This document shows, piece by piece, positions 1 to 64,000 of a DNA stretch of 64,000 bases (the first letter of the stretch is position 1; every line of letters starts with the position of its first letter). The notes under the pieces were generated by a model. That model had not been told where the DNA came from. It ran no database searches and was given only the letters and a program-made list of their open reading frames with translations. The DNA lies in assembly GCA_009746045.1 (NCBI GenBank), contig RPFO01000253.1:1332888-1396887 (forward strand). The letters are read 5' to 3'. The position numbers and the translations under genes were made by a program. Origin of the DNA: Mesostigma viride (lineage: Eukaryota > Streptophyta > Mesostigmatophyceae > Mesostigmatales > Mesostigmataceae).

Positions 1-384
1 TGTACAGTGCGCCAAGTCACTAATAGTGCAAGCAATTACGGTATGTCCCTGTTAATCCTTTAGTGTACGCTTTGATCGGTGTGGTGTTGGTGTTGGTGGT
101 GTGCCATATACACAAATTTTGGGTCTATACAATGACGTGGTTAGTACCAAACTGCAGTTGGTGGTACCCCCTACGGGCTTGCACCTGGTTTTGCGCGGTC
201 TCTCAGCGCCTGGCACCTGAGTAAACATGAGTGCAAGCTAAGGCATCATGACGTGCACAGGAATGCCTCTGTGTGCCATCATTCCCTTGTTGTATTTCGT
301 GGCTTCCTATCGCAGGGAGGGTTGTTCACATTGTACCTTCTTATCCATGTTCATGGTATCTTTCATGACATGATTTTGTAACAG
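1..384. other. No gene assigned; possible upstream intron of the recombinase gene
   Basis: No supported coding segment or repeat is visible. The first exon proposed for the recombinase gene starts at 385 after a TAACAG acceptor in phase 0, so at least one earlier exon probably lies upstream, perhaps outside the window. Confidence 0.4.
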
Positions 385-9241
<8,857 letters not shown>

Positions 9242-9742
9242 CAAACGGTGTTACTTGTGCCGCAAATTCGGTGTTACGTCCGTCTGATGTGCTTCAGCAT
9301 GTGTTAAAGTATAGTCTGCAGATCGGGAGTCCCTGTCGTGCTAGTGGACTGCTGATTAATTGCTGCCTTTCTTCGTTTCTTTATAGATAAGGGCGTCACG
9401 CACAGGCTGCTAATATTGTACCGTTGCTGAAGTGGTTAATGAATAATGTCGGTGGCATTGCACGGCGTAGATGATGACTCGGGCCAGTGTTGTGACCGTT
9501 GGTGTCTTGGGCACAACAAGAGACATAAGCCGGCGTAGATGTGTACCTATGTACCTATGATCGTACGGGCCAGGGCCATAAATTAATTTATCAATATACA
9601 CGGGACTGCCTCACGTTAGCATAAGTCCGTGGCCTGCGCTGGTTGTCTCCTTGATAAGTCCGTGGGCCAGGGCCATTAATTATTTAATTAATTAACACGT
9701 AATGGTGTTACGTTAGCATAAGTCCTCAGGACAGCCTAGAGC
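9242..9742. other. Intergenic; no gene seen
   Basis: A-T-rich spacer after the recombinase gene. ACGTTAGCATAAGTCC occurs twice (about 9612 and 9711); it resembles the TAACGTTAGCA core of the minisatellite starting at 10545. Confidence 0.5.
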
Positions 9743-10040
9743 GGGATGGGATGGGATGGGATGGGATGGGATGGGATGGGATGGTATTCTCAGATGGGAT
9801 GGAATGGGATGGGATGGGATGGGATGGGATGGATGGGATGGGATGGGATGGGATGGGATGGGATGGGATGGGATGGGATGGGATGGGATGGGATGGATGG
9901 GATGGGATGGGATGGGATGGGATGGGATGGGATGGGAGGAGAGGGGAGGGAGGGGAGGGGAGGGGAGGGGAGGGGAGGGGAGGGATGGGGAGGGATGGGG
10001 AGGGAAGGGGATGGGATGGGATGGGAGGGGATGGGAGGGA
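9743..10040. repeat. GGGAT pentanucleotide microsatellite grading into GGGGA units
   Basis: Nearly perfect GGGAT repeats with one interruption near 9783-9797, changing at about 9937 to GAGGG/GGGGA units. All three plus frames are open because of repeat composition only. Confidence 0.97.
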
Positions 10041-10544
10041 GTCAGGGCCATGCGTGCCCCGAGCACGCCCGAAGACGTTGATCATTTATGCGTCTCATTT
10101 CCTACTGTTGGTGTTGATGAGTGATTGTTTATGACCTCGTTGAGCAACACGGTACATTGTTTATTCTCTCCGCGACGTTCTAAGGTAAATTGTTAATGGC
10201 ACCATTCGGTAAAACTTTGACAAATCAGATGGTCTCACGTAGTAAAACAACTTAACAGAGTACAGTAGCTCTAGGGTCTTGACAACATCGTACGCTTAAA
10301 CCTACTTGGTTAGTGTAGGACAGGTTAGACGGTGTAATCAATCATCCAATTGTGTAACTAACGCAGTCACGTGTCTATTAATACAAGGGACATTAGGGTG
10401 GTGTATGCCACTAATATATCCAAATGAGCTCAGAATGGGCTTTAAATTGGAGGCAATGTTCACCCACACTAGGGCATCATGTGGTGTGAGTGGGAGCTTG
10501 CAGGCCCACCATCTAGGGTGGGTTATTTATGCCAGGGGTTAACG
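10041..10544. other. Spacer; no gene seen
   Basis: No convincing coding segment or repeat between the microsatellite and the minisatellite. Confidence 0.4.
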
Positions 10545-13500
10545 TTAGTAAAGGGGCACGGGCACTAACATAAGCAGAGGGGCACGGGCACTGACGTTAG
10601 TAAAGGGGCACGGGCACTAACATAAGCAGGGTGGGGGCACTAACGTTAGCAGAGGGGGAGGGCACTAACGTTAGTACAGCTAGGGGGGTGGGCACTAACA
10701 TAAGCAGGGTGGGGGGGCACTAACGTTAGCAGAGGGGGAGGGCAGTAACGTTAGTAAAGGGGCACGGGCACTAACGTTAGCAGAGTGGGGGGCACTAACG
10801 TTAGCAGAGGGGGAGGGCACTAACGTTAGTAAAGGGGGGTGGGCACTAACGTTAGCAGAGTGGGGGGCACTAACGTTAGCAGAGTGGGGGGGCACTAACG
10901 TTAGCAGAGGGGGAGGGCACTAACGTTAGTAGAGGGGCACGGGCACTAACATAAGCAGAGGGGCACGGGCACTAACGTTAGTAAAGGGGCACGGGCACTA
11001 ACATAAGCAGGGGGGGGCACTAACGTTAGCAGAGGGGGAGGGCACTAACGTTAGTAAAGGGGCACGGGCACTAACGTTAGCAGAGGGGCACGGGCACTAA
11101 CGTTAGTAAAGGGGCACGGGCACTAACATAAGCAGAGGGGCACGGGCACTAACGTTAGTAAAGGGGCACGGGCACTAACGTTAGCAGAGGGGCACGGGCA
11201 CTGACGTTAGTAAAGGGGCACGGGCACTAACGTTAGTAAAGGGGCACGGGCACTAACGTTAGTAGAGGGGGAGGGCACTAACGTTAGTAAAGGGGGAGGG
11301 CACTAACGTTAGCAGAGGGGCACGGGCACTAACGTTAGCAGAGTGGGGGGCGTTACTAGAGGGGGGGGCACTAACGTTAGTAAAGGGGCACGGGCACTAA
11401 CGTTAGTAAAGGGGCACGGGCACTAACGTTAGTAAAGGGGCACGGGCACTAACGTTAGCAGAGGGGCACGGGCACTAACGTTAGCAGAGTGGGGGGCGTT
11501 ACTAGAGGGGGGGGCACTAACGTTAGTAAAGGGGCACGGGCACTAACGTTAGTAAAGGGGCACGGGCACTAACGTTAGTAGAGGGGGGAGGGCACTAACG
11601 TTAGTAAAGGGGGGAGGGCACTAACGTTAGCAGAGGGGCACGGGCACTAACGTTAGCAGAGTGGGGGGCGTTACTAGAGGGGGGGCACTAACGTTAGTAA
11701 AGGGGCACGGGCACTAACGTTAGTAAAGGGGCACGGGCACTAACGTTAGTAAAGGGGCACGGGCACTAACGTTAGCAGAGGGGCACGGGCACTAACGTTA
11801 GCAGAGTGGGGGGCGTTACTAGAGGGGGGGCACTAACGTTAGTAAAGGGGCACGGGCACTAACATAAGCAGGGTGGGGGCACTAACGTTAGCAGAGGGGG
11901 AGGGCACTAACGTTAGTAAAGGGGCACGGGCACTAACGTTCGTAAAGGGGCACGGGCACTAACGTTAGTAGAGGGGGGAGGGCACTAACGTTAGTAAAGG
12001 GGGAGGGCACTAACGTTAGCAGAGGGGCACGGGCACTAACGTTAGTAAAGGGGCACGGGCACTAACATAAGCAGAGGGGCACGGGCACTAACGTTAGTAA
12101 AGGGGCACGGGCACTAACGTTAGCAGAGGGGCACGGGCACTGACGTTAGTAAAGGGCACGGGCACTAACATAAGCAGGGTGGGGGGGCACTAACGTTAGC
12201 AGAGGGGCACGGGCACTAACGTTAGTAAAGGGGCACGGGCACTAACATAAGCAGGTGGGGGGCACTAACGTTAGCAGAGGGGGAGGGCACTAACGTTAGT
12301 AAAGGGGCACGGGCACTAACGTTAGCAGAGTGGGGGGCACTAACGTTAGCACAGTGGGGAGGGCACTAACGTTAGTAAAGGGGGAGGGCACTAACGTTAG
12401 CAGAGGGGCACGGGCACTAACGTTAGTAAAGGGGCACGGGCACTAACATAAGCAGAGGGGCACGGGCACTAACGTTAGTAAAGGGGCACGGGCACTAACG
12501 TTAGCAGAGGGGCACGGGCACTAACGTTAGTAAAGGGGCACGGGCACTAACGTTAGTAAAGGGGCACGGGCACTAACGTTAGCAGAGGGGCACGGGCACT
12601 AACGTTAGCAGAGTGGGGGGCGTTACTAGAGGGGGGGCACTAACGTTAGTAAAGGGGCACGGGCACTAACGTTAGTAAAGGGGCACGGGCACTAACGTTA
12701 GTAAAGGGGCACGGGCACTAACGTTAGCAGAGGGGCACGGGCACTAACGTTAGCAGAGTGGGGGGCGTTACTAGAGGGGGGGGCACTAACGTTAGTAAAG
12801 GGGCACGGGCACTAACGTTAGTAAAGGGGCACGGGCACTAACGTTAGTAGAGGGGGGAGGGCACTAACGTTAGTAAAGGGGGGAGGGCACTAACGTTAGC
12901 AGAGGGGCACGGGCACTAACGTTAGTAAAGGGGCACGGGCACTAACATAAGCAGAGGGGCACGGGCACTAACGTTAGTAAAGGGGCACGGGCACTAACGT
13001 TAGCAGAGGGGCACGGGCACTGACGTTAGTAAAGGGGCACGGGCACTAACATAAGCAGGGTGGGGGGCACTAACGTTAGCAGAGGGGGAGGGCACTAACG
13101 TTAGTACAGCTAGGGGGTGGGCACTAACATAAGCAAGGTGGGGGGCACTAACGTTAGCAGAGGGGGGAGGGCACTAACGTTAGTAAAGGGGGAGGGCACT
13201 AACGTTAGCAGAGGGGCACGGGCACTAACGTTAGTAAAGGGGCACGGGCACTAACATAAGCAGAGGGGCACGGGCACTAACGTTAGTAAAGGGGCACGGG
13301 CACTAACGTTAGCAGAGGGGCACGGGCACTAACGTTAGTAGAGGGGGAGGGCACTAACGTTAGTAAAGGGGGGAGGGCACTAACGTTAGCAGAGGGGCAC
13401 GGGCACTAACGTTAGTAAAGGGGCACGGGCACTAACATAAGCAGAGGGGCACGGGCACTAACGTTAGTAAAGGGGCACGGGCACTAACGTTAGCAGAGGG

Positions 13501-13637
13501 GCACGGGCACTAACGTTAGCAGAGTGGGGGGCGTTACTAGAGGGGGGGGCACTAACGTTAGTAAAGGGGCACGGGCACTAACGTTAGTAAAGGGGCACGG
13601 GCACTAACGTTAGTAGAGGGGCACGGGCACTAACGTT
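10545..13637. repeat. 3.1-kb G-rich minisatellite, about 26-bp unit
   Basis: More than 100 tandem copies of a unit with GGGCACTAACGTTAGTAAA and variants (AGCAGAG, ATAAGCAG, GTGGGG). Each unit holds the palindrome TAACGTTA or the variant TAACATAA. A longer block containing GGGGGGCGTTACTAGAGG recurs about seven times between 11340 and 13550, so there is higher-order structure. The 3' end abuts a copia-like pol fragment. Confidence 0.97.
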
Positions 13638-13639
13638 AG

Positions 13640-15126
13640 ACTATATGCACAGCTGCTTGGAGGTTCTTCAAACAAAAATCAAACCTGGTGCCTGTCCCAC
13701 CATTAGAGGCAAGCTGGGGTGGTTGTGCTCAACATGTGCACCTCACCTGGCTGTGGTTAGCAGAGTTGATGACGATGTCTTGATGCAAGTAGGTCACAAA
13801 GCCATCACCAAAACTCTCCAGGAAGGCCCTCCCCTTATCTTGCATTCCTCGGATCTCCACAAAACCATTCACATCCAAGCTATGATGGATAGTTCCATGG
13901 AATCCAGGCAGATCACCAAGTTGCAGGCAAGGGAGTCAGGCTTGTATTTTGTGCAGAATGATGATGCACCCTTGTCTCTCATTTCATGGAGTTAACGTAA
14001 AGGATTTACGTTAGGTGGATAGAGATTGTTACGCTCTTTCCAACGGCACCTTGAACGCCTCATTCGGTTACGGGACGTAAAAGTTATGACGTTCCTAGGC
14101 TGTGCCGACAGTACCCGGCGCGCCACTGTGGGCGCGTACGGACACAGGATGTACAAGTGTCACTTTGATAGTCCGCAGTACGTTGACAAGACTTGTACAG
14201 GACTTGATGGTCAATTGATAGGTAGGCGTGCTGTAGCGCGCCAGGACCTATGAGACAATTGATGCTGAGTAATGTATGGATAGGTCCACTGGACTAGCCG
14301 TATGGACAATTGATAGATCTGCGCGCCAAAGGCGTGCCAGAGTCTGTGTGATCAATTGATTGATAGTTCAGCTGTGACAGTGCAGCTGAATACTTGGACG
14401 CGTCCCTAGCAAGTTATATGTGTGACTTGGTAGCACCAGAACGCTAGCTCTTGCGTGCACGTTCTCTTGGCACTGCGACCTGGTCGTCTGTGCTGCATGC
14501 AGTCTTGGAAGTGATGTGACTTACGTCTGTGTTTCCATTATTCTAATAAAGGCAACATTTCCTGCAAGAGCCATGGCAATCTTCGGCATTCAATCACAAC
14601 TCATGGTACAGCCGGTTGCATAGACGCAAGGCTGTCAGTGGCATGAAGCACTGCTGAGTGCAGGGCAGTGGTGTCAGCAGTGCTTCATGCCAGATACTTG
14701 AATCATGTGCTGGTTTGGTTGCAGATGCAAGCAGGTAGCAGCGCTGGGGTGGTTGCACATTTGCTCACTGACAGTCAGTCAGTCCTCAGCTTCCTTGCTA
14801 ACCCCTATGTTGTGCACACTGATCTTGACTGGGTGGTCCTTAAACAGGAATCCACCTACTGGGAGTCCACCCGTCACGTGGAGGACAAGCACAACGCTGA
14901 TGACGCACTTTATACTAAAGTGCCTCAGCAGGCAGCTGATCAGTATCAGCTGTTATACCAACTGATGAACCAGTATGGCAAGCAGGCAACCCTGCCCCAT
15001 CGGGGGGACGCCTACCAGGTCCCTGTTAACCAGGGGCACCTAGGTAACCCAGTACCCCTTGGGCAGGTCCAAGGGGCAGGTTGTGCTTCCAGTAAGGGGG
15101 GTTGGTTGGAGTCTGTCTTTTTCTGA
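13640..15126 (+). pseudogene. Copia-like RT end and RNase H, interrupted by a solo LTR
   Basis: 13645-13989 encodes IRGKLGWLCSTCAPHLAVVS, matching the RT thumb/connection of the intact element at 58015-61584, then a decayed RNase H start ending LISWS. After the solo LTR (13990-14601) the protein resumes with YSRLHRR and reaches LTDSQSVLSFLANPY and KHNADDALYTKV, which match the third and fourth RNase H acidic motifs. Several stops and frame changes occur. The RT palm and everything upstream are missing; the minisatellite lies at the break. Confidence 0.75.
13990..14601 (+). mobile_element. Solo LTR (612 bp, AGTT...AACT) with CATGG target duplication
   Basis: Starts AGTTAACG and ends CACAACT. 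CATGG flanks it at 13985-13989 and 14602-14606. Removing it rejoins a copia RNase H motif (ISW then YSRLHRR). It holds AATAAA near 14545. The segment with AAAAGTTATGACGTTCC resembles the minus-strand LTR at 55448-56146, so it may belong to that family. Confidence 0.8.
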
Positions 15127-15993
15127 ATCTGCGTGCCCTATGCCAATAAAGTCTTTTGATTTTTCACACACCATGGAATTTCGTGCTGCTCACCCTCATA
15201 GGTGGGCAGGGGATGTATCATACTCTCATTGTCCATTAGGGTTGTATGCCTTGGTGGATAGGCCTTGAGCTCAGTGGCTCAGGTGCCTCCCATTCAAGTA
15301 GAGGGTCAAACCTCCCTTGACAGGTGGTCTCCCAGGACCCCAGATCACTGTGGGTTTCCTGGGCCACCTGGCCTCACTGTTCAGTACGTGGCAGTAAAGG
15401 CATGGGTGCTGTCATGTTGTCTAGTACAATGTGATCAGCCCAGGTACAGGTTGTAATACTCCTGTCACCTGTCACCAGGACTTCAGCCACCACTGTGCAG
15501 GGCAGGGGTGGCTGGTCCTCACACGTTGTGCAGGTGCAACGTGGCCAGTTCAGGGTGCAATAAACCTGGCTACTGTCAATCCTCCGGTTGCAGGTGACCT
15601 GAGCTCAGTTGCCCCAGCCTGGCTGGGTGCTTTGTTTTCTGAGTGGGCGATGATGATGGAACAACATGGGACGTCTTCAACGGTTTACCTTGGCATTTTT
15701 TGACAGTGGCTCTCTTTGCTGGATCAGCACTCCCTGGATAGGCAGGCAGGCATGACTCTCTCCCTTATGGGCTCGCGAGGAGGAGGAACTCCCCGGGTCT
15801 GTTGAGCTAAACTTGATGCCACCATGCAGAAGTATTGCACGAGTTCTGGGGCCCTTTTTTTTTTTTTCAGTCCAGATGTTGCAGTATGGGTGTCAGTTGC
15901 TCAGCCCCTCAGTCAGCTTGGAGTCAGTCTCCTAGCTGGGCAGGATCAGGCTTGAAGTCGCTAGCCTTCAACCTGAAAGGAAAACATAAAGGG
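15127..15993 (+). other. 3' non-coding part of the first copia-like element
   Basis: Between the RNase H stop and the probable 3' LTR. A 16-T run lies near 15847-15862. It ends in the purine-rich GAAAGGAAAACATAAAGGG, a plausible polypurine tract for plus-strand priming. No gene seen. Confidence 0.5.
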
Positions 15994-16447
15994 AGTTAGA
16001 TGAGATGCCTAGGCTGACACACGGATTTCCGGCCTGCGCGCCGCGTATTGCCTACCGCGGCTGAGCGGGACACCTCAGTACTGTACGGCGGCAGGTCGTA
16101 CGGTCCTGAGGAGTCATGTGGACTGATGTGCAGTTAGTGCCAGACTGTGCCTAGACTCTAGCTCGACCCGCCAGATCCGGGTTATCCGGGTCTGACGGGC
16201 CGAGTGTAGTTGATGCTAGTGACGTGGTCGCATGGCATTGCAGTGTACAGCTGTCCACTGGTAGACGCTGCAGTCAGCGCTGCCATAGGCATATAGGCGT
16301 AGCACTGGGGAGTGCCACAGCACCGAGTTTGCACACGCAGAGTTCCATTCTGAGCTCGTTGAGTTTCCATTGTATTATTTGCCTAATACAATTTCTCTCC
16401 ACTCTCATCATCAGTGAGTTGTCTGCCGCTAGCTCGGCATTCCAACT
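15994..16447 (+). mobile_element. Probable 3' LTR (454 bp, AGTTAG...CCAACT)
   Basis: Begins AGTTAG right after a purine tract and ends CCAACT. The AGTT...AACT ends match the other LTRs in the window. It probably closes the element whose RNase H is at 14602-15126. No 5' partner or target duplication is left. Confidence 0.55.
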
Positions 16448-16556
16448 CATGGTACACTCACCCTGATTTTCATCAGGATACAGCCAGGTTTTGGCTGGGG
16501 TTCATGCTGTTGACTACACAAGGTTGACAGGTCCATTACAGACTATGTATTCTTTT
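16448..16556. other. Short spacer
   Basis: Unassigned sequence between the LTR and the TTAA-bounded end. No gene seen. Confidence 0.4.
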
Positions 16557-17090
16557 TTAAGGGGACGGTCCCGGCGCGAATATTTTGGCGCCGAAAAATT
16601 CGCGGTACCCGTCCGTACCGTGAAAAAGTGGTGCACGGGGCGCGCACCCCTACCGGAGCTGGCCATGGCGACGAGCTTTCAGGCAGAGTAGAAAAAGATC
16701 GCTCGCGGAATGCAGAGAAACTGAGCGAATCTTAAAGACGATGAGTAAATGATACTACTTCGTAGCGGAGTTCGCGTTTTTTGCAGTGTCGATGATTTTA
16801 TTGATGACCATCGCCACGGGGGTCCAATCTGATGTTTTCGTCGAGAGGAATAAATTAGAATGCACGCTGGCGGCGGTGATTGTCAGGTTTTATGGGCTTT
16901 ACCTAGCGTCAAGGATGCGTTTAAATTGTTATTGGTAAAGCTTTAAAAAATTTGCTGGGTTTCGGCAAGAGTTCCGTCATGATCGGTAAGACACTCTCCA
17001 GGGCCGCGGGATGCGCGTCTTATTATTCCATGGAAGGTTGTTCTTTCTTGCGCCGCTGGGCGAAGGACAATTCCGGTAATGGTACGATCG
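16557..17090 (+). mobile_element. End of a TTAA-flanked element related to 46406-49055
   Basis: Starts at TTAA (16557-16560) followed by GGGGACGGTCCCG. From there to about 17090 it aligns by eye with the reverse complement of 49051-48530. Shared parts include a palindrome centred on GGCGCC, a CCATGGCGAC segment, and an exon beginning at ATG 17030. No homology is seen to the left of TTAA. The other end is not found, so this copy is truncated or rearranged. Confidence 0.65.
17030..17083 (+). pseudogene. First coding exon of the TTAA-element gene (remnant)
   Basis: ATG at 17030 opens MEGCSFLRRWAKDNSGNG, ending near a GTACGA donor. The paralogous minus-strand start at 48583 encodes MEERPLLRAWARDLRGT. 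Conserved M-E, L-R-x-W-A-[KR]-D and Gly suggest a real protein start. No downstream exon is identified here, so it is called a remnant. Confidence 0.5.
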
Positions 17091-17710
17091 TGTGATCAAC
17101 GTGACCCTATGAACCTTTATTCTGGGGTTTATAGGGCGGGGTTCGATTCCCTGGTATTATGTTTCTACAAGCTGGCCTGCTCAGGATGTTTACCTGTTCA
17201 GACTTCCCTAGTTCCCCAGGGCAGGATTTAATTATTGCATATCTGTTTCATTTTGTCATTTGTTTGCTGTGGCAATTTATCATCTGACAGACAAGTAGAC
17301 GGGCGCCATAAGACGGGCGCCAATCCTATACCCTGTTGAGAGTATGACAGGCAAAGTATTGTAATACGTCATAGTTTGTCAAGTGGTATATTAATTGCCA
17401 TGGATTTATTGTGCTTATATTAAATATGTACTGGGTTTAATGGGATTAGTATCTGGGATTAATGTAACTCACCGCCACAAGGTCATTGTACTGGAGGCTC
17501 TACCGAGGTGATGGGATTAATTCCTGGAGAAGTTCTCATAGAATATAACCTGTATGTATTTAATGTTGTGTTTCTCTAATATCTCAGTGGCGGTACTCTG
17601 TAATGCCGCTTCCATAGATTTTTATCCATTTCTCATGGAATGGTTTTCCCTGTGGCAGATCTCAGTAAAAAAAGCAAGTAACCAATCACCATTGTGACAT
17701 AACATCATCA
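17091..17710. other. Non-coding; possible B-box-like motif
   Basis: No gene seen. GGGGTTCGATTCCCTGG near 17138 resembles a tRNA B box, and a similar stretch occurs near 28673. No A box or cloverleaf was found. A 10-12-bp LINE target duplication ends this stretch. Confidence 0.4.
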
Positions 17711-18161
17711 CCGCCAAGCCCAGCAACGGGAGGTCACCGACCGCGCTCGCCGCGAGTGCCGAGTGGTGCTACGTCGCTTCCCCCAGAAGCCAGGTGAGAC
17801 GTCAACCTCTCTTGCTGACGAGCTCAAGAACCAGCTTCTTACCCTCATGGGCCTGGTAGGTGAGGTAGAACTGCGTGGGTGCCACCGCCTTCCCCACTCA
17901 CGGGACAAGGCGGCTCCCCCACCAGTCCTACTCACCTTCCCCTCCCCTGAGGATAAGCAGCGGTTCCTCTCTCGTCGCAAGCGGTTGCACGACCTCACCT
18001 GGACGCTGGATGACGACCTCACCCCCGCTCAGCAAAAGCAGCGACGCGACCTGTGGCCGGAATACCTCCGCCATAAGCAGGACCCCCAGAAGCCCAAGGT
18101 GTACTGGAGGGGCGGGGACCTGATGATCAACCACAAGATGTGGACGCCCCCAGCGGGCTAG
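17711..18161 (+). pseudogene. LINE ORF1-like protein, C-terminal part
   Basis: Open in frame from the truncation point to a stop at 18161, about 149 residues. It has VVLRRFPQKPG, VELRGCHRLP, PPVLLTFPSPEDK, then LDDDLTPAQQKQRRDLWP. This order fits the RRM-like and C-terminal domains of L1-type ORF1 RNA-binding proteins. The minus-strand ORF1 at 62307-63393 shares the pattern (DEDYTPAQLKARSAVW). The N-terminus is lost; the remaining frame is intact. Confidence 0.65.
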
Positions 18162-18555
18162 AATAGCAATAGCCCTAGCAATTGTAACCAAGGCAGCCAT
18201 GCCTAGAATGTTGCCTAGCTGTGCCAACACACCTAGTCACGTGCCGCCAACGCACGGTACACAACCAGCCATAGCCTTAGCCTAGTCCTAGTACAGCCAT
18301 GCTACGCCCTGGCTATGCTCAGATTACTTGCCCACGCTCCTTGCTATGATATGCTCACATGGGTCTTATTGCACCCACAGTTTGCCGGATCGTTAGCCTG
18401 TCCTTTTAGCTAGCCGCGCCCGATTGCAGCTGTGGCATGCCTTTGGCATGAAGGAGACTGGGGGTCTCTGCCCTTTCTCCTGTAGTGCACACACTTCGGC
18501 CGGTGCTCCGTGACTCCCCAACGGGAGCACGAGTTTAATTAATTAATTAATTAAT
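17711..18555 (+). mobile_element. 5'-truncated LINE with TTAA tail and AACATCATCA target duplication
   Basis: AACATCATCA occurs at 17701-17710 and 18556-18565. The element contains the end of an ORF1, a roughly 390-bp 3' UTR, and a terminal hairpin (GTGCTCC pairing with GGGAGCAC) followed by (TTAA)n. The 3' UTR is nearly identical to parts of 35706-36533. There is no reverse transcriptase part. It inserted into sequence upstream of the gag-like ORF at 18614. Confidence 0.85.
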
Positions 18556-18613
18556 AACATCATCATGTTGCCCGATCCATTTTCTCAAGTCGCTGCAGCT
18601 GGATCCTGTCACG

Positions 18614-19129
18614 ATGGACAATGTGACCATCCACATGCGCCAAGTCCATGGCTGGGCTGCGATGACAGACCAGCTGTATGAGTGTTTCAGCGGCAAGTAT
18701 GTAGGTGGTAAGCGCCCACGTCAAGGGGACGAGGAGGCAGCTGAACCTGCAGTTAAGTCCATGAGGGGATCGGGCCACGGGGGCCCAGCGTCCTCGAGGG
18801 GGCCTGAGACCTCTTCTAGGGGTCGAGGAAGGTCCAGGAAGGGGCGTGGCAGAATGGCTGGACGGGGGACACCGCCGAAGTCGGGGCATCCACAGTCCCA
18901 GTTTGACTTCAAGAGGGTGGGGGGTCCTCCCAAGGCTGGGCCCAGCAGTGGGACCTCACGGGACATCAGTCAGGTGGAATGTTATTTCTGCCAAGGGAAG
19001 GGTCACTTCAGGAATGAGTGTCCCTCGTACCTGAGGCAGGAAGGTCAGAGCAAGCCAGCTCAGGTTGGCAGCAAGGAGAAGGCTGGTCCATCCCAGGATA
19101 AGGGCAAGGGCAAGGTTGCTGATCATTGA
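18614..19129 (+). pseudogene. Gag-like protein with CCHC zinc knuckle
   Basis: The 171-codon frame has a Gly/Arg/Pro-rich middle and CYFCQGKGHFRNEC near residues 121-134, a C-x2-C-x4-H-x4-C knuckle as in retroelement nucleocapsids. The frame is open upstream of the ATG to the LINE junction (FLKSLQLDPV), so the true start is probably lost. The end is Lys/Gly-rich. Nucleic-acid packaging is the family role. Confidence 0.65.
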
Positions 19130-19455
19130 CTTGAGCCTGCACACATCCCTGAACCCTGGAGGGTGCCCCCAGGGGTGTGTAATGTAGCTGCTAGTGATAG
19201 CAGTGAGGGGCAGCCCCATGCTCTAGTGACAGAGCCTATTGGACACGATGGGGCAAGCTTGGTTATCACAGAGAGTATGCCAGCTGTAGCTGCAGTGGTT
19301 ACTCGCCAACGTGCCCGCCATGGCGGTGCTGAGCCTGAGGTAGGACCTGGTGCTGTGGACCCAGGTGGATCTCAGAAGCATTCTGACCGTGCAGGACTGG
19401 CACAGGATGGTCAGGATGAGGATAGGGCTGGAGACAGTCTGACAGGACGACCCTG

Positions 19456-20061
19456 GTGCCTCCTGTACATAAGGGATCTGTACATACCTTGAGTGCTAAT
19501 AATGACAATAAAAGATTTTCTCTCTTGTATGACATTGCCTCAAGGTTGCATACCATGTTTGGCCATGCAGCTCAGTCTTTGCAAGTTGCTAGACGGCTGG
19601 GAGGAAGTGAGTTGTACTCCATCTGCCAACAGGTTGCTCAGCATACAGGAGAACTGCTGGTCGGTGAACCAAGTTGCCCCTGGGTATCTGATTTCAGTGG
19701 TAGGACGCATGTAAGGGTGTTGGGAGAGGTTACTGCCCCTGTCATGGGTGTGGATGTGACCTTCCTTGTCCTAGAGGACTATGATGGCCCTGTAATTTTG
19801 GGTCAGAATTTTCTGGGCAATCCTGGGATTTCTATCAGAGCTACAGCTCTGAGAAGAGATGGCTGGGGGATGATTCCCCTAGAAAATTTCAGGACAACAT
19901 TTCCAGTCAGGTGCAGGGCCAAGCCGGTCAAGGGTGTAAAATGGGATGAAGGGGAGGTGCCCCCAGCAGCCAGTTTGGTGATTCCAGCTGACAGTGTTGC
20001 ACCCCAGCAGTATTGGCATAACTCACAGGAGCCTTGCTGCACACTCTCCTTTGACATATGA
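19456..20061 (+). pseudogene. Integrase zinc domain fused to aspartic-protease end (internal deletion)
   Basis: Near codons 31-55, RLHTMFGHAAQSLQVARRLGG matches the H-x4-H part of the intact copia IN zinc domain (RFHIFFGHGTN). After SICQQVAQ the frame passes directly to a protease C-half: RVLGEVTAPVMG, FLVLEDYDGPVILGQNFL. The IN core and the protease active-site loop are missing, an in-frame deletion of several hundred codons relative to copy B. It still shows IN before PR. The frame changes before RT. Confidence 0.65.
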
Positions 20062-20656
20062 CCAGCTAGTCCAAGAGATGAGCTCGCCTACTTTGTTTGA
20101 GGCTTGGAAGCTCGCCTTCTCCAAGGCATTGGAGGAGTGGTTGCAGTTTGAGTGTGCTGCACCAACAGACAGACGTCCCCCAGCATCAAGGAAGCTTGCT
20201 TTGAGATTTGTGCTGAAGAGGAAGGTTGTGGATGAGGTATCAGTGCCCCATGTCAGGCCTGTCCTGAATGAGTATCACGGCACGGGGAGTCTGCCAGGAG
20301 AGGAGCTGTACACGCCAGGGATGTTACACGACACATGGAGAATTTTGCTATGTCTCTACGTGGGGTTGCTGAACAGGGGAGCAGCTATGTCATCAGTGCT
20401 GCTGGACTTCAAGAGGGCATTTTTAAAATCTGATCCAGAAGTGGCCAGGAGGGTGTGGAAGCAGGATGAGCCTTACTGTGTTGAGGTGCCTGCTATCTGG
20501 AAGCTGGAGCTGCATCAACATTTCCTGGTTATTCTGAAGGGCCTGGAAGGACTCAGGTCGAGCCCAATCATCTGGAGACTCACGCTGCAGGAAGCTCTGA
20601 TCAGTGAGTGTGGCTTGAGAGTGTCTTCAGTTGATCCCTGTTTGTTGAAAGGTTGA
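20040..20656 (+). pseudogene. Copia-like reverse transcriptase, N-terminal part
   Basis: Frame from about 19994 to a stop at 20656. It shows FEAWKLAFSKALEEWLQF, LLDFKRAFLKSD (first catalytic Asp), a LKGLEGLRSSPIIW motif in the place of copia LKQAPRAW, and VDPCLLKG. The xxDD catalytic box that should follow is absent because the gene is cut here. The reaction would be RNA-templated DNA synthesis. Confidence 0.7.
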
Positions 20657-20934
20657 CCTTGACAGAATGTTGAAAGGTTGACAAAACCTTGACAATCTTT
20701 GAAATATCAACATATCAACACGGAAAAAAATGTCAATACACTGACAAACCAAGGTGATGTGTCAAGAAATGTCAAGACGTTAACAAACGAAGGCCGAAAA
20801 AATTGTTAACATGACAAAATGTCCACAAATGTTAACATGACAACCAAAGGCGTAGCAAACTAACAAATCAACACCACGCACAGGTAAACTTATTTCATTA
20901 AAATCAACAAGTTCAAAAGACCACCTAAACCAAG

Positions 20935-20935
20935 T

Positions 20936-20964
<29 letters not shown>
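20935..20964. repeat. TCA trinucleotide microsatellite
   Basis: Ten perfect TCA units. Confidence 0.95.
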
Positions 20965-20967
<3 letters not shown>

Positions 20968-21533
20968 TCAACATGGCTGCTACCTTGCTGCCTGAATTGC
21001 GGTTTTCTGCATTACATTAGCATGACAAACTGTACTGACAAAACACATGAAGGAGAAGTGCACTCAATCACAGTCCGAGGGTGGCGGGCAAGATGCACAG
21101 CCACAAGCATCTTACAAATGCAGTATAACATCCGCGTAGGGCTGTCCCAGCGATCATTGCTGAAATTAATGGACGACTTTCTAGAAATTTACCGCAGGAG
21201 ACTGTCCAGTGCTACAGCGATGTGATGAGGGCTCAGAGCCTACAAAATCTGTGTCCGCAGGTGCCCTCCCCGCCATGCTGGGCTGGCCGATGTGTGCGCC
21301 ATGGTTGTGTTAGGTAGATTGCCTGCATGCAAGGGAAACATGCGTTATCCAGCAAAGCAGCAAAGGGAACACACAACGATCTTAAGTGAGATGAATACCC
21401 GACGCCTTGACGCGCCAACAACGTTGCATTACCTAAATCAGTTGTGTGTAATGAGACGGCGTGAGAGCACAGCAGTCGCGTGGCTGTTTGTGAGTGATGG
21501 CTTGATTTTTGGACCGAGAAAGTGAGATAGTGG

Positions 21534-21637
<104 letters not shown>

Positions 21638-21846
21638 TGGTATTCTCACCTAAACTGTCCCTATGTACCTCACAAGATGTAGGGAACTGCGAAACCACAG
21701 GAATACCTAGAGAAGAGCGCTTCCTGGCTCACGAAAAACTCGCCGATTGAGTGCTTGACGTTCACGTTTGATAATGCTGAACTGCGTTATCAAATCATCT
21801 GCGTTATCAAATCATCATCTGGCAGAGTCACGTCACTTGGTTGGTG

Positions 21847-21879
21847 CCGGGCCCGCTACAAAAAACGTAGCGGGCCCGG
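21847..21879. repeat. Perfect 13-bp GC-rich hairpin
   Basis: CCGGGCCCGCTAC and its exact reverse complement GTAGCGGGCCCGG surround a 7-nt A-rich loop. No ORF of note is adjacent. Confidence 0.9.
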
Positions 21880-22900
21880 TGATGTCGCTATTACACCACC
21901 CGACTTTACATCGAGTCACTGTGAATGATATATATATATGGCTGCCTACAGCACCGCGCATGGTGTCCAAGTAAAATTATGGCGCTGCCAAGGCTGCGTA
22001 CCTGCCGTTATCGCCTTGGTCTTTGTCACGGTGGCGTTCTCCAATTCACGTGCAACGTCCACTTCCTGTGCCAGCTCTGGCGCGGCGCGTGCCCTTCGGG
22101 CTGAATTTCAAATTTCCGCGTGCAGTCCGTTGGAGAGGGGCGCTGCGTCCGGAGTCCGGACTTAGGGAATTCGGAGGCTGCTGGTCGCACAAAAGATCGT
22201 TGTTGGCTGTTGAGTGATGTCCGACTGGCACGATGGAGAGGGCTCCATCACATTGGCGACCTCACCAGTGGCCCACATGTACCGACGAGACCTGCATCTC
22301 GAGCTTGTCGGCCCTCACGCTGCAGCTGTCGCCATGCGAGACGCCCTGAGACTCTCGGCATGATTTTTCCCGTGCAATATCACGCCCTCGATTCGCAGCA
22401 AGGCCCGTCTGCTCCAATATGGCCGACTGCGGGCTGTGCCGTAACAGGAAATGTCCGGGTGATGGCAGGCAGTGCCTACCCATCCCACCGCACGCACCGC
22501 GTCAAGCAATATTTCCACTTCCGCTGCTGCTGGGCACCGGGCTACTGCCTACATTTCTTCAATCGCTCCATCGCCTCCTCCATGGTGCCTCGCTCCCTGC
22601 GGCCCCTCCGCCACGCCGGATATCCATGGCAATCAAGCCTACCGGCTACCACCATACCGGCCACGAGCCCTTGCTGCACCAAACGAAGTGTGCGGCCCCG
22701 AATTAAGTGAAGTACACGGCAGGACTGGGAACCACCTGAAATTACATCGGGGTCTCCAGTGGACTTGGCGTCACATCTTGCTAACGTTGTCACTGTCGGC
22801 AGTTGTCAGTTGCTGTTGGTTGTTGCATGCTGAGGGTTGCAGATGTTCTAGGAACAGCTGGTCCAATGTTGCTATGCATGCAGTTACTCTTGCCATTACG
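21880..22900. other. No gene assigned
   Basis: Several overlapping short frames exist on both strands, but none shows a recognisable domain, splice chain or consistent codon bias. Confidence 0.4.
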
Positions 22901-24050
22901 TGTGTCCGTGTGCCTCCAACCATCCCGCCACAATGCCAGCACCCTCCACCCCGCTAACTCCCACTCGCCCCACTCCCCTGCCTGTTCCATACCCGCCCCA
23001 CCCACAAATATACGTCACAGACATCCACATGCCGTTATCCATCCCCACCTGACTACGGACTACTCTCGCCCCCACGCTGAGGTCCCCCACAACACCGTAA
23101 CACCGCCCTCCTCCCCCAAACCATCCGATGACCCACCCGACCATCCACCTTGAGTCCCCCCAAACCAACCTATCTGACTACCACCCTTCCGTATTACATA
23201 CACCACCTTCCACACCAACATAACAAACCACCTACTAAACAAACCTACCGCCCCACAACGAGGTTCCCCTACACCACTGCACCCCGCCCACCCCGCCCCC
23301 CGCTGCCCCAACATACGATGACTCCACCCCACCATCCACGTGAAGCATAACCATCCACCCCGGCCTCCGGGGCAACCAATCAGCTGTCCACTCAACCATA
23401 ACTGACACTGCTGCACCGACCACCGGCAAGCCCGCCTACGTACCATACCCAAGCCACCCACGCAACCCAAGCATCCCCAACCCTCACACGAACCTGTGAC
23501 CTACGCACGAGCTACCTACAACTGCGACTCACAACTACTACATAATCAACCCATAACAATGTCCCCCATGACCCCCGCCAAAGGGGGGGGTCCCCCCAAT
23601 AGTCCAACACACACACACACACACACACACTCTACAATACCCAGGACCACGAGTACCCACCCAATTCACCTCCCACAACGGTATCACCCACGAGTCCAGT
23701 GCCCCACCCATGTCCACAGCGACACCCCGGAGACTTCACCACGCCCACCGACTGCACGCACGCACACCTAGCTGCACACTCCCACGCACCTACCCTCGCA
23801 CGCACGCATGCACGCAGCCATCAACCCACCCACCAAGGCACGCCTGCACAAACGCGCACATGCACAAGTGCACGCACACGCACACATAGCTGCACACTCT
23901 CACGCACCCACTCACGCACGCACGCCTGCACACAGCCATCAACCCACCCGCCAAGGCACGCCTGCACAAACGCACTCATGCACAACTGCACGCACTCGCC
24001 CACGCACGCACACCTAGCTGCACGCCTGCACGCAGTCACGCAATGCATGG
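22901..24050. repeat. C/A-rich tract with AC repeats and ~130-bp tandem units
   Basis: Plus strand dominated by C and A. It includes (AC)n at 23606-23630 and, from about 23752 to 24035, two to three diverged copies of a ~130-bp unit with GGCACGCCTGCACAAACGC and CTAGCTGCAC. Long open frames here are due to composition. Confidence 0.8.
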
Positions 24051-24173
24051 CAGCATGCCCGCCTTCTATATCATTCTTGGAATATCATGTTGCATATGGC
24101 ATTATTATCATGTTTGTAAATTTAACTCCTTGCTTTCTGTATGCTTTCTTTCTTTGGGGATGACTTGATGCAG

Positions 24174-24302
24174 ATCGTGGAGCATACAAGCTCGACGAGA
24201 AGACGTACACATCAATATTGAGTGAAACCACCGTTGCTGGGCTCTGGCATGCCAGCTGTTATATGGCCATGAGCCATCATCAGCTAGCAATCCAGAAATA
24301 GG
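24174..24302 (+). CDS. Candidate terminal exon of unknown gene
   Basis: Preceded by acceptor GATGCAG. It reads RGAYKLDEKTYTSILSET and ends LAIQK at a stop near 24302. The composition looks coding, but no family is recognised and no upstream exon was found. It may be chance. Confidence 0.3.
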
Positions 24303-24529
24303 ATGAGAGCAGTTTTGAGTCGATGTTTTATATTTTGATGGTATTGAAATGATGAGTCACAGAATGCCACAATGAAACATAAGTTCATTACTATCAAACA
24401 GCGTGATGCCATGAATGCCACGCCTAATACCACAAGATGTGCTAATAACGTATTTAATTCATTAATGAATTGTTGGATTTATTGCATGATGGTGTTATGC
24501 TTGTTAGAATACACATTTAATTCTGGCAA

Positions 24530-24872
24530 TGGCATGCCTGAGAAAATGCCCTGAGATTTTAAGCGCCTGAGAAAATGCCCTGAGATTTTCAGCGCCTGAG
24601 AAAATGCCCTGAGATTTTCAGCCTGAAAAAAAAAATCTCAGTGTCCACGTAAAATCTCAGTTTCCACTTAGCCCTGAGATTTCCTGAGATTTCCTGAGAA
24701 AAAGCCAATTTTCTCAGGCCAATCTCAGGAAATCTCAGGTCACTTTCTCAGGAAATCTCAGGAAATCTCAGGAAAATCTCAGGAAATCTCAGAAATCTCA
24801 GAAATCTCAGGAAATCTCAGGAAATCTCAGTTTTTTTCTCAGGAAATCTCAGGAAATCTCAGTTTTCTCAGT
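24530..24872. repeat. GAGATTT-type minisatellite (37-bp then 10-bp units)
   Basis: Three copies of a ~37-bp unit with GAAAATGCCCTGAGATTTTC, then many copies of AGGAAATCTC and short variants to about 24872. Confidence 0.93.
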
Positions 24873-24954
24873 CGCGAGTTCCTAGTGACCTGACTAGGCG
24901 CCCAGGCCGGCGACTACCGGCCAGCGGATAGATGCCACTCGGGAGCACAACTAT

Positions 24955-25404
24955 AGCATGCAAGTTTCTAAGGTCAGAGGCAGGTCAGCTGGCTGGTTTG
25001 TGCTTCAGCAACATAGGCCTAGTCTTGTGGCCTGTACAGTCGTCTTCAAAGAAGGGTTGCTGCGGGTTCAGATGTCTCTGAGTGCAGAGCCATTTGTGAT
25101 CGGGATTCAGTCCACTTTGTACATCAAGGAGCTGTTGCTAGCTATGGCTTCAGTGACTCCTCATCCTCTTCAGCTGGAGACCTTGATCCTTTCAGATAAC
25201 ACGGGCATGGTCCATTTTGTGCAAAAGCAGTTGGCCAGGAGCAGAGATCTTGATTATCTCCTGTTGAAGGAGTTGGCAGGTCTGGTAGATATCCAACATC
25301 TGCCAGGTTCTGAGAATCCTTCAGATGCCTTGACCAAGTTGTCTCACACGTCGGCTGAGCAATATAAGCTAAGTCTTTATAAGGTGATGAGCTCCTCTGT
25401 GTGA
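24955..25404 (+). pseudogene. Copia-like RNase H, C-terminal part
   Basis: 149 codons in frame. It begins QVSKVRGRSAG (compare LTKMRGRCAA in the intact copy) and contains TLILSDNTGMVHFVQ, SRDLDYLLLKE and GSENPSDALTKL. These hold the third Asp and the final Asp motif of copia RNase H. The first catalytic Asp lies upstream of the break. It is the 3' continuation of the RT fragment ending at 20656. Confidence 0.72.
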
Positions 25405-25572
25405 GTTGAGCAATTCCAGTTTGAGCTTTGAGTTTGGTGATGTTACGACCCGGTTCTTCTCCTCCAACTCGACCCCAGGATCTGACCTGTCCTAGACTAA
25501 CTAACCCGGTAGAAGAAGAAACCCTGTTCTGCATTCCACTCCAGCAGCCTCACCGGTAGCTGCAATGTCACA

Positions 25573-26990
25573 GTGCCAATGGGCACGGAGGTCAAGGTGC
25601 TCGGGAGCACCTGGGACTGCCGCCCGTTCCTCCTCATCCTAAAAAGCCTCAAGCTGCTGCGATGGTGCAGCTCACGCGACTGGTGCGCCAAGGTGGGGGA
25701 GGAGGTGCCTGAGAAGGTCGGTCAGTCAATGAAGCCGCATCATGTGGCATTTTTCAGGGTGGAGGGCAGCGATGAAGAGTGGTTTGTCTATCGTACCACG
25801 GAGGCAACGGTGACGCTGTGGCTGCCAGAAGGTATGCGAAAGGAGAACGCGCCACGCAGCGGCAAGGTCAAGGTCGCCCCATACAAACATGATCCTAAGG
25901 GGAGGCCTCTGTACGGGGTGCGTGCTGTCGACCCTGACCTGCTGGCCAAGCATGGCCTGCCCGATGCTCCTCCTCCCGCTCCCATCGACATGCAGTTCAT
26001 CACCAACAAGCTCATGAAGGGCATCAAGAAGAAGGTTCTCGACCTACCCAGCGGCCAAGGGCGAATCTTTTTTAAACCTGACATGCCCGGCTGCGAGGAC
26101 ATGCAGATACGCAACGAGTAGTTCTTTGCACCGGTCCCGCGCTCCGTGGATGACGTGCCGGAAGACTCAGTGGTGCCCACTGCCATGGCGGTATGCCATT
26201 GAAATGGCGGCAGCCGCTGACCGTGCCGCCCCTGCAGGGCCGCAGCCTGCCGTGGCACTGGACAACATGGCGCTCGTCAACGAGGCTGCACTGCGAGTGG
26301 TGCCACACGTGGACCCTGTCTGCCATGAAGGCCGCACGCTTGATGAGTGGCGGCAGGAAGATGCCGCCTATGCAGCCAAGGTGGCGCATGACCGGCGTAT
26401 GGAGGGGCTGAAGGAGGGCTCGGTCGTGCTATATACTGGCACCCCGCGTGCCAAATGCTCTGCAACACCGACGTCCCCTGGCCCCCCGTATTGGTGGGGG
26501 TGGTGAAGAAGGTAGAGCAGCCTGCCGATGAGGGGGGCAGCGAGCCTCACCTGCATTGTCCTCTCTGTATACCGTGCCAGGAGCATGACCGATGGTTGGC
26601 ATCAGTGGGACCCGAACAGCTCCACATGGCCTCTACCAAGCAAGTCGTCCGCAAACTCCCACACAGTCACCATCGCAGCATCCGGGGTCATCCTCACCTA
26701 TTGGATCCCGGCGAAGAAGCCCACCTCGCGCCACTTGGTGTCTTTGGATGCCAAGAAAAAGCTGTCTGCTGCGTGCCTGACCGCGCTCAAGCAGGTGCCA
26801 AGGGACTCAGGTCACCCGACGATTGACTGGCAGCTAGCTTCAACTCCCAAGGGTGTGGTGCGCATGGCTGTACGTTGCTGGCAAACGATCTTGGAGCAGG
26901 TGATGGCCGGGTGGCAAGCTCTGCCTTGTAGGACAACTTGTGTGCAGCTCTATGAGATTGCGCGCGAGTCCGTTGGCGGCCGCATGTGCA
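25573..26990 (+). pseudogene. Degenerate multi-frame coding region, unknown family
   Basis: 25573-26121 holds a 182-codon frame (VAFFRVEGSDEEWFVYRTTE, KVKVAPYKHDPKGRPLYG). Coding-like segments continue in shifted frames: RTLDEWRQEDAAYAAKVAHD and LKEGSVVLYTG (to 26450), PVLVGVVKKVEQPADEGG (26490-26545), and SVYRARSMTDGW to LVSLDAKKKLSAACLTALKQ (26560-26830). They follow one another in the same direction, as a single protein broken by several frameshifts would. I do not recognise the family; a mobile-element protein is likely from context. Confidence 0.45.
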
Positions 26991-27396
26991 GTGAACCGTC
27001 CTAGAAGATTCCATCATTGGGCAAGTGGCAGCTGTGGACACGGAAGTTACATGGCAAGGTGGCTAAGTTTTGGGGTGCTCAATGGGAAGAGCAGGCGACC
27101 GGTGACGTGTGTGGACCTCCCAGGCTTGGGGAAGAAAATCTGTGGATGCCCCGGTGTATCCGTCCCTCCTCTGCAAGCGTCTGAGATCGCCGTTGCCGAG
27201 TCCCGCTTGCGTGCCGAGGTGCACGCTGCGCAGACCAGCGCAAGTGAGCGCAAGTGAGCGCAGCTCGCCTGAGGCAGCGCGCGCGGCACGGCCGACACAA
27301 CTACGCGCAAGCCGCCTGTGCCTGCGGCAACCGGCACAGCCACGCGCAACCCACGTGCGGTGGCGACCAACTTGTGCGCAGCAGTGCGCGCCCTGA

Positions 27397-27645
27397 ATGA
27401 CAATTAAGGCTGCAAGTGACTTGCGTGCGCCCGCGCGTGCGGCCACCGGCTCGGCTGCACCTGCCAACTCGCCTGCGCCTGCACTCACGACCACCGGCGC
27501 GGCTGCACCTAGCAAGTCGCCTACGCCCGCGCGCGCGGCCGCTGGCGCGGCTGCACCTATAGCAAGTCGCCTACGTCCGCGCGCGCGGCCACTGGTGGCG
27601 CAGCCAGTGAGAGGAACGTTGATAAAGGGTAAACCTATTTTCTAA
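27397..27645 (+). repeat. GC-rich ~60-bp tandem repeat with open frame
   Basis: Three to four diverged copies of a ~60-bp unit translate to Ala/Pro/Thr-rich repeats (ARAATGSAAPANSP). Probably not a gene; the end overlaps an LTR-like segment. Confidence 0.6.
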
Positions 27646-27723
27646 TGAACCAAGCAATTCATTGCTCACAGCTCTCAGTGCTCTCAAGCATTATAATACG
27701 TCGTTCATTCCCATTTCCTAACT
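27590..27723 (+). mobile_element. LTR-like end segment (ends AACT)
   Basis: Matches 30583-30717, including TTGATAAAGGGTAAACCTA and GCATTATA, and ends CCTAACT. It could be the remains of a 5' LTR whose partner is at 30230-30717. Only this last part is homologous. Confidence 0.5.
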
Positions 27724-27729
27724 ATAGCG

Positions 27730-27924
27730 ATGGAGCCCCGGAGGCTATGGAAACATGAAGTCGCGGTTGCTACCATTGTTGCTACCAATGATTGCTATGT
27801 GTGCACCATGGCTGCCAACATTGCTGCTTCCTTTGCTGCTTCTCCGCTGATATGCCGTGCTTTTGATTCACTCTCTGCCATGCATGCCAGTATGTATAGT
27901 GCTGCCACCATCGTCATGATGTAA
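27730..27924 (+). CDS. Short hypothetical ORF after the LTR-like end
   Basis: ATG 6 nt after the AACT end; 64 codons rich in Ala, Met and Ser (VAVATIVATNDCYVC). No family recognised. The position copies the intact element, where gag starts 23 nt after the LTR. It may be a gag leftover or chance. Confidence 0.25.
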   Translation: MEPRRLWKHEVAVATIVATNDCYVCTMAANIAASFAASPLICRAFDSLSAMHASMYSAATIVMM

Positions 27925-29177
27925 CTTGTCAACACCAATGCATGTTCTGATTCTGATGTGATTAATTATATTCCTGGAGTGCATGAGTCTGTTGAGGTTG
28001 TTTGTCGCTGCTGCGGCTGCTATGACCATTACTAGACCATTACTAGACCATTACTAGTGTGCTCATGTGAGTTTTTTGCCATGTCCATTTGCGCAGTCAT
28101 GGAGCATTTCAAGGTTTGCCCGAGATTTACGAGACCCTAGTGTCAGTCATTTTCCGCGAAGCCGCGATATAATCCCTGACAGAAACTGGAAAAAACCACA
28201 TGGACCATATGCAGAATCCTCCTTGATAATGTCTCATGTAGTAGATACATTCCAGCCTTTGCAATTAAAATCACGTCACTAAATATTTAAGTATGCAAAA
28301 TTACAAGCTGTGAGTACGTGCAATTGTCTCTACTCATAATAAGATACCATGGATTCCATCATGAATGCCCATTTGGTTACAGCATATAAGGCAACTTGTC
28401 AAATTATATAACACAATTATTGACTTGAAACTCCTCGACCAATGCAAAAATTTGCCCAAAACTTCTATCAGACTATTTTGGGAAGTCCACAGCATCCAAA
28501 AAAAACGTTTTTCAAATTTTCATTTAGGACAGACCTGCAGCCTCCCAAATCTGTCCTAACCCAAACAAACCACCCGGAGTTTGCACAATGCTTAGTCATG
28601 GAGCATGATGTTGGTTGGTTGGGAGTTTGCCCTCAGTTTGAGGTTTGTCTCAACCAGAGGGATTTTATATGGCAGGGTTCGATTCCCTCGGGCTGCTTAG
28701 GCGGATTTTCCGGGATTGGCTGACCCATCGATCAACCTTGCTGGTGAGGTGGCGACAGGTCCCCCTAGTTTTGTCCCAGACAGAGGACGGGAGTTTGTCG
28801 TGTGCTTGATATATTCTGTGATGTGCTATTTCTCAGTCCATGGTGGGCGCCAGTTCTGATAACTATCAATGTCTACCTGATAAGGTCTTGTGGGTAACTT
28901 GTGGGGTTCCAATCAGGAGCCATTATGGTGATGATGCAATTTTGGTCATTATTCTGCATGGTTATCCACAAGCTGCTACTCCAATTAACACTTGGCTTTC
29001 TACTTTCAGTGGATAGGGAATTCATTGTAATTCGTCATGGCTGAGCTGTGTTGTAATTTGGTGCTTGATTAATCCCGAGCAGAGACTACAGAGAGCTGGG
29101 AGGGATGTCAAGTGCTTTGCATGTTGTTTCTATTATATATGTGTTGCCAAGCCTAACAGGTCTAAAAGAAAGAAAGG
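27925..29177. other. No gene seen
   Basis: A-T-rich spacer without convincing coding potential. GGGTTCGATTCCCTCGG near 28675 resembles a tRNA B box; no tRNA fold found. Confidence 0.4.
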
Positions 29178-29182
29178 GCTGG

Positions 29183-29866
29183 AGTTAATATGGCTGTTAC
29201 GTCCAAGCTCTAAGAGAGAAGAAAGGGCTAGAGTTAAGATTGCCTGGCAAGCAATGTTATTCTACTAAGCTACTTGGCTTGTAGAGATTCTACTTCTGGT
29301 TACTACAATCCAGAAACGGGTTCATTCTGATGAGTATTGCTCGAGATATGAGCAAGATACTGTTCTGCTACATTCTACTTGGATTCGGTGATTCCACGGT
29401 GGTTCTTCAAGTGACGCGTGGCATGCATACGACGTCTTGTCACGTTGTACGATAGGACATTTAGTCTCCGACACTGCGGTCTATTCAATCCTATTGATTA
29501 GACGTAACAAATAGTGACAGGACTTGTGTGACAGGGCATTGATGTGACTATTTATGCCGGATAACGAGCCGAGATCTGCTGGTCCACAGTGAAGGACAGC
29601 AGTATTGTGAGATGATCTGTCCTATCAGTCATCTGGAGGCAACAGCGTCACAATTAGTAGATAACGAGCAGGGCGCTGCCACTTGGTAGCACCACTTTCC
29701 CTGCACCTGTGTCCTCGCACCTTCGGCAACGGTTCTCACGTTTCTCGTGCATTCTGTGCTGGTATCCATAACCAGCAACGTAAACCTATTGATTAATATT
29801 ACTACTTCCTCTGTAGATATTAATCAGTGCCGGCTGAACCAAAGTTCAGCCACAGTTTCTTTAACT
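29183..29866 (+). mobile_element. Solo LTR (684 bp, AGTTAA...TTAACT) with GCTGG duplication
   Basis: Ends are a 6-bp inverted repeat, AGTTAA and TTAACT. GCTGG flanks it at 29178-29182 and 29867-29871. No coding part is inside. The left flank is purine-rich like a polypurine tract, so it could also be a 3' LTR; the matching duplications favour solo. Confidence 0.68.
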
Positions 29867-29987
29867 GCTGGGCGCGTTGTAAAAATTCAACACTTTTGCT
29901 GTGGGGTGTGGGTGCTGAACAGTTTCATTTGTATCTTCATTTTCAGCTTGAGGGCACAAGCCTTATGCTATCTGTCATACCCTAGAT

Positions 29988-30135
29988 GGCCAAGACAGCC
30001 AGCTGTATACACTTCATTTAATGTGTAATCCAATACCTGGCCAAGACAGCCAGCTCTATACACTTCATTTACTGTGTAATCCAATAGTAACCTGGCCAAG
30101 ACAGCCAGCCGTATCCAACTTGGCCAAGACATCCA
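29988..30135. repeat. ~52-bp tandem repeat with TGGCCAAGACAGCCAGC
   Basis: Four copies of the core, the first three within units that also hold TATACACTTCATTTA. Confidence 0.88.
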
Positions 30136-30229
30136 TGTTTATTTTGGGGGCCCTAATCAACTTAAAAACAATAACAATAATGTTTGGGGTTCAGACCTGC
30201 ATAACAAATAAAGAATGAAATAAAACTGG

Positions 30230-30717
30230 AGTTAGTCTCCATGCTTTGCTGCTAATTCTCCTTCACATAGTGAATATGTACAACGCATGAATAAGCCTTG
30301 TAAACCTACGTTGGTATGTGAATATAAATACCACATGGGCTAATCAGATAGGACTGCTAGTCGAGTCACATATGTTTCCGCATAGATAGGTACGTTGGTA
30401 CTTTGGGTACGTGACAAATGTCAGTACCCAGTATACGTAGTGTCCTGCCATTGGACGGTACTATAGTATCCTAGATATGGAACGTACTGCAGAGTGGAGT
30501 GATCCGTGATCACACGATGCTGTGACTAGACTGCCGGTGCCTGTCATCGTGCGCGGCCTCTGCCCAACGGTCTGCACCCAACGGTCACTGGCGGCGCAGC
30601 CAGTGATAGGCACGTGTTGATAAAGGGTAAACCTATTTTCTGATGAGCAAGCAATTCATTGCCAACCATATCCATTTTTCAAGCATTATACTACATCACT
30701 CGTTATCATTCCTAACT
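30230..30717 (+). mobile_element. Probable LTR (488 bp, AGTTAG...CTAACT)
   Basis: A 6-bp inverted repeat at the ends. Preceded by the purine-rich AAAGAATGAAATAAAACTGG. The last 135 bp match 27590-27723. It may be the 3' LTR of a non-autonomous element that begins there. The flanks do not give a matching 5-bp duplication. Confidence 0.5.
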
Positions 30718-31150
30718 GGCAGGTCGCTGTAAGTGGTGCATATGTCCCCTCGTCGTGTGCGTTAGCGCTGCCGCTCCCCCCTGACCGTGTCCGCGGCGGT
30801 TGAGGGACGGATGGCTGGCCCGGTGCCTCAGGTCCCTCGTTATCCGCGTCTACAACCAAGTTGCCAAATCCTCTATATCTGCCCTGGTGTCATCGATCAC
30901 CCTCATCGTCGGAGTTCCACAACGCCGTGGGTAGTAGGGAAGTACTGCCAAAGCACACCGCTCTACGCATGTCCCTGTGTCATTACAATTCGTTCAAGTG
31001 GCCCGCCGGAGCGGCTGTACAATTTTTCCCAGTGAGCGCGCTGCCAAGTGTACTTGTGGGCAAATTTTTAGGTGCCCCGTCACTTCGAGGTACTAAAAAT
31101 TAGGCTACGGTACGAATTCAGCGAATTTCAGCGAATTTTCAGTCGAACCA
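30718..31150. other. No gene assigned
   Basis: Short overlapping frames only; no domain or splice chain. Confidence 0.4.
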
Positions 31151-31646
31151 AAGGAAGTGACGCCAACTACCAAAAAGTTTCCGTTACGAATTTTCAGCCC
31201 AACACTCGCGCAAAATGAAGTGACGGCAACTACCAAAACGTTTCCGTTACGAATTTTCACTCCCACACGTTTGCACAAGAGGAAGTGACGGCAACTACCA
31301 AAAAGTTTCCGTTACGAATTTTCAGTCCCACACTTCGCGCAAATTTTAGTAGGGCTGCACGCAAGCTACCTTTCAAAATTTTGCGCTAGTATGGAACGCA
31401 TTTCATTCGTCTGGAGGAACGCTGCCCGCCAACTACCCCCGTTCAGAATGTTCCGCCGAAATTTACTTGAGATTTGGAAATCTGAACGTGCGCGCAAATT
31501 TTAGTAGGGCTGCACGCAAGCTACCTTTCAAAATTTTGCGCAAGTATGGAACGCAATTCATTCGTCCGGAGGAATGCTGCTCGTCAACTGCCCCCGTTCA
31601 GAAAGTTGCGCCGAACTTTACTTGAGATTTGGAAATCTGAACGTGC
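31151..31646. repeat. Two adjacent tandem arrays (about 64 bp x3, 155 bp x2)
   Basis: First array: AAGTGACGGCAACTACC and TTTCCGTTACGAATTTTCA recurring every ~64 bp from 31151. Second array: GCGCAAATTTTAGTAGGGC starting at 31337 and 31492. Both arrays share AAATTTT-rich and GCGC motifs. Confidence 0.9.
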
Positions 31647-31799
31647 GGTTGGAGTTTCGCGGGGAAACCCAAGTTCCCTAGTAATTCACCAATGACGCGC
31701 TTCGAACACTTGCCCGCTAAAACCTAAGCAGCCGCTCCGGCTGGCCACTTAAACGAAACTTGATGTGTTGGGGCCGGCGGAGGTCCCATGGGGCGGCCG

Positions 31800-32150
31800 C
31801 GCCCAGCCCAGCCCTTGGTGGTTGCTGGTAACGGTAGTGCAACGTGCCTTGATTCTCGTGCCCGGTCTGCTAAGGATACAGCGGCGGCAACTGTGGTCGC
31901 GACTGTGGTTGTTGCTGCTGCTGAAGTTGCTGCTGCTGCGGTGGTTGCTGCTGCGGCTGTTGCTCAGCTGCGGTTGCTGCTGCTGGACATCCCCCTGGGG
32001 CGTTTCTGGACTGTGTCTTTCTCGATCCCCCTTGAATTCCACCCTATAGCTTCTAGACTGTCATCGTATGATGAGCCTCCGCCGCTCTGGTTACGTCCCC
32101 ATGCATATTTACATAAACCTGAGTTACGTAGCGATCAACTGTGCAGGTAT
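31800..32150 (+). CDS. Candidate exon, Ala/Val-rich then Pro-rich
   Basis: After acceptor-like CCCAG the frame gives Ala/Val repeats (GTT/GCT codons) and then LLLLDIPLGRFWTVSFSIPL and DEPPPLWLRPHAYLHKPE, ending near GTATTA. The second half looks coding; the first half may be a repeat expansion. Unknown family, low certainty. Confidence 0.25.
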
Positions 32151-33279
32151 TAGGAAGAATCAATGTGGCCTATGTAATGCAGAAATTTGCGCTTCACGAC
32201 ATGCAGGGGTCGTGAGATATCTGGCACCGCGACTTAATTGATGCCAATCTAATTAATACACACTTGTAAAGGCGCGGTAAACCCTGTACAGTTACAAATG
32301 GATAGTTGCCCCAGGTTCAATGTGTAGGCATAGCTGCACTTCACATTCATCAAACCAAGAGGACGAGAACTTCGTCCTCGGACCAATTTCACCTAGGTGC
32401 GCTAGTGACGGCGGAACGGATAAGCAGGCGCGGCGCCACGTGCGCCGACCTCCCAGACGCGATTTCGGTTTGGCATCTAGGGCCGACCCGGTTTGGCATC
32501 TAGGCCCAAAATAACTAGTCTGTATCACTCAATCTATCACAGTTTCATACAGAGTCCCGGACTAAAGGGCAATTACCAAATAAGTACCGAAATGAATCCC
32601 AAAGCCCTACGGACTACGCAAGAAAGCCTAAGACACCATTAATTTCATTGTTGCGCCCGGACCAACCGGACCAACTGGCCGGTCCGCAACACTTGTGAGT
32701 TGCGTATCCACTGCCACCATGTACGGGGGCTATTGTCATGCGGCCCCACCTTACCCACCTTAGCAGATTCTGCAGCATGCAGTTTGAGCTTTGGCTCAAT
32801 GCAAGCACTCTGACAAGTGCGGACAGCTTTTGCTAGACTGCGTTTTGATGATGCAGCTATTGGCTGAGCATGTACCACAGGTGAAGGGGTGAGTGGATGC
32901 TGACCACCTTCTTTGCCATTTTGACCCCCATCTGCAGGTGGCCCAGCCTGCAGTGACTTACTGCTATCATCGAGGGTGATCTGGTGTTCACAAGTGTTGT
33001 GGGTGTCACTCTCACCACATTGGGTGTTCCACACAACCACTCAACCCTGGGTGTTCCAAATAACAATGCTATGCCAGGAAACTGTACATATAGGGCTGTC
33101 GGCCAATTACAGCTCTTCCTCTTCTGCCACATCTGTCAGGGGAGGTAGATACAGTTTTATCCTGTGAGGTGAGCACCTGTGCACTCTACCAGTGTCAAGA
33201 TGTCTTGCCATTGGTGTCAAACTTGAGGATTATTAGTGTCTGGCCCTAGCCAGGTACCCACTTTTCCTAGCCCTCATAA

Positions 33280-33415
33280 TTCCTTGTAGAAGAGAACTTG
33301 GTCTCCTTCCCTGAAGCTATCACGTGGATGCGTTGCATCCTTGGCAGCTAATTTGCTGGCGGCCTGTGCTCGCTGTGCGTAGTAACGGGCTAGTACCTCT
33401 GCATGGTGGGTTTAT
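33280..33415 (-). pseudogene. Integrase C-terminal fragment
   Basis: The minus strand reads AEVLARYYAQRAQAASKLAA then DSFREGDQVLFYKEL. The helix followed by F-x-x-G-D-x-V-L-F-Y is typical of the region after the integrase catalytic core in LTR elements. Stops lie on both sides. Confidence 0.6.
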
Positions 33416-34473
33416 TCCTGCCAGTAATCCATCTGGTGTATAATAATGAGACCCCCCTGCATGAGGAGTTGTCATGAGTGGCCTCCTACTGTATTGAGTA
33501 CAGCATGGTTGACCACAATGCTCTGTCTGCATATGACCCATGACTGTCAGCCAGGCTATTACCTTCTTAATCCTTAGCTACAATGGTTAAAATCGACCTA
33601 ATGGCCCTTTCAATGGTATACCTTGCCTCTCATGATCTTCCAGCCCTGCCAGGTCAATAGCCTCACACCCTGGCTCATTGGCAACGCAAGTACTACTGCT
33701 GATCAAGAAGCAGTGCCTCCACAGGGTAGTACCTGGCTTCAGCAATTAATCAAGAGAGCCCTGAGCAACTGTGATTTGTCCATACCATGCAGGTTTAACA
33801 ATTATATTGTGGTATATAGTAGCCTGGCCCATGCGAAATATGATTGCCCTTTTATATGAACGTCATCACCAACCACTCTGCCCTTGCACTTAGGTGGAGT
33901 AGCTACATGCCACTTAGGCGGTTTGGGATCATTGAACTGACAATTAATGCTGACAGCTAGTGGGATCTGACCACCTGGCATGCACCTCAGAGTGCTGCCC
34001 CCCCTAGTTTAGCTGCTACCATGCACCTCTGCACTGACTTCATGCCCATAAAGGAAGTGCAGCTGTATATAACGCGAGCTCATCAATACTGATATGAGGT
34101 GATGCTGTGGTGGATGCCCGGGAAACCTTGGGAACCACACATATGAATGTGGGTTTAGTGACATAGTAGTAGTCTTCTTTGACCAACATCAACACCTTGC
34201 CAGTCCTGCTGACTGACCTGCCAGAGGGGCATGCAGATGGAGGGTTTAAAGAGGACACACCATGACAGTCATCAAAGGAAAACTCACTCTAGTAGGGAGA
34301 GCGCCTGCAGTTGGCTGGGTCGCCGTGATGCGGCCCCGAAAGCACTTGTGGCAGAGCACTGCATCCAGGTGTCCCAGCTTTCTCCTCGTTATTGCGGCAG
34401 TCCTCCTTGCGTTGCCACGCCGTACCGCACAGTGTGTGCACCGCAGCTGCTGTCGCTCCTTCTTCTTCAAGAG

Positions 34474-34970
<497 letters not shown>

Positions 34971-34977
34971 AACTTGT

Positions 34978-35332
34978 TGCCCTTGCCCTTGCCCCTGCCC
35001 TTGCATGCCCTTGCCCTTGCCCTTGCCCTTGCTCTTGCCCTTGCCCTTGCCCTTGCCCTTGCCCTTGCCCTTGCCCTTGCCCTTGCCCTTGCCCTTGCCC
35101 TTGCCCTTGCCCTTGCCCTTGCCCTTGCCCTTGCCCTTGCCCTTGCCCTTGCCCTTGCCCTTGCCCTTGCCCTTGCCCTTGCCCTTGCCCTTGCCCTTGC
35201 CCTTGCCCTTGCCCTTGCCCTTGCCCTTGCCCTTGCCCTTGCCCTTGCCCTTGCCCTTGCCCTTGCCCTTGCCCTTGCCCTTGCCCTTCACCTTGCCCTT
35301 CACCTTGCCCTTCACCTTGCCCTTCCCCTGAT
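34978..35332. repeat. GCCCTT hexanucleotide repeat
   Basis: More than 50 near-perfect units beginning 8 bp after the GTT tract; the last units vary to CACCTTGCCCTT. Leu-Pro, Leu-Ala or Gly-Lys frames are artefacts. Confidence 0.98.
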
Positions 35333-35705
35333 CCTTATATAAATTACTGCCCCAGCAGCGACTTAACATCATGGCAATGGTGGGAGGCCTCTAATCTTAT
35401 ACTCCCTAGCCTGCCCCTTCTCCTCCTCCTCCCCCTCCACCCTGACCCTCTTCTTGACATTGGGGTCCCCGTTGCTGAGGGGGGCCAGGGCCAGCTTGAT
35501 GTGGCACCTTCATATTCTCCCAACCATGATGCCTAGCCGATCCTGTGGAGAGCATAGATAGGTGTTACGATCAAGTCTCAGTTTCTCCAAGAAGGAATGC
35601 AGCCAGAATTCGGGATCTATAAACTGCTGGACATCGCTCATGGCGAGCCTTAATAGCCAATTCCCACCACTACTTGGTCTCGGCTACGTAGTCATGGGTG
35701 ACCAC

Positions 35706-36533
35706 ACGTCACTGCCGCTAAGGCAGCCATGCCTAGAATGTTGCCTAGCTGTGCCAACACACCTAGTCACGTGCCGCCAACGCACGGTACACAACCAGCC
35801 ATAGCCTTAGCCTAGTCCTTACAGCCATGCTACGCCCTGGCTATGTTCAGATTACTTGCCCACGCTCCTTGCCCACGCTCCTTGCTATATTCGTGGTTCT
35901 CTGAACATAGCTTCTTTATAGTGAGATGGAAGGGTAGCCGCTATAGCTAGGTTATTGGGTTCACGTGACATACCTTTTGAGGCCGGTGCGGCCTGATCCG
36001 GATCAGTCGTGGCCAAAGCTTTGGCCAGTTTTTCTTGGCCAGGTGGCAGGAGCTACGTTGAGATATAAACCTGCCACTGTCTAGGTTTCTTGGCTCATGG
36101 CGTAGTGATTAACTAGATCTAGATTCTTTCTCTCACGCAGTATGTGACCTAATAGCCCCGGCAGCCTTACGTAAGCTGCCGGCAATTAGAACGCCACATT
36201 GCGTCATTTGTTCAGACGCAACATTTGCGTGGCGAAAAAATGCCGTCCGGGCCAAGGCCGCATGACACGCAAAAAAGGACAAAAACAAACCCACCTAGCT
36301 AAGGTCGGCCTCTTTTCTTTTGCTCACATGGGTCTTATTGCACCCACAGTTTGCCGGATCGTTAGCCTGTCCTTTTAGCTAGCCGCGCCCGATTGCAGCT
36401 GTGGCATGCCTTTGGCATGAAGGAGACTGGGGGTCTCTGCCCTTTCTCCTGTAGTGCACACACAGGGATTAAAAGCACTTCGGTGCTCCGTGACTCCCCA
36501 ACGGGAGCACGAGTTTAATTAATTAATTAATTA
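35706..36533 (+). mobile_element. LINE 3' copy with ATGGGTGACCAC target duplication
   Basis: The 12-bp duplication occurs at 35694-35705 and 36534-36545. Shares the 3' UTR, terminal hairpin and (TTAA)n tail with 17711-18555, but carries about 430 extra bp (35890-36322) and no ORF1. It may be a longer-3'-UTR variant; the other copy may have lost this part. Confidence 0.85.
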
Positions 36534-36556
36534 ATGGGTGACCACCTGATACTCAT

Positions 36557-36930
36557 CTACCCACCTGAATGCACCATACATCTCAACTGAACTCTGGGGA
36601 CCGTGGCAAGAAGTTCAGTAAAACTCCTTATTATATACAGAAGTCCTCCCACACTACATACCCATGCAGCCCTTGAGTGTCCTGCCACCTGGGATACCTT
36701 ACCTGGAACATCATTATGAGGTTCTGAATAGCTGTGCTCGAGAATGGTGCTACATTGGTGGAAAAAAATACTCCGCATGAGAGCCCCAAACCAATTCTTG
36801 ACATTCAGCTCCTCCCCAGTGGCTCGCTGCAGGGTCACCAAGGCCAGGTTCCCCTGCTCCCTAAGTATGTACCCCTCACGCAGGCAGCTAGGCCCCTAAT
36901 GTTAATCCTGTCTACAGGACGGGTGTGATT
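36557..36930 (-). pseudogene. Gag-like fragment
   Basis: Minus-strand frame with LREQGNLALVTLQRATGEEL and KNWFGALMRSIFFHQCST, a helical pattern seen in retroelement capsid regions. No zinc knuckle. Weak match; context (other minus-strand retroelement parts) supports it. Confidence 0.35.
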
Positions 36931-37307
36931 GAGGACAGGCCAGTGTGTGGGTGACCCAGAGGGAGAGGATGGTGATGAGGGAAGACCTGTGTTAAGAGGA
37001 GGGAGGAGCCTGAGCAGCAGTTACTGGGGAAAGTGTGAGAGGGGTTAGTGGGAGGGTTCGTGGGAAGGTTAATATTTGAACGGGGCGGGGGTGCAGCAAC
37101 CGTGGCCCACCCCTGGCAAGGACGTGGTGGGTGGGCTGAACAGCTAGGCACACGTGTGGGAGGATTTTCCTATAGCTGCCTCCTACGTGCAGCTTCCCAC
37201 TGATGAACTGTGGGAGAGAGAGAGTCGTCATCTTCATCGTGTTGTTGTCAGTAGTGTTAGTACTTTTATAGTAAAGGTATGGTGGAGCCATGACGGCAGC
37301 AGCTTAA

Positions 37308-38052
37308 TTACCAGCCCCGGCCATGATGACATTGTGGATCGAGACGCTCCAGGTATGTCACCATGCGAAGCCTGTTGCCCCGCACCCCTTCTCCCCGAAG
37401 GAGGGCATGGAGGACAGCCAGTAGGTTGTCACAGATATGCAGGATATATGGATGGCGGTCGCGCAGCCCCTGGATGTGCATTATAATGGCACACACCATG
37501 CTGGCCTGCTCAGCCATGATAGGCTCAGTCAGGCCTGTCTGCCATCCCGTGGAAGACCTGTGTGTGTGCCTGGATGGCACGCCACACACCCTAGTCTGCA
37601 AGGGTGATCAGGTCCTGCTCTGTCAGGGCCCCCTCCATCTCCACGTCCTGCGGTTGCTCAGGGTAGTGGGTGGGTTGGAGGGACCACCATCACCTCCTCA
37701 TCCGCAGCCCGGCCGTGGCCACCGCCTTGCCGCGGTTGGCCCGCGAGCTGGAGGCAGAGGGAGTGGCATCCCCCTCTGCCGAGGTGCCCAGGGTGGACGG
37801 GCGCCACCCTGGGTAGTGGGAGGGGCCTGCTGGCCCTCCCGGGGAGGGATGGACCGGACTCCCCTCGCGACTGTCGCGTGTGCGACGCCGCGGGCCACCC
37901 TGGGTAGTGGGAGGGGCCTGCTGGCCCTCACGGGGAGTGATGGACTCCCCTCTCGACTGTCGCGTGTGCGACGTCGCTGCAGGGGGCACTGAACACCCCC
38001 CCCGACAGCGGTGTGACGGCCCAGCTGCCCTGGGCAGCTGGCTCTGCAGCAT
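37308..38052 (-). pseudogene. Gag-like start with disordered Pro/Ser/Gly repeats
   Basis: ATG at 38052 opens 120 codons, then frames shift. Later pieces read EMEGALTEQDLITLADQG and WRAIQAHTQVFHG. Two ~88-bp tandem copies (37804-37975) encode repeats with GQQAPPTTQGG. An N-terminal gag segment is the likeliest reading. Confidence 0.35.
37804..37975. repeat. ~88-bp tandem duplication
   Basis: CCACCCTGGGTAGTGGGAGG through CGACTGTCGCGTGTGCGAC occurs twice in direct order with a few changes. Confidence 0.9.
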
Positions 38053-38097
38053 TGGGGCGCCCCCCTGAGCTGCTGGATAGTTTTTAAGATAAATTCA

Positions 38098-38652
38098 TTG
38101 AGAATGATCAATTACGGAGGTGAGATTGGCATGCAACATAAGGAAAACCCTAAAATGAAGAAGAACCCTGAAGAAATTAATAGTAATCTGACATGGACGG
38201 CATCCAAGGATCACGCCAGCTGCACAAGGTACAACTACCTCCATCACAAAACTACGACACAACCATCGCTGCCAGCCCACCATGCATGCAGGCCTGGGAG
38301 GGATCTAGACTGCATGGGTCGCGTCAAAGTGCGGCGGGAAAACACATCAGCAACGGTGCGAGTGAGGGCATGTGACAGGCGCTGCCACCAATACGATGAG
38401 CACGTGCGGTCAGACCACGCGGGCGGTCTGACTCTTGAGGTCGAGGCGGTCTACACGGCGCTGGCCGCGCTCGTGGAAAAACTCCGCCGTCTTGGGGCCC
38501 ATGGCCCCGAACTCCTCAAGGACAAAGGGGATGACCCCGTGGGGCCCCACATTGCCGTATCAGATCTGGGGAAAGTCCCAACCGTACTCGGTCGGCTGGC
38601 TGTGACCAGCGTACGTTGGTCAAAGGAGGGCAACGTTCGTTGGATCATGTAG
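38098..38652 (+). CDS. Hypothetical ORF, 184 codons
   Basis: ATG start and TAG stop. Contains HVRSDHAGGLTLEVEAVYTA and ALVEKLRRLGAHGPELLKD. No family recognised; it may overlap a minus-strand LTR, so it could be chance. Confidence 0.25.
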   Translation: MRMINYGGEIGMQHKENPKMKKNPEEINSNLTWTASKDHASCTRYNYLHHKTTTQPSLPAHHACRPGRDLDCMGRVKVRRENTSATVRVRACDRRCHQYDEHVRSDHAGGLTLEVEAVYTALAALVEKLRRLGAHGPELLKDKGDDPVGPHIAVSDLGKVPTVLGRLAVTSVRWSKEGNVRWIM

Positions 38653-39680
38653 CGCTGCAGCTGGTAGGCCACATTAGCCCGTGGCCTACATAGTCCATGG
38701 CCCGGGCACCTCGACGTTGTAGATGTCTCTCTGACTGAGAGTAGTAGCTGGCCAGCATCGATATGCGCAAGTTACATCGACATTCGCGACTTATATCGAC
38801 GTCAAAGCTATATTGATCAACTGGTGCAAGCTAGTCACGCTAAGGAACGATCACAGTTGGTTCCTTAGCCTAAATGCCATTACAACAGCAGAGGGCTGGG
38901 CAGATGAGTATCTTATCCCCGGCTCTAGTGACGCTATGGTTGGCATGATGCAGACGATATTTGTAACTTTCGTGTAATTATTTTTCTGAAAAGATTAGCA
39001 TAGTACTCCGTGGCACGCCCATGCGCATGACACGCAAGTACTTACTTAATTAATTAGGCTATATTTTCTTGATTAATCAATGAATTAACACAAACTCTTA
39101 TTAGATTCAAATTAAACTACGCAATGAAGAAAACACGTCATGTCCTTAGATTGAGCCTTTAATCTTACACCTTTTGCAACCAGCCCCAGTGCTTGTAAAA
39201 TGTTTTCTCTGTGGGAACCAATCCTGCAATAATTAATACCACAGTTTGACACTTTGAGGACACGTCATTTGTCCCACATCCTCGTGCTACAAATTTGCAC
39301 GCGTAGTGCCTTCCTGGGTGCGGGAAAGGATTGATGAAGATTGGTTCTGTAACTGCCATCTACTATAGGACATATTATAAAGCGACAGGCACAGCAGTTG
39401 ACCACTGACTTGTTTTTACCATCAAGGTAATCACCTCATTGTCGGACGGTGGGCCTTATGAACTAGATAGCAGTAGTCCTTGAGAACCAAAGTACAGTAT
39501 CAGACTTAGTCCAAATATTTATAGTTTGGCTTCACTGGCCGGCTTCGTAAGAAGTATGTACCACGGTCGCGGTCGCCACCACTGCTGTCGCTGTCACTGC
39601 CGTCGTTCCCATCAGACCCTGTTCAGATAAAAAGCAACCGTGCAGTCAAGACAAGTCCCCGTGACTGGCAGTGAGTACAT
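38653..39680. other. No gene seen
   Basis: A-T-rich spacer; no repeat or coding signal beyond short chance frames. Confidence 0.4.
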
Positions 39681-39687
39681 TAACCAA

Positions 39688-40088
39688 ACCCTCCCTCCCT
39701 CCCCCCCCCCCATCCCTCCCTCCCTCCCTCCCCATCCCTCCCTCCCTCCCTCCCTCCCTCCCTCCCTCCCTCCTCCCTCCCTCCCTCCCTCCTCCCTCCC
39801 TCCCTCCCTCCCTCCCTCCTCCCTCCCTCCCTCCCCCTCCCTCCCTCCCTCCCCCATCCCTCCCTCCCTCCCTCCCTCCCCCATCCCTCCCTCCCTCCCT
39901 CCCTCCCCATCCTCCCTCCCTCCCCCATCCCTCCCTCCCTCCTCCCTCCCTCCCTCCCTCCCTCCCTCCCTCCCTCCCTCCCTCCCCCCTCCCTCCCTCC
40001 CTCCTCCCTCCCTCCCTCCCTCCCTCCCTCCTCCCTCCCTCCCTCCTCCCTCCCTCCCTCCCTCCCTCCCTCCCTCCCTCCCTCCCTC
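39688..40088. repeat. CCCT microsatellite (400 bp)
   Basis: Pure pyrimidine on the plus strand, mostly CCCT/CCTC units with CCCCAT interruptions. Long open frames on both strands are artefacts. Confidence 0.97.
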
Positions 40089-40094
40089 ATGTGT

Positions 40095-40450
40095 ACTAGA
40101 AGGGGGCGGCCATCTACGTCGGCCAGAAGCCCTGGCAAGCGACCCCTGCATTTTGCCCCAGGCACCACAGCTTAGGGGCATTCAAATTATCCAGTAGTCT
40201 GGCAGAATAGTACATAAAGCCAGTACATAAGGACTAGCGAAGGCGTAGTAAGCTATGGCTGACCTACCTCCAGCTCCGGCAGACCGCGGCGGGGAAGCCG
40301 TTGTACCTATAAGGGGGCGGGCGGCCATCTACGTCAGCCACAAGACCTGGCTTGCACACGTACACACAAGACCTGGCAAGCGACCCCCGCTGCCCCAGCA
40401 CCTCCAGGCACCCCTGCTTAGGGGAATATACCAGCAGTAGTGTAGAATAG
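40095..40450. repeat. Two diverged direct copies around GGCGGCCATCTACGTC
   Basis: Copies at about 40105-40200 and 40315-40452 share GGCCATCTACGTC, CCTGGCAAGCGACCCC and a CAG-AGTAGT end. A third, inverted match lies near 41140-41165. Confidence 0.7.
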
Positions 40451-42120
40451 TAAGGCCTAGCCACCGTCAGCCTTGTACATGTACGCCTATTACGGGCCCC
40501 ATACCAGCTGATGCCTTACCATTATTTGGCCACGTACATGTGTGGCTATGATGTGCCACCCACCAGACGATGACTAGCTTGATTTAGTTAGTTATGCTGT
40601 GCCCATGCAGAGAGCTACTCTAGCTAGACTGCTGAGCCGCCATGCCCTAGCCATGGTTGGTTGTTTAGCCATGATGATCTTCCACCCCATGCCAGGCCTT
40701 TCCGACACGAGATGAGCTCTGATACATCATGGTGGTGTAGGTGCACCTGGTGTATCAAAAGCGATCTGCCCCTTCTCAGGGATATGTGCTACATGTACTC
40801 CCAACGGAGTTATGTTCTTCATTAATTAATGGGTGCCCATCAAGGGACACCTGCACCGCCATGCTATTCCATAGCACTAGAGCTCGCAAATGGGGTGGAA
40901 GATAACTTATCTTCCATGGGCCATGGCTAATCAATAGCTAATCAGTACCTAGGGTACACGACATCTCAGAAGAGAGTGGCTCGCTGCATGGGCAAAGTAT
41001 AACGAGGTTGGCAATGTGTGGCTAGTTGTGGCTAAGACAAGGCTGTTCATCATGGGCCGTGGGCTACATTTACAATTGTATCATTCTCGCTGCTGCTGTA
41101 CAGGTCCCTAAGCTGCTGGGGCCGGGAGCTTACATGGCTTGTGGTCGACGTAGATGGCATCCCCCCTCGAGTAGACCTGTTAACACACTTAACATAACCA
41201 ATCCCAGCACAGGCTGGCAGATCTAACCGAATCTGTCCTACGTTCAAATTGTTATGAATACACTTTAGATTTGTCAGCACTTGAGAGTGTACTGGGCCCT
41301 CAAAGAGCCTTCACAACTGCCAGTGAGCTCCGTAAATCAGACCCTGCTTGGATCATGCCCCGACAAATGAGGGCCGCGTACACAAGTCCTAATTTGGCTC
41401 AAAGTCTCGCGGCTCTGAAGAACTTGGAGACTGTATAGCTTTCTCAGTACTTGTCCAAAAGTCCTCTGATAAAAACAGAATTGTAGCCAAAACTTGGGAT
41501 GTAACAACTTTTGGTTGTTACACAACCCAACTGCAAAACACTCTTTACCAGAGAGTAGTACCAGTTGATCTGATATTGTGCTAGAAATACTACTGAGCCC
41601 GTGGTGCAAACGAGCACTACACTTGACGTGTGTCCACTGCGATACCGTCCACTGCGATCCCCAGAAACACTTGACGTGTCCACTGCGATACCCAGAAACG
41701 CGAGACTGGTTGATCACTAAGACACAGAACTTACATTAATTAACTAACATTTTACATTTGGTATTTAAAATTAACGCATACATTATTTTATTTGTTTTTA
41801 ACGGACATGGATGTCAGGGTGAATCGTATGCGTCGTAGTCTCCAGAAGGCATTGAATCAAAGCAAACAATGCCATCTCAGCAACACAGTTTTAACCTTGA
41901 TCAATAACACATTAACCTTGATCAATAACACACCCTTGCGTCTTGTGAGTATAATCCTAATGAAAATGCTGAATGGACAGCTCGGGTTATATGCACGCAG
42001 CGTGCAATATCAAATGCATACACAGCAGCGACCGGGTTTGTTCCACCTGTCCCCTCGGAAGATCCGATTTCGGATGGGAACTCCCAAAGTGTCAGAACAT
42101 ATTCAAGCGGGGATCCCAAT
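40451..42120. other. No gene assigned
   Basis: Only short chance frames on both strands. AACCTTGATCAATAACAC is directly repeated near 41893-41928. Confidence 0.4.
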
Positions 42121-42121
42121 C

Positions 42122-42310
42122 CTATTCAAAATACACAGGATTGGGTTTAAGAGGACGTGACCGGCTTGATCGCAGCTGGGGTGGAGGTGGCACGTTGTCG
42201 TACTCTGCGCCACGGACCATCACAACCATGAAAATGCCATTGGACCCAATACACGGAATGAGACCGTCGCCAACATTCACTTTCAAGTGCCTATTTCGAA
42301 TGCATGGGCA
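42122..42310 (-). CDS. Candidate minus-strand exon, unknown gene
   Basis: Frame reads HLKVNVGDGLIPCIGSNG, then FMVVMVRGAEYDNVPPPP and a basic Pro-containing tail, ending at a stop at 42122. The composition looks coding. No family recognised and no neighbouring exon is proven. Confidence 0.3.
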   Translation of the reverse strand, partial: CPCIRNRHLKVNVGDGLIPCIGSNGIFMVVMVRGAEYDNVPPPPQLRSSRSRPLKPNPVYFE

Positions 42311-42839
42311 TATAGTAAGACATAAACAATATTGACAGAAGACTAACAGACTGCTAATGTCACGCACCATGAGTACGCTGTATTACTAAATTACATTTTC
42401 AGGGCTGATGAATTTACTGCTGGCTTATACACACAGTTCATTGTAGCCACCCGACTTGACCCGAGGCCATTATAGCTTCATAATATAACAATTGTGATTC
42501 TATCTTGGTGATTGAAGTGAATGGGACAAACTGCCTGTTGTGTTTATGGCTGCCTACGGCAGCCAGCTAGCACAATTTGCAGTATTTAGAGCTACTTGAG
42601 GAATTGTGCCAATTAGGGAACGGATGCTTAGGAAAGGTTGTGTCAGAGAAAGGGAAGATACAGTAGCGATAGAATATCATATCGTCCAAGTACAGGTTGC
42701 ACATGATGGAAATACTATAAATCCAACGACAACACTATAAATCCAACGACAACAACAGTCTTTAGACTTTATTCCTCTGTCTAAGCCAGTGTAGTAGCCG
42801 CTGGGTAGTAGCATAACAACACGACCAAACGGGACTTAC

Positions 42840-42909
42840 CTCGCCCTGGCCTTCCAAGCTTTCCCCCCGACTTCCCATGTGATCTTCCATGCTTGGCAGT
42901 TGCCTCGGC
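42840..42909 (-). CDS. Candidate small minus-strand exon
   Basis: On the minus strand, acceptor GCGTTTCAG and donor GTAAGT flank 70 bases that are open in more than one frame (e.g. QPRQLPSMEDHMGSRGES). The splice sites are good but the gene is unknown. Confidence 0.3.
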
Positions 42910-43045
42910 TGCTGAAACGCACATGGCCGCAAGATACAGACAAGGCACACGCCGGTGAGTACCAGGTACAGGACATGAGTAGTCTATTTCCCCTACTCAT
43001 TATTAATGAGAACCCAATTTCAAAGGTGGCTTTCAAACTACCAAC

Positions 43046-44160
43046 CTCCCTCCCTCCCCTCCCTCCCCTCCTCCCTCCCTCCCTCCCCTCCCCTCCCTCC
43101 CTCCCTCCCCCATCCCTGCCTCCCTCCCCCATCCCTCCCTCCTCCCTCCCTCCCTCCCTCCCTCCCTCCCTCCCTCTCTCCCTCCCTCCCTCCCTCCCTC
43201 CCTCCCTCCCTCCCTCCCTCCCTCCCTCCCTCCCTCCCTCCTCCCTCCCCCCCACATCTCTCCCTCCCTCCCCCCCACATCTCTCCCTCCCTCCCTCCCT
43301 CCCTCCCTCCCTCCCTCCCTCCCTCCCTCCCTCCCTCCCCCATCCCTGCCTCCCTCCCCCATCCCTCCCTCCCCCCCTCCCTCCCTCCTCCCTCTCTCCC
43401 TCCTCCCTCCCTCCCTCCCTCCCTCCTCCCTCCCTCCCTCCCTCCCTCCCTCCCTCCCCCCACATCTCTCCCTCCCTCCCCCCCACATCTCTCCCTCCCT
43501 CCCTCCCTCCCTCCCTCCCTCCCTCCCTCCCTCCCTCCCTCCCTCCCTCCCTCCCTCCCTCCCTCCCTCCCCCATCCCTCCCTCCCTCCTCTCCCTCCCT
43601 CCCTCCCTCCCTCCCTCCCTCCCTCCCTCCCTCCCTCCTCCCTCCCTGCCTCCCTCCTTCCATCCCTCCCTCCCTCCCTCCCTCCTCCCTCCCTCCCTCC
43701 CTCCCTCCCTCCCTCCCTGCCTCCCTCCTTCCATCCCTCCCTCCTCCCTCCCTCTCCCTCCCTCCCTCCCTCCCTCCCTCCCTCCCTCCCTCCCTCCCTC
43801 CCTCCCTCCCTCCCCCCACATCTCTCCCTCCCTCCCCCCACATCTCTCCCTCCCTCCCTCCCTCCCTCCCTCCCCCTCCCTCCCTCCCTCCCTCCCTCCC
43901 TGCCTCCCTCCCCCACATCTCTCCCTCCCTCCCTCCCTCCCTCCCTCCCTCCCTCCCTCCCTCCCTCCCTCCCTCCCTCCCTCCCTCCCTCCCTCCCTCC
44001 CTCCCTCCCTCCCTCCCCCCCTCCCCCCCATCCCTCCCTCCCTCCCTCCCCATCCCTCCCTCCCTCCCTCTCCCTCCCTCCCTCCCTCCCTCCCTCCCTC
44101 CCTCCCTCCCTCCCTCCCTCCCTCCCTCCCTCCCTCCCTCCCTCCCTCCCTCCCTCCCTC
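43046..44160. repeat. CCCT microsatellite (1.1 kb)
   Basis: Almost pure pyrimidine on the plus strand with CCCT units and recurring CACATCTCT and CCCATC breaks that appear as larger duplicated blocks. Frames of 300-430 codons on both strands are artefacts. Confidence 0.97.
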
Positions 44161-45489
44161 AAATGTAAGGAGGGCTCGTTATTAACCAGTAATAGTTGCG
44201 CTATCTATCATCATTACTATTATCTAAACCGCCACGCCACAAAAAGTCAAACTCATGTAACTATAACGTACCAACTAAGTATTATTCAATATTAGCACTT
44301 ATTAGATTTTGTTCAGGGAAATCCTCCCACTTCATCTCCAGAACTCATGCACACGGCTTTCAGACCACGAGAACCACACTCTTGAAACTAGAAGAGTAAT
44401 CACACTTTTCATATGGTGGTCTAGAATGCGTGCAAGGGGCCTCATGATGGAGAGAAAAAAGACACGAGATCCTAAACATGACCAGCATCATATGTAAAGA
44501 TACAAACATATTAGTCCAAGCCCGGGAGGACAACGGTCATACCGTTGGTTGGAAATGGCAAGGCATGCTGTGAGCAAAAAGGAAAGTGAAAACATTAAAG
44601 GCTCTTCTTACCCCCATACGTACCCAAACAGCAAACTACATGCTGGGTCCGTGATGATTAATTTTAGGTAATGCATTTCGCGTACGACGTCGGCCATGCT
44701 AAATTGCGTCGCCACGACTAAGAAACAAAAAAAGTGGACTGGTTTCGTTAGCAGCAATTAAGGACTAAATTTAAGGGGGGGCAACAATTGCACAAAAGTT
44801 CTTGCGCCACGAATACAGCTCATTATAAGCAATTGTTTGCCTCACCATGAAGGGCGAGGTTGCCCAACATGGAGGATAACTCGACTGCACGAAAAAAGGG
44901 ATGCACACGGACACACGCATGGACGGAAGCAGGTATATAGTTAGGCGTGTTCATGACACTGCATATATGCCTTCATAACATTAACAACGTACCGTGTTGC
45001 ACATACATGTACTTGTGGTGGGCACTCTTGTACGCCTACATATCTAGCTCAGCCCTGTCCACACACTTCCTTGCTTGCCTCCCTGCTTGCTTGCTGAGTG
45101 CGTGTCCTCATGCCTGCCTGGATGCCTACTTTTCAGTTTCTTCACCCCCTCTTGACATTCACCGTCCAAGGCAGAATTGATCTAGGTGTAACAATCTGCA
45201 TTCTCAAAGTATACCCTGAATGAAGGTACAGAAGTTCTTGGCATGACATCAACGTAACCCCATCAACATAACCCGGTTCACGAGGAACTATCACAACCAC
45301 CCCCCTACGATTTATTACTCCACATTTTCAGGCCAATCAAAGTTACAACAAGCAAACCCAAGTGTTGTGCCTCAACCTCAAGAAGTCTATGCTGCCAAAC
45401 TTGACTTCCAAGCCTCCCCCGCGTCAGCCACTCCAAGGGGAGGAATGCTTATCAATATTTTATAGCTACCTTGGCTCGTCGTACTCACC
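44161..45489. other. No gene assigned
   Basis: No convincing coding segments. It may be intron or spacer for minus-strand exons on either side. Confidence 0.4.
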
Positions 45490-45916
45490 TTCCCCGAGCT
45501 CCAGCTCCTCGGCCGCGTCCTCCTCCTCCTCCTCCTCCTCCTCCTCGTTGTCCTTCCTCACGTCACCTCCATCCTCCTCCTGCTCCTCTTGCAGTATGCC
45601 GCCGTCGCCCAGCTCTTCCTCCTCCGCCTGCTCCTCTTCCTCGTCATTGTCGTGGGCCCCGTCCTTCTCCTCGCCCCCCCCTGCTCGTCGTTGGCCACTT
45701 CCTTCTTGTCGCCTCCCTCCTCCTCCGCCTGCTCCTCTTCCTGAACGCCGCCGTCGCCCCACTCCTCCCCTGCCGCCTCCTCTTCCTCGTCGTCCTCGAG
45801 AGCCCCGTCCTTCTCGTTGTCCTCCCCCTCCTCGTCGTCCTCGTTCTCCTCGGCGTCTGCTGAGTCCTCACTTGACGCCTCCTCCTGTCGTTGCTGCGGC
45901 TGGCCCTCGAGGACGC
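45490..45916 (-). pseudogene. Acidic repeat exon with one-base frame break
   Basis: Minus strand, after acceptor TTGCACAG; it reads EEASSEDSADAEENEDDEEG, then EKDGALEDDEEEE and QEEEQAEEEGGD. At a G7 run (about 45676-45682) the frame must shift to continue with EKDGAHDNDEEEE and QEEQEEDGGD. The second block is a diverged copy of the first, so the reading on both sides is supported. It ends near donor GTGAGT (45490). Such acidic tracts occur in chromatin proteins; the role here is unknown. The break may be a sequencing error. Confidence 0.45.
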
Positions 45917-46025
45917 CTGTGCAATATAGCAGCAAAAAGATAAGCTAATAGCGGTGCATTAGCTAGCGAATTGCATAAGATACGTTTACCAAGCACAGGA
46001 AAGGGATGCATCGACTGTACCAACC

Positions 46026-46310
46026 GTGGACAATATTGTACAACTTCACCATCGGATTCGTGGATGCTTTGTCGAAACCCGGTGCCATTGCATCCTCACG
46101 AACTTTGCTGCAGACTAGCTGAAACGCTTCTAATCGTCTACCAAACGTGCCCGTGATGCCGCGCACGGGCACGCGACCACTGGTAACCTGCACCTGGTAA
46201 CGGATATGGCCCCTTTTGTCAATAACTTCCCGGCAATAGGGCAGAAAAGGTTCGACGGAATCATGCGAGAACCAGTCTCGCAGATAAACAGCAGCGGTCC
46301 TAGGCATAGG
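46026..46310 (-). CDS. Candidate minus-strand exon upstream of the acidic exon
   Basis: After an acceptor-like ATGCCTAG the minus strand reads TAAVYLRDWFSHDSVEPFLP, then REVIDKRGHIRYQVQV and FQLVCSKVREDA. Good coding composition, about 90 codons. The join to the acidic exon is not resolved. No family recognised. Confidence 0.4.
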
Positions 46311-46921
46311 AGGCATCATGATATAACGGGATACACGCAGCACGCGTCGAAATGTTTAATTATGATGCGTTTTCCTACGTTCCCTGGTATTACAGGCCAA
46401 CGAATTTAAGGGGAGGTGCGCCACAAAACCACCCTAAAACTGAAACATGCTAATATCAACCTGTATTCATTTCCACTATGCTCAGCAATGATTGGGGGCA
46501 TGAAATAACATGTTTGGTGAGTTGTCCATGCACTTGTTGAGGGTACTACCCCCATATATGCGCCAATAATGCGCTTTAAATAGCAAAAGACGCTAATTAG
46601 GACTAGGTATGCCCCAGCCAATCCACACATCCGTTTGGGACAGCGAGATATACCCATGTAGAATCGTTCATGGCCAAAACATTGGGCTACTCACAAGTAG
46701 CATCTGAGGTGTATTGTGAGAGTAATTAATTTTCCCCCCCAAAAGCACCTTTTTTTCCGGACATTGCATAAAAGTGACATGAAATCATGGAATTAGAGGC
46801 CACAAAGATATACAAAATTCAAAAATTGATCGACCAATACGCCCGCCAAGTTACAGGTCAATCTGATTAGCGGTCTGCAAGTAATTAACTGAGGCAGGTT
46901 GCTACCTGGTCGCTCGCTGTA

Positions 46922-48583
46922 CTAGTCACTGTCACTGTCACTGCCATTGTCACAGTCCTCTCCACAGCAAACTGGGCAGAACCAGGCCCCTTTGGGCACG
47001 CTAGGCAGCAGGGGGATCGTGCAGCTCAGATGGAGGCCTCCTTCGCACCCGGATGAGCTGCACAGCAGGAAGGGGTCATCGTCGGGTGCATCAGTCTTAG
47101 AGCAGCGCAAGCAAGGAATGTGGGCAGTGTCACACTCATCCTCATCACCCTGCCCCCAGTGGCAGCCCCCACCCCCCCATAGAACACCGCCTTGCTGTAT
47201 GGGTGCTGGCCACGCTGCTTGTCCTTCTTGGCATCATCCCAGTGGTGGCCACGCTTTGTGCTCTTGGCCTTTGCAGCCCCGGTCTTGAACTCTAGCGTCC
47301 GTTTCACCACCTGCTGGCACTCCCTCTTTTTCCTCAGCTCATCCAGCTGTGCAAGGGCAGCGGGGGAGGTGTCTACACCCATAAGCAAACGGCTAGGCAC
47401 CGCATCTGCCCTTACCTGCCCTCGGCATGGCCAACCTTGCAAACGCAAGCATAGCAACACGATCGCTAGGCATACATGCCACGAGAGCATACACTATACT
47501 CAACCCAAGGTTACCTTGTAAACTTCATGATTAGAACTCGGCAAATCTATGACCAAAAGCACATATAAATAACTATTACACACTGATGACGACACATGCT
47601 CAAGGTTGGGGGTCACTGTGACACGCACTGATGAGTTTCCTAGACGACCACCGGACAGGCGCTAAGGACCACTCAGTAACCAAGTCTAAACACAATTACA
47701 CTTTACATGCCATCCAACATGCATCAAATACATGCTGAATATGTTATGAAGTACACAGGGTTGGCCACACACCTCATACCCCTTAACCGTCCCTCGAGCA
47801 TGGCCAGACTTATAAGCATGTGAATAGCAATAATGATGATGGCACTAAAATGCCTTACCAGCATTTTCTATGTTTCTCCCAGGTTAGAGTGTAAGGTTGA
47901 TGCCAACCAAGCTAATCAACACAGCAACAACTCCTGAACTGCCCTACCTGAGATGGGCAACAAACTGGAACTATGGAGGGCAAGGAACCAAGGAGATCAT
48001 GGCATACAAAGCTTGCATGCAGTCAACCATGGTTGGCTCAGCACATTGCAGTCTTTTCACATGATGATATCAAGGGAAAGCTCAAATAAACCAATTGTGG
48101 TAGCTATCTACATGCAGTCACACAAATGCAATATCTCCAACATGATCGTCAATAAAACACTTCCTCCCCTGCACGATAAAATGGAAAGAAACCATTGGCG
48201 GCCCTCCAGCGCATGAGCGCTGTGATGCCGCTGCGAAGAGAGGGTGCGTCACTCTCACACAACAAGAAGCGTCCATACGCACAACATCCTTGCCAGAACA
48301 CGTTTTATGAAATGCCTTAAACCTTCCCGAGAAGATATAGGCTTCGACTGAAGCGGCCCTGACCACGACGTCAGCGAAAACAATCTAAATCTACCAGGTA
48401 TTCGACAACACCACGGCAAGCAACGGCGAGCTAGCTGGCGGAAACTGCCCAAAAAGAACGAAAAAAACTTCGAACGATGAGCTCATAGAAGAAAGAACTA
48501 ATAGCACATAACATTCGCGACAAATCTATACCTGTCCCTCGCAGATCCCTCGCCCAGGCGCGCAACAACGGCCGTTCTTCCAT
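46922..48583 (-). CDS. PHD-finger protein gene inside the TTAA element
   Basis: The start is ATG at 48583 (MEERPLLRAWARDLRGT), conserved in the copy at 17030 and ending near donor GTATAG. The last exon runs from about 47346 (acceptor TTGCACAG) to a stop at 46922. It has a basic stretch (LDELRKKRECQQVVKRTLEF, KRGHHWDDAKKDKQRGQHPY) and then a PHD finger: CLRC, CSSSGC, HLSC, CPVC (C4HC3), with Ser-Asp repeats at the end. PHD fingers bind histone tails or act as zinc modules. A G7 run near 47177-47183 requires a one-base frame change between the basic part and the finger. Middle exons are not resolved. Confidence 0.55.
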
Positions 48584-49014
48584 GGAAGGTTCCGACATGC
48601 ACTGCGCAGGCCTGAAGAATTACTTACCGAGAATAGCCGAAAATGTAGCAAAAAGCACCAGTTTGGTTTGGAATTCAATGCTACCGATATTAATGCATCG
48701 TTTACGGTCAAAAAGCCCCCCAAAACTGCGAATTCACTGCCGCTATCACGAATTCTATTTTATTCCGCGCGACCAAAAAATGCAGATTACCCCCCATGCC
48801 GATGGCAGTAAAAGAAAGCAGCGATATTGTAAACCAGCAACTTGCCGCCACAACCCAACATCATTAAATCATCGTCTCCAACATTCGAGCATTTTTTTTG
48901 CATTTCTCTAGCCCTACATGGCTAGTTTCGCCTAAACGCAGTCGCCATGGCCACTTCCGCAAGGGGTGCGCGCACCGTGCACCCACTTTTCACTTCACGG
49001 CGGTACCGCGAATA

Positions 49015-49030
49015 TTTTTGGCGCCAAAAA
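49015..49030. promoter_or_regulatory. E2F-like palindrome TTTTTGGCGCCAAAAA
   Basis: A perfect palindrome containing TTTGGCGC on both strands, the E2F/DP consensus (TTTSSCGC). It lies 35 bp inside the element end and about 430 bp upstream of the ATG at 48583. The copy at 16557 keeps TTTTGGCGCC at the same distance. Cell-cycle control is inferred from the motif only. Confidence 0.45.
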
Positions 49031-49055
49031 ATTCGGCGGGCGCACGTCCCCTTAA

Positions 49056-49442
49056 TTCAATACCAACGGTACTCAACCAACGACTTTCTTACGTTACGCC
49101 CTCCGCGTGCCCGCTGTTCAGTGCCGCTGTTCAGTGCAGACAGGACTGCACTCACTGCAGTGCAGCAGACACACTAATGCTTACGGCCAACGAAACACTA
49201 ACGTCTCACAGCTGTCATGACACACTGGCCGGCATTGATGATGACTGTCGCCGTGCATTGGCGAGGGCGCCGTACCGCATGGGCAAGTTTAGGTAGCGCC
49301 ACGCGGATGCATGAACCGCAAAGTTAGCTACCGGTACAAATTTTGCAAGGGTGGGGTCGTTAGCCAAACTTTTTTGGCTAACGCATGTGCGGGTGTTGGC
49401 TAAGCATGGCTAACCGGGTAAGGTATCCGGTACGAACCTACA
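49056..49442. other. Spacer left of copy A; no gene assigned
   Basis: A frame ending 49296 (DTLAGIDDDCRRALARAPYR) has some coding character but no family. The copia copy A begins at 49443. Confidence 0.35.
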
Positions 49443-49488
49443 CGGACAATGTTGGCAAGGCTGGGCCTATTAGGCGCCAGCGGTTCAC

Positions 49489-52400
49489 GTGGGTGCGCAA
49501 TGCTCAGGAAAACTGAAGGCCCCAGGGCAGGACAGCGCTATGGAGCATAGGAGGCTCCTGGCAGTAGACGATGTAGGCAGTTTTATGGCCGATGCTGCGG
49601 ATGTTAAGGCAATATCAAACTTGATCAATACAGATCCAATTTTCAAGTATGCCTGTGCGTCTCGGTTTCACATCTTCTTTGGCCATGGAACAAACGCTTA
49701 CAAGTTTGCTAGGGCTTTTGGTGGGGCGCCAATGCTGGAAGCATGTCGTGAGTGTTACGAAAATTGTCCACAATGTCAATCGTCGGGCCCCAAGCCTCCT
49801 CGCCACCATGTAAAGCATCCACCTGCGAGAAAGGGGAAATCGTAGGTGATGTGCTGTTCTGGGCACACATGCCATACTTTATTGCAATAGATAGATATGC
49901 TCACAACGTAGCTGTAGTTCCTTTGCGTCATATGGAAGCCGCCGACCTGGCAGAAGCCATTGATGTCTCTTCGTCCTTTTTCTCACCACTCGAGTCAATA
50001 CAGATGGACAGGCAGTTCGCGTGTCTAGAGGGCCAGCCTGGATTTGAATGCCTCAAGACAGTTGGGCGTGAGGACCACACTGGTCAGGGTATAGTGGAGC
50101 GTGCCGTGCAAGAATTCAAGCAAGCTGCACGGAGACAAGGTGATGCATCCCTTTCAGCATACGCAGCCCGCCTCATGTGGGCGTTGCGGATTTGTGCATG
50201 CCTTAATCGGCGTGTGTTGTTGTCCATTCCTTCTCGCAATGTGGTGATAACAGCTGAGGGATTGCAGCACGGCCACTACCCACCAGAGATAGAAGAGGAG
50301 TGGGCACGCCATTTGCAGGGTAGATTTGCCAACCTGGTACGAAGGGATACACGTAGGCCGGTTACCGCCTATAGTGTAGGAGACCTGGTTGGGTGCATAA
50401 AGAGGGCCCCTTTGGAAAGAGGGGACAGTGGAATGGTCCAGCCACGGTAGTGTCCGTGGATGGGAGTGTGCGCAAGGCCGTTGTTTCCTTGCAGGACAAG
50501 CAATACCACATCCCGTGGAGCAAGCTCAAGCACTATCAACCGAACACAAGTGCGTGGGAGCGCCTTCTGCACTACTACGAGGACGCGGACAACTTCTTGC
50601 GGCCTCCACCAGGTGACGTGATTGCCCCTCTTTTACCCATGCCTGCCTCTGACCCTATGCAAATGTCTGCCGAAGCTCGGGAGGTAGAGGACGATGAGCA
50701 TGTTGAGGAGGACGGTGATCTGGTGGCACTTGCTGCAGATGTGCAGAGCTTAGCTCGCGAGCCCCCTGCTGACCTGCGCGAGGGTAGTAGGGAGGGCATT
50801 ACCCCTGCCGTTAGCCAGGGTCCGGCTGCCGTTAGTCAGCCTCGCCGGGGTGGTGGGTTGCTCAGCAAGATTGTTCTAGGGCTGCGCCGGGACAATAACA
50901 TGGGGTTAGGCTCCCTTCGCCGCCCACCACAGACTGCAGGCGTACCCCCTCAGCTGGGCCCGAGCACTGCAGTCATCTCTTCCTTGTTAACCTCTAGGGC
51001 GCTGAATTGTGGGCTCCTCATTGATACCCAGGCCCAGGTCTCTATTATCGGGGCCAACTGTGTAGACTTTCCTTTGCTGCCCTCTCATTGGACTCAGGTC
51101 ACTGATTTTGCTAGGTCAGGGTCCTACAAGGTCCTGGGGGAATTTCCCTTAACCATCCTCGGCGCAGACACGCCCATGTGTGTGGTAGAGGGGTATGATG
51201 GGCCCGCCTTATTAGGACAGCCGTTCTTGACGCTACCCGGGGTTACAGTGAGCAGCACACAGCTGTCCCGAGCGGGGTTTGGCTGCATGCGATTGAATAA
51301 TTTTTCCCTCGATGTCGCTGCTCGGGGTCTCTCATTGCCTATGGTGGCTGCCATGAAAGGGGTAGAGTACAAGGATTCTGAATTGCCTCCTGCCCGCGAT
51401 CTTCTCACCCCTAAAGCCCTCACCCCTGACAGCTTGGGGATTAGCTTCCACGATGTTGCCACTGAAAGCCCCATGTCCTTCCATGATGTTGCCAGGCACG
51501 TCTCAACCGAGGAAGGGCTAGACAATACCCAAGGGGCTATGCTGGCTGCAGGGGAACGATGGTTAGGACTGGGTTGTGTGGAGCCAGTGGACCTAGTCCC
51601 AAGGGATGGCCGGTTGCTTCGTTTCAAATGGACCTTCCAGATGAAGCCGGTTCCCGGCACTGACAGGAAAGTAGAGTTTGCTAGACCTGTGGTGCTAGAA
51701 TTTTCTGGATCTTCTGACCTGCCCTCCTCAGCCCTGACTGCCCCGGGCTTAAATAAAGACACTTGGCGATTGTTAGTGTGCTTTCATCTCGGGCGCCTCA
51801 ACAAAGGCTTGCCGCATGGCTCCGCGGTGCTGGATTTTTCTAAGGCCTTCCTTAACGGGGATTCAGATGAGACGGCTAAATTGTGGGAGGGCACCACACC
51901 GCTGTATGTTAGGACACCCAAGATGTGGGAACCTATTGTGGGCAAGAAGTTCATGAGGTTGGTGAAGGCTGTGGATGGGACCGTGGCCGGGCCGCGGGCG
52001 TGGCGCAAGAGTTTAGAGCGCCTTCTACTTAACCGCGCACGCATGATGTACAGCGACCTGGACCCCTCCTTGTTTGTTGGTGTCTGGAAGGGGGAGCTCG
52101 TGTTTGTTTTCGTGCATGCCGATGACTGTGACTGCCTGGGGCCACGGGAGTGGATTGTGTGGTTCCATTCGCTCGTGCACTCAGTGTACCCTGTGGGCAA
52201 GCTCGTCTTTAGGGAGCCGGGCAAGATCGTGCCCTTCATGGGCATGGACACTATTCTCGATCACGATGAGCAAGGGCAGTGGGTCATGTTGCTGCATCCT
52301 AAGGGTAGCTATGTCCCCGACCTGGTCAAGGAGGTCATGGCCCGCACTGGGCCTATCCTTCCCTCTGAGTGTGGTGCGCTGCGTGGCAAACTCAATTGGC

Positions 52401-53056
52401 TTGCGTGTACCACGAGCCCTGACTTGGCTGTCCTTAGTCGGTTGACAGACGATGTTCTCTGCTTGTTGGCCCGCCCGGTTGTAGCTGAGTATGTGCAGGC
52501 CTCACCGGGGTTGGTCCTGCAGGGTGTTGACTGGGACAAGCCCATCGAGCTAGGGGCTTATTGTGACAGTTCTTTGGATGCGCGGGTGCTCACCAAGATG
52601 CGTGGTAGGTGTGCGGCTGTTAGCTATATCTCAAACGCTGACCAATCTGCGCCATCCTCCATCTTTGCGTGGTTCTCACGTCTACACCGCCGTGTGTATG
52701 TGGGGTCGGACACCGCCGAGGCGCGTGCGTATTGCGAGGCTGCAAGTGAGCTCGCGTATTTCCACGCGCTACTCTGCTGGATCCTCAAGCTGGGCGGTCT
52801 CACCACACGCATCGATCGCGTCATGCGCACCGACAGCCAAGCGCTGGTGGACTTCATTGAGAACCCCTACGCTCGCACGAGAGACCTTGACTTCCTCCGG
52901 GTGAAGGAATTTTCTGATGCGCTCCATACCGAGCACGTGGCAGGCGACCAGAATTGCTCGGATGCTCTTACCAAGCTCTATAGCTCCGCCAAGGCACAGT
53001 ATACTCTTCTTAGGCACCAAATGAACAATATGTCGCTGGGTCAGCCACGGCACTAG
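49489..53056 (+). pseudogene. Copia-like pol of copy A (two frameshifts)
   Basis: Same protein as at 58015-61584. The first deletion breaks the frame just after the IN zinc domain; the second breaks it in the GD-x-V-W module after the IN core. From 50393 the frame is open for 887 codons covering protease, RT and RNase H. The breaks are in short homopolymers, so either recent decay or sequence error is possible. Confidence 0.9.
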
Positions 53057-53273
53057 TTGAGATGTCGTGGAGTGTGAATGGCCCCTTGACTCGGGTTTTA
53101 CCTTGGTAGGTTTTCCCGGTAGCGATGCTATGGTGTAATTTGTTTGGCTGGGGATTACCCTCCAAAACCATGTGGGGCCTAAGGTGCGTTCATGATGGCA
53201 AGGCCTGCGCGGCCGTAGTTCTTACAGATTTGAGTACGCAGTCCTATTGCCACATGAAAAAAGAAAGGGCTGG

Positions 53274-53778
53274 AGTTGCAATCTGTTGCTTGACCGAAAT
53301 GCGTGTATAAACTGGTGCATGCATAATGGAATGTAAATCTGTGAAACAATACTCACAATTGCTGCACACAGCTTGTGTACATGACCATGGTGGCAGTATA
53401 GCCAAGCTGATGCATTATAACTAGTGGTCGCGCTGACTGCATGTTGAGCACTGACTGTCGGTCAGGCTGTTGAAGTCGTGCCAAGGATTGATGAGATAAA
53501 ACACCCCTTCAGCGGGCAGACGAATACGGCAATATTCCCTGCTAATGGATATTTGTAAATGGTTCTAGAAGCGTCTAGAAGCATTGTGCAACGCTGGCGT
53601 AACGCTAGTTCAGTGTGCCTCTTGGAAATCGCTAATGCACATGAAATGTGATTGGTGCAATGACGATAAGGCCTATCGCAATCTTGGGGTTGCACACATG
53701 ACTTGTAACCATATAAATTGATAATAAACCCAGGCACCTAGGGCCGCATTCTTGCAAGCATCATTCTCAATCTCAACT
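53274..53778 (+). mobile_element. 3' LTR of copy A (505 bp)
   Basis: Starts AGTTG after AAAGAAAGGGCTGG and ends CAACT. Same length as the 3' LTR of copy B (61802-62306). Confidence 0.92.
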
Positions 53779-54331
53779 CCACTAGCTGCCCCTTGATGGG
53801 CTTGTAGTCCAGGTATTCTTGCTTCAGGTGGGACCCATCTATGGTCCTCTTGTCACTCAGGAACACCCTGAGTCGCGTCATAAACGCCGCCCAGGTGTCC
53901 CCCGCCGCGTGTCGCTCCCGAACAAACTTGAACAGCCGCCTCGCCGACTGCCTTATGTAGGCACTAGACGCCAGGATGCGAAGCTTGTCACCGGTGTATA
54001 TCTCCGTGTACAAGTTCATGTCCTCTAACATCCTCTCAGCATCTCGGGGCTGCCAATTGTCCTTGATGGACTGAAACTGGCCTAGCACCGCGTACCCCTC
54101 AGCCACGGTCGGTCGCTTAGGCGCCGCTTGATCTGCGGCTGGCGCGTTCTGACCGCCCTGCGATCCTTGGCTCTGATTATCTGGCACCTCAGCCTGGTCT
54201 CCTAGCGCCTGGCCGTCCCCGCGTCCATCGCGTCCACCGCGTCCATCGCGTCCATCTCGTCCATCCATCCCAGCGCCGCGCCGCGCGAAGCCCATAAAGC
54301 CCGCTTGTTGGTTGATAGCTCCATCATCCAT
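53779..54331 (-). pseudogene. Gag-like ORF cut by copy A
   Basis: Starts MDDGAINQQAGFMGFARRG with Gly-Arg-Asp repeats, then a helical part (SAYIRQSARRLFKFVRERHA, TWAAFMTRLRVFL) resembling the W-x-x-F-x-x-x-L core of retrotransposon gag. The last native residues are KPIKGQLVE; the stop used is inside the copia LTR. A capsid role is inferred. Confidence 0.5.
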
Positions 54332-54433
54332 GATGGCCTTTGTTCAGATCTGCTACAGCCAGCCAAGTGGCCAAGCAGCAATTAAAGCAATATAAGCTAC
54401 TGAACAAGAAAAGAAAGTGCCAAGTGTTACCAC

Positions 54434-55354
54434 TCAGGCAAGACCACCACGGTTGGCCCCAGGCGCGTCCTGGTTCTCCTTGTCGCTGTCGTCGTCGCTG
54501 TCGCTCACCACAATCAGCTCTGGCACCCTGCTCCCCGCTGCGCCGTCGTCGACCCGCTGTCGGCCCGCGATGACTGAATCGTCACCGTTGGTATAGTAGA
54601 CAGGTGACAACCCGTCGTGGGCACCCCGAGGATTGTATCTTGGCACCTCGTGGTCGCCAAGTGTCTCGTCGCCTAGCCCAGCGACACCCCCTGCTCCCAC
54701 CTCAAGGTCACTATCGTACCCAAGAGGTGCAAACTCCTCCCAACGCGTCACACGAACGCGAAGGGGCTGGGGCAGTTCCTGAAAAGGAACCCTTGCTCGC
54801 TCCGGAAACCTGCCGACTCTTGCCGCGCGCTGTCTTCCGGTGATGCCTTCCGCTGTCGCCCCGACCTCTGCAAGCCGCCTGTAGTGCTCCGCTCCGCGTC
54901 GTTCACGTCGAACTGGTCCCGCTGCAACACCCTCGTCGCCGATGACGCCTGCGAAAGTACGTTGTAAACCCGCACCCGCTGCTGTCGGTACAAACTCGTG
55001 TCGCCCTGCGCCAGCTGCCTCCGCAACCTCGCCTCGCCTTGCCGCCAACTCCGCACGCACTCGCTCAGCTACTGCTGTAATCACCGTCTGGATGCCGACC
55101 AAACCGTGAAGCTCCTGCTCGAGGTCGTCGATGCTCCGGTGCTCCGGAATGACGATGGTTTGTACGTGCCGCAGAATTCGCTCCCAATCTTCGACCTGGT
55201 CGTCGACGAATTGCACGAAGCTGCGATTTACAGGCGGACGATCTGCAAGCAATAAAGATAGATCTCGAACGACACGACGCAATTCAGGAGAAATCGAACC
55301 CCCAGCAGACTGCCGAAATCGGAAATCCTGCTGCCGTTGTTCCTCCTGCACCAT
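54434..55354 (-). CDS. Hypothetical 306-aa ORF of the minus-strand LTR element
   Basis: Uninterrupted frame starting MVQEEQRQQDFRFRQ, with helical segments (residues about 20-110, FVQFVDDQVEDWERILRHV), an Arg/Ala-rich middle, and an acidic end with ELIVVSDSDDDSDKENQ. The hydrophobic core LIVV followed by Ser/Asp residues is a typical SUMO-interacting motif. It is the first ORF after the LTR, where a gag or structural protein is expected. Family not recognised. Confidence 0.5.
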   Translation of the reverse strand: MVQEEQRQQDFRFRQSAGGSISPELRRVVRDLSLLLADRPPVNRSFVQFVDDQVEDWERILRHVQTIVIPEHRSIDDLEQELHGLVGIQTVITAVAERVRAELAARRGEVAEAAGAGRHEFVPTAAGAGLQRTFAGVIGDEGVAAGPVRRERRGAEHYRRLAEVGATAEGITGRQRAARVGRFPERARVPFQELPQPLRVRVTRWEEFAPLGYDSDLEVGAGGVAGLGDETLGDHEVPRYNPRGAHDGLSPVYYTNGDDSVIAGRQRVDDGAAGSRVPELIVVSDSDDDSDKENQDAPGANRGGLA

Positions 55355-55447
55355 TCACCCCCGGACGAGCTCCTCGCGTCGTCAACGCTGCACACCGCAA
55401 CCGGCAACGACCCTCCTGGCCGTTCCGCTGAGACTGGTTGTAATTTG

Positions 55448-56146
55448 AGTTAACGTTCCTAGCAAACGCAATGTGAAGGATATGGTTGCAATGCAGCAAT
55501 GTGTGAATATGGTTGGAAACGGAGCTTTGTTAAAATTGGATAATGTTACAGCGCTCACACACTTGAGGCTTGTACACGCGCTTGCCAAGTCAAGGCACAA
55601 CACGTGAGGCGGGCTCGCAAGAGATCTGCCCAAATGGCACTGGCCTATTGTTTATATACTTGTGCACTGTGCTTGCTAGTCCTGAGCAACCTAAGAGGTA
55701 TGCTCAGTAATAACAACCCCGGTACAGTATTCACTACCTGTACAGCGCCCAGTTCCTATACAGTAGGTCTGCCATACAGGCACAGTGACCACAGAGCGCA
55801 GTCCACAGTGACTTATTGCATCTGCACCTAGAAGTCCAGGACTAAGCCTGCGGTACCAACAGACCACAGGTTAAGGTTCCTATTTCCTGCGTACGACGTA
55901 TTAATCCAATACCGTCGTAGGTACAGCACCTAATTCCTGTCAGCCCAGGAATTACTGTCGACCCCATATGCTGTCGGCAAATATTCACGTCCGACTTAGA
56001 AGAACAGCCGGCTCGCGCTCGCGCGCGACCGGGAAGTCGGAACGCCATAACTTTCTTGATACTTGTCGGAATGAACTCGTTCCGGTGCCGCTGGAATCGC
56101 AGAGATATGCCGAATCAGGATCACGCCAATGCGCTTGGCGTTAACT
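55448..56146 (-). mobile_element. Minus-strand 5' LTR (699 bp, AGTTAACG...CGTTAACT)
   Basis: Perfect 8-bp inverted repeat at the ends. The part with AAAGTTATGGCGTTCC is similar to the solo LTR at 13990-14601. An ORF follows 93 nt downstream on the minus strand. Confidence 0.68.
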
Positions 56147-56509
56147 GATGATGGGGGTGGATGCGGCGGTGGGTGGAGGTGGGGGTGGAACGGATCGAGG
56201 GGGGAAGGGAAGCGGAGGAAATAGTGCTTTTCATCGCATTTATTTTGTCCTGCAAGCGTAGGATGCGAGCCTGCCGCTTGCTCGGGGTATTCGGGGTTGG
56301 GGCTGATTGCACAACGCCGAGGCGTAGGTAATCTAGCAAACGTTGGAGCTTACGAATCTGACAGTTGACAGATGAGGTTGTAGCCCGAAATACCGGCACC
56401 ACCATGGCTTTCACCCGACGGTTAGGTCGAGGCATGGTACCTAGTGGAACGGGACTGTTTAGAGGCTGTCCCCGAAGCCTGTTAGCCGCGAGCCGACGAG
56501 GAAGGTTGT
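56147..56509 (-). other. Downstream part of the LINE ORF1 region; short ORF
   Basis: A 104-codon basic minus-strand frame (56435-56121, SSVNCQIRKLQRLLDYLRL) overlaps the LTR boundary. Unknown; weak. Confidence 0.25.
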
Positions 56510-56561
56510 CTACCTACGGACACCACCGGAGGCAGCACCTATCCTGCTAGACACCTCAAGA
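56510..56561 (-). pseudogene. C-terminal remnant of the LINE ORF1 beyond copy B
   Basis: Continues the minus-strand frame from 62307 across the CAAGA duplication with VSSRIGAASGGVRR and a stop at 56510. Confidence 0.55.
56557..56561 (+). repeat. Left target duplication of copy B (CAAGA)
   Basis: CAAGA immediately before the 5' LTR; identical to 62307-62311. Confidence 0.85.
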
Positions 56562-57062
56562 AGTTGCAATCTGTTGCTTGACCGAAATGCGTGTATAAAC
56601 TGGTGCATGCATAATGGAATGTAAATCTGTGAAACAATACTCACAATTGCTGCACACAGCTTGTGTACATGACCATGGTGGCAGTATAGCCAAGCTGATG
56701 CATTATAACTAGTGGTCGCGCTGACTGTTGAGCACTGACTGTCGGTCAGGCTGTTGAAGTCGTGCCAAGGATTGATGAGATAAAACACCCCTTCAGCGGG
56801 CAGACGAATACGGCAATATTCCCTGCTAATGGATATTTGTAAATGGTTCTAGAAGCGTCTAGAAGCATTGTGCAACGCTGGCGTAACGCTAGTTCAGTGT
56901 GCCTCTTGGAAATCGCTAATGCACATGAAATGTGATTGGTGCAATGACGATAAGGCCTATCGCAATCTTGGGGTTGCACACATGACTTGTAACCATATAA
57001 ATTGATAATAAACCCAGGCACCTAGTGCCGCATTCTTGCAAGCATCATTCTCAATCTCAACT
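56562..57062 (+). mobile_element. 5' LTR of copy B (501 bp)
   Basis: Starts AGTTG and ends CAACT. It lacks 4 bp (about 56725) found in the 3' LTRs of both copies. TATAAA at 56996-57001 and AATAAA at 57007-57012 lie near the 3' end, so transcription should start about 25-30 bp further on and R-U5 would be only about 40 bp. Confidence 0.92.
56996..57001 (+). promoter_or_regulatory. TATA box of the copia-like element
   Basis: TATAAA in an A-T-rich patch 61 bp before the LTR end; the only good TATA motif near the LTR/gag junction. Confidence 0.5.
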
Positions 57063-57085
57063 CGTACTCAAAGCTGCTATTTACA
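57063..57085 (+). other. 23-nt leader between LTR and gag
   Basis: Starts CGTACTCAAAGCTGC. There is no TGG-type primer binding site; the priming tRNA, or an internal tRNA fragment, is unknown. Confidence 0.6.
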
Positions 57086-58042
57086 ATGGCTCGCGGTTCC
57101 CGTTCCGACACGGACGCCATTCAGTTGACTGGCGATGGTGCCGATGCTTACAAGGAGCTGCGACAGCACGAACTGGTGGTTCGCATGCTGCCAGAGCCGT
57201 TGGCCGACAAGGCTACGGACAAGGAAAACCGTGACTTTGTCTGGGCAATCAAGGCCTGGGAGGAGAAAGTCCGCACGGTAGTGAAGACTCCCGCGCAGAT
57301 TTTTCGGATCTTGCGGGGGGCTCCACTGGCCAGCAAAGGGCCGCAGGCGGTGCGGGACCTGATTCGGATCGCCCAGGAGAAGGCATGGGACTGGAATCAG
57401 TTCCTTGAGCGGCTCACTGAGCTTCTCGCGCCGACAGGGCTGGTGAAGTCCATCAAGGACGTCATGCAGATTCTGACGTTCGAAGTGTCCGGTGACACTG
57501 CCAAGGCCACGCTGGCCTTCGAGCGGATGCTCGAAGAAACCAATCTAAAATTTGCTGATGATTTTTCGGTGGTCCTGTTCTTGGGCAAGGCCCTTGGCAG
57601 CGGTGCTATGTCAGAAAGCACCGTGCAGAGTCTGGCGTCCGTCCTGACCAAGGAGAAGCTGGCGAGCAAGGCTGCTGCTTTCGCCTGCATCCGCGAGATC
57701 ATGGCGCTCGGTGGCGCTGCTCAGGAGCTGGCCGGCAAGGGTGCCGTGAAGCCGACGCCAGCAGTCAATGCCGATGGCCCTGCCATCAGGGCCGTTTTTG
57801 GCGCCGGTGACGGGCGCCTGAAGTGTCCTCGCTGCCAGGGGACTGGTCACACCCGCGAGACCTGCAAGGCCAACAAGGCTTTCCCGTTGGGGACGAACCT
57901 GTGTGGCAAGTGCCATAAGCCAGGGCACAAGGCCCGGTTTTGCAAGTCGCGGACTGCTGCCAACCAGGCGGACAATGTTGGCAAGGCTGGGCCTATTAGG
58001 CGCCAGCGGTTCACGTGGGTGCGCAATGCTCAGGAAAACTGA
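57086..58042 (+). CDS. gag: Gag of copy B, two CCHC knuckles
   Basis: 318 residues from ATG 57086 (first ATG after the LTR). Residues 1-240 are mostly helical and resemble a capsid region (WAIKAWEEKVRTVVKTPAQI, FLERLTELLAPTGLV). Two zinc knuckles follow: C247-C250-H255-C260 and C273-C276-H281-C286, each C-x2-C-x4-H-x4-C. The end is basic (IRRQRFTWVRNAQEN). It would coat and package the RNA in cytoplasmic particles. No protease motif is present. The end overlaps pol by 43 nt. Confidence 0.9.
   Translation: MARGSRSDTDAIQLTGDGADAYKELRQHELVVRMLPEPLADKATDKENRDFVWAIKAWEEKVRTVVKTPAQIFRILRGAPLASKGPQAVRDLIRIAQEKAWDWNQFLERLTELLAPTGLVKSIKDVMQILTFEVSGDTAKATLAFERMLEETNLKFADDFSVVLFLGKALGSGAMSESTVQSLASVLTKEKLASKAAAFACIREIMALGGAAQELAGKGAVKPTPAVNADGPAIRAVFGAGDGRLKCPRCQGTGHTRETCKANKAFPLGTNLCGKCHKPGHKARFCKSRTAANQADNVGKAGPIRRQRFTWVRNAQEN
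58000..58042 (+). promoter_or_regulatory. gag/pol overlap, probable -1 frameshift zone
   Basis: The pol frame opens after a TAG at 57997-57999 and gag stops at 58040-58042. Pol has no ATG before residue 18, so -1 frameshifting is likely. GGAAAAC (58033-58039) directly before the gag stop resembles a slippery X-XXY-YYZ site but its first triplet is not uniform. Confidence 0.5.
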
Positions 58043-61000
58043 AGGCCCCAGGGCAGGACAGCGCTATGGAGCATAGGAGGCTCCTGGCAGTAGACGATGT
58101 AGGCAGTTTTATGGCCGATGCTGCGGATGTTAAGGCAATATCAAACTTGATCAATACAGATCCAATTTTCAAGTATGCCTGTGCGTCTCGGTTTCACATC
58201 TTCTTTGGCCATGGAACAAACGCTTACAAGTTTGCTAGGGCTTTTGGTGGGGCGCCAATGCTGGAAGCATGTCGTGAGTGTTACGAAAATTGTCCACAAT
58301 GTCAATCGTCGGGCCCCAAGCCTCCTCGCCACCATGTAAAGCATCCACCTGCGAGAAAGGGGGAAATCGTAGGTGATGTGCTGTTCTGGGCACACATGCC
58401 ATACTTTATTGCAATAGATAGATATGCTCACAACGTAGCTGTAGTTCCTTTGCGTCATATGGAAGCCGCCGACCTGGCAGAAGCCATTGATGTCTCTTCG
58501 TCCTTTTTCTCACCACTCGAGTCAATACAGATGGACAGGCAGTTCGCGTGTCTAGAGGGCCAGCCTGGATTTGAATGCCTCAAGACAGTTGGGCGTGAGG
58601 ACCACACTGGTCAGGGTATAGTGGAGCGTGCCGTGCAAGAATTCAAGCAAGCTGCACGGAGACAAGGTGATGCATCCCTTTCAGCATACGCAGCCCGCCT
58701 CATGTGGGCGTTGCGGATTTGTGCATGCCTTAATCGGCGTGTGTTGTTGTCCATTCCTTCTCGCAATGTGGTGATAACAGCTGAGGGATTGCAGCACGGC
58801 CACTACCCACCAGAGATAGAAGAGGAGTGGGCACGCCATTTGCAGGGTAGATTTGCCAACCTGGTACGAAGGGATACACGTAGGCCGGTTACCGCCTATA
58901 GTGTAGGAGACCTGGTTTGGGTGCATAAAGAGGGCCCCTTTGGAAAGAGGGGACAGTGGAATGGTCCAGCCACGGTAGTGTCCGTGGATGGGAGTGTGCG
59001 CAAGGCCGTTGTTTCCTTGCAGGACAAGCAATACCACATCCCGTGGAGCAAGCTCAAGCACTATCAACCGAACACAAGTGCGTGGGAGCGCCTTCTGCAC
59101 TACTACGAGGACGCGGACAACTTCTTGCGGCCTCCACCAGGTGACGTGATTGCCCCTCTTTTACCCATGCCTGCCTCTGACCCTATGCAAATGTCTGCCG
59201 AAGCTCGGGAGGTAGAGGACGATGAGCATGTTGAGGAGGACGGTGATCTGGTGGCACTTGCTGCAGATGTGCAGAGCTTAGCTCGCGAGCCCCCTGCTGA
59301 CCTGCGCGAGGGTAGTAGGGAGGGCATTACCCCTGCCGTTAGCCAGGGTCCGGCTGCCGTTAGTCAGCCTCGCCGGGGTGGTGGGTTGCTCAGCAAGATT
59401 GTTCTAGGGCTGCGCCGGGACAATAACATGGGGTTAGGCTCCCTTCGCCGCCCACCACAGACTGCAGGCGTACCCCCTCAGCTGGGCCCGAGCACTGCAG
59501 TCATCTCTTCCTTGTTAACCTCTAGGGCGCTGAATTGTGGGCTCCTCATTGATACCCAGGCCCAGGTCTCTATTATCGGGGCCAACTGTGTAGACTTTCC
59601 TTTGCTGCCCTCTCATTGGACTCAGGTCACTGATTTTGCTAGGTCAGGGTCCTACAAGGTCCTGGGGGAATTTCCCTTAACCATACTCGGCGCAGACACG
59701 CCCATGTGTGTGGTAGAGGGGTATGATGGGCCCGCCTTATTAGGACAGCCGTTCTTGACGCTACCCGGGGTTACAGTGAGCAGCACACAGCTGTCCCGAG
59801 CGGGGTTTGGCTGCATGCGATTGAATAATTTTTCCCTCGATGTCGCTGCTCGGGGTCTCTCATTGCCTATGGTGGCTGCCATGAAAGGGGTAGAGTACAA
59901 GGATTCTGAATTGCCTCCTGCCCGCGATCTTCTCACCCCTAAAGCCCTCACCCCTGACAGCTTGGGGATTAGCTTCCACGATGTTGCCACTGAAAGCCCC
60001 ATGTCCTTCCATGATGTTGCCAGGCACGTCTCAACCGAGGAAGGGCTAGACAATACCCAAGGGGCTATGCTGGCTGCAGGGGAACGATGGTTAGGACTGG
60101 GTTGTGTGGAGCCAGTGGACCTAGTCCCAAGGGATGGCCGGTTGCTTCGTTTCAAATGGACCTTCCAGATGAAGCCGGTTCCCGGCACTGACAGGAAAGT
60201 AGAGTTTGCTAGACCTGTGGTGCTAGAATTTTCTGGATCTTCTGACCTGCCCTCCTCAGCCCTGACTGCCCCGGGCTTAAATAAAGACACTTGGCGATTG
60301 TTAGTGTGCTTTCATCTCGGGCGCCTCAACAAAGGCTTGCCGCATGGCTCCGCGGTGCTGGATTTTTCTAAGGCCTTCCTTAACGGGGATTCAGATGAGA
60401 CGGCTAAATTGTGGGAGGGCACCACACCGCTGTATGTTAGGACACCCAAGATGTGGGAACCTATTGTGGGCAAGAAGTTCATGAGGTTGGTGAAGGCTGT
60501 GGATGGGACCGTGGCCGGGCCGCGGGCGTGGCGCAAGAGTTTAGAGCGCCTTCTACTTAACCGCGCACGCATGATGTACAGCGACCTGGACCCCTCCTTG
60601 TTTGTTGGTGTCTGGAAGGGGGAGCTCGTGTTTGTTTTCGTGCATGCCGATGACTGTGACTGCCTGGGGCCACGGGAGTGGATTGTGTGGTTCCATTCGC
60701 TCGTGCACTCAGTGTACCCTGTGGGCAAGCTCGTCTTTAGGGAGCCGGGCAAGATCGTGCCCTTCATGGGCATGGACACTATTCTCGATCACGATGAGCA
60801 AGGGCAGTGGGTCATGTTGCTGCATCCTAAGGGTAGCTATGTCCCCGACCTGGTCAAGGAGGTCATGGCCCGCACTGGGCCTATCCTTCCCTCTGAGTGT
60901 GGTGCGCTGCGTGGCAAACTCAATTGGCTTGCGTGTACCACGAGCCCTGACTTGGCTGTCCTTAGTCGGTTGACAGACGATGTTCTCTGCTTGTTGGCCC

Positions 61001-61584
61001 GCCCGGTTGTAGCTGAGTATGTGCAGGCCTCACCGGGGTTGGTCCTGCAGGGTGTTGACTGGGACAAGCCCATCGAGCTAGGGGCTTATTGTGACAGTTC
61101 TTTGGATGCGCGGGTGCTCACCAAGATGCGTGGTAGGTGTGCGGCTGTTAGCTATATCTCAAACGCTGACCAATCTGCGCCATCCTCCATCTTTGCGTGG
61201 TTCTCACGTCTACACCGCCGTGTGTATGTGGGGTCGGACACCGCCGAGGCGCGTGCGTATTGCGAGGCTGCAAGTGAGCTCGCGTATTTCCACGCGCTAC
61301 TCTGCTGGATCCTCAAGCTGGGCGGTCTCACCACACGCATCGATCGCGTCATGCGCACCGACAGCCAAGCGCTGGTGGACTTCATTGAGAACCCCTACGC
61401 TCGCACGAGAGACCTTGACTTCCTCCGGGTGAAGGAATTTTCTGATGCGCTCCATACCGAGCACGTGGCAGGCGACCAGAATTGCTCGGATGCTCTTACC
61501 AAGCTCTATAGCTCCGCCAAGGCACAGTATACTCTTCTTAGGCACCAAATGAACAATATGTCGCTGGGTCAGCCACGGCACTAG
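58015..61584 (+). CDS. pol: Pol polyprotein of copy B: IN - PR - RT - RNase H
   Basis: 1189 residues counted from 58015. Integrase: zinc site H61-H66-C93-C96; core D121, D174 and E204 (only 29 residues between the last two); then a GDLVWVHKEGPF...WNGPATV module at 298-325. An acidic linker (about 395-430) follows. Aspartic protease: LLIDTQAQVSII with D513, and ALLGQPFL at 574-581. RT: D783 in LDFSKAFLNGD, GPRAW at 835-839, and HADD at 877-880 as the catalytic box. RNase H: D1027, E1078, D1116, D1159 (SDALTKL). The order of RT and RNase H motifs is Ty1/copia-like; the protease position is not. The frame is intact, so it may be active. Confidence 0.92.
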   Translation: MGAQCSGKLKAPGQDSAMEHRRLLAVDDVGSFMADAADVKAISNLINTDPIFKYACASRFHIFFGHGTNAYKFARAFGGAPMLEACRECYENCPQCQSSGPKPPRHHVKHPPARKGEIVGDVLFWAHMPYFIAIDRYAHNVAVVPLRHMEAADLAEAIDVSSSFFSPLESIQMDRQFACLEGQPGFECLKTVGREDHTGQGIVERAVQEFKQAARRQGDASLSAYAARLMWALRICACLNRRVLLSIPSRNVVITAEGLQHGHYPPEIEEEWARHLQGRFANLVRRDTRRPVTAYSVGDLVWVHKEGPFGKRGQWNGPATVVSVDGSVRKAVVSLQDKQYHIPWSKLKHYQPNTSAWERLLHYYEDADNFLRPPPGDVIAPLLPMPASDPMQMSAEAREVEDDEHVEEDGDLVALAADVQSLAREPPADLREGSREGITPAVSQGPAAVSQPRRGGGLLSKIVLGLRRDNNMGLGSLRRPPQTAGVPPQLGPSTAVISSLLTSRALNCGLLIDTQAQVSIIGANCVDFPLLPSHWTQVTDFARSGSYKVLGEFPLTILGADTPMCVVEGYDGPALLGQPFLTLPGVTVSSTQLSRAGFGCMRLNNFSLDVAARGLSLPMVAAMKGVEYKDSELPPARDLLTPKALTPDSLGISFHDVATESPMSFHDVARHVSTEEGLDNTQGAMLAAGERWLGLGCVEPVDLVPRDGRLLRFKWTFQMKPVPGTDRKVEFARPVVLEFSGSSDLPSSALTAPGLNKDTWRLLVCFHLGRLNKGLPHGSAVLDFSKAFLNGDSDETAKLWEGTTPLYVRTPKMWEPIVGKKFMRLVKAVDGTVAGPRAWRKSLERLLLNRARMMYSDLDPSLFVGVWKGELVFVFVHADDCDCLGPREWIVWFHSLVHSVYPVGKLVFREPGKIVPFMGMDTILDHDEQGQWVMLLHPKGSYVPDLVKEVMARTGPILPSECGALRGKLNWLACTTSPDLAVLSRLTDDVLCLLARPVVAEYVQASPGLVLQGVDWDKPIELGAYCDSSLDARVLTKMRGRCAAVSYISNADQSAPSSIFAWFSRLHRRVYVGSDTAEARAYCEAASELAYFHALLCWILKLGGLTTRIDRVMRTDSQALVDFIENPYARTRDLDFLRVKEFSDALHTEHVAGDQNCSDALTKLYSSAKAQYTLLRHQMNNMSLGQPRH

Positions 61585-61801
61585 TTGAGATGTCGTGGAG
61601 TGTGAATGGCCCCTTGACTCGGGTTTTACCTTGGTAGGTTTTCCCGGTAGCGATGCTATGGTGTAATTTGTTTGGCTGGGGATTACCCTCCAAAACCATG
61701 TGGGGCCTAAGGTGCGTTCATGATGGCAAGGCCTGCGCGGCCGTAGTTCTTACAGATTTGAGTACGCAGTCCTATTGCCACATGAAAAAAGAAAGGGCTG
61801 G
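61585..61801 (+). other. 3' non-coding and polypurine tract
   Basis: 217 bp from the pol stop to the 3' LTR, ending in AAAAAAGAAAGGGCTGG, the likely plus-strand primer tract. Confidence 0.7.
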
Positions 61802-62306
61802 AGTTGCAATCTGTTGCTTGACCGAAATGCGTGTATAAACTGGTGCATGCATAATGGAATGTAAATCTGTGAAACAATACTCACAATTGCTGCACACAGC
61901 TTGTGTACATGACCATGGTGGCAGTATAGCCAAGCTGATGCATTATAACTAGTGGTCGCGCTGACTGCATGTTGAGCACTGACTGTCGGTCAGGCTGTTG
62001 AAGTCGTGCCAAGGATTGATGAGATAAAACACCCCTTCAGCGGGCAGACGAATACGGCAATATTCCCTGCTAATGGATATTTGTAAATGGTTCTAGAAGC
62101 GTCTAGAAGCATTGTGCAACGCTGGCGTAACGCTAGTTCAGTGTGCCTCTTGGAAATCGCTAATGCACATGAAATGTGATTGGTGCAATGACGATAAGGC
62201 CTATCGCAATCTTGGGGTTGCACACATGACTTGTAACCATATAAATTGATAATAAACCCAGGCACCTAGTGCCGCATTCTTGCAAGCATCATTCTCAATC
62301 TCAACT
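61802..62306 (+). mobile_element. 3' LTR of copy B (505 bp)
   Basis: AGTTG...CAACT. AATAAA at 62251-62256 is a probable poly(A) signal. Same as the copy A LTR except at one base that I saw. Confidence 0.93.
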
Positions 62307-62311
62307 CAAGA
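62307..62311 (+). repeat. Right target duplication of copy B (CAAGA)
   Basis: Pairs with 56557-56561. Confidence 0.85.
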
Positions 62312-63393
62312 GACTCCGCTCCGGGGGTGTTAATCTGAACACCTTTAAGCGGTTTCCCATCAAAGAATGCTGCGGAGCCATCCTGAAGCAGGCGCAACTT
62401 AATGCGCTTACCCGGGGTCTCGAATTGCTTGGTCTCCTGGACGATGGGGCTGTTCCACACCGCGCTTCTCGCCTTCAGTTGAGCCGGCGTGTAGTCCTCG
62501 TCGAGGCTGAAGTCACCGCGCTGGAGCAGACGACGTGCTCCCAGCACGAGGCGTTTGTCGTGCATGGAGGCCATGGTGACGACGACCATGCAGGCCCAGA
62601 GGGCCTGGCAGCCGAATGGCACGTTCAATGGCAACACGGTTCTGGAGCTGCAGCTTCCCCAGGAACGCTGGGCCGCGCAGTTCCTCGGCAAGTGAGTGTG
62701 CTGTCTCATGTGCTGCCGCGCCTTTCTGGAAGCCTTTGATTACCATATTGCGTTGGCGTTGCTGCACTGCATTCTGGGTGACCGCAGCGGTAGCTGCAGA
62801 CTTGGCCGCCTGTTGAACCATGGTGGTCAACTGCTTGCCGGTGACATCGGCAAACGTGGTAGTTTTGGCAGGGGCTGCCAATGATGGCTTTCTTCAGCTC
62901 CATCAATTGTGCTGTCGCAGCTGCAGATCGACGCCTCCGTCAGGACCTTAATGTCGCCCTGCACGGTCGTAAAAGACTGTGCGAGGTGCTGCAGTTGCAC
63001 GGTAACATCGGTCGCGGGTGCTGGCCTGGCGATGGCTGTCGCCGGCAGCTCGACAAGGTCAGGGCAGCACGAAATAAGACAGGCAAGCCGACGCAGACAC
63101 GGATCCCAACCAGACCACTCATCCGAAGGAGCGTCCATAACCTGGCCGGTGTAAGGGTGGCGAATCGGGGCGTCGTTGTTGTCACTGAGCTTCAGCACGC
63201 TGGTTACGGCGGCGTCGTTGTAGTTGAGTAAGGTAGCGATGTCTTTCAGGCTCAAACGCTGGCCTGGCACGTAGAATGATGAGGGAATGGAGTCCGGCAA
63301 GGAGGTTTCAGTATCTATCGGAGTTGCTTCCGAAGTCTTGGGCCGCTTGTGAGCGGCGTTCACAACGGTCCGTGCCCCGCCAAAAACGACCAT
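62312..63393 (-). pseudogene. LINE ORF1-like protein, frameshifted and split by copy B
   Basis: Starts ATG 63393 (MVVFGGARTVVNAAHKRP) and runs through at least three frames: a Pro/Ser N-part with LSLKDIATLLNYNDAAV, a coiled-coil-like part (AQSFTTVQGDIKVLTEA, LMELKKAIIG), then MVIKGFQKGAAAHETAHSLA and VVVTMASMHDKRLVLGARRL with SLDEDYTPAQLKARSAVW. The last parts align with the ORF1 at 17711-18161 (RRM plus C-terminal domain). Copy B inserted after GVQINTPGAESLE; the former C-terminus continues at 56561-56510. Confidence 0.6.
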
Positions 63394-64000
63394 CTTACTC
63401 CGTCACCAAATTGGCGCGAGATCCCGAAAATCTGGTGGGCGGGAAGGTGACGACGAGGCAAAAAGTCACGCAGCACCCATGGCGGCCGTGAAAATCCTAG
63501 CGACCGTCCTGAGAACACATTACGGACAGCGAATTCATTTTGAGCCTTCATAACTCATCTACTTCACGTAGATATTTTTTTATCCTAAAGAAATCGGCCC
63601 ATTTTTTCAGGAAAACAGAAAAAGGGCAGGCATTTTTGCGAGGTCGGGTCAGGTCCGCTGCATTTTGCAGTGGACCCCCAAAAAGTCACACCGGAAACTT
63701 ATCAAAAACGGCGACAGTGCAGTTCGAGGTAAGCCGCTCCCTCGATTCTATGACTAATTCAAAAATTTTTGACCGAAAAACTTTTTGTTAAAACGACTGC
63801 CATGCATTGTAAATGCTGCGCTACCGCAAATTATGTTGTTGCTGGGAGGTGCTTGCGGGAGCGGTAATGGTGCACTAACGTAAAAATATGCCACTGTTTG
63901 GTTTCTTCGAATTTGGTCGTTCCACTTTCTCAGGCCGTTTAAATGGCTTCCAGAGCACATCCCTCGCTACTCTCGTGCCCAAGGTGCGATGAGCGCCTGC
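63394..64000. other. No gene seen
   Basis: Upstream (minus-strand sense) of the LINE ORF1; possibly its 5' UTR. Only short chance frames. Confidence 0.4.

Follow-up and report, generated by a model that had tools for sequence, protein, structure and literature searches.

An abundant LTR retrotransposon lineage of Mesostigma viride with an apparent integrase-protease-reverse transcriptase-RNase H order in pol

The window analyzed here, a stretch of 64,000 nucleotides from the Mesostigma viride genome, contains a complete LTR retrotransposon at 56562-62306. Its pol gene encodes an integrase (IN) ahead of a retropepsin-like domain (PR), followed by a copia-type reverse transcriptase (RT) and RNase H (RH). 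We consider it likely, with a probability of about 0.8, that this is a recently mobile member of a lineage whose pol reads IN-PR-RT-RH and which would go through a conventional LTR cycle in which the protease acts from a central position in pol. Comparison of the copies shows IN-PR-RT-RH to be a real and apparently new pol architecture with a putative protease. It also places the order before the split of the four families recognized here (F1, to which the complete element belongs, and F2 to F4), and in recently inserted elements.

Structure of the complete element

The F1 element (locus L001) is flanked by the target-site duplication CAAGA, at 56557-56561 and 62307-62311. Its 5' LTR (501 bp, 56562-57062), with AGTTG...CAACT termini, and its 3' LTR (505 bp, 61802-62306) differ only by a 4-base gap. 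Between them, also on the plus strand, lie gag (318 aa, 57086-58042), pol, and a putative polypurine tract (61784-61797) that ends 4 bases ahead of the 3' LTR. The nucleocapsid part of gag (residues 245-291, 57818-57958) contains two CCHC knuckles; these residues resembled retroviral nucleocapsids weakly (E 1.2 and above), and the knuckle region matched zf-CCHC_5 with an E-value of 0.28.

Pol, which lies in the -1 frame relative to gag and overlaps it, codes for 1189 aa at 58015-61584, the extent given in a preliminary description of this DNA; the reading frame is open from 58000. That description had placed an integrase HHCC site and D-D-E core before a retropepsin-like domain, with copia-type RT and RNase H behind it, and the residue positions bear this out. 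The HHCC site (H61, H66, C93, C96; 58195-58302) is followed by the catalytic core (D121, D174, E204; 58375-58626), both identical in F1 to F3, and by an SH3/Tudor-like C-terminal stretch (58897-59064) with a KRG-W motif near residue 310, kept in F1 to F4. The retropepsin-like domain, assigned by motif, profile and conservation, occupies 59527-59829, with D513-T-Q-A-Q-V-S at one end and L-L-G (residues 575-577, in LLGQPFL) at the other. RT (60082-60894) includes D783 and H-A-D-D at 877-880, and RNase H (61057-61524), from residue 1025 on, includes D1027, E1078 and D1116, whose roles we assume by analogy. F1 and F3 agree in the key residues of integrase and protease, as does F2 wherever it could be aligned; the exceptions are the residue after D513-T, which is Gln in F1 and F2 and Asn in F3 and F4, and the loop, which is either LLG or ILG.

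Other features of the window

A tandem array at 10540-13639 consists of about 62 copies of a 52-bp unit with a 26-bp half unit (TAACGTTAG...GGGGCACGGGCAC). Simple-sequence arrays, most of which produce long open frames on either strand, occur at 6641-7581, 9743-10040 (a GGGAT repeat), 34213-35390, 39615-40194 and 42798-44292. Four minus-strand ORFs of 157-306 aa flank the F1 copies (53741-55354 and 62269-63402) and had no Pfam match at E 0.1. A LINE-like reading was considered for two ORFs, 17703-18158 and 62269-62739, and dropped; neither matched anything in Pfam at the same E-value.

Occurrence of the order in the host genome

A search of the host genome (440 Mb in 2243 contigs) with F1 pol returned 44 rows. 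Nine of these, on nine contigs and including that of the window, were full-length, free of stops and at least 99.6% identical (tblastn); a tenth full-length row, L012, had four stops. The window has a second F1 copy at 49443-53779 (plus strand), 99.9% identical, with its 5' end missing, its pol frame interrupted and its 3' LTR at 53274-53778.

F2 comprises five loci (L022, L023, L028, L029 and L030); measured on L030, its identity to F1 is 74% for integrase, 79% for protease, 86% for RT and 80% for RNase H. A diverged element in the window belongs to F3, a family that shares 31% identity with F1 in RT and 34-37% in protease, depending on which of two alignments is used, and F3 and F4 together share 34-40% with F1 in the retropepsin-like domain. 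The genome search with F3 RT gave at least 150 matches, many of them within open frames 1196 or 1198 codons long, and the search with F3 integrase likewise gave at least 150. When the two lists were compared by hand for one contig (C1), each of the 12 listed integrase matches was followed, at a distance of exactly 571 bases and in the same orientation, by an RT match, and a thirteenth RT match had no listed integrase match. For F4, 148 matches to the RT of L018 were listed, many of them in frames of 1208 codons.

The preliminary description had read the same order in the diverged element of the window, at 19456-20656. This held for the family and not for the copy. The broken F3 copy (18614-20656, plus strand) consists of a zinc-knuckle ORF, a stop, and an HHCC stretch fused straight to protease and RT; because its integrase core is deleted, this copy alone could not show the order. 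An open F3 copy, L062, has the full arrangement of HHCC, D-D-E and KRG-W end, then protease. In F4, the end of an integrase directly precedes the protease at L063, 0.7 kb upstream of one RT match. The full order from D-D-E to protease was thus read in F1, F2 and F3, and that of F4 from the integrase end on.

It is vanishingly improbable that the order reflects a local rearrangement, an assembly error or a misread frame in one copy. Orders of this kind have been handled as errors: in the plant reference set of Neumann (2019; PMC6317226), elements with unexpected domain orders were, according to the portion of the paper available, dropped as likely mispredictions. Against an error in a single copy stand the nine stop-free full-length F1 matches on nine contigs, the five F2 loci and the listed matches of F3 and F4. 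We therefore rejected this explanation on the distribution of F1 to F4 copies across the genome. The claim that this is not a single rearrangement also stood, since the integrase lies directly ahead of the same domain in F2, F3 and F4 as well. Because families that are only about 30-40% identical have the order, with matches in long open frames, it can be regarded as a trait of a lineage, and the proposal of a distinct lineage is upheld.

Fragments in L009, L020 and L027 share 33-41% identity with F1, and 47-71% with L018 or among themselves (over 77-253 columns). Since they diverge from F1, from L018 and from one another, further families probably exist. No relatives outside the host genome appeared in scans of viral contigs and genome contigs, and the copia-type element L036 of the host, used as a query against the viral contigs, likewise found none. 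F1 copies adjoin or sit inside F3/F4-like fragments at L003, L006, L009, L018, L020 and L027, which suggests nested insertion among the families. The window also has other degraded remnants of RT and RNase H from this lineage, at 13678-13989, 14577-14970 and 25035-25371.

Identity of the protease domain

The preliminary description called the domain after the integrase a clear retropepsin. The motif agrees with this, but no database match reached a cut-off: in Pfam and NCBIfam scans of single sequences no protease match was above it, and the best was gag-asp_proteas in F3, with an E-value of 0.25. An HMM search of pol gave the expected RVT_2, below the cut-off, and neither an integrase in F1 and F2 nor a protease above the cut-off.

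The D[ST]G motif that marks retropepsins (clan AA) is replaced by DTQ in F1 and F2 and by DTN in F3 and F4, so that none of the four families has it. A motif scan found D[ST]G neither in gag nor in pol of F1, and in a protease context (a hydrophobic pair before, A/S/T after) it is absent from all six frames of the element. A site of two hydrophobic residues followed by D-[ST] occurs once in F1 pol. The combined protease-like pattern also occurs once, and it arose in 7 of 20,000 shuffles of pol. The scan found no protease motif in F1 gag, in line with the view that gag ends without a protease, and no additional one in F1 pol; a second protease domain in gag or early pol is what the preliminary description had named as refuting its reading. 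All four families keep the catalytic Asp and Thr, the Q-V-S that follows and the LLG/ILG loop, and the ILG-type loop lies at the distance from the active site that is seen in retropepsins of clan AA. The protease end is LLG or ILG in the four families, and not the LLS of copia.

Profile searches were run against 177,635 PDB sequences. With a protease profile of three families, seven sequences scored below E 10 and six of them were retropepsins: two, at E 0.063 and 0.075, entered as "protease, tethered dimer", which we take to be HIV-1, and four ASPRV1 (E 0.86-0.90), whose alignments placed the query D-T-Q on D-S-G. The F4 protease alone had 19 matches (best E 0.022), four to NFAT and 15 to retroviral proteases, among which eight bore the name HIV-1; three displayed alignments were free of gaps from the flap to the ILG loop. 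The four-family profile gave four matches, two of them proteases and both doubled chains, and for the F1 protease alone none of four matches was a retropepsin. The best E-values (0.063 for three families, 0.057 for four families, 0.022 for F4) all came from doubled chains, whose halves scored 7-9 bits each with domain E-values of 14-38; the best single-chain retropepsins were ASPRV1 (E 0.86, three-family profile) and 1odx (E 0.90, F4 alone).

These matches, together with motif, spacing and conservation, give good but not conclusive support for a retropepsin. That the stretch is no protease and its motif a coincidence is very unlikely in our view: the database scores are below threshold and the best of them come from doubled chains, but the motif pair is as rare among shuffles as given above, it is present in four families, and retropepsins make up the majority of the PDB lists of the three-family profile and of F4.

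Relationships of integrase, RT and RNase H

The description of the element as copia-like applied to RT and RNase H, but not to protease and integrase. The F1 RT piece matched RVT_2 with an E-value of 3.7e-5, at 20.8-23.9 bits against a curated Pfam cut-off of 31.6. No RVT_1 was listed for it with E-values up to 10, a range in which HMMER filters drop most matches above 0.1. The RT profile found one PDB entry, which was unrelated. A profile of RT and RNase H aligned with L036 over 409 columns (hhalign E 9e-9); L036 has rve, SH3_retrovirus and RVT_2 in copia order and is known here without its protease. The usual RT motif is YxDD, with Tyr first; F1, L018, L027 and L036 have His at the Tyr position, as HADD in F1, HGDD in L018 and L027, and HVDD in L036.

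The integrase of F1 to F3 matched no known family at a curated cut-off. In the family scans the core of F1 and F2 had no match, and that of F3 gave rve at E 0.086 and an IS481 transposase at E 0.0042, with Agenet at E 0.0097 for its end. The integrase profile matched nothing in PDB, and the match of this profile, built from three sequences, to the L036 integrase had an E-value of 0.26, which is no detectable match.

This difference raises the question of a chimera, in which a copia-type RT-RNase H would be joined to an integrase-protease block of other origin, of the gypsy or retroviral type, and which would not be a copia element with a moved integrase. It is suggested by the match of RT-RNase H to L036 where the integrase has none. 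The small integrase profile weakens the case, as does the H-x4-H spacing of the HHCC site, which we take to be copia-like. The protease ending speaks for a chimera: the state LLG/ILG is, in the available text of Llorens (2009; PMC2774666), the one predominant outside copia. We rate a chimeric origin at slightly below even, and it is compatible with the main reading of an IN-PR-RT-RH lineage.

Selection, insertion and LTR ends

The dN/dS ratios between F1 and F2 were 0.086 for IN, 0.080 for PR, 0.089 for the protease-RT linker, 0.073 for RT, 0.078 for RH, 0.168 for gag and 0.452 for the integrase-protease linker; they are approximate, given dS values of 0.6 to 2.1. The Nei-Gojobori method was applied to existing frames, with one F2 copy per region (L030 for pol and L022 for gag).

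These ratios are relevant to the proposal that the domain after the integrase is an inactive retropepsin fold (DTQ/DTN) with a structural role, the polyprotein being cut by a host protease or working uncut. The Gly of D[ST]G is indeed replaced in all four families. However, the catalytic Asp and Thr, Q-V-S and the loop are kept in the same families, the F1-F2 ratio of the protease equals those of the other enzymes, and F1 gag and pol have no other protease motif. We regard an inactive fold as unlikely, and favor a protease that acts from within pol.

Two full LTRs were present within the fetched flanks at 7 of 30 loci of the F1 search, and all seven had matching 5-bp flanks, so that both marks of an LTR retrotransposon, paired LTRs and a target-site duplication, were found at each. 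The LTR pairs differed by no substitution in L001, L003, L006 and L007, by one in L005 and L012, and by seven in L008. L003 and L006 have the same flank, TCCTG, and may represent one insertion. The LTRs of F1, and those of F2 where readable (L022, L023 and L029), end in AGTTG...CAACT and not in TG...CA. The lineage has inserted recently and is abundant in the host genome.

Gag-pol junction and proposed cycle

The end of F2 gag reads G GGA AAC TAG in the gag frame in all four copies examined (five F2 loci, with L023 left out), and G GGA AAC is the textbook -1 slippery heptamer. F1 gag ends in G GAA AAC TGA at all 17 distinct loci with an exact upstream 15-mer, including both copies in the window; the putative -1 frameshift site lies at 58033-58039 (plus strand), ahead of the gag stop. 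Downstream of it, no RNA structure beyond that of shuffled sequence was detected. Retroviruses have a slip-type heptamer at the gag-pol junction, which the junction of this lineage resembles. In the window's F3 copy, which is one broken copy, the knuckle frame ends in a single TGA, beyond which pol continues without a change of frame.

We propose that the LTRs would drive an RNA from which ribosomes make Gag, and that, where gag ends, a minority of ribosomes would shift into the -1 frame (on G GGA AAC in F2 and G GAA AAC in F1) and produce a Gag-IN-PR-RT-RH fusion. In F3, to judge from its one broken copy, pol may be reached by readthrough of the single in-frame stop. Fusions would pair in a putative particle, where the internal retropepsins could form a two-fold active site. 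The retropepsin, presumed active despite DTQ or DTN, would then cut at predicted sites on both sides of itself, releasing IN on the side of Gag and RT-RH on the opposite side. The latter would copy the RNA, and IN would insert the DNA, with its AGTTG...CAACT ends, and generate the 5-bp duplication. Of this cycle we observed the domain order, the LTR ends and the duplications, and found every domain to be conserved and under selection. The processing plan would be an altered one because of the domain order, if the putative protease is active.

Comparison with known systems

We lean, by a little, toward a separate deep lineage of LTR retroelements that combines a copia-like RT-RH with an integrase and a non-copia retropepsin working with D-T-Q/N, makes up a dominant share of the host genome and still moves, and was missed because pipelines discard such orders. 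The order of pol serves as a defining character of LTR retroelement superfamilies, and a successful IN-PR lineage would mean that processing is less constrained than has been supposed. If a lineage with such an order is successful, it would offer a natural test of protease activation in the middle of a fusion, and domain-order filters would be discarding real elements. The DTQ/DTN active site also raises a question of direct interest to the biochemistry of retropepsins.

The available text of Llorens (2009; PMC2774666) codes five states of the integrase, which may follow the protease, follow RNase H, be truncated, be lost or precede gag. It assigns the first of these to all known copia elements and to Gmr1, and a position between gag and protease is absent from its coding. 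It also gives LLS as the protease ending of copia, with rare exceptions, and ILG as predominant elsewhere. No description of an IN-PR-RT-RH order was found in the literature searched, including the accessible parts of PMC3587641 and PMC8226300; most subscription papers and Repbase fell outside this search, and one may exist there.

Ty1/copia (Pseudoviridae), together with L036, resembles F1 in its LTRs, its 5-bp target duplication, the sequence of RT and RNase H and an integrase before RT. It differs in having the protease before the integrase (gag-PR-IN-RT-RH), whereas that of the lineage comes after; the lineage also has LLG/ILG in place of LLS, separate gag and pol frames, and an integrase without detectable match to that of L036. 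Ty3/gypsy and the retroviruses, as far as the sources consulted cover them, have in common with F1 an ILG-type protease ending, but their integrase follows RNase H, unlike that of F1. The RVT_1-type RT of Ty3/gypsy is not what F1 has, as no RVT_1 was listed for its RT.

Petunia vein clearing virus (Caulimoviridae) is a caulimovirus not known to have LTR mobility. In the text available of PMC2774666, its integrase precedes its protease, in a frame directly upstream of gag, but it stands before gag, unlike that of F1. Gmr1, a group of gypsy elements with a copia-like order, is an established example of an integrase gene that has changed its position (PMC2774666, PMC3587641, in the parts available), but its integrase is still downstream of the protease (PMC2774666, likewise). 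TARE1, in the partial account consulted, is another family with LTR ends other than TG...CA. Troyka, in the portion of PMC12440569 available, is a precedent for a new and separate LTR lineage with unusual LTR ends, but it differs from F1 in its CG...CG ends, 3-bp duplications, animal hosts and position near gypsy.
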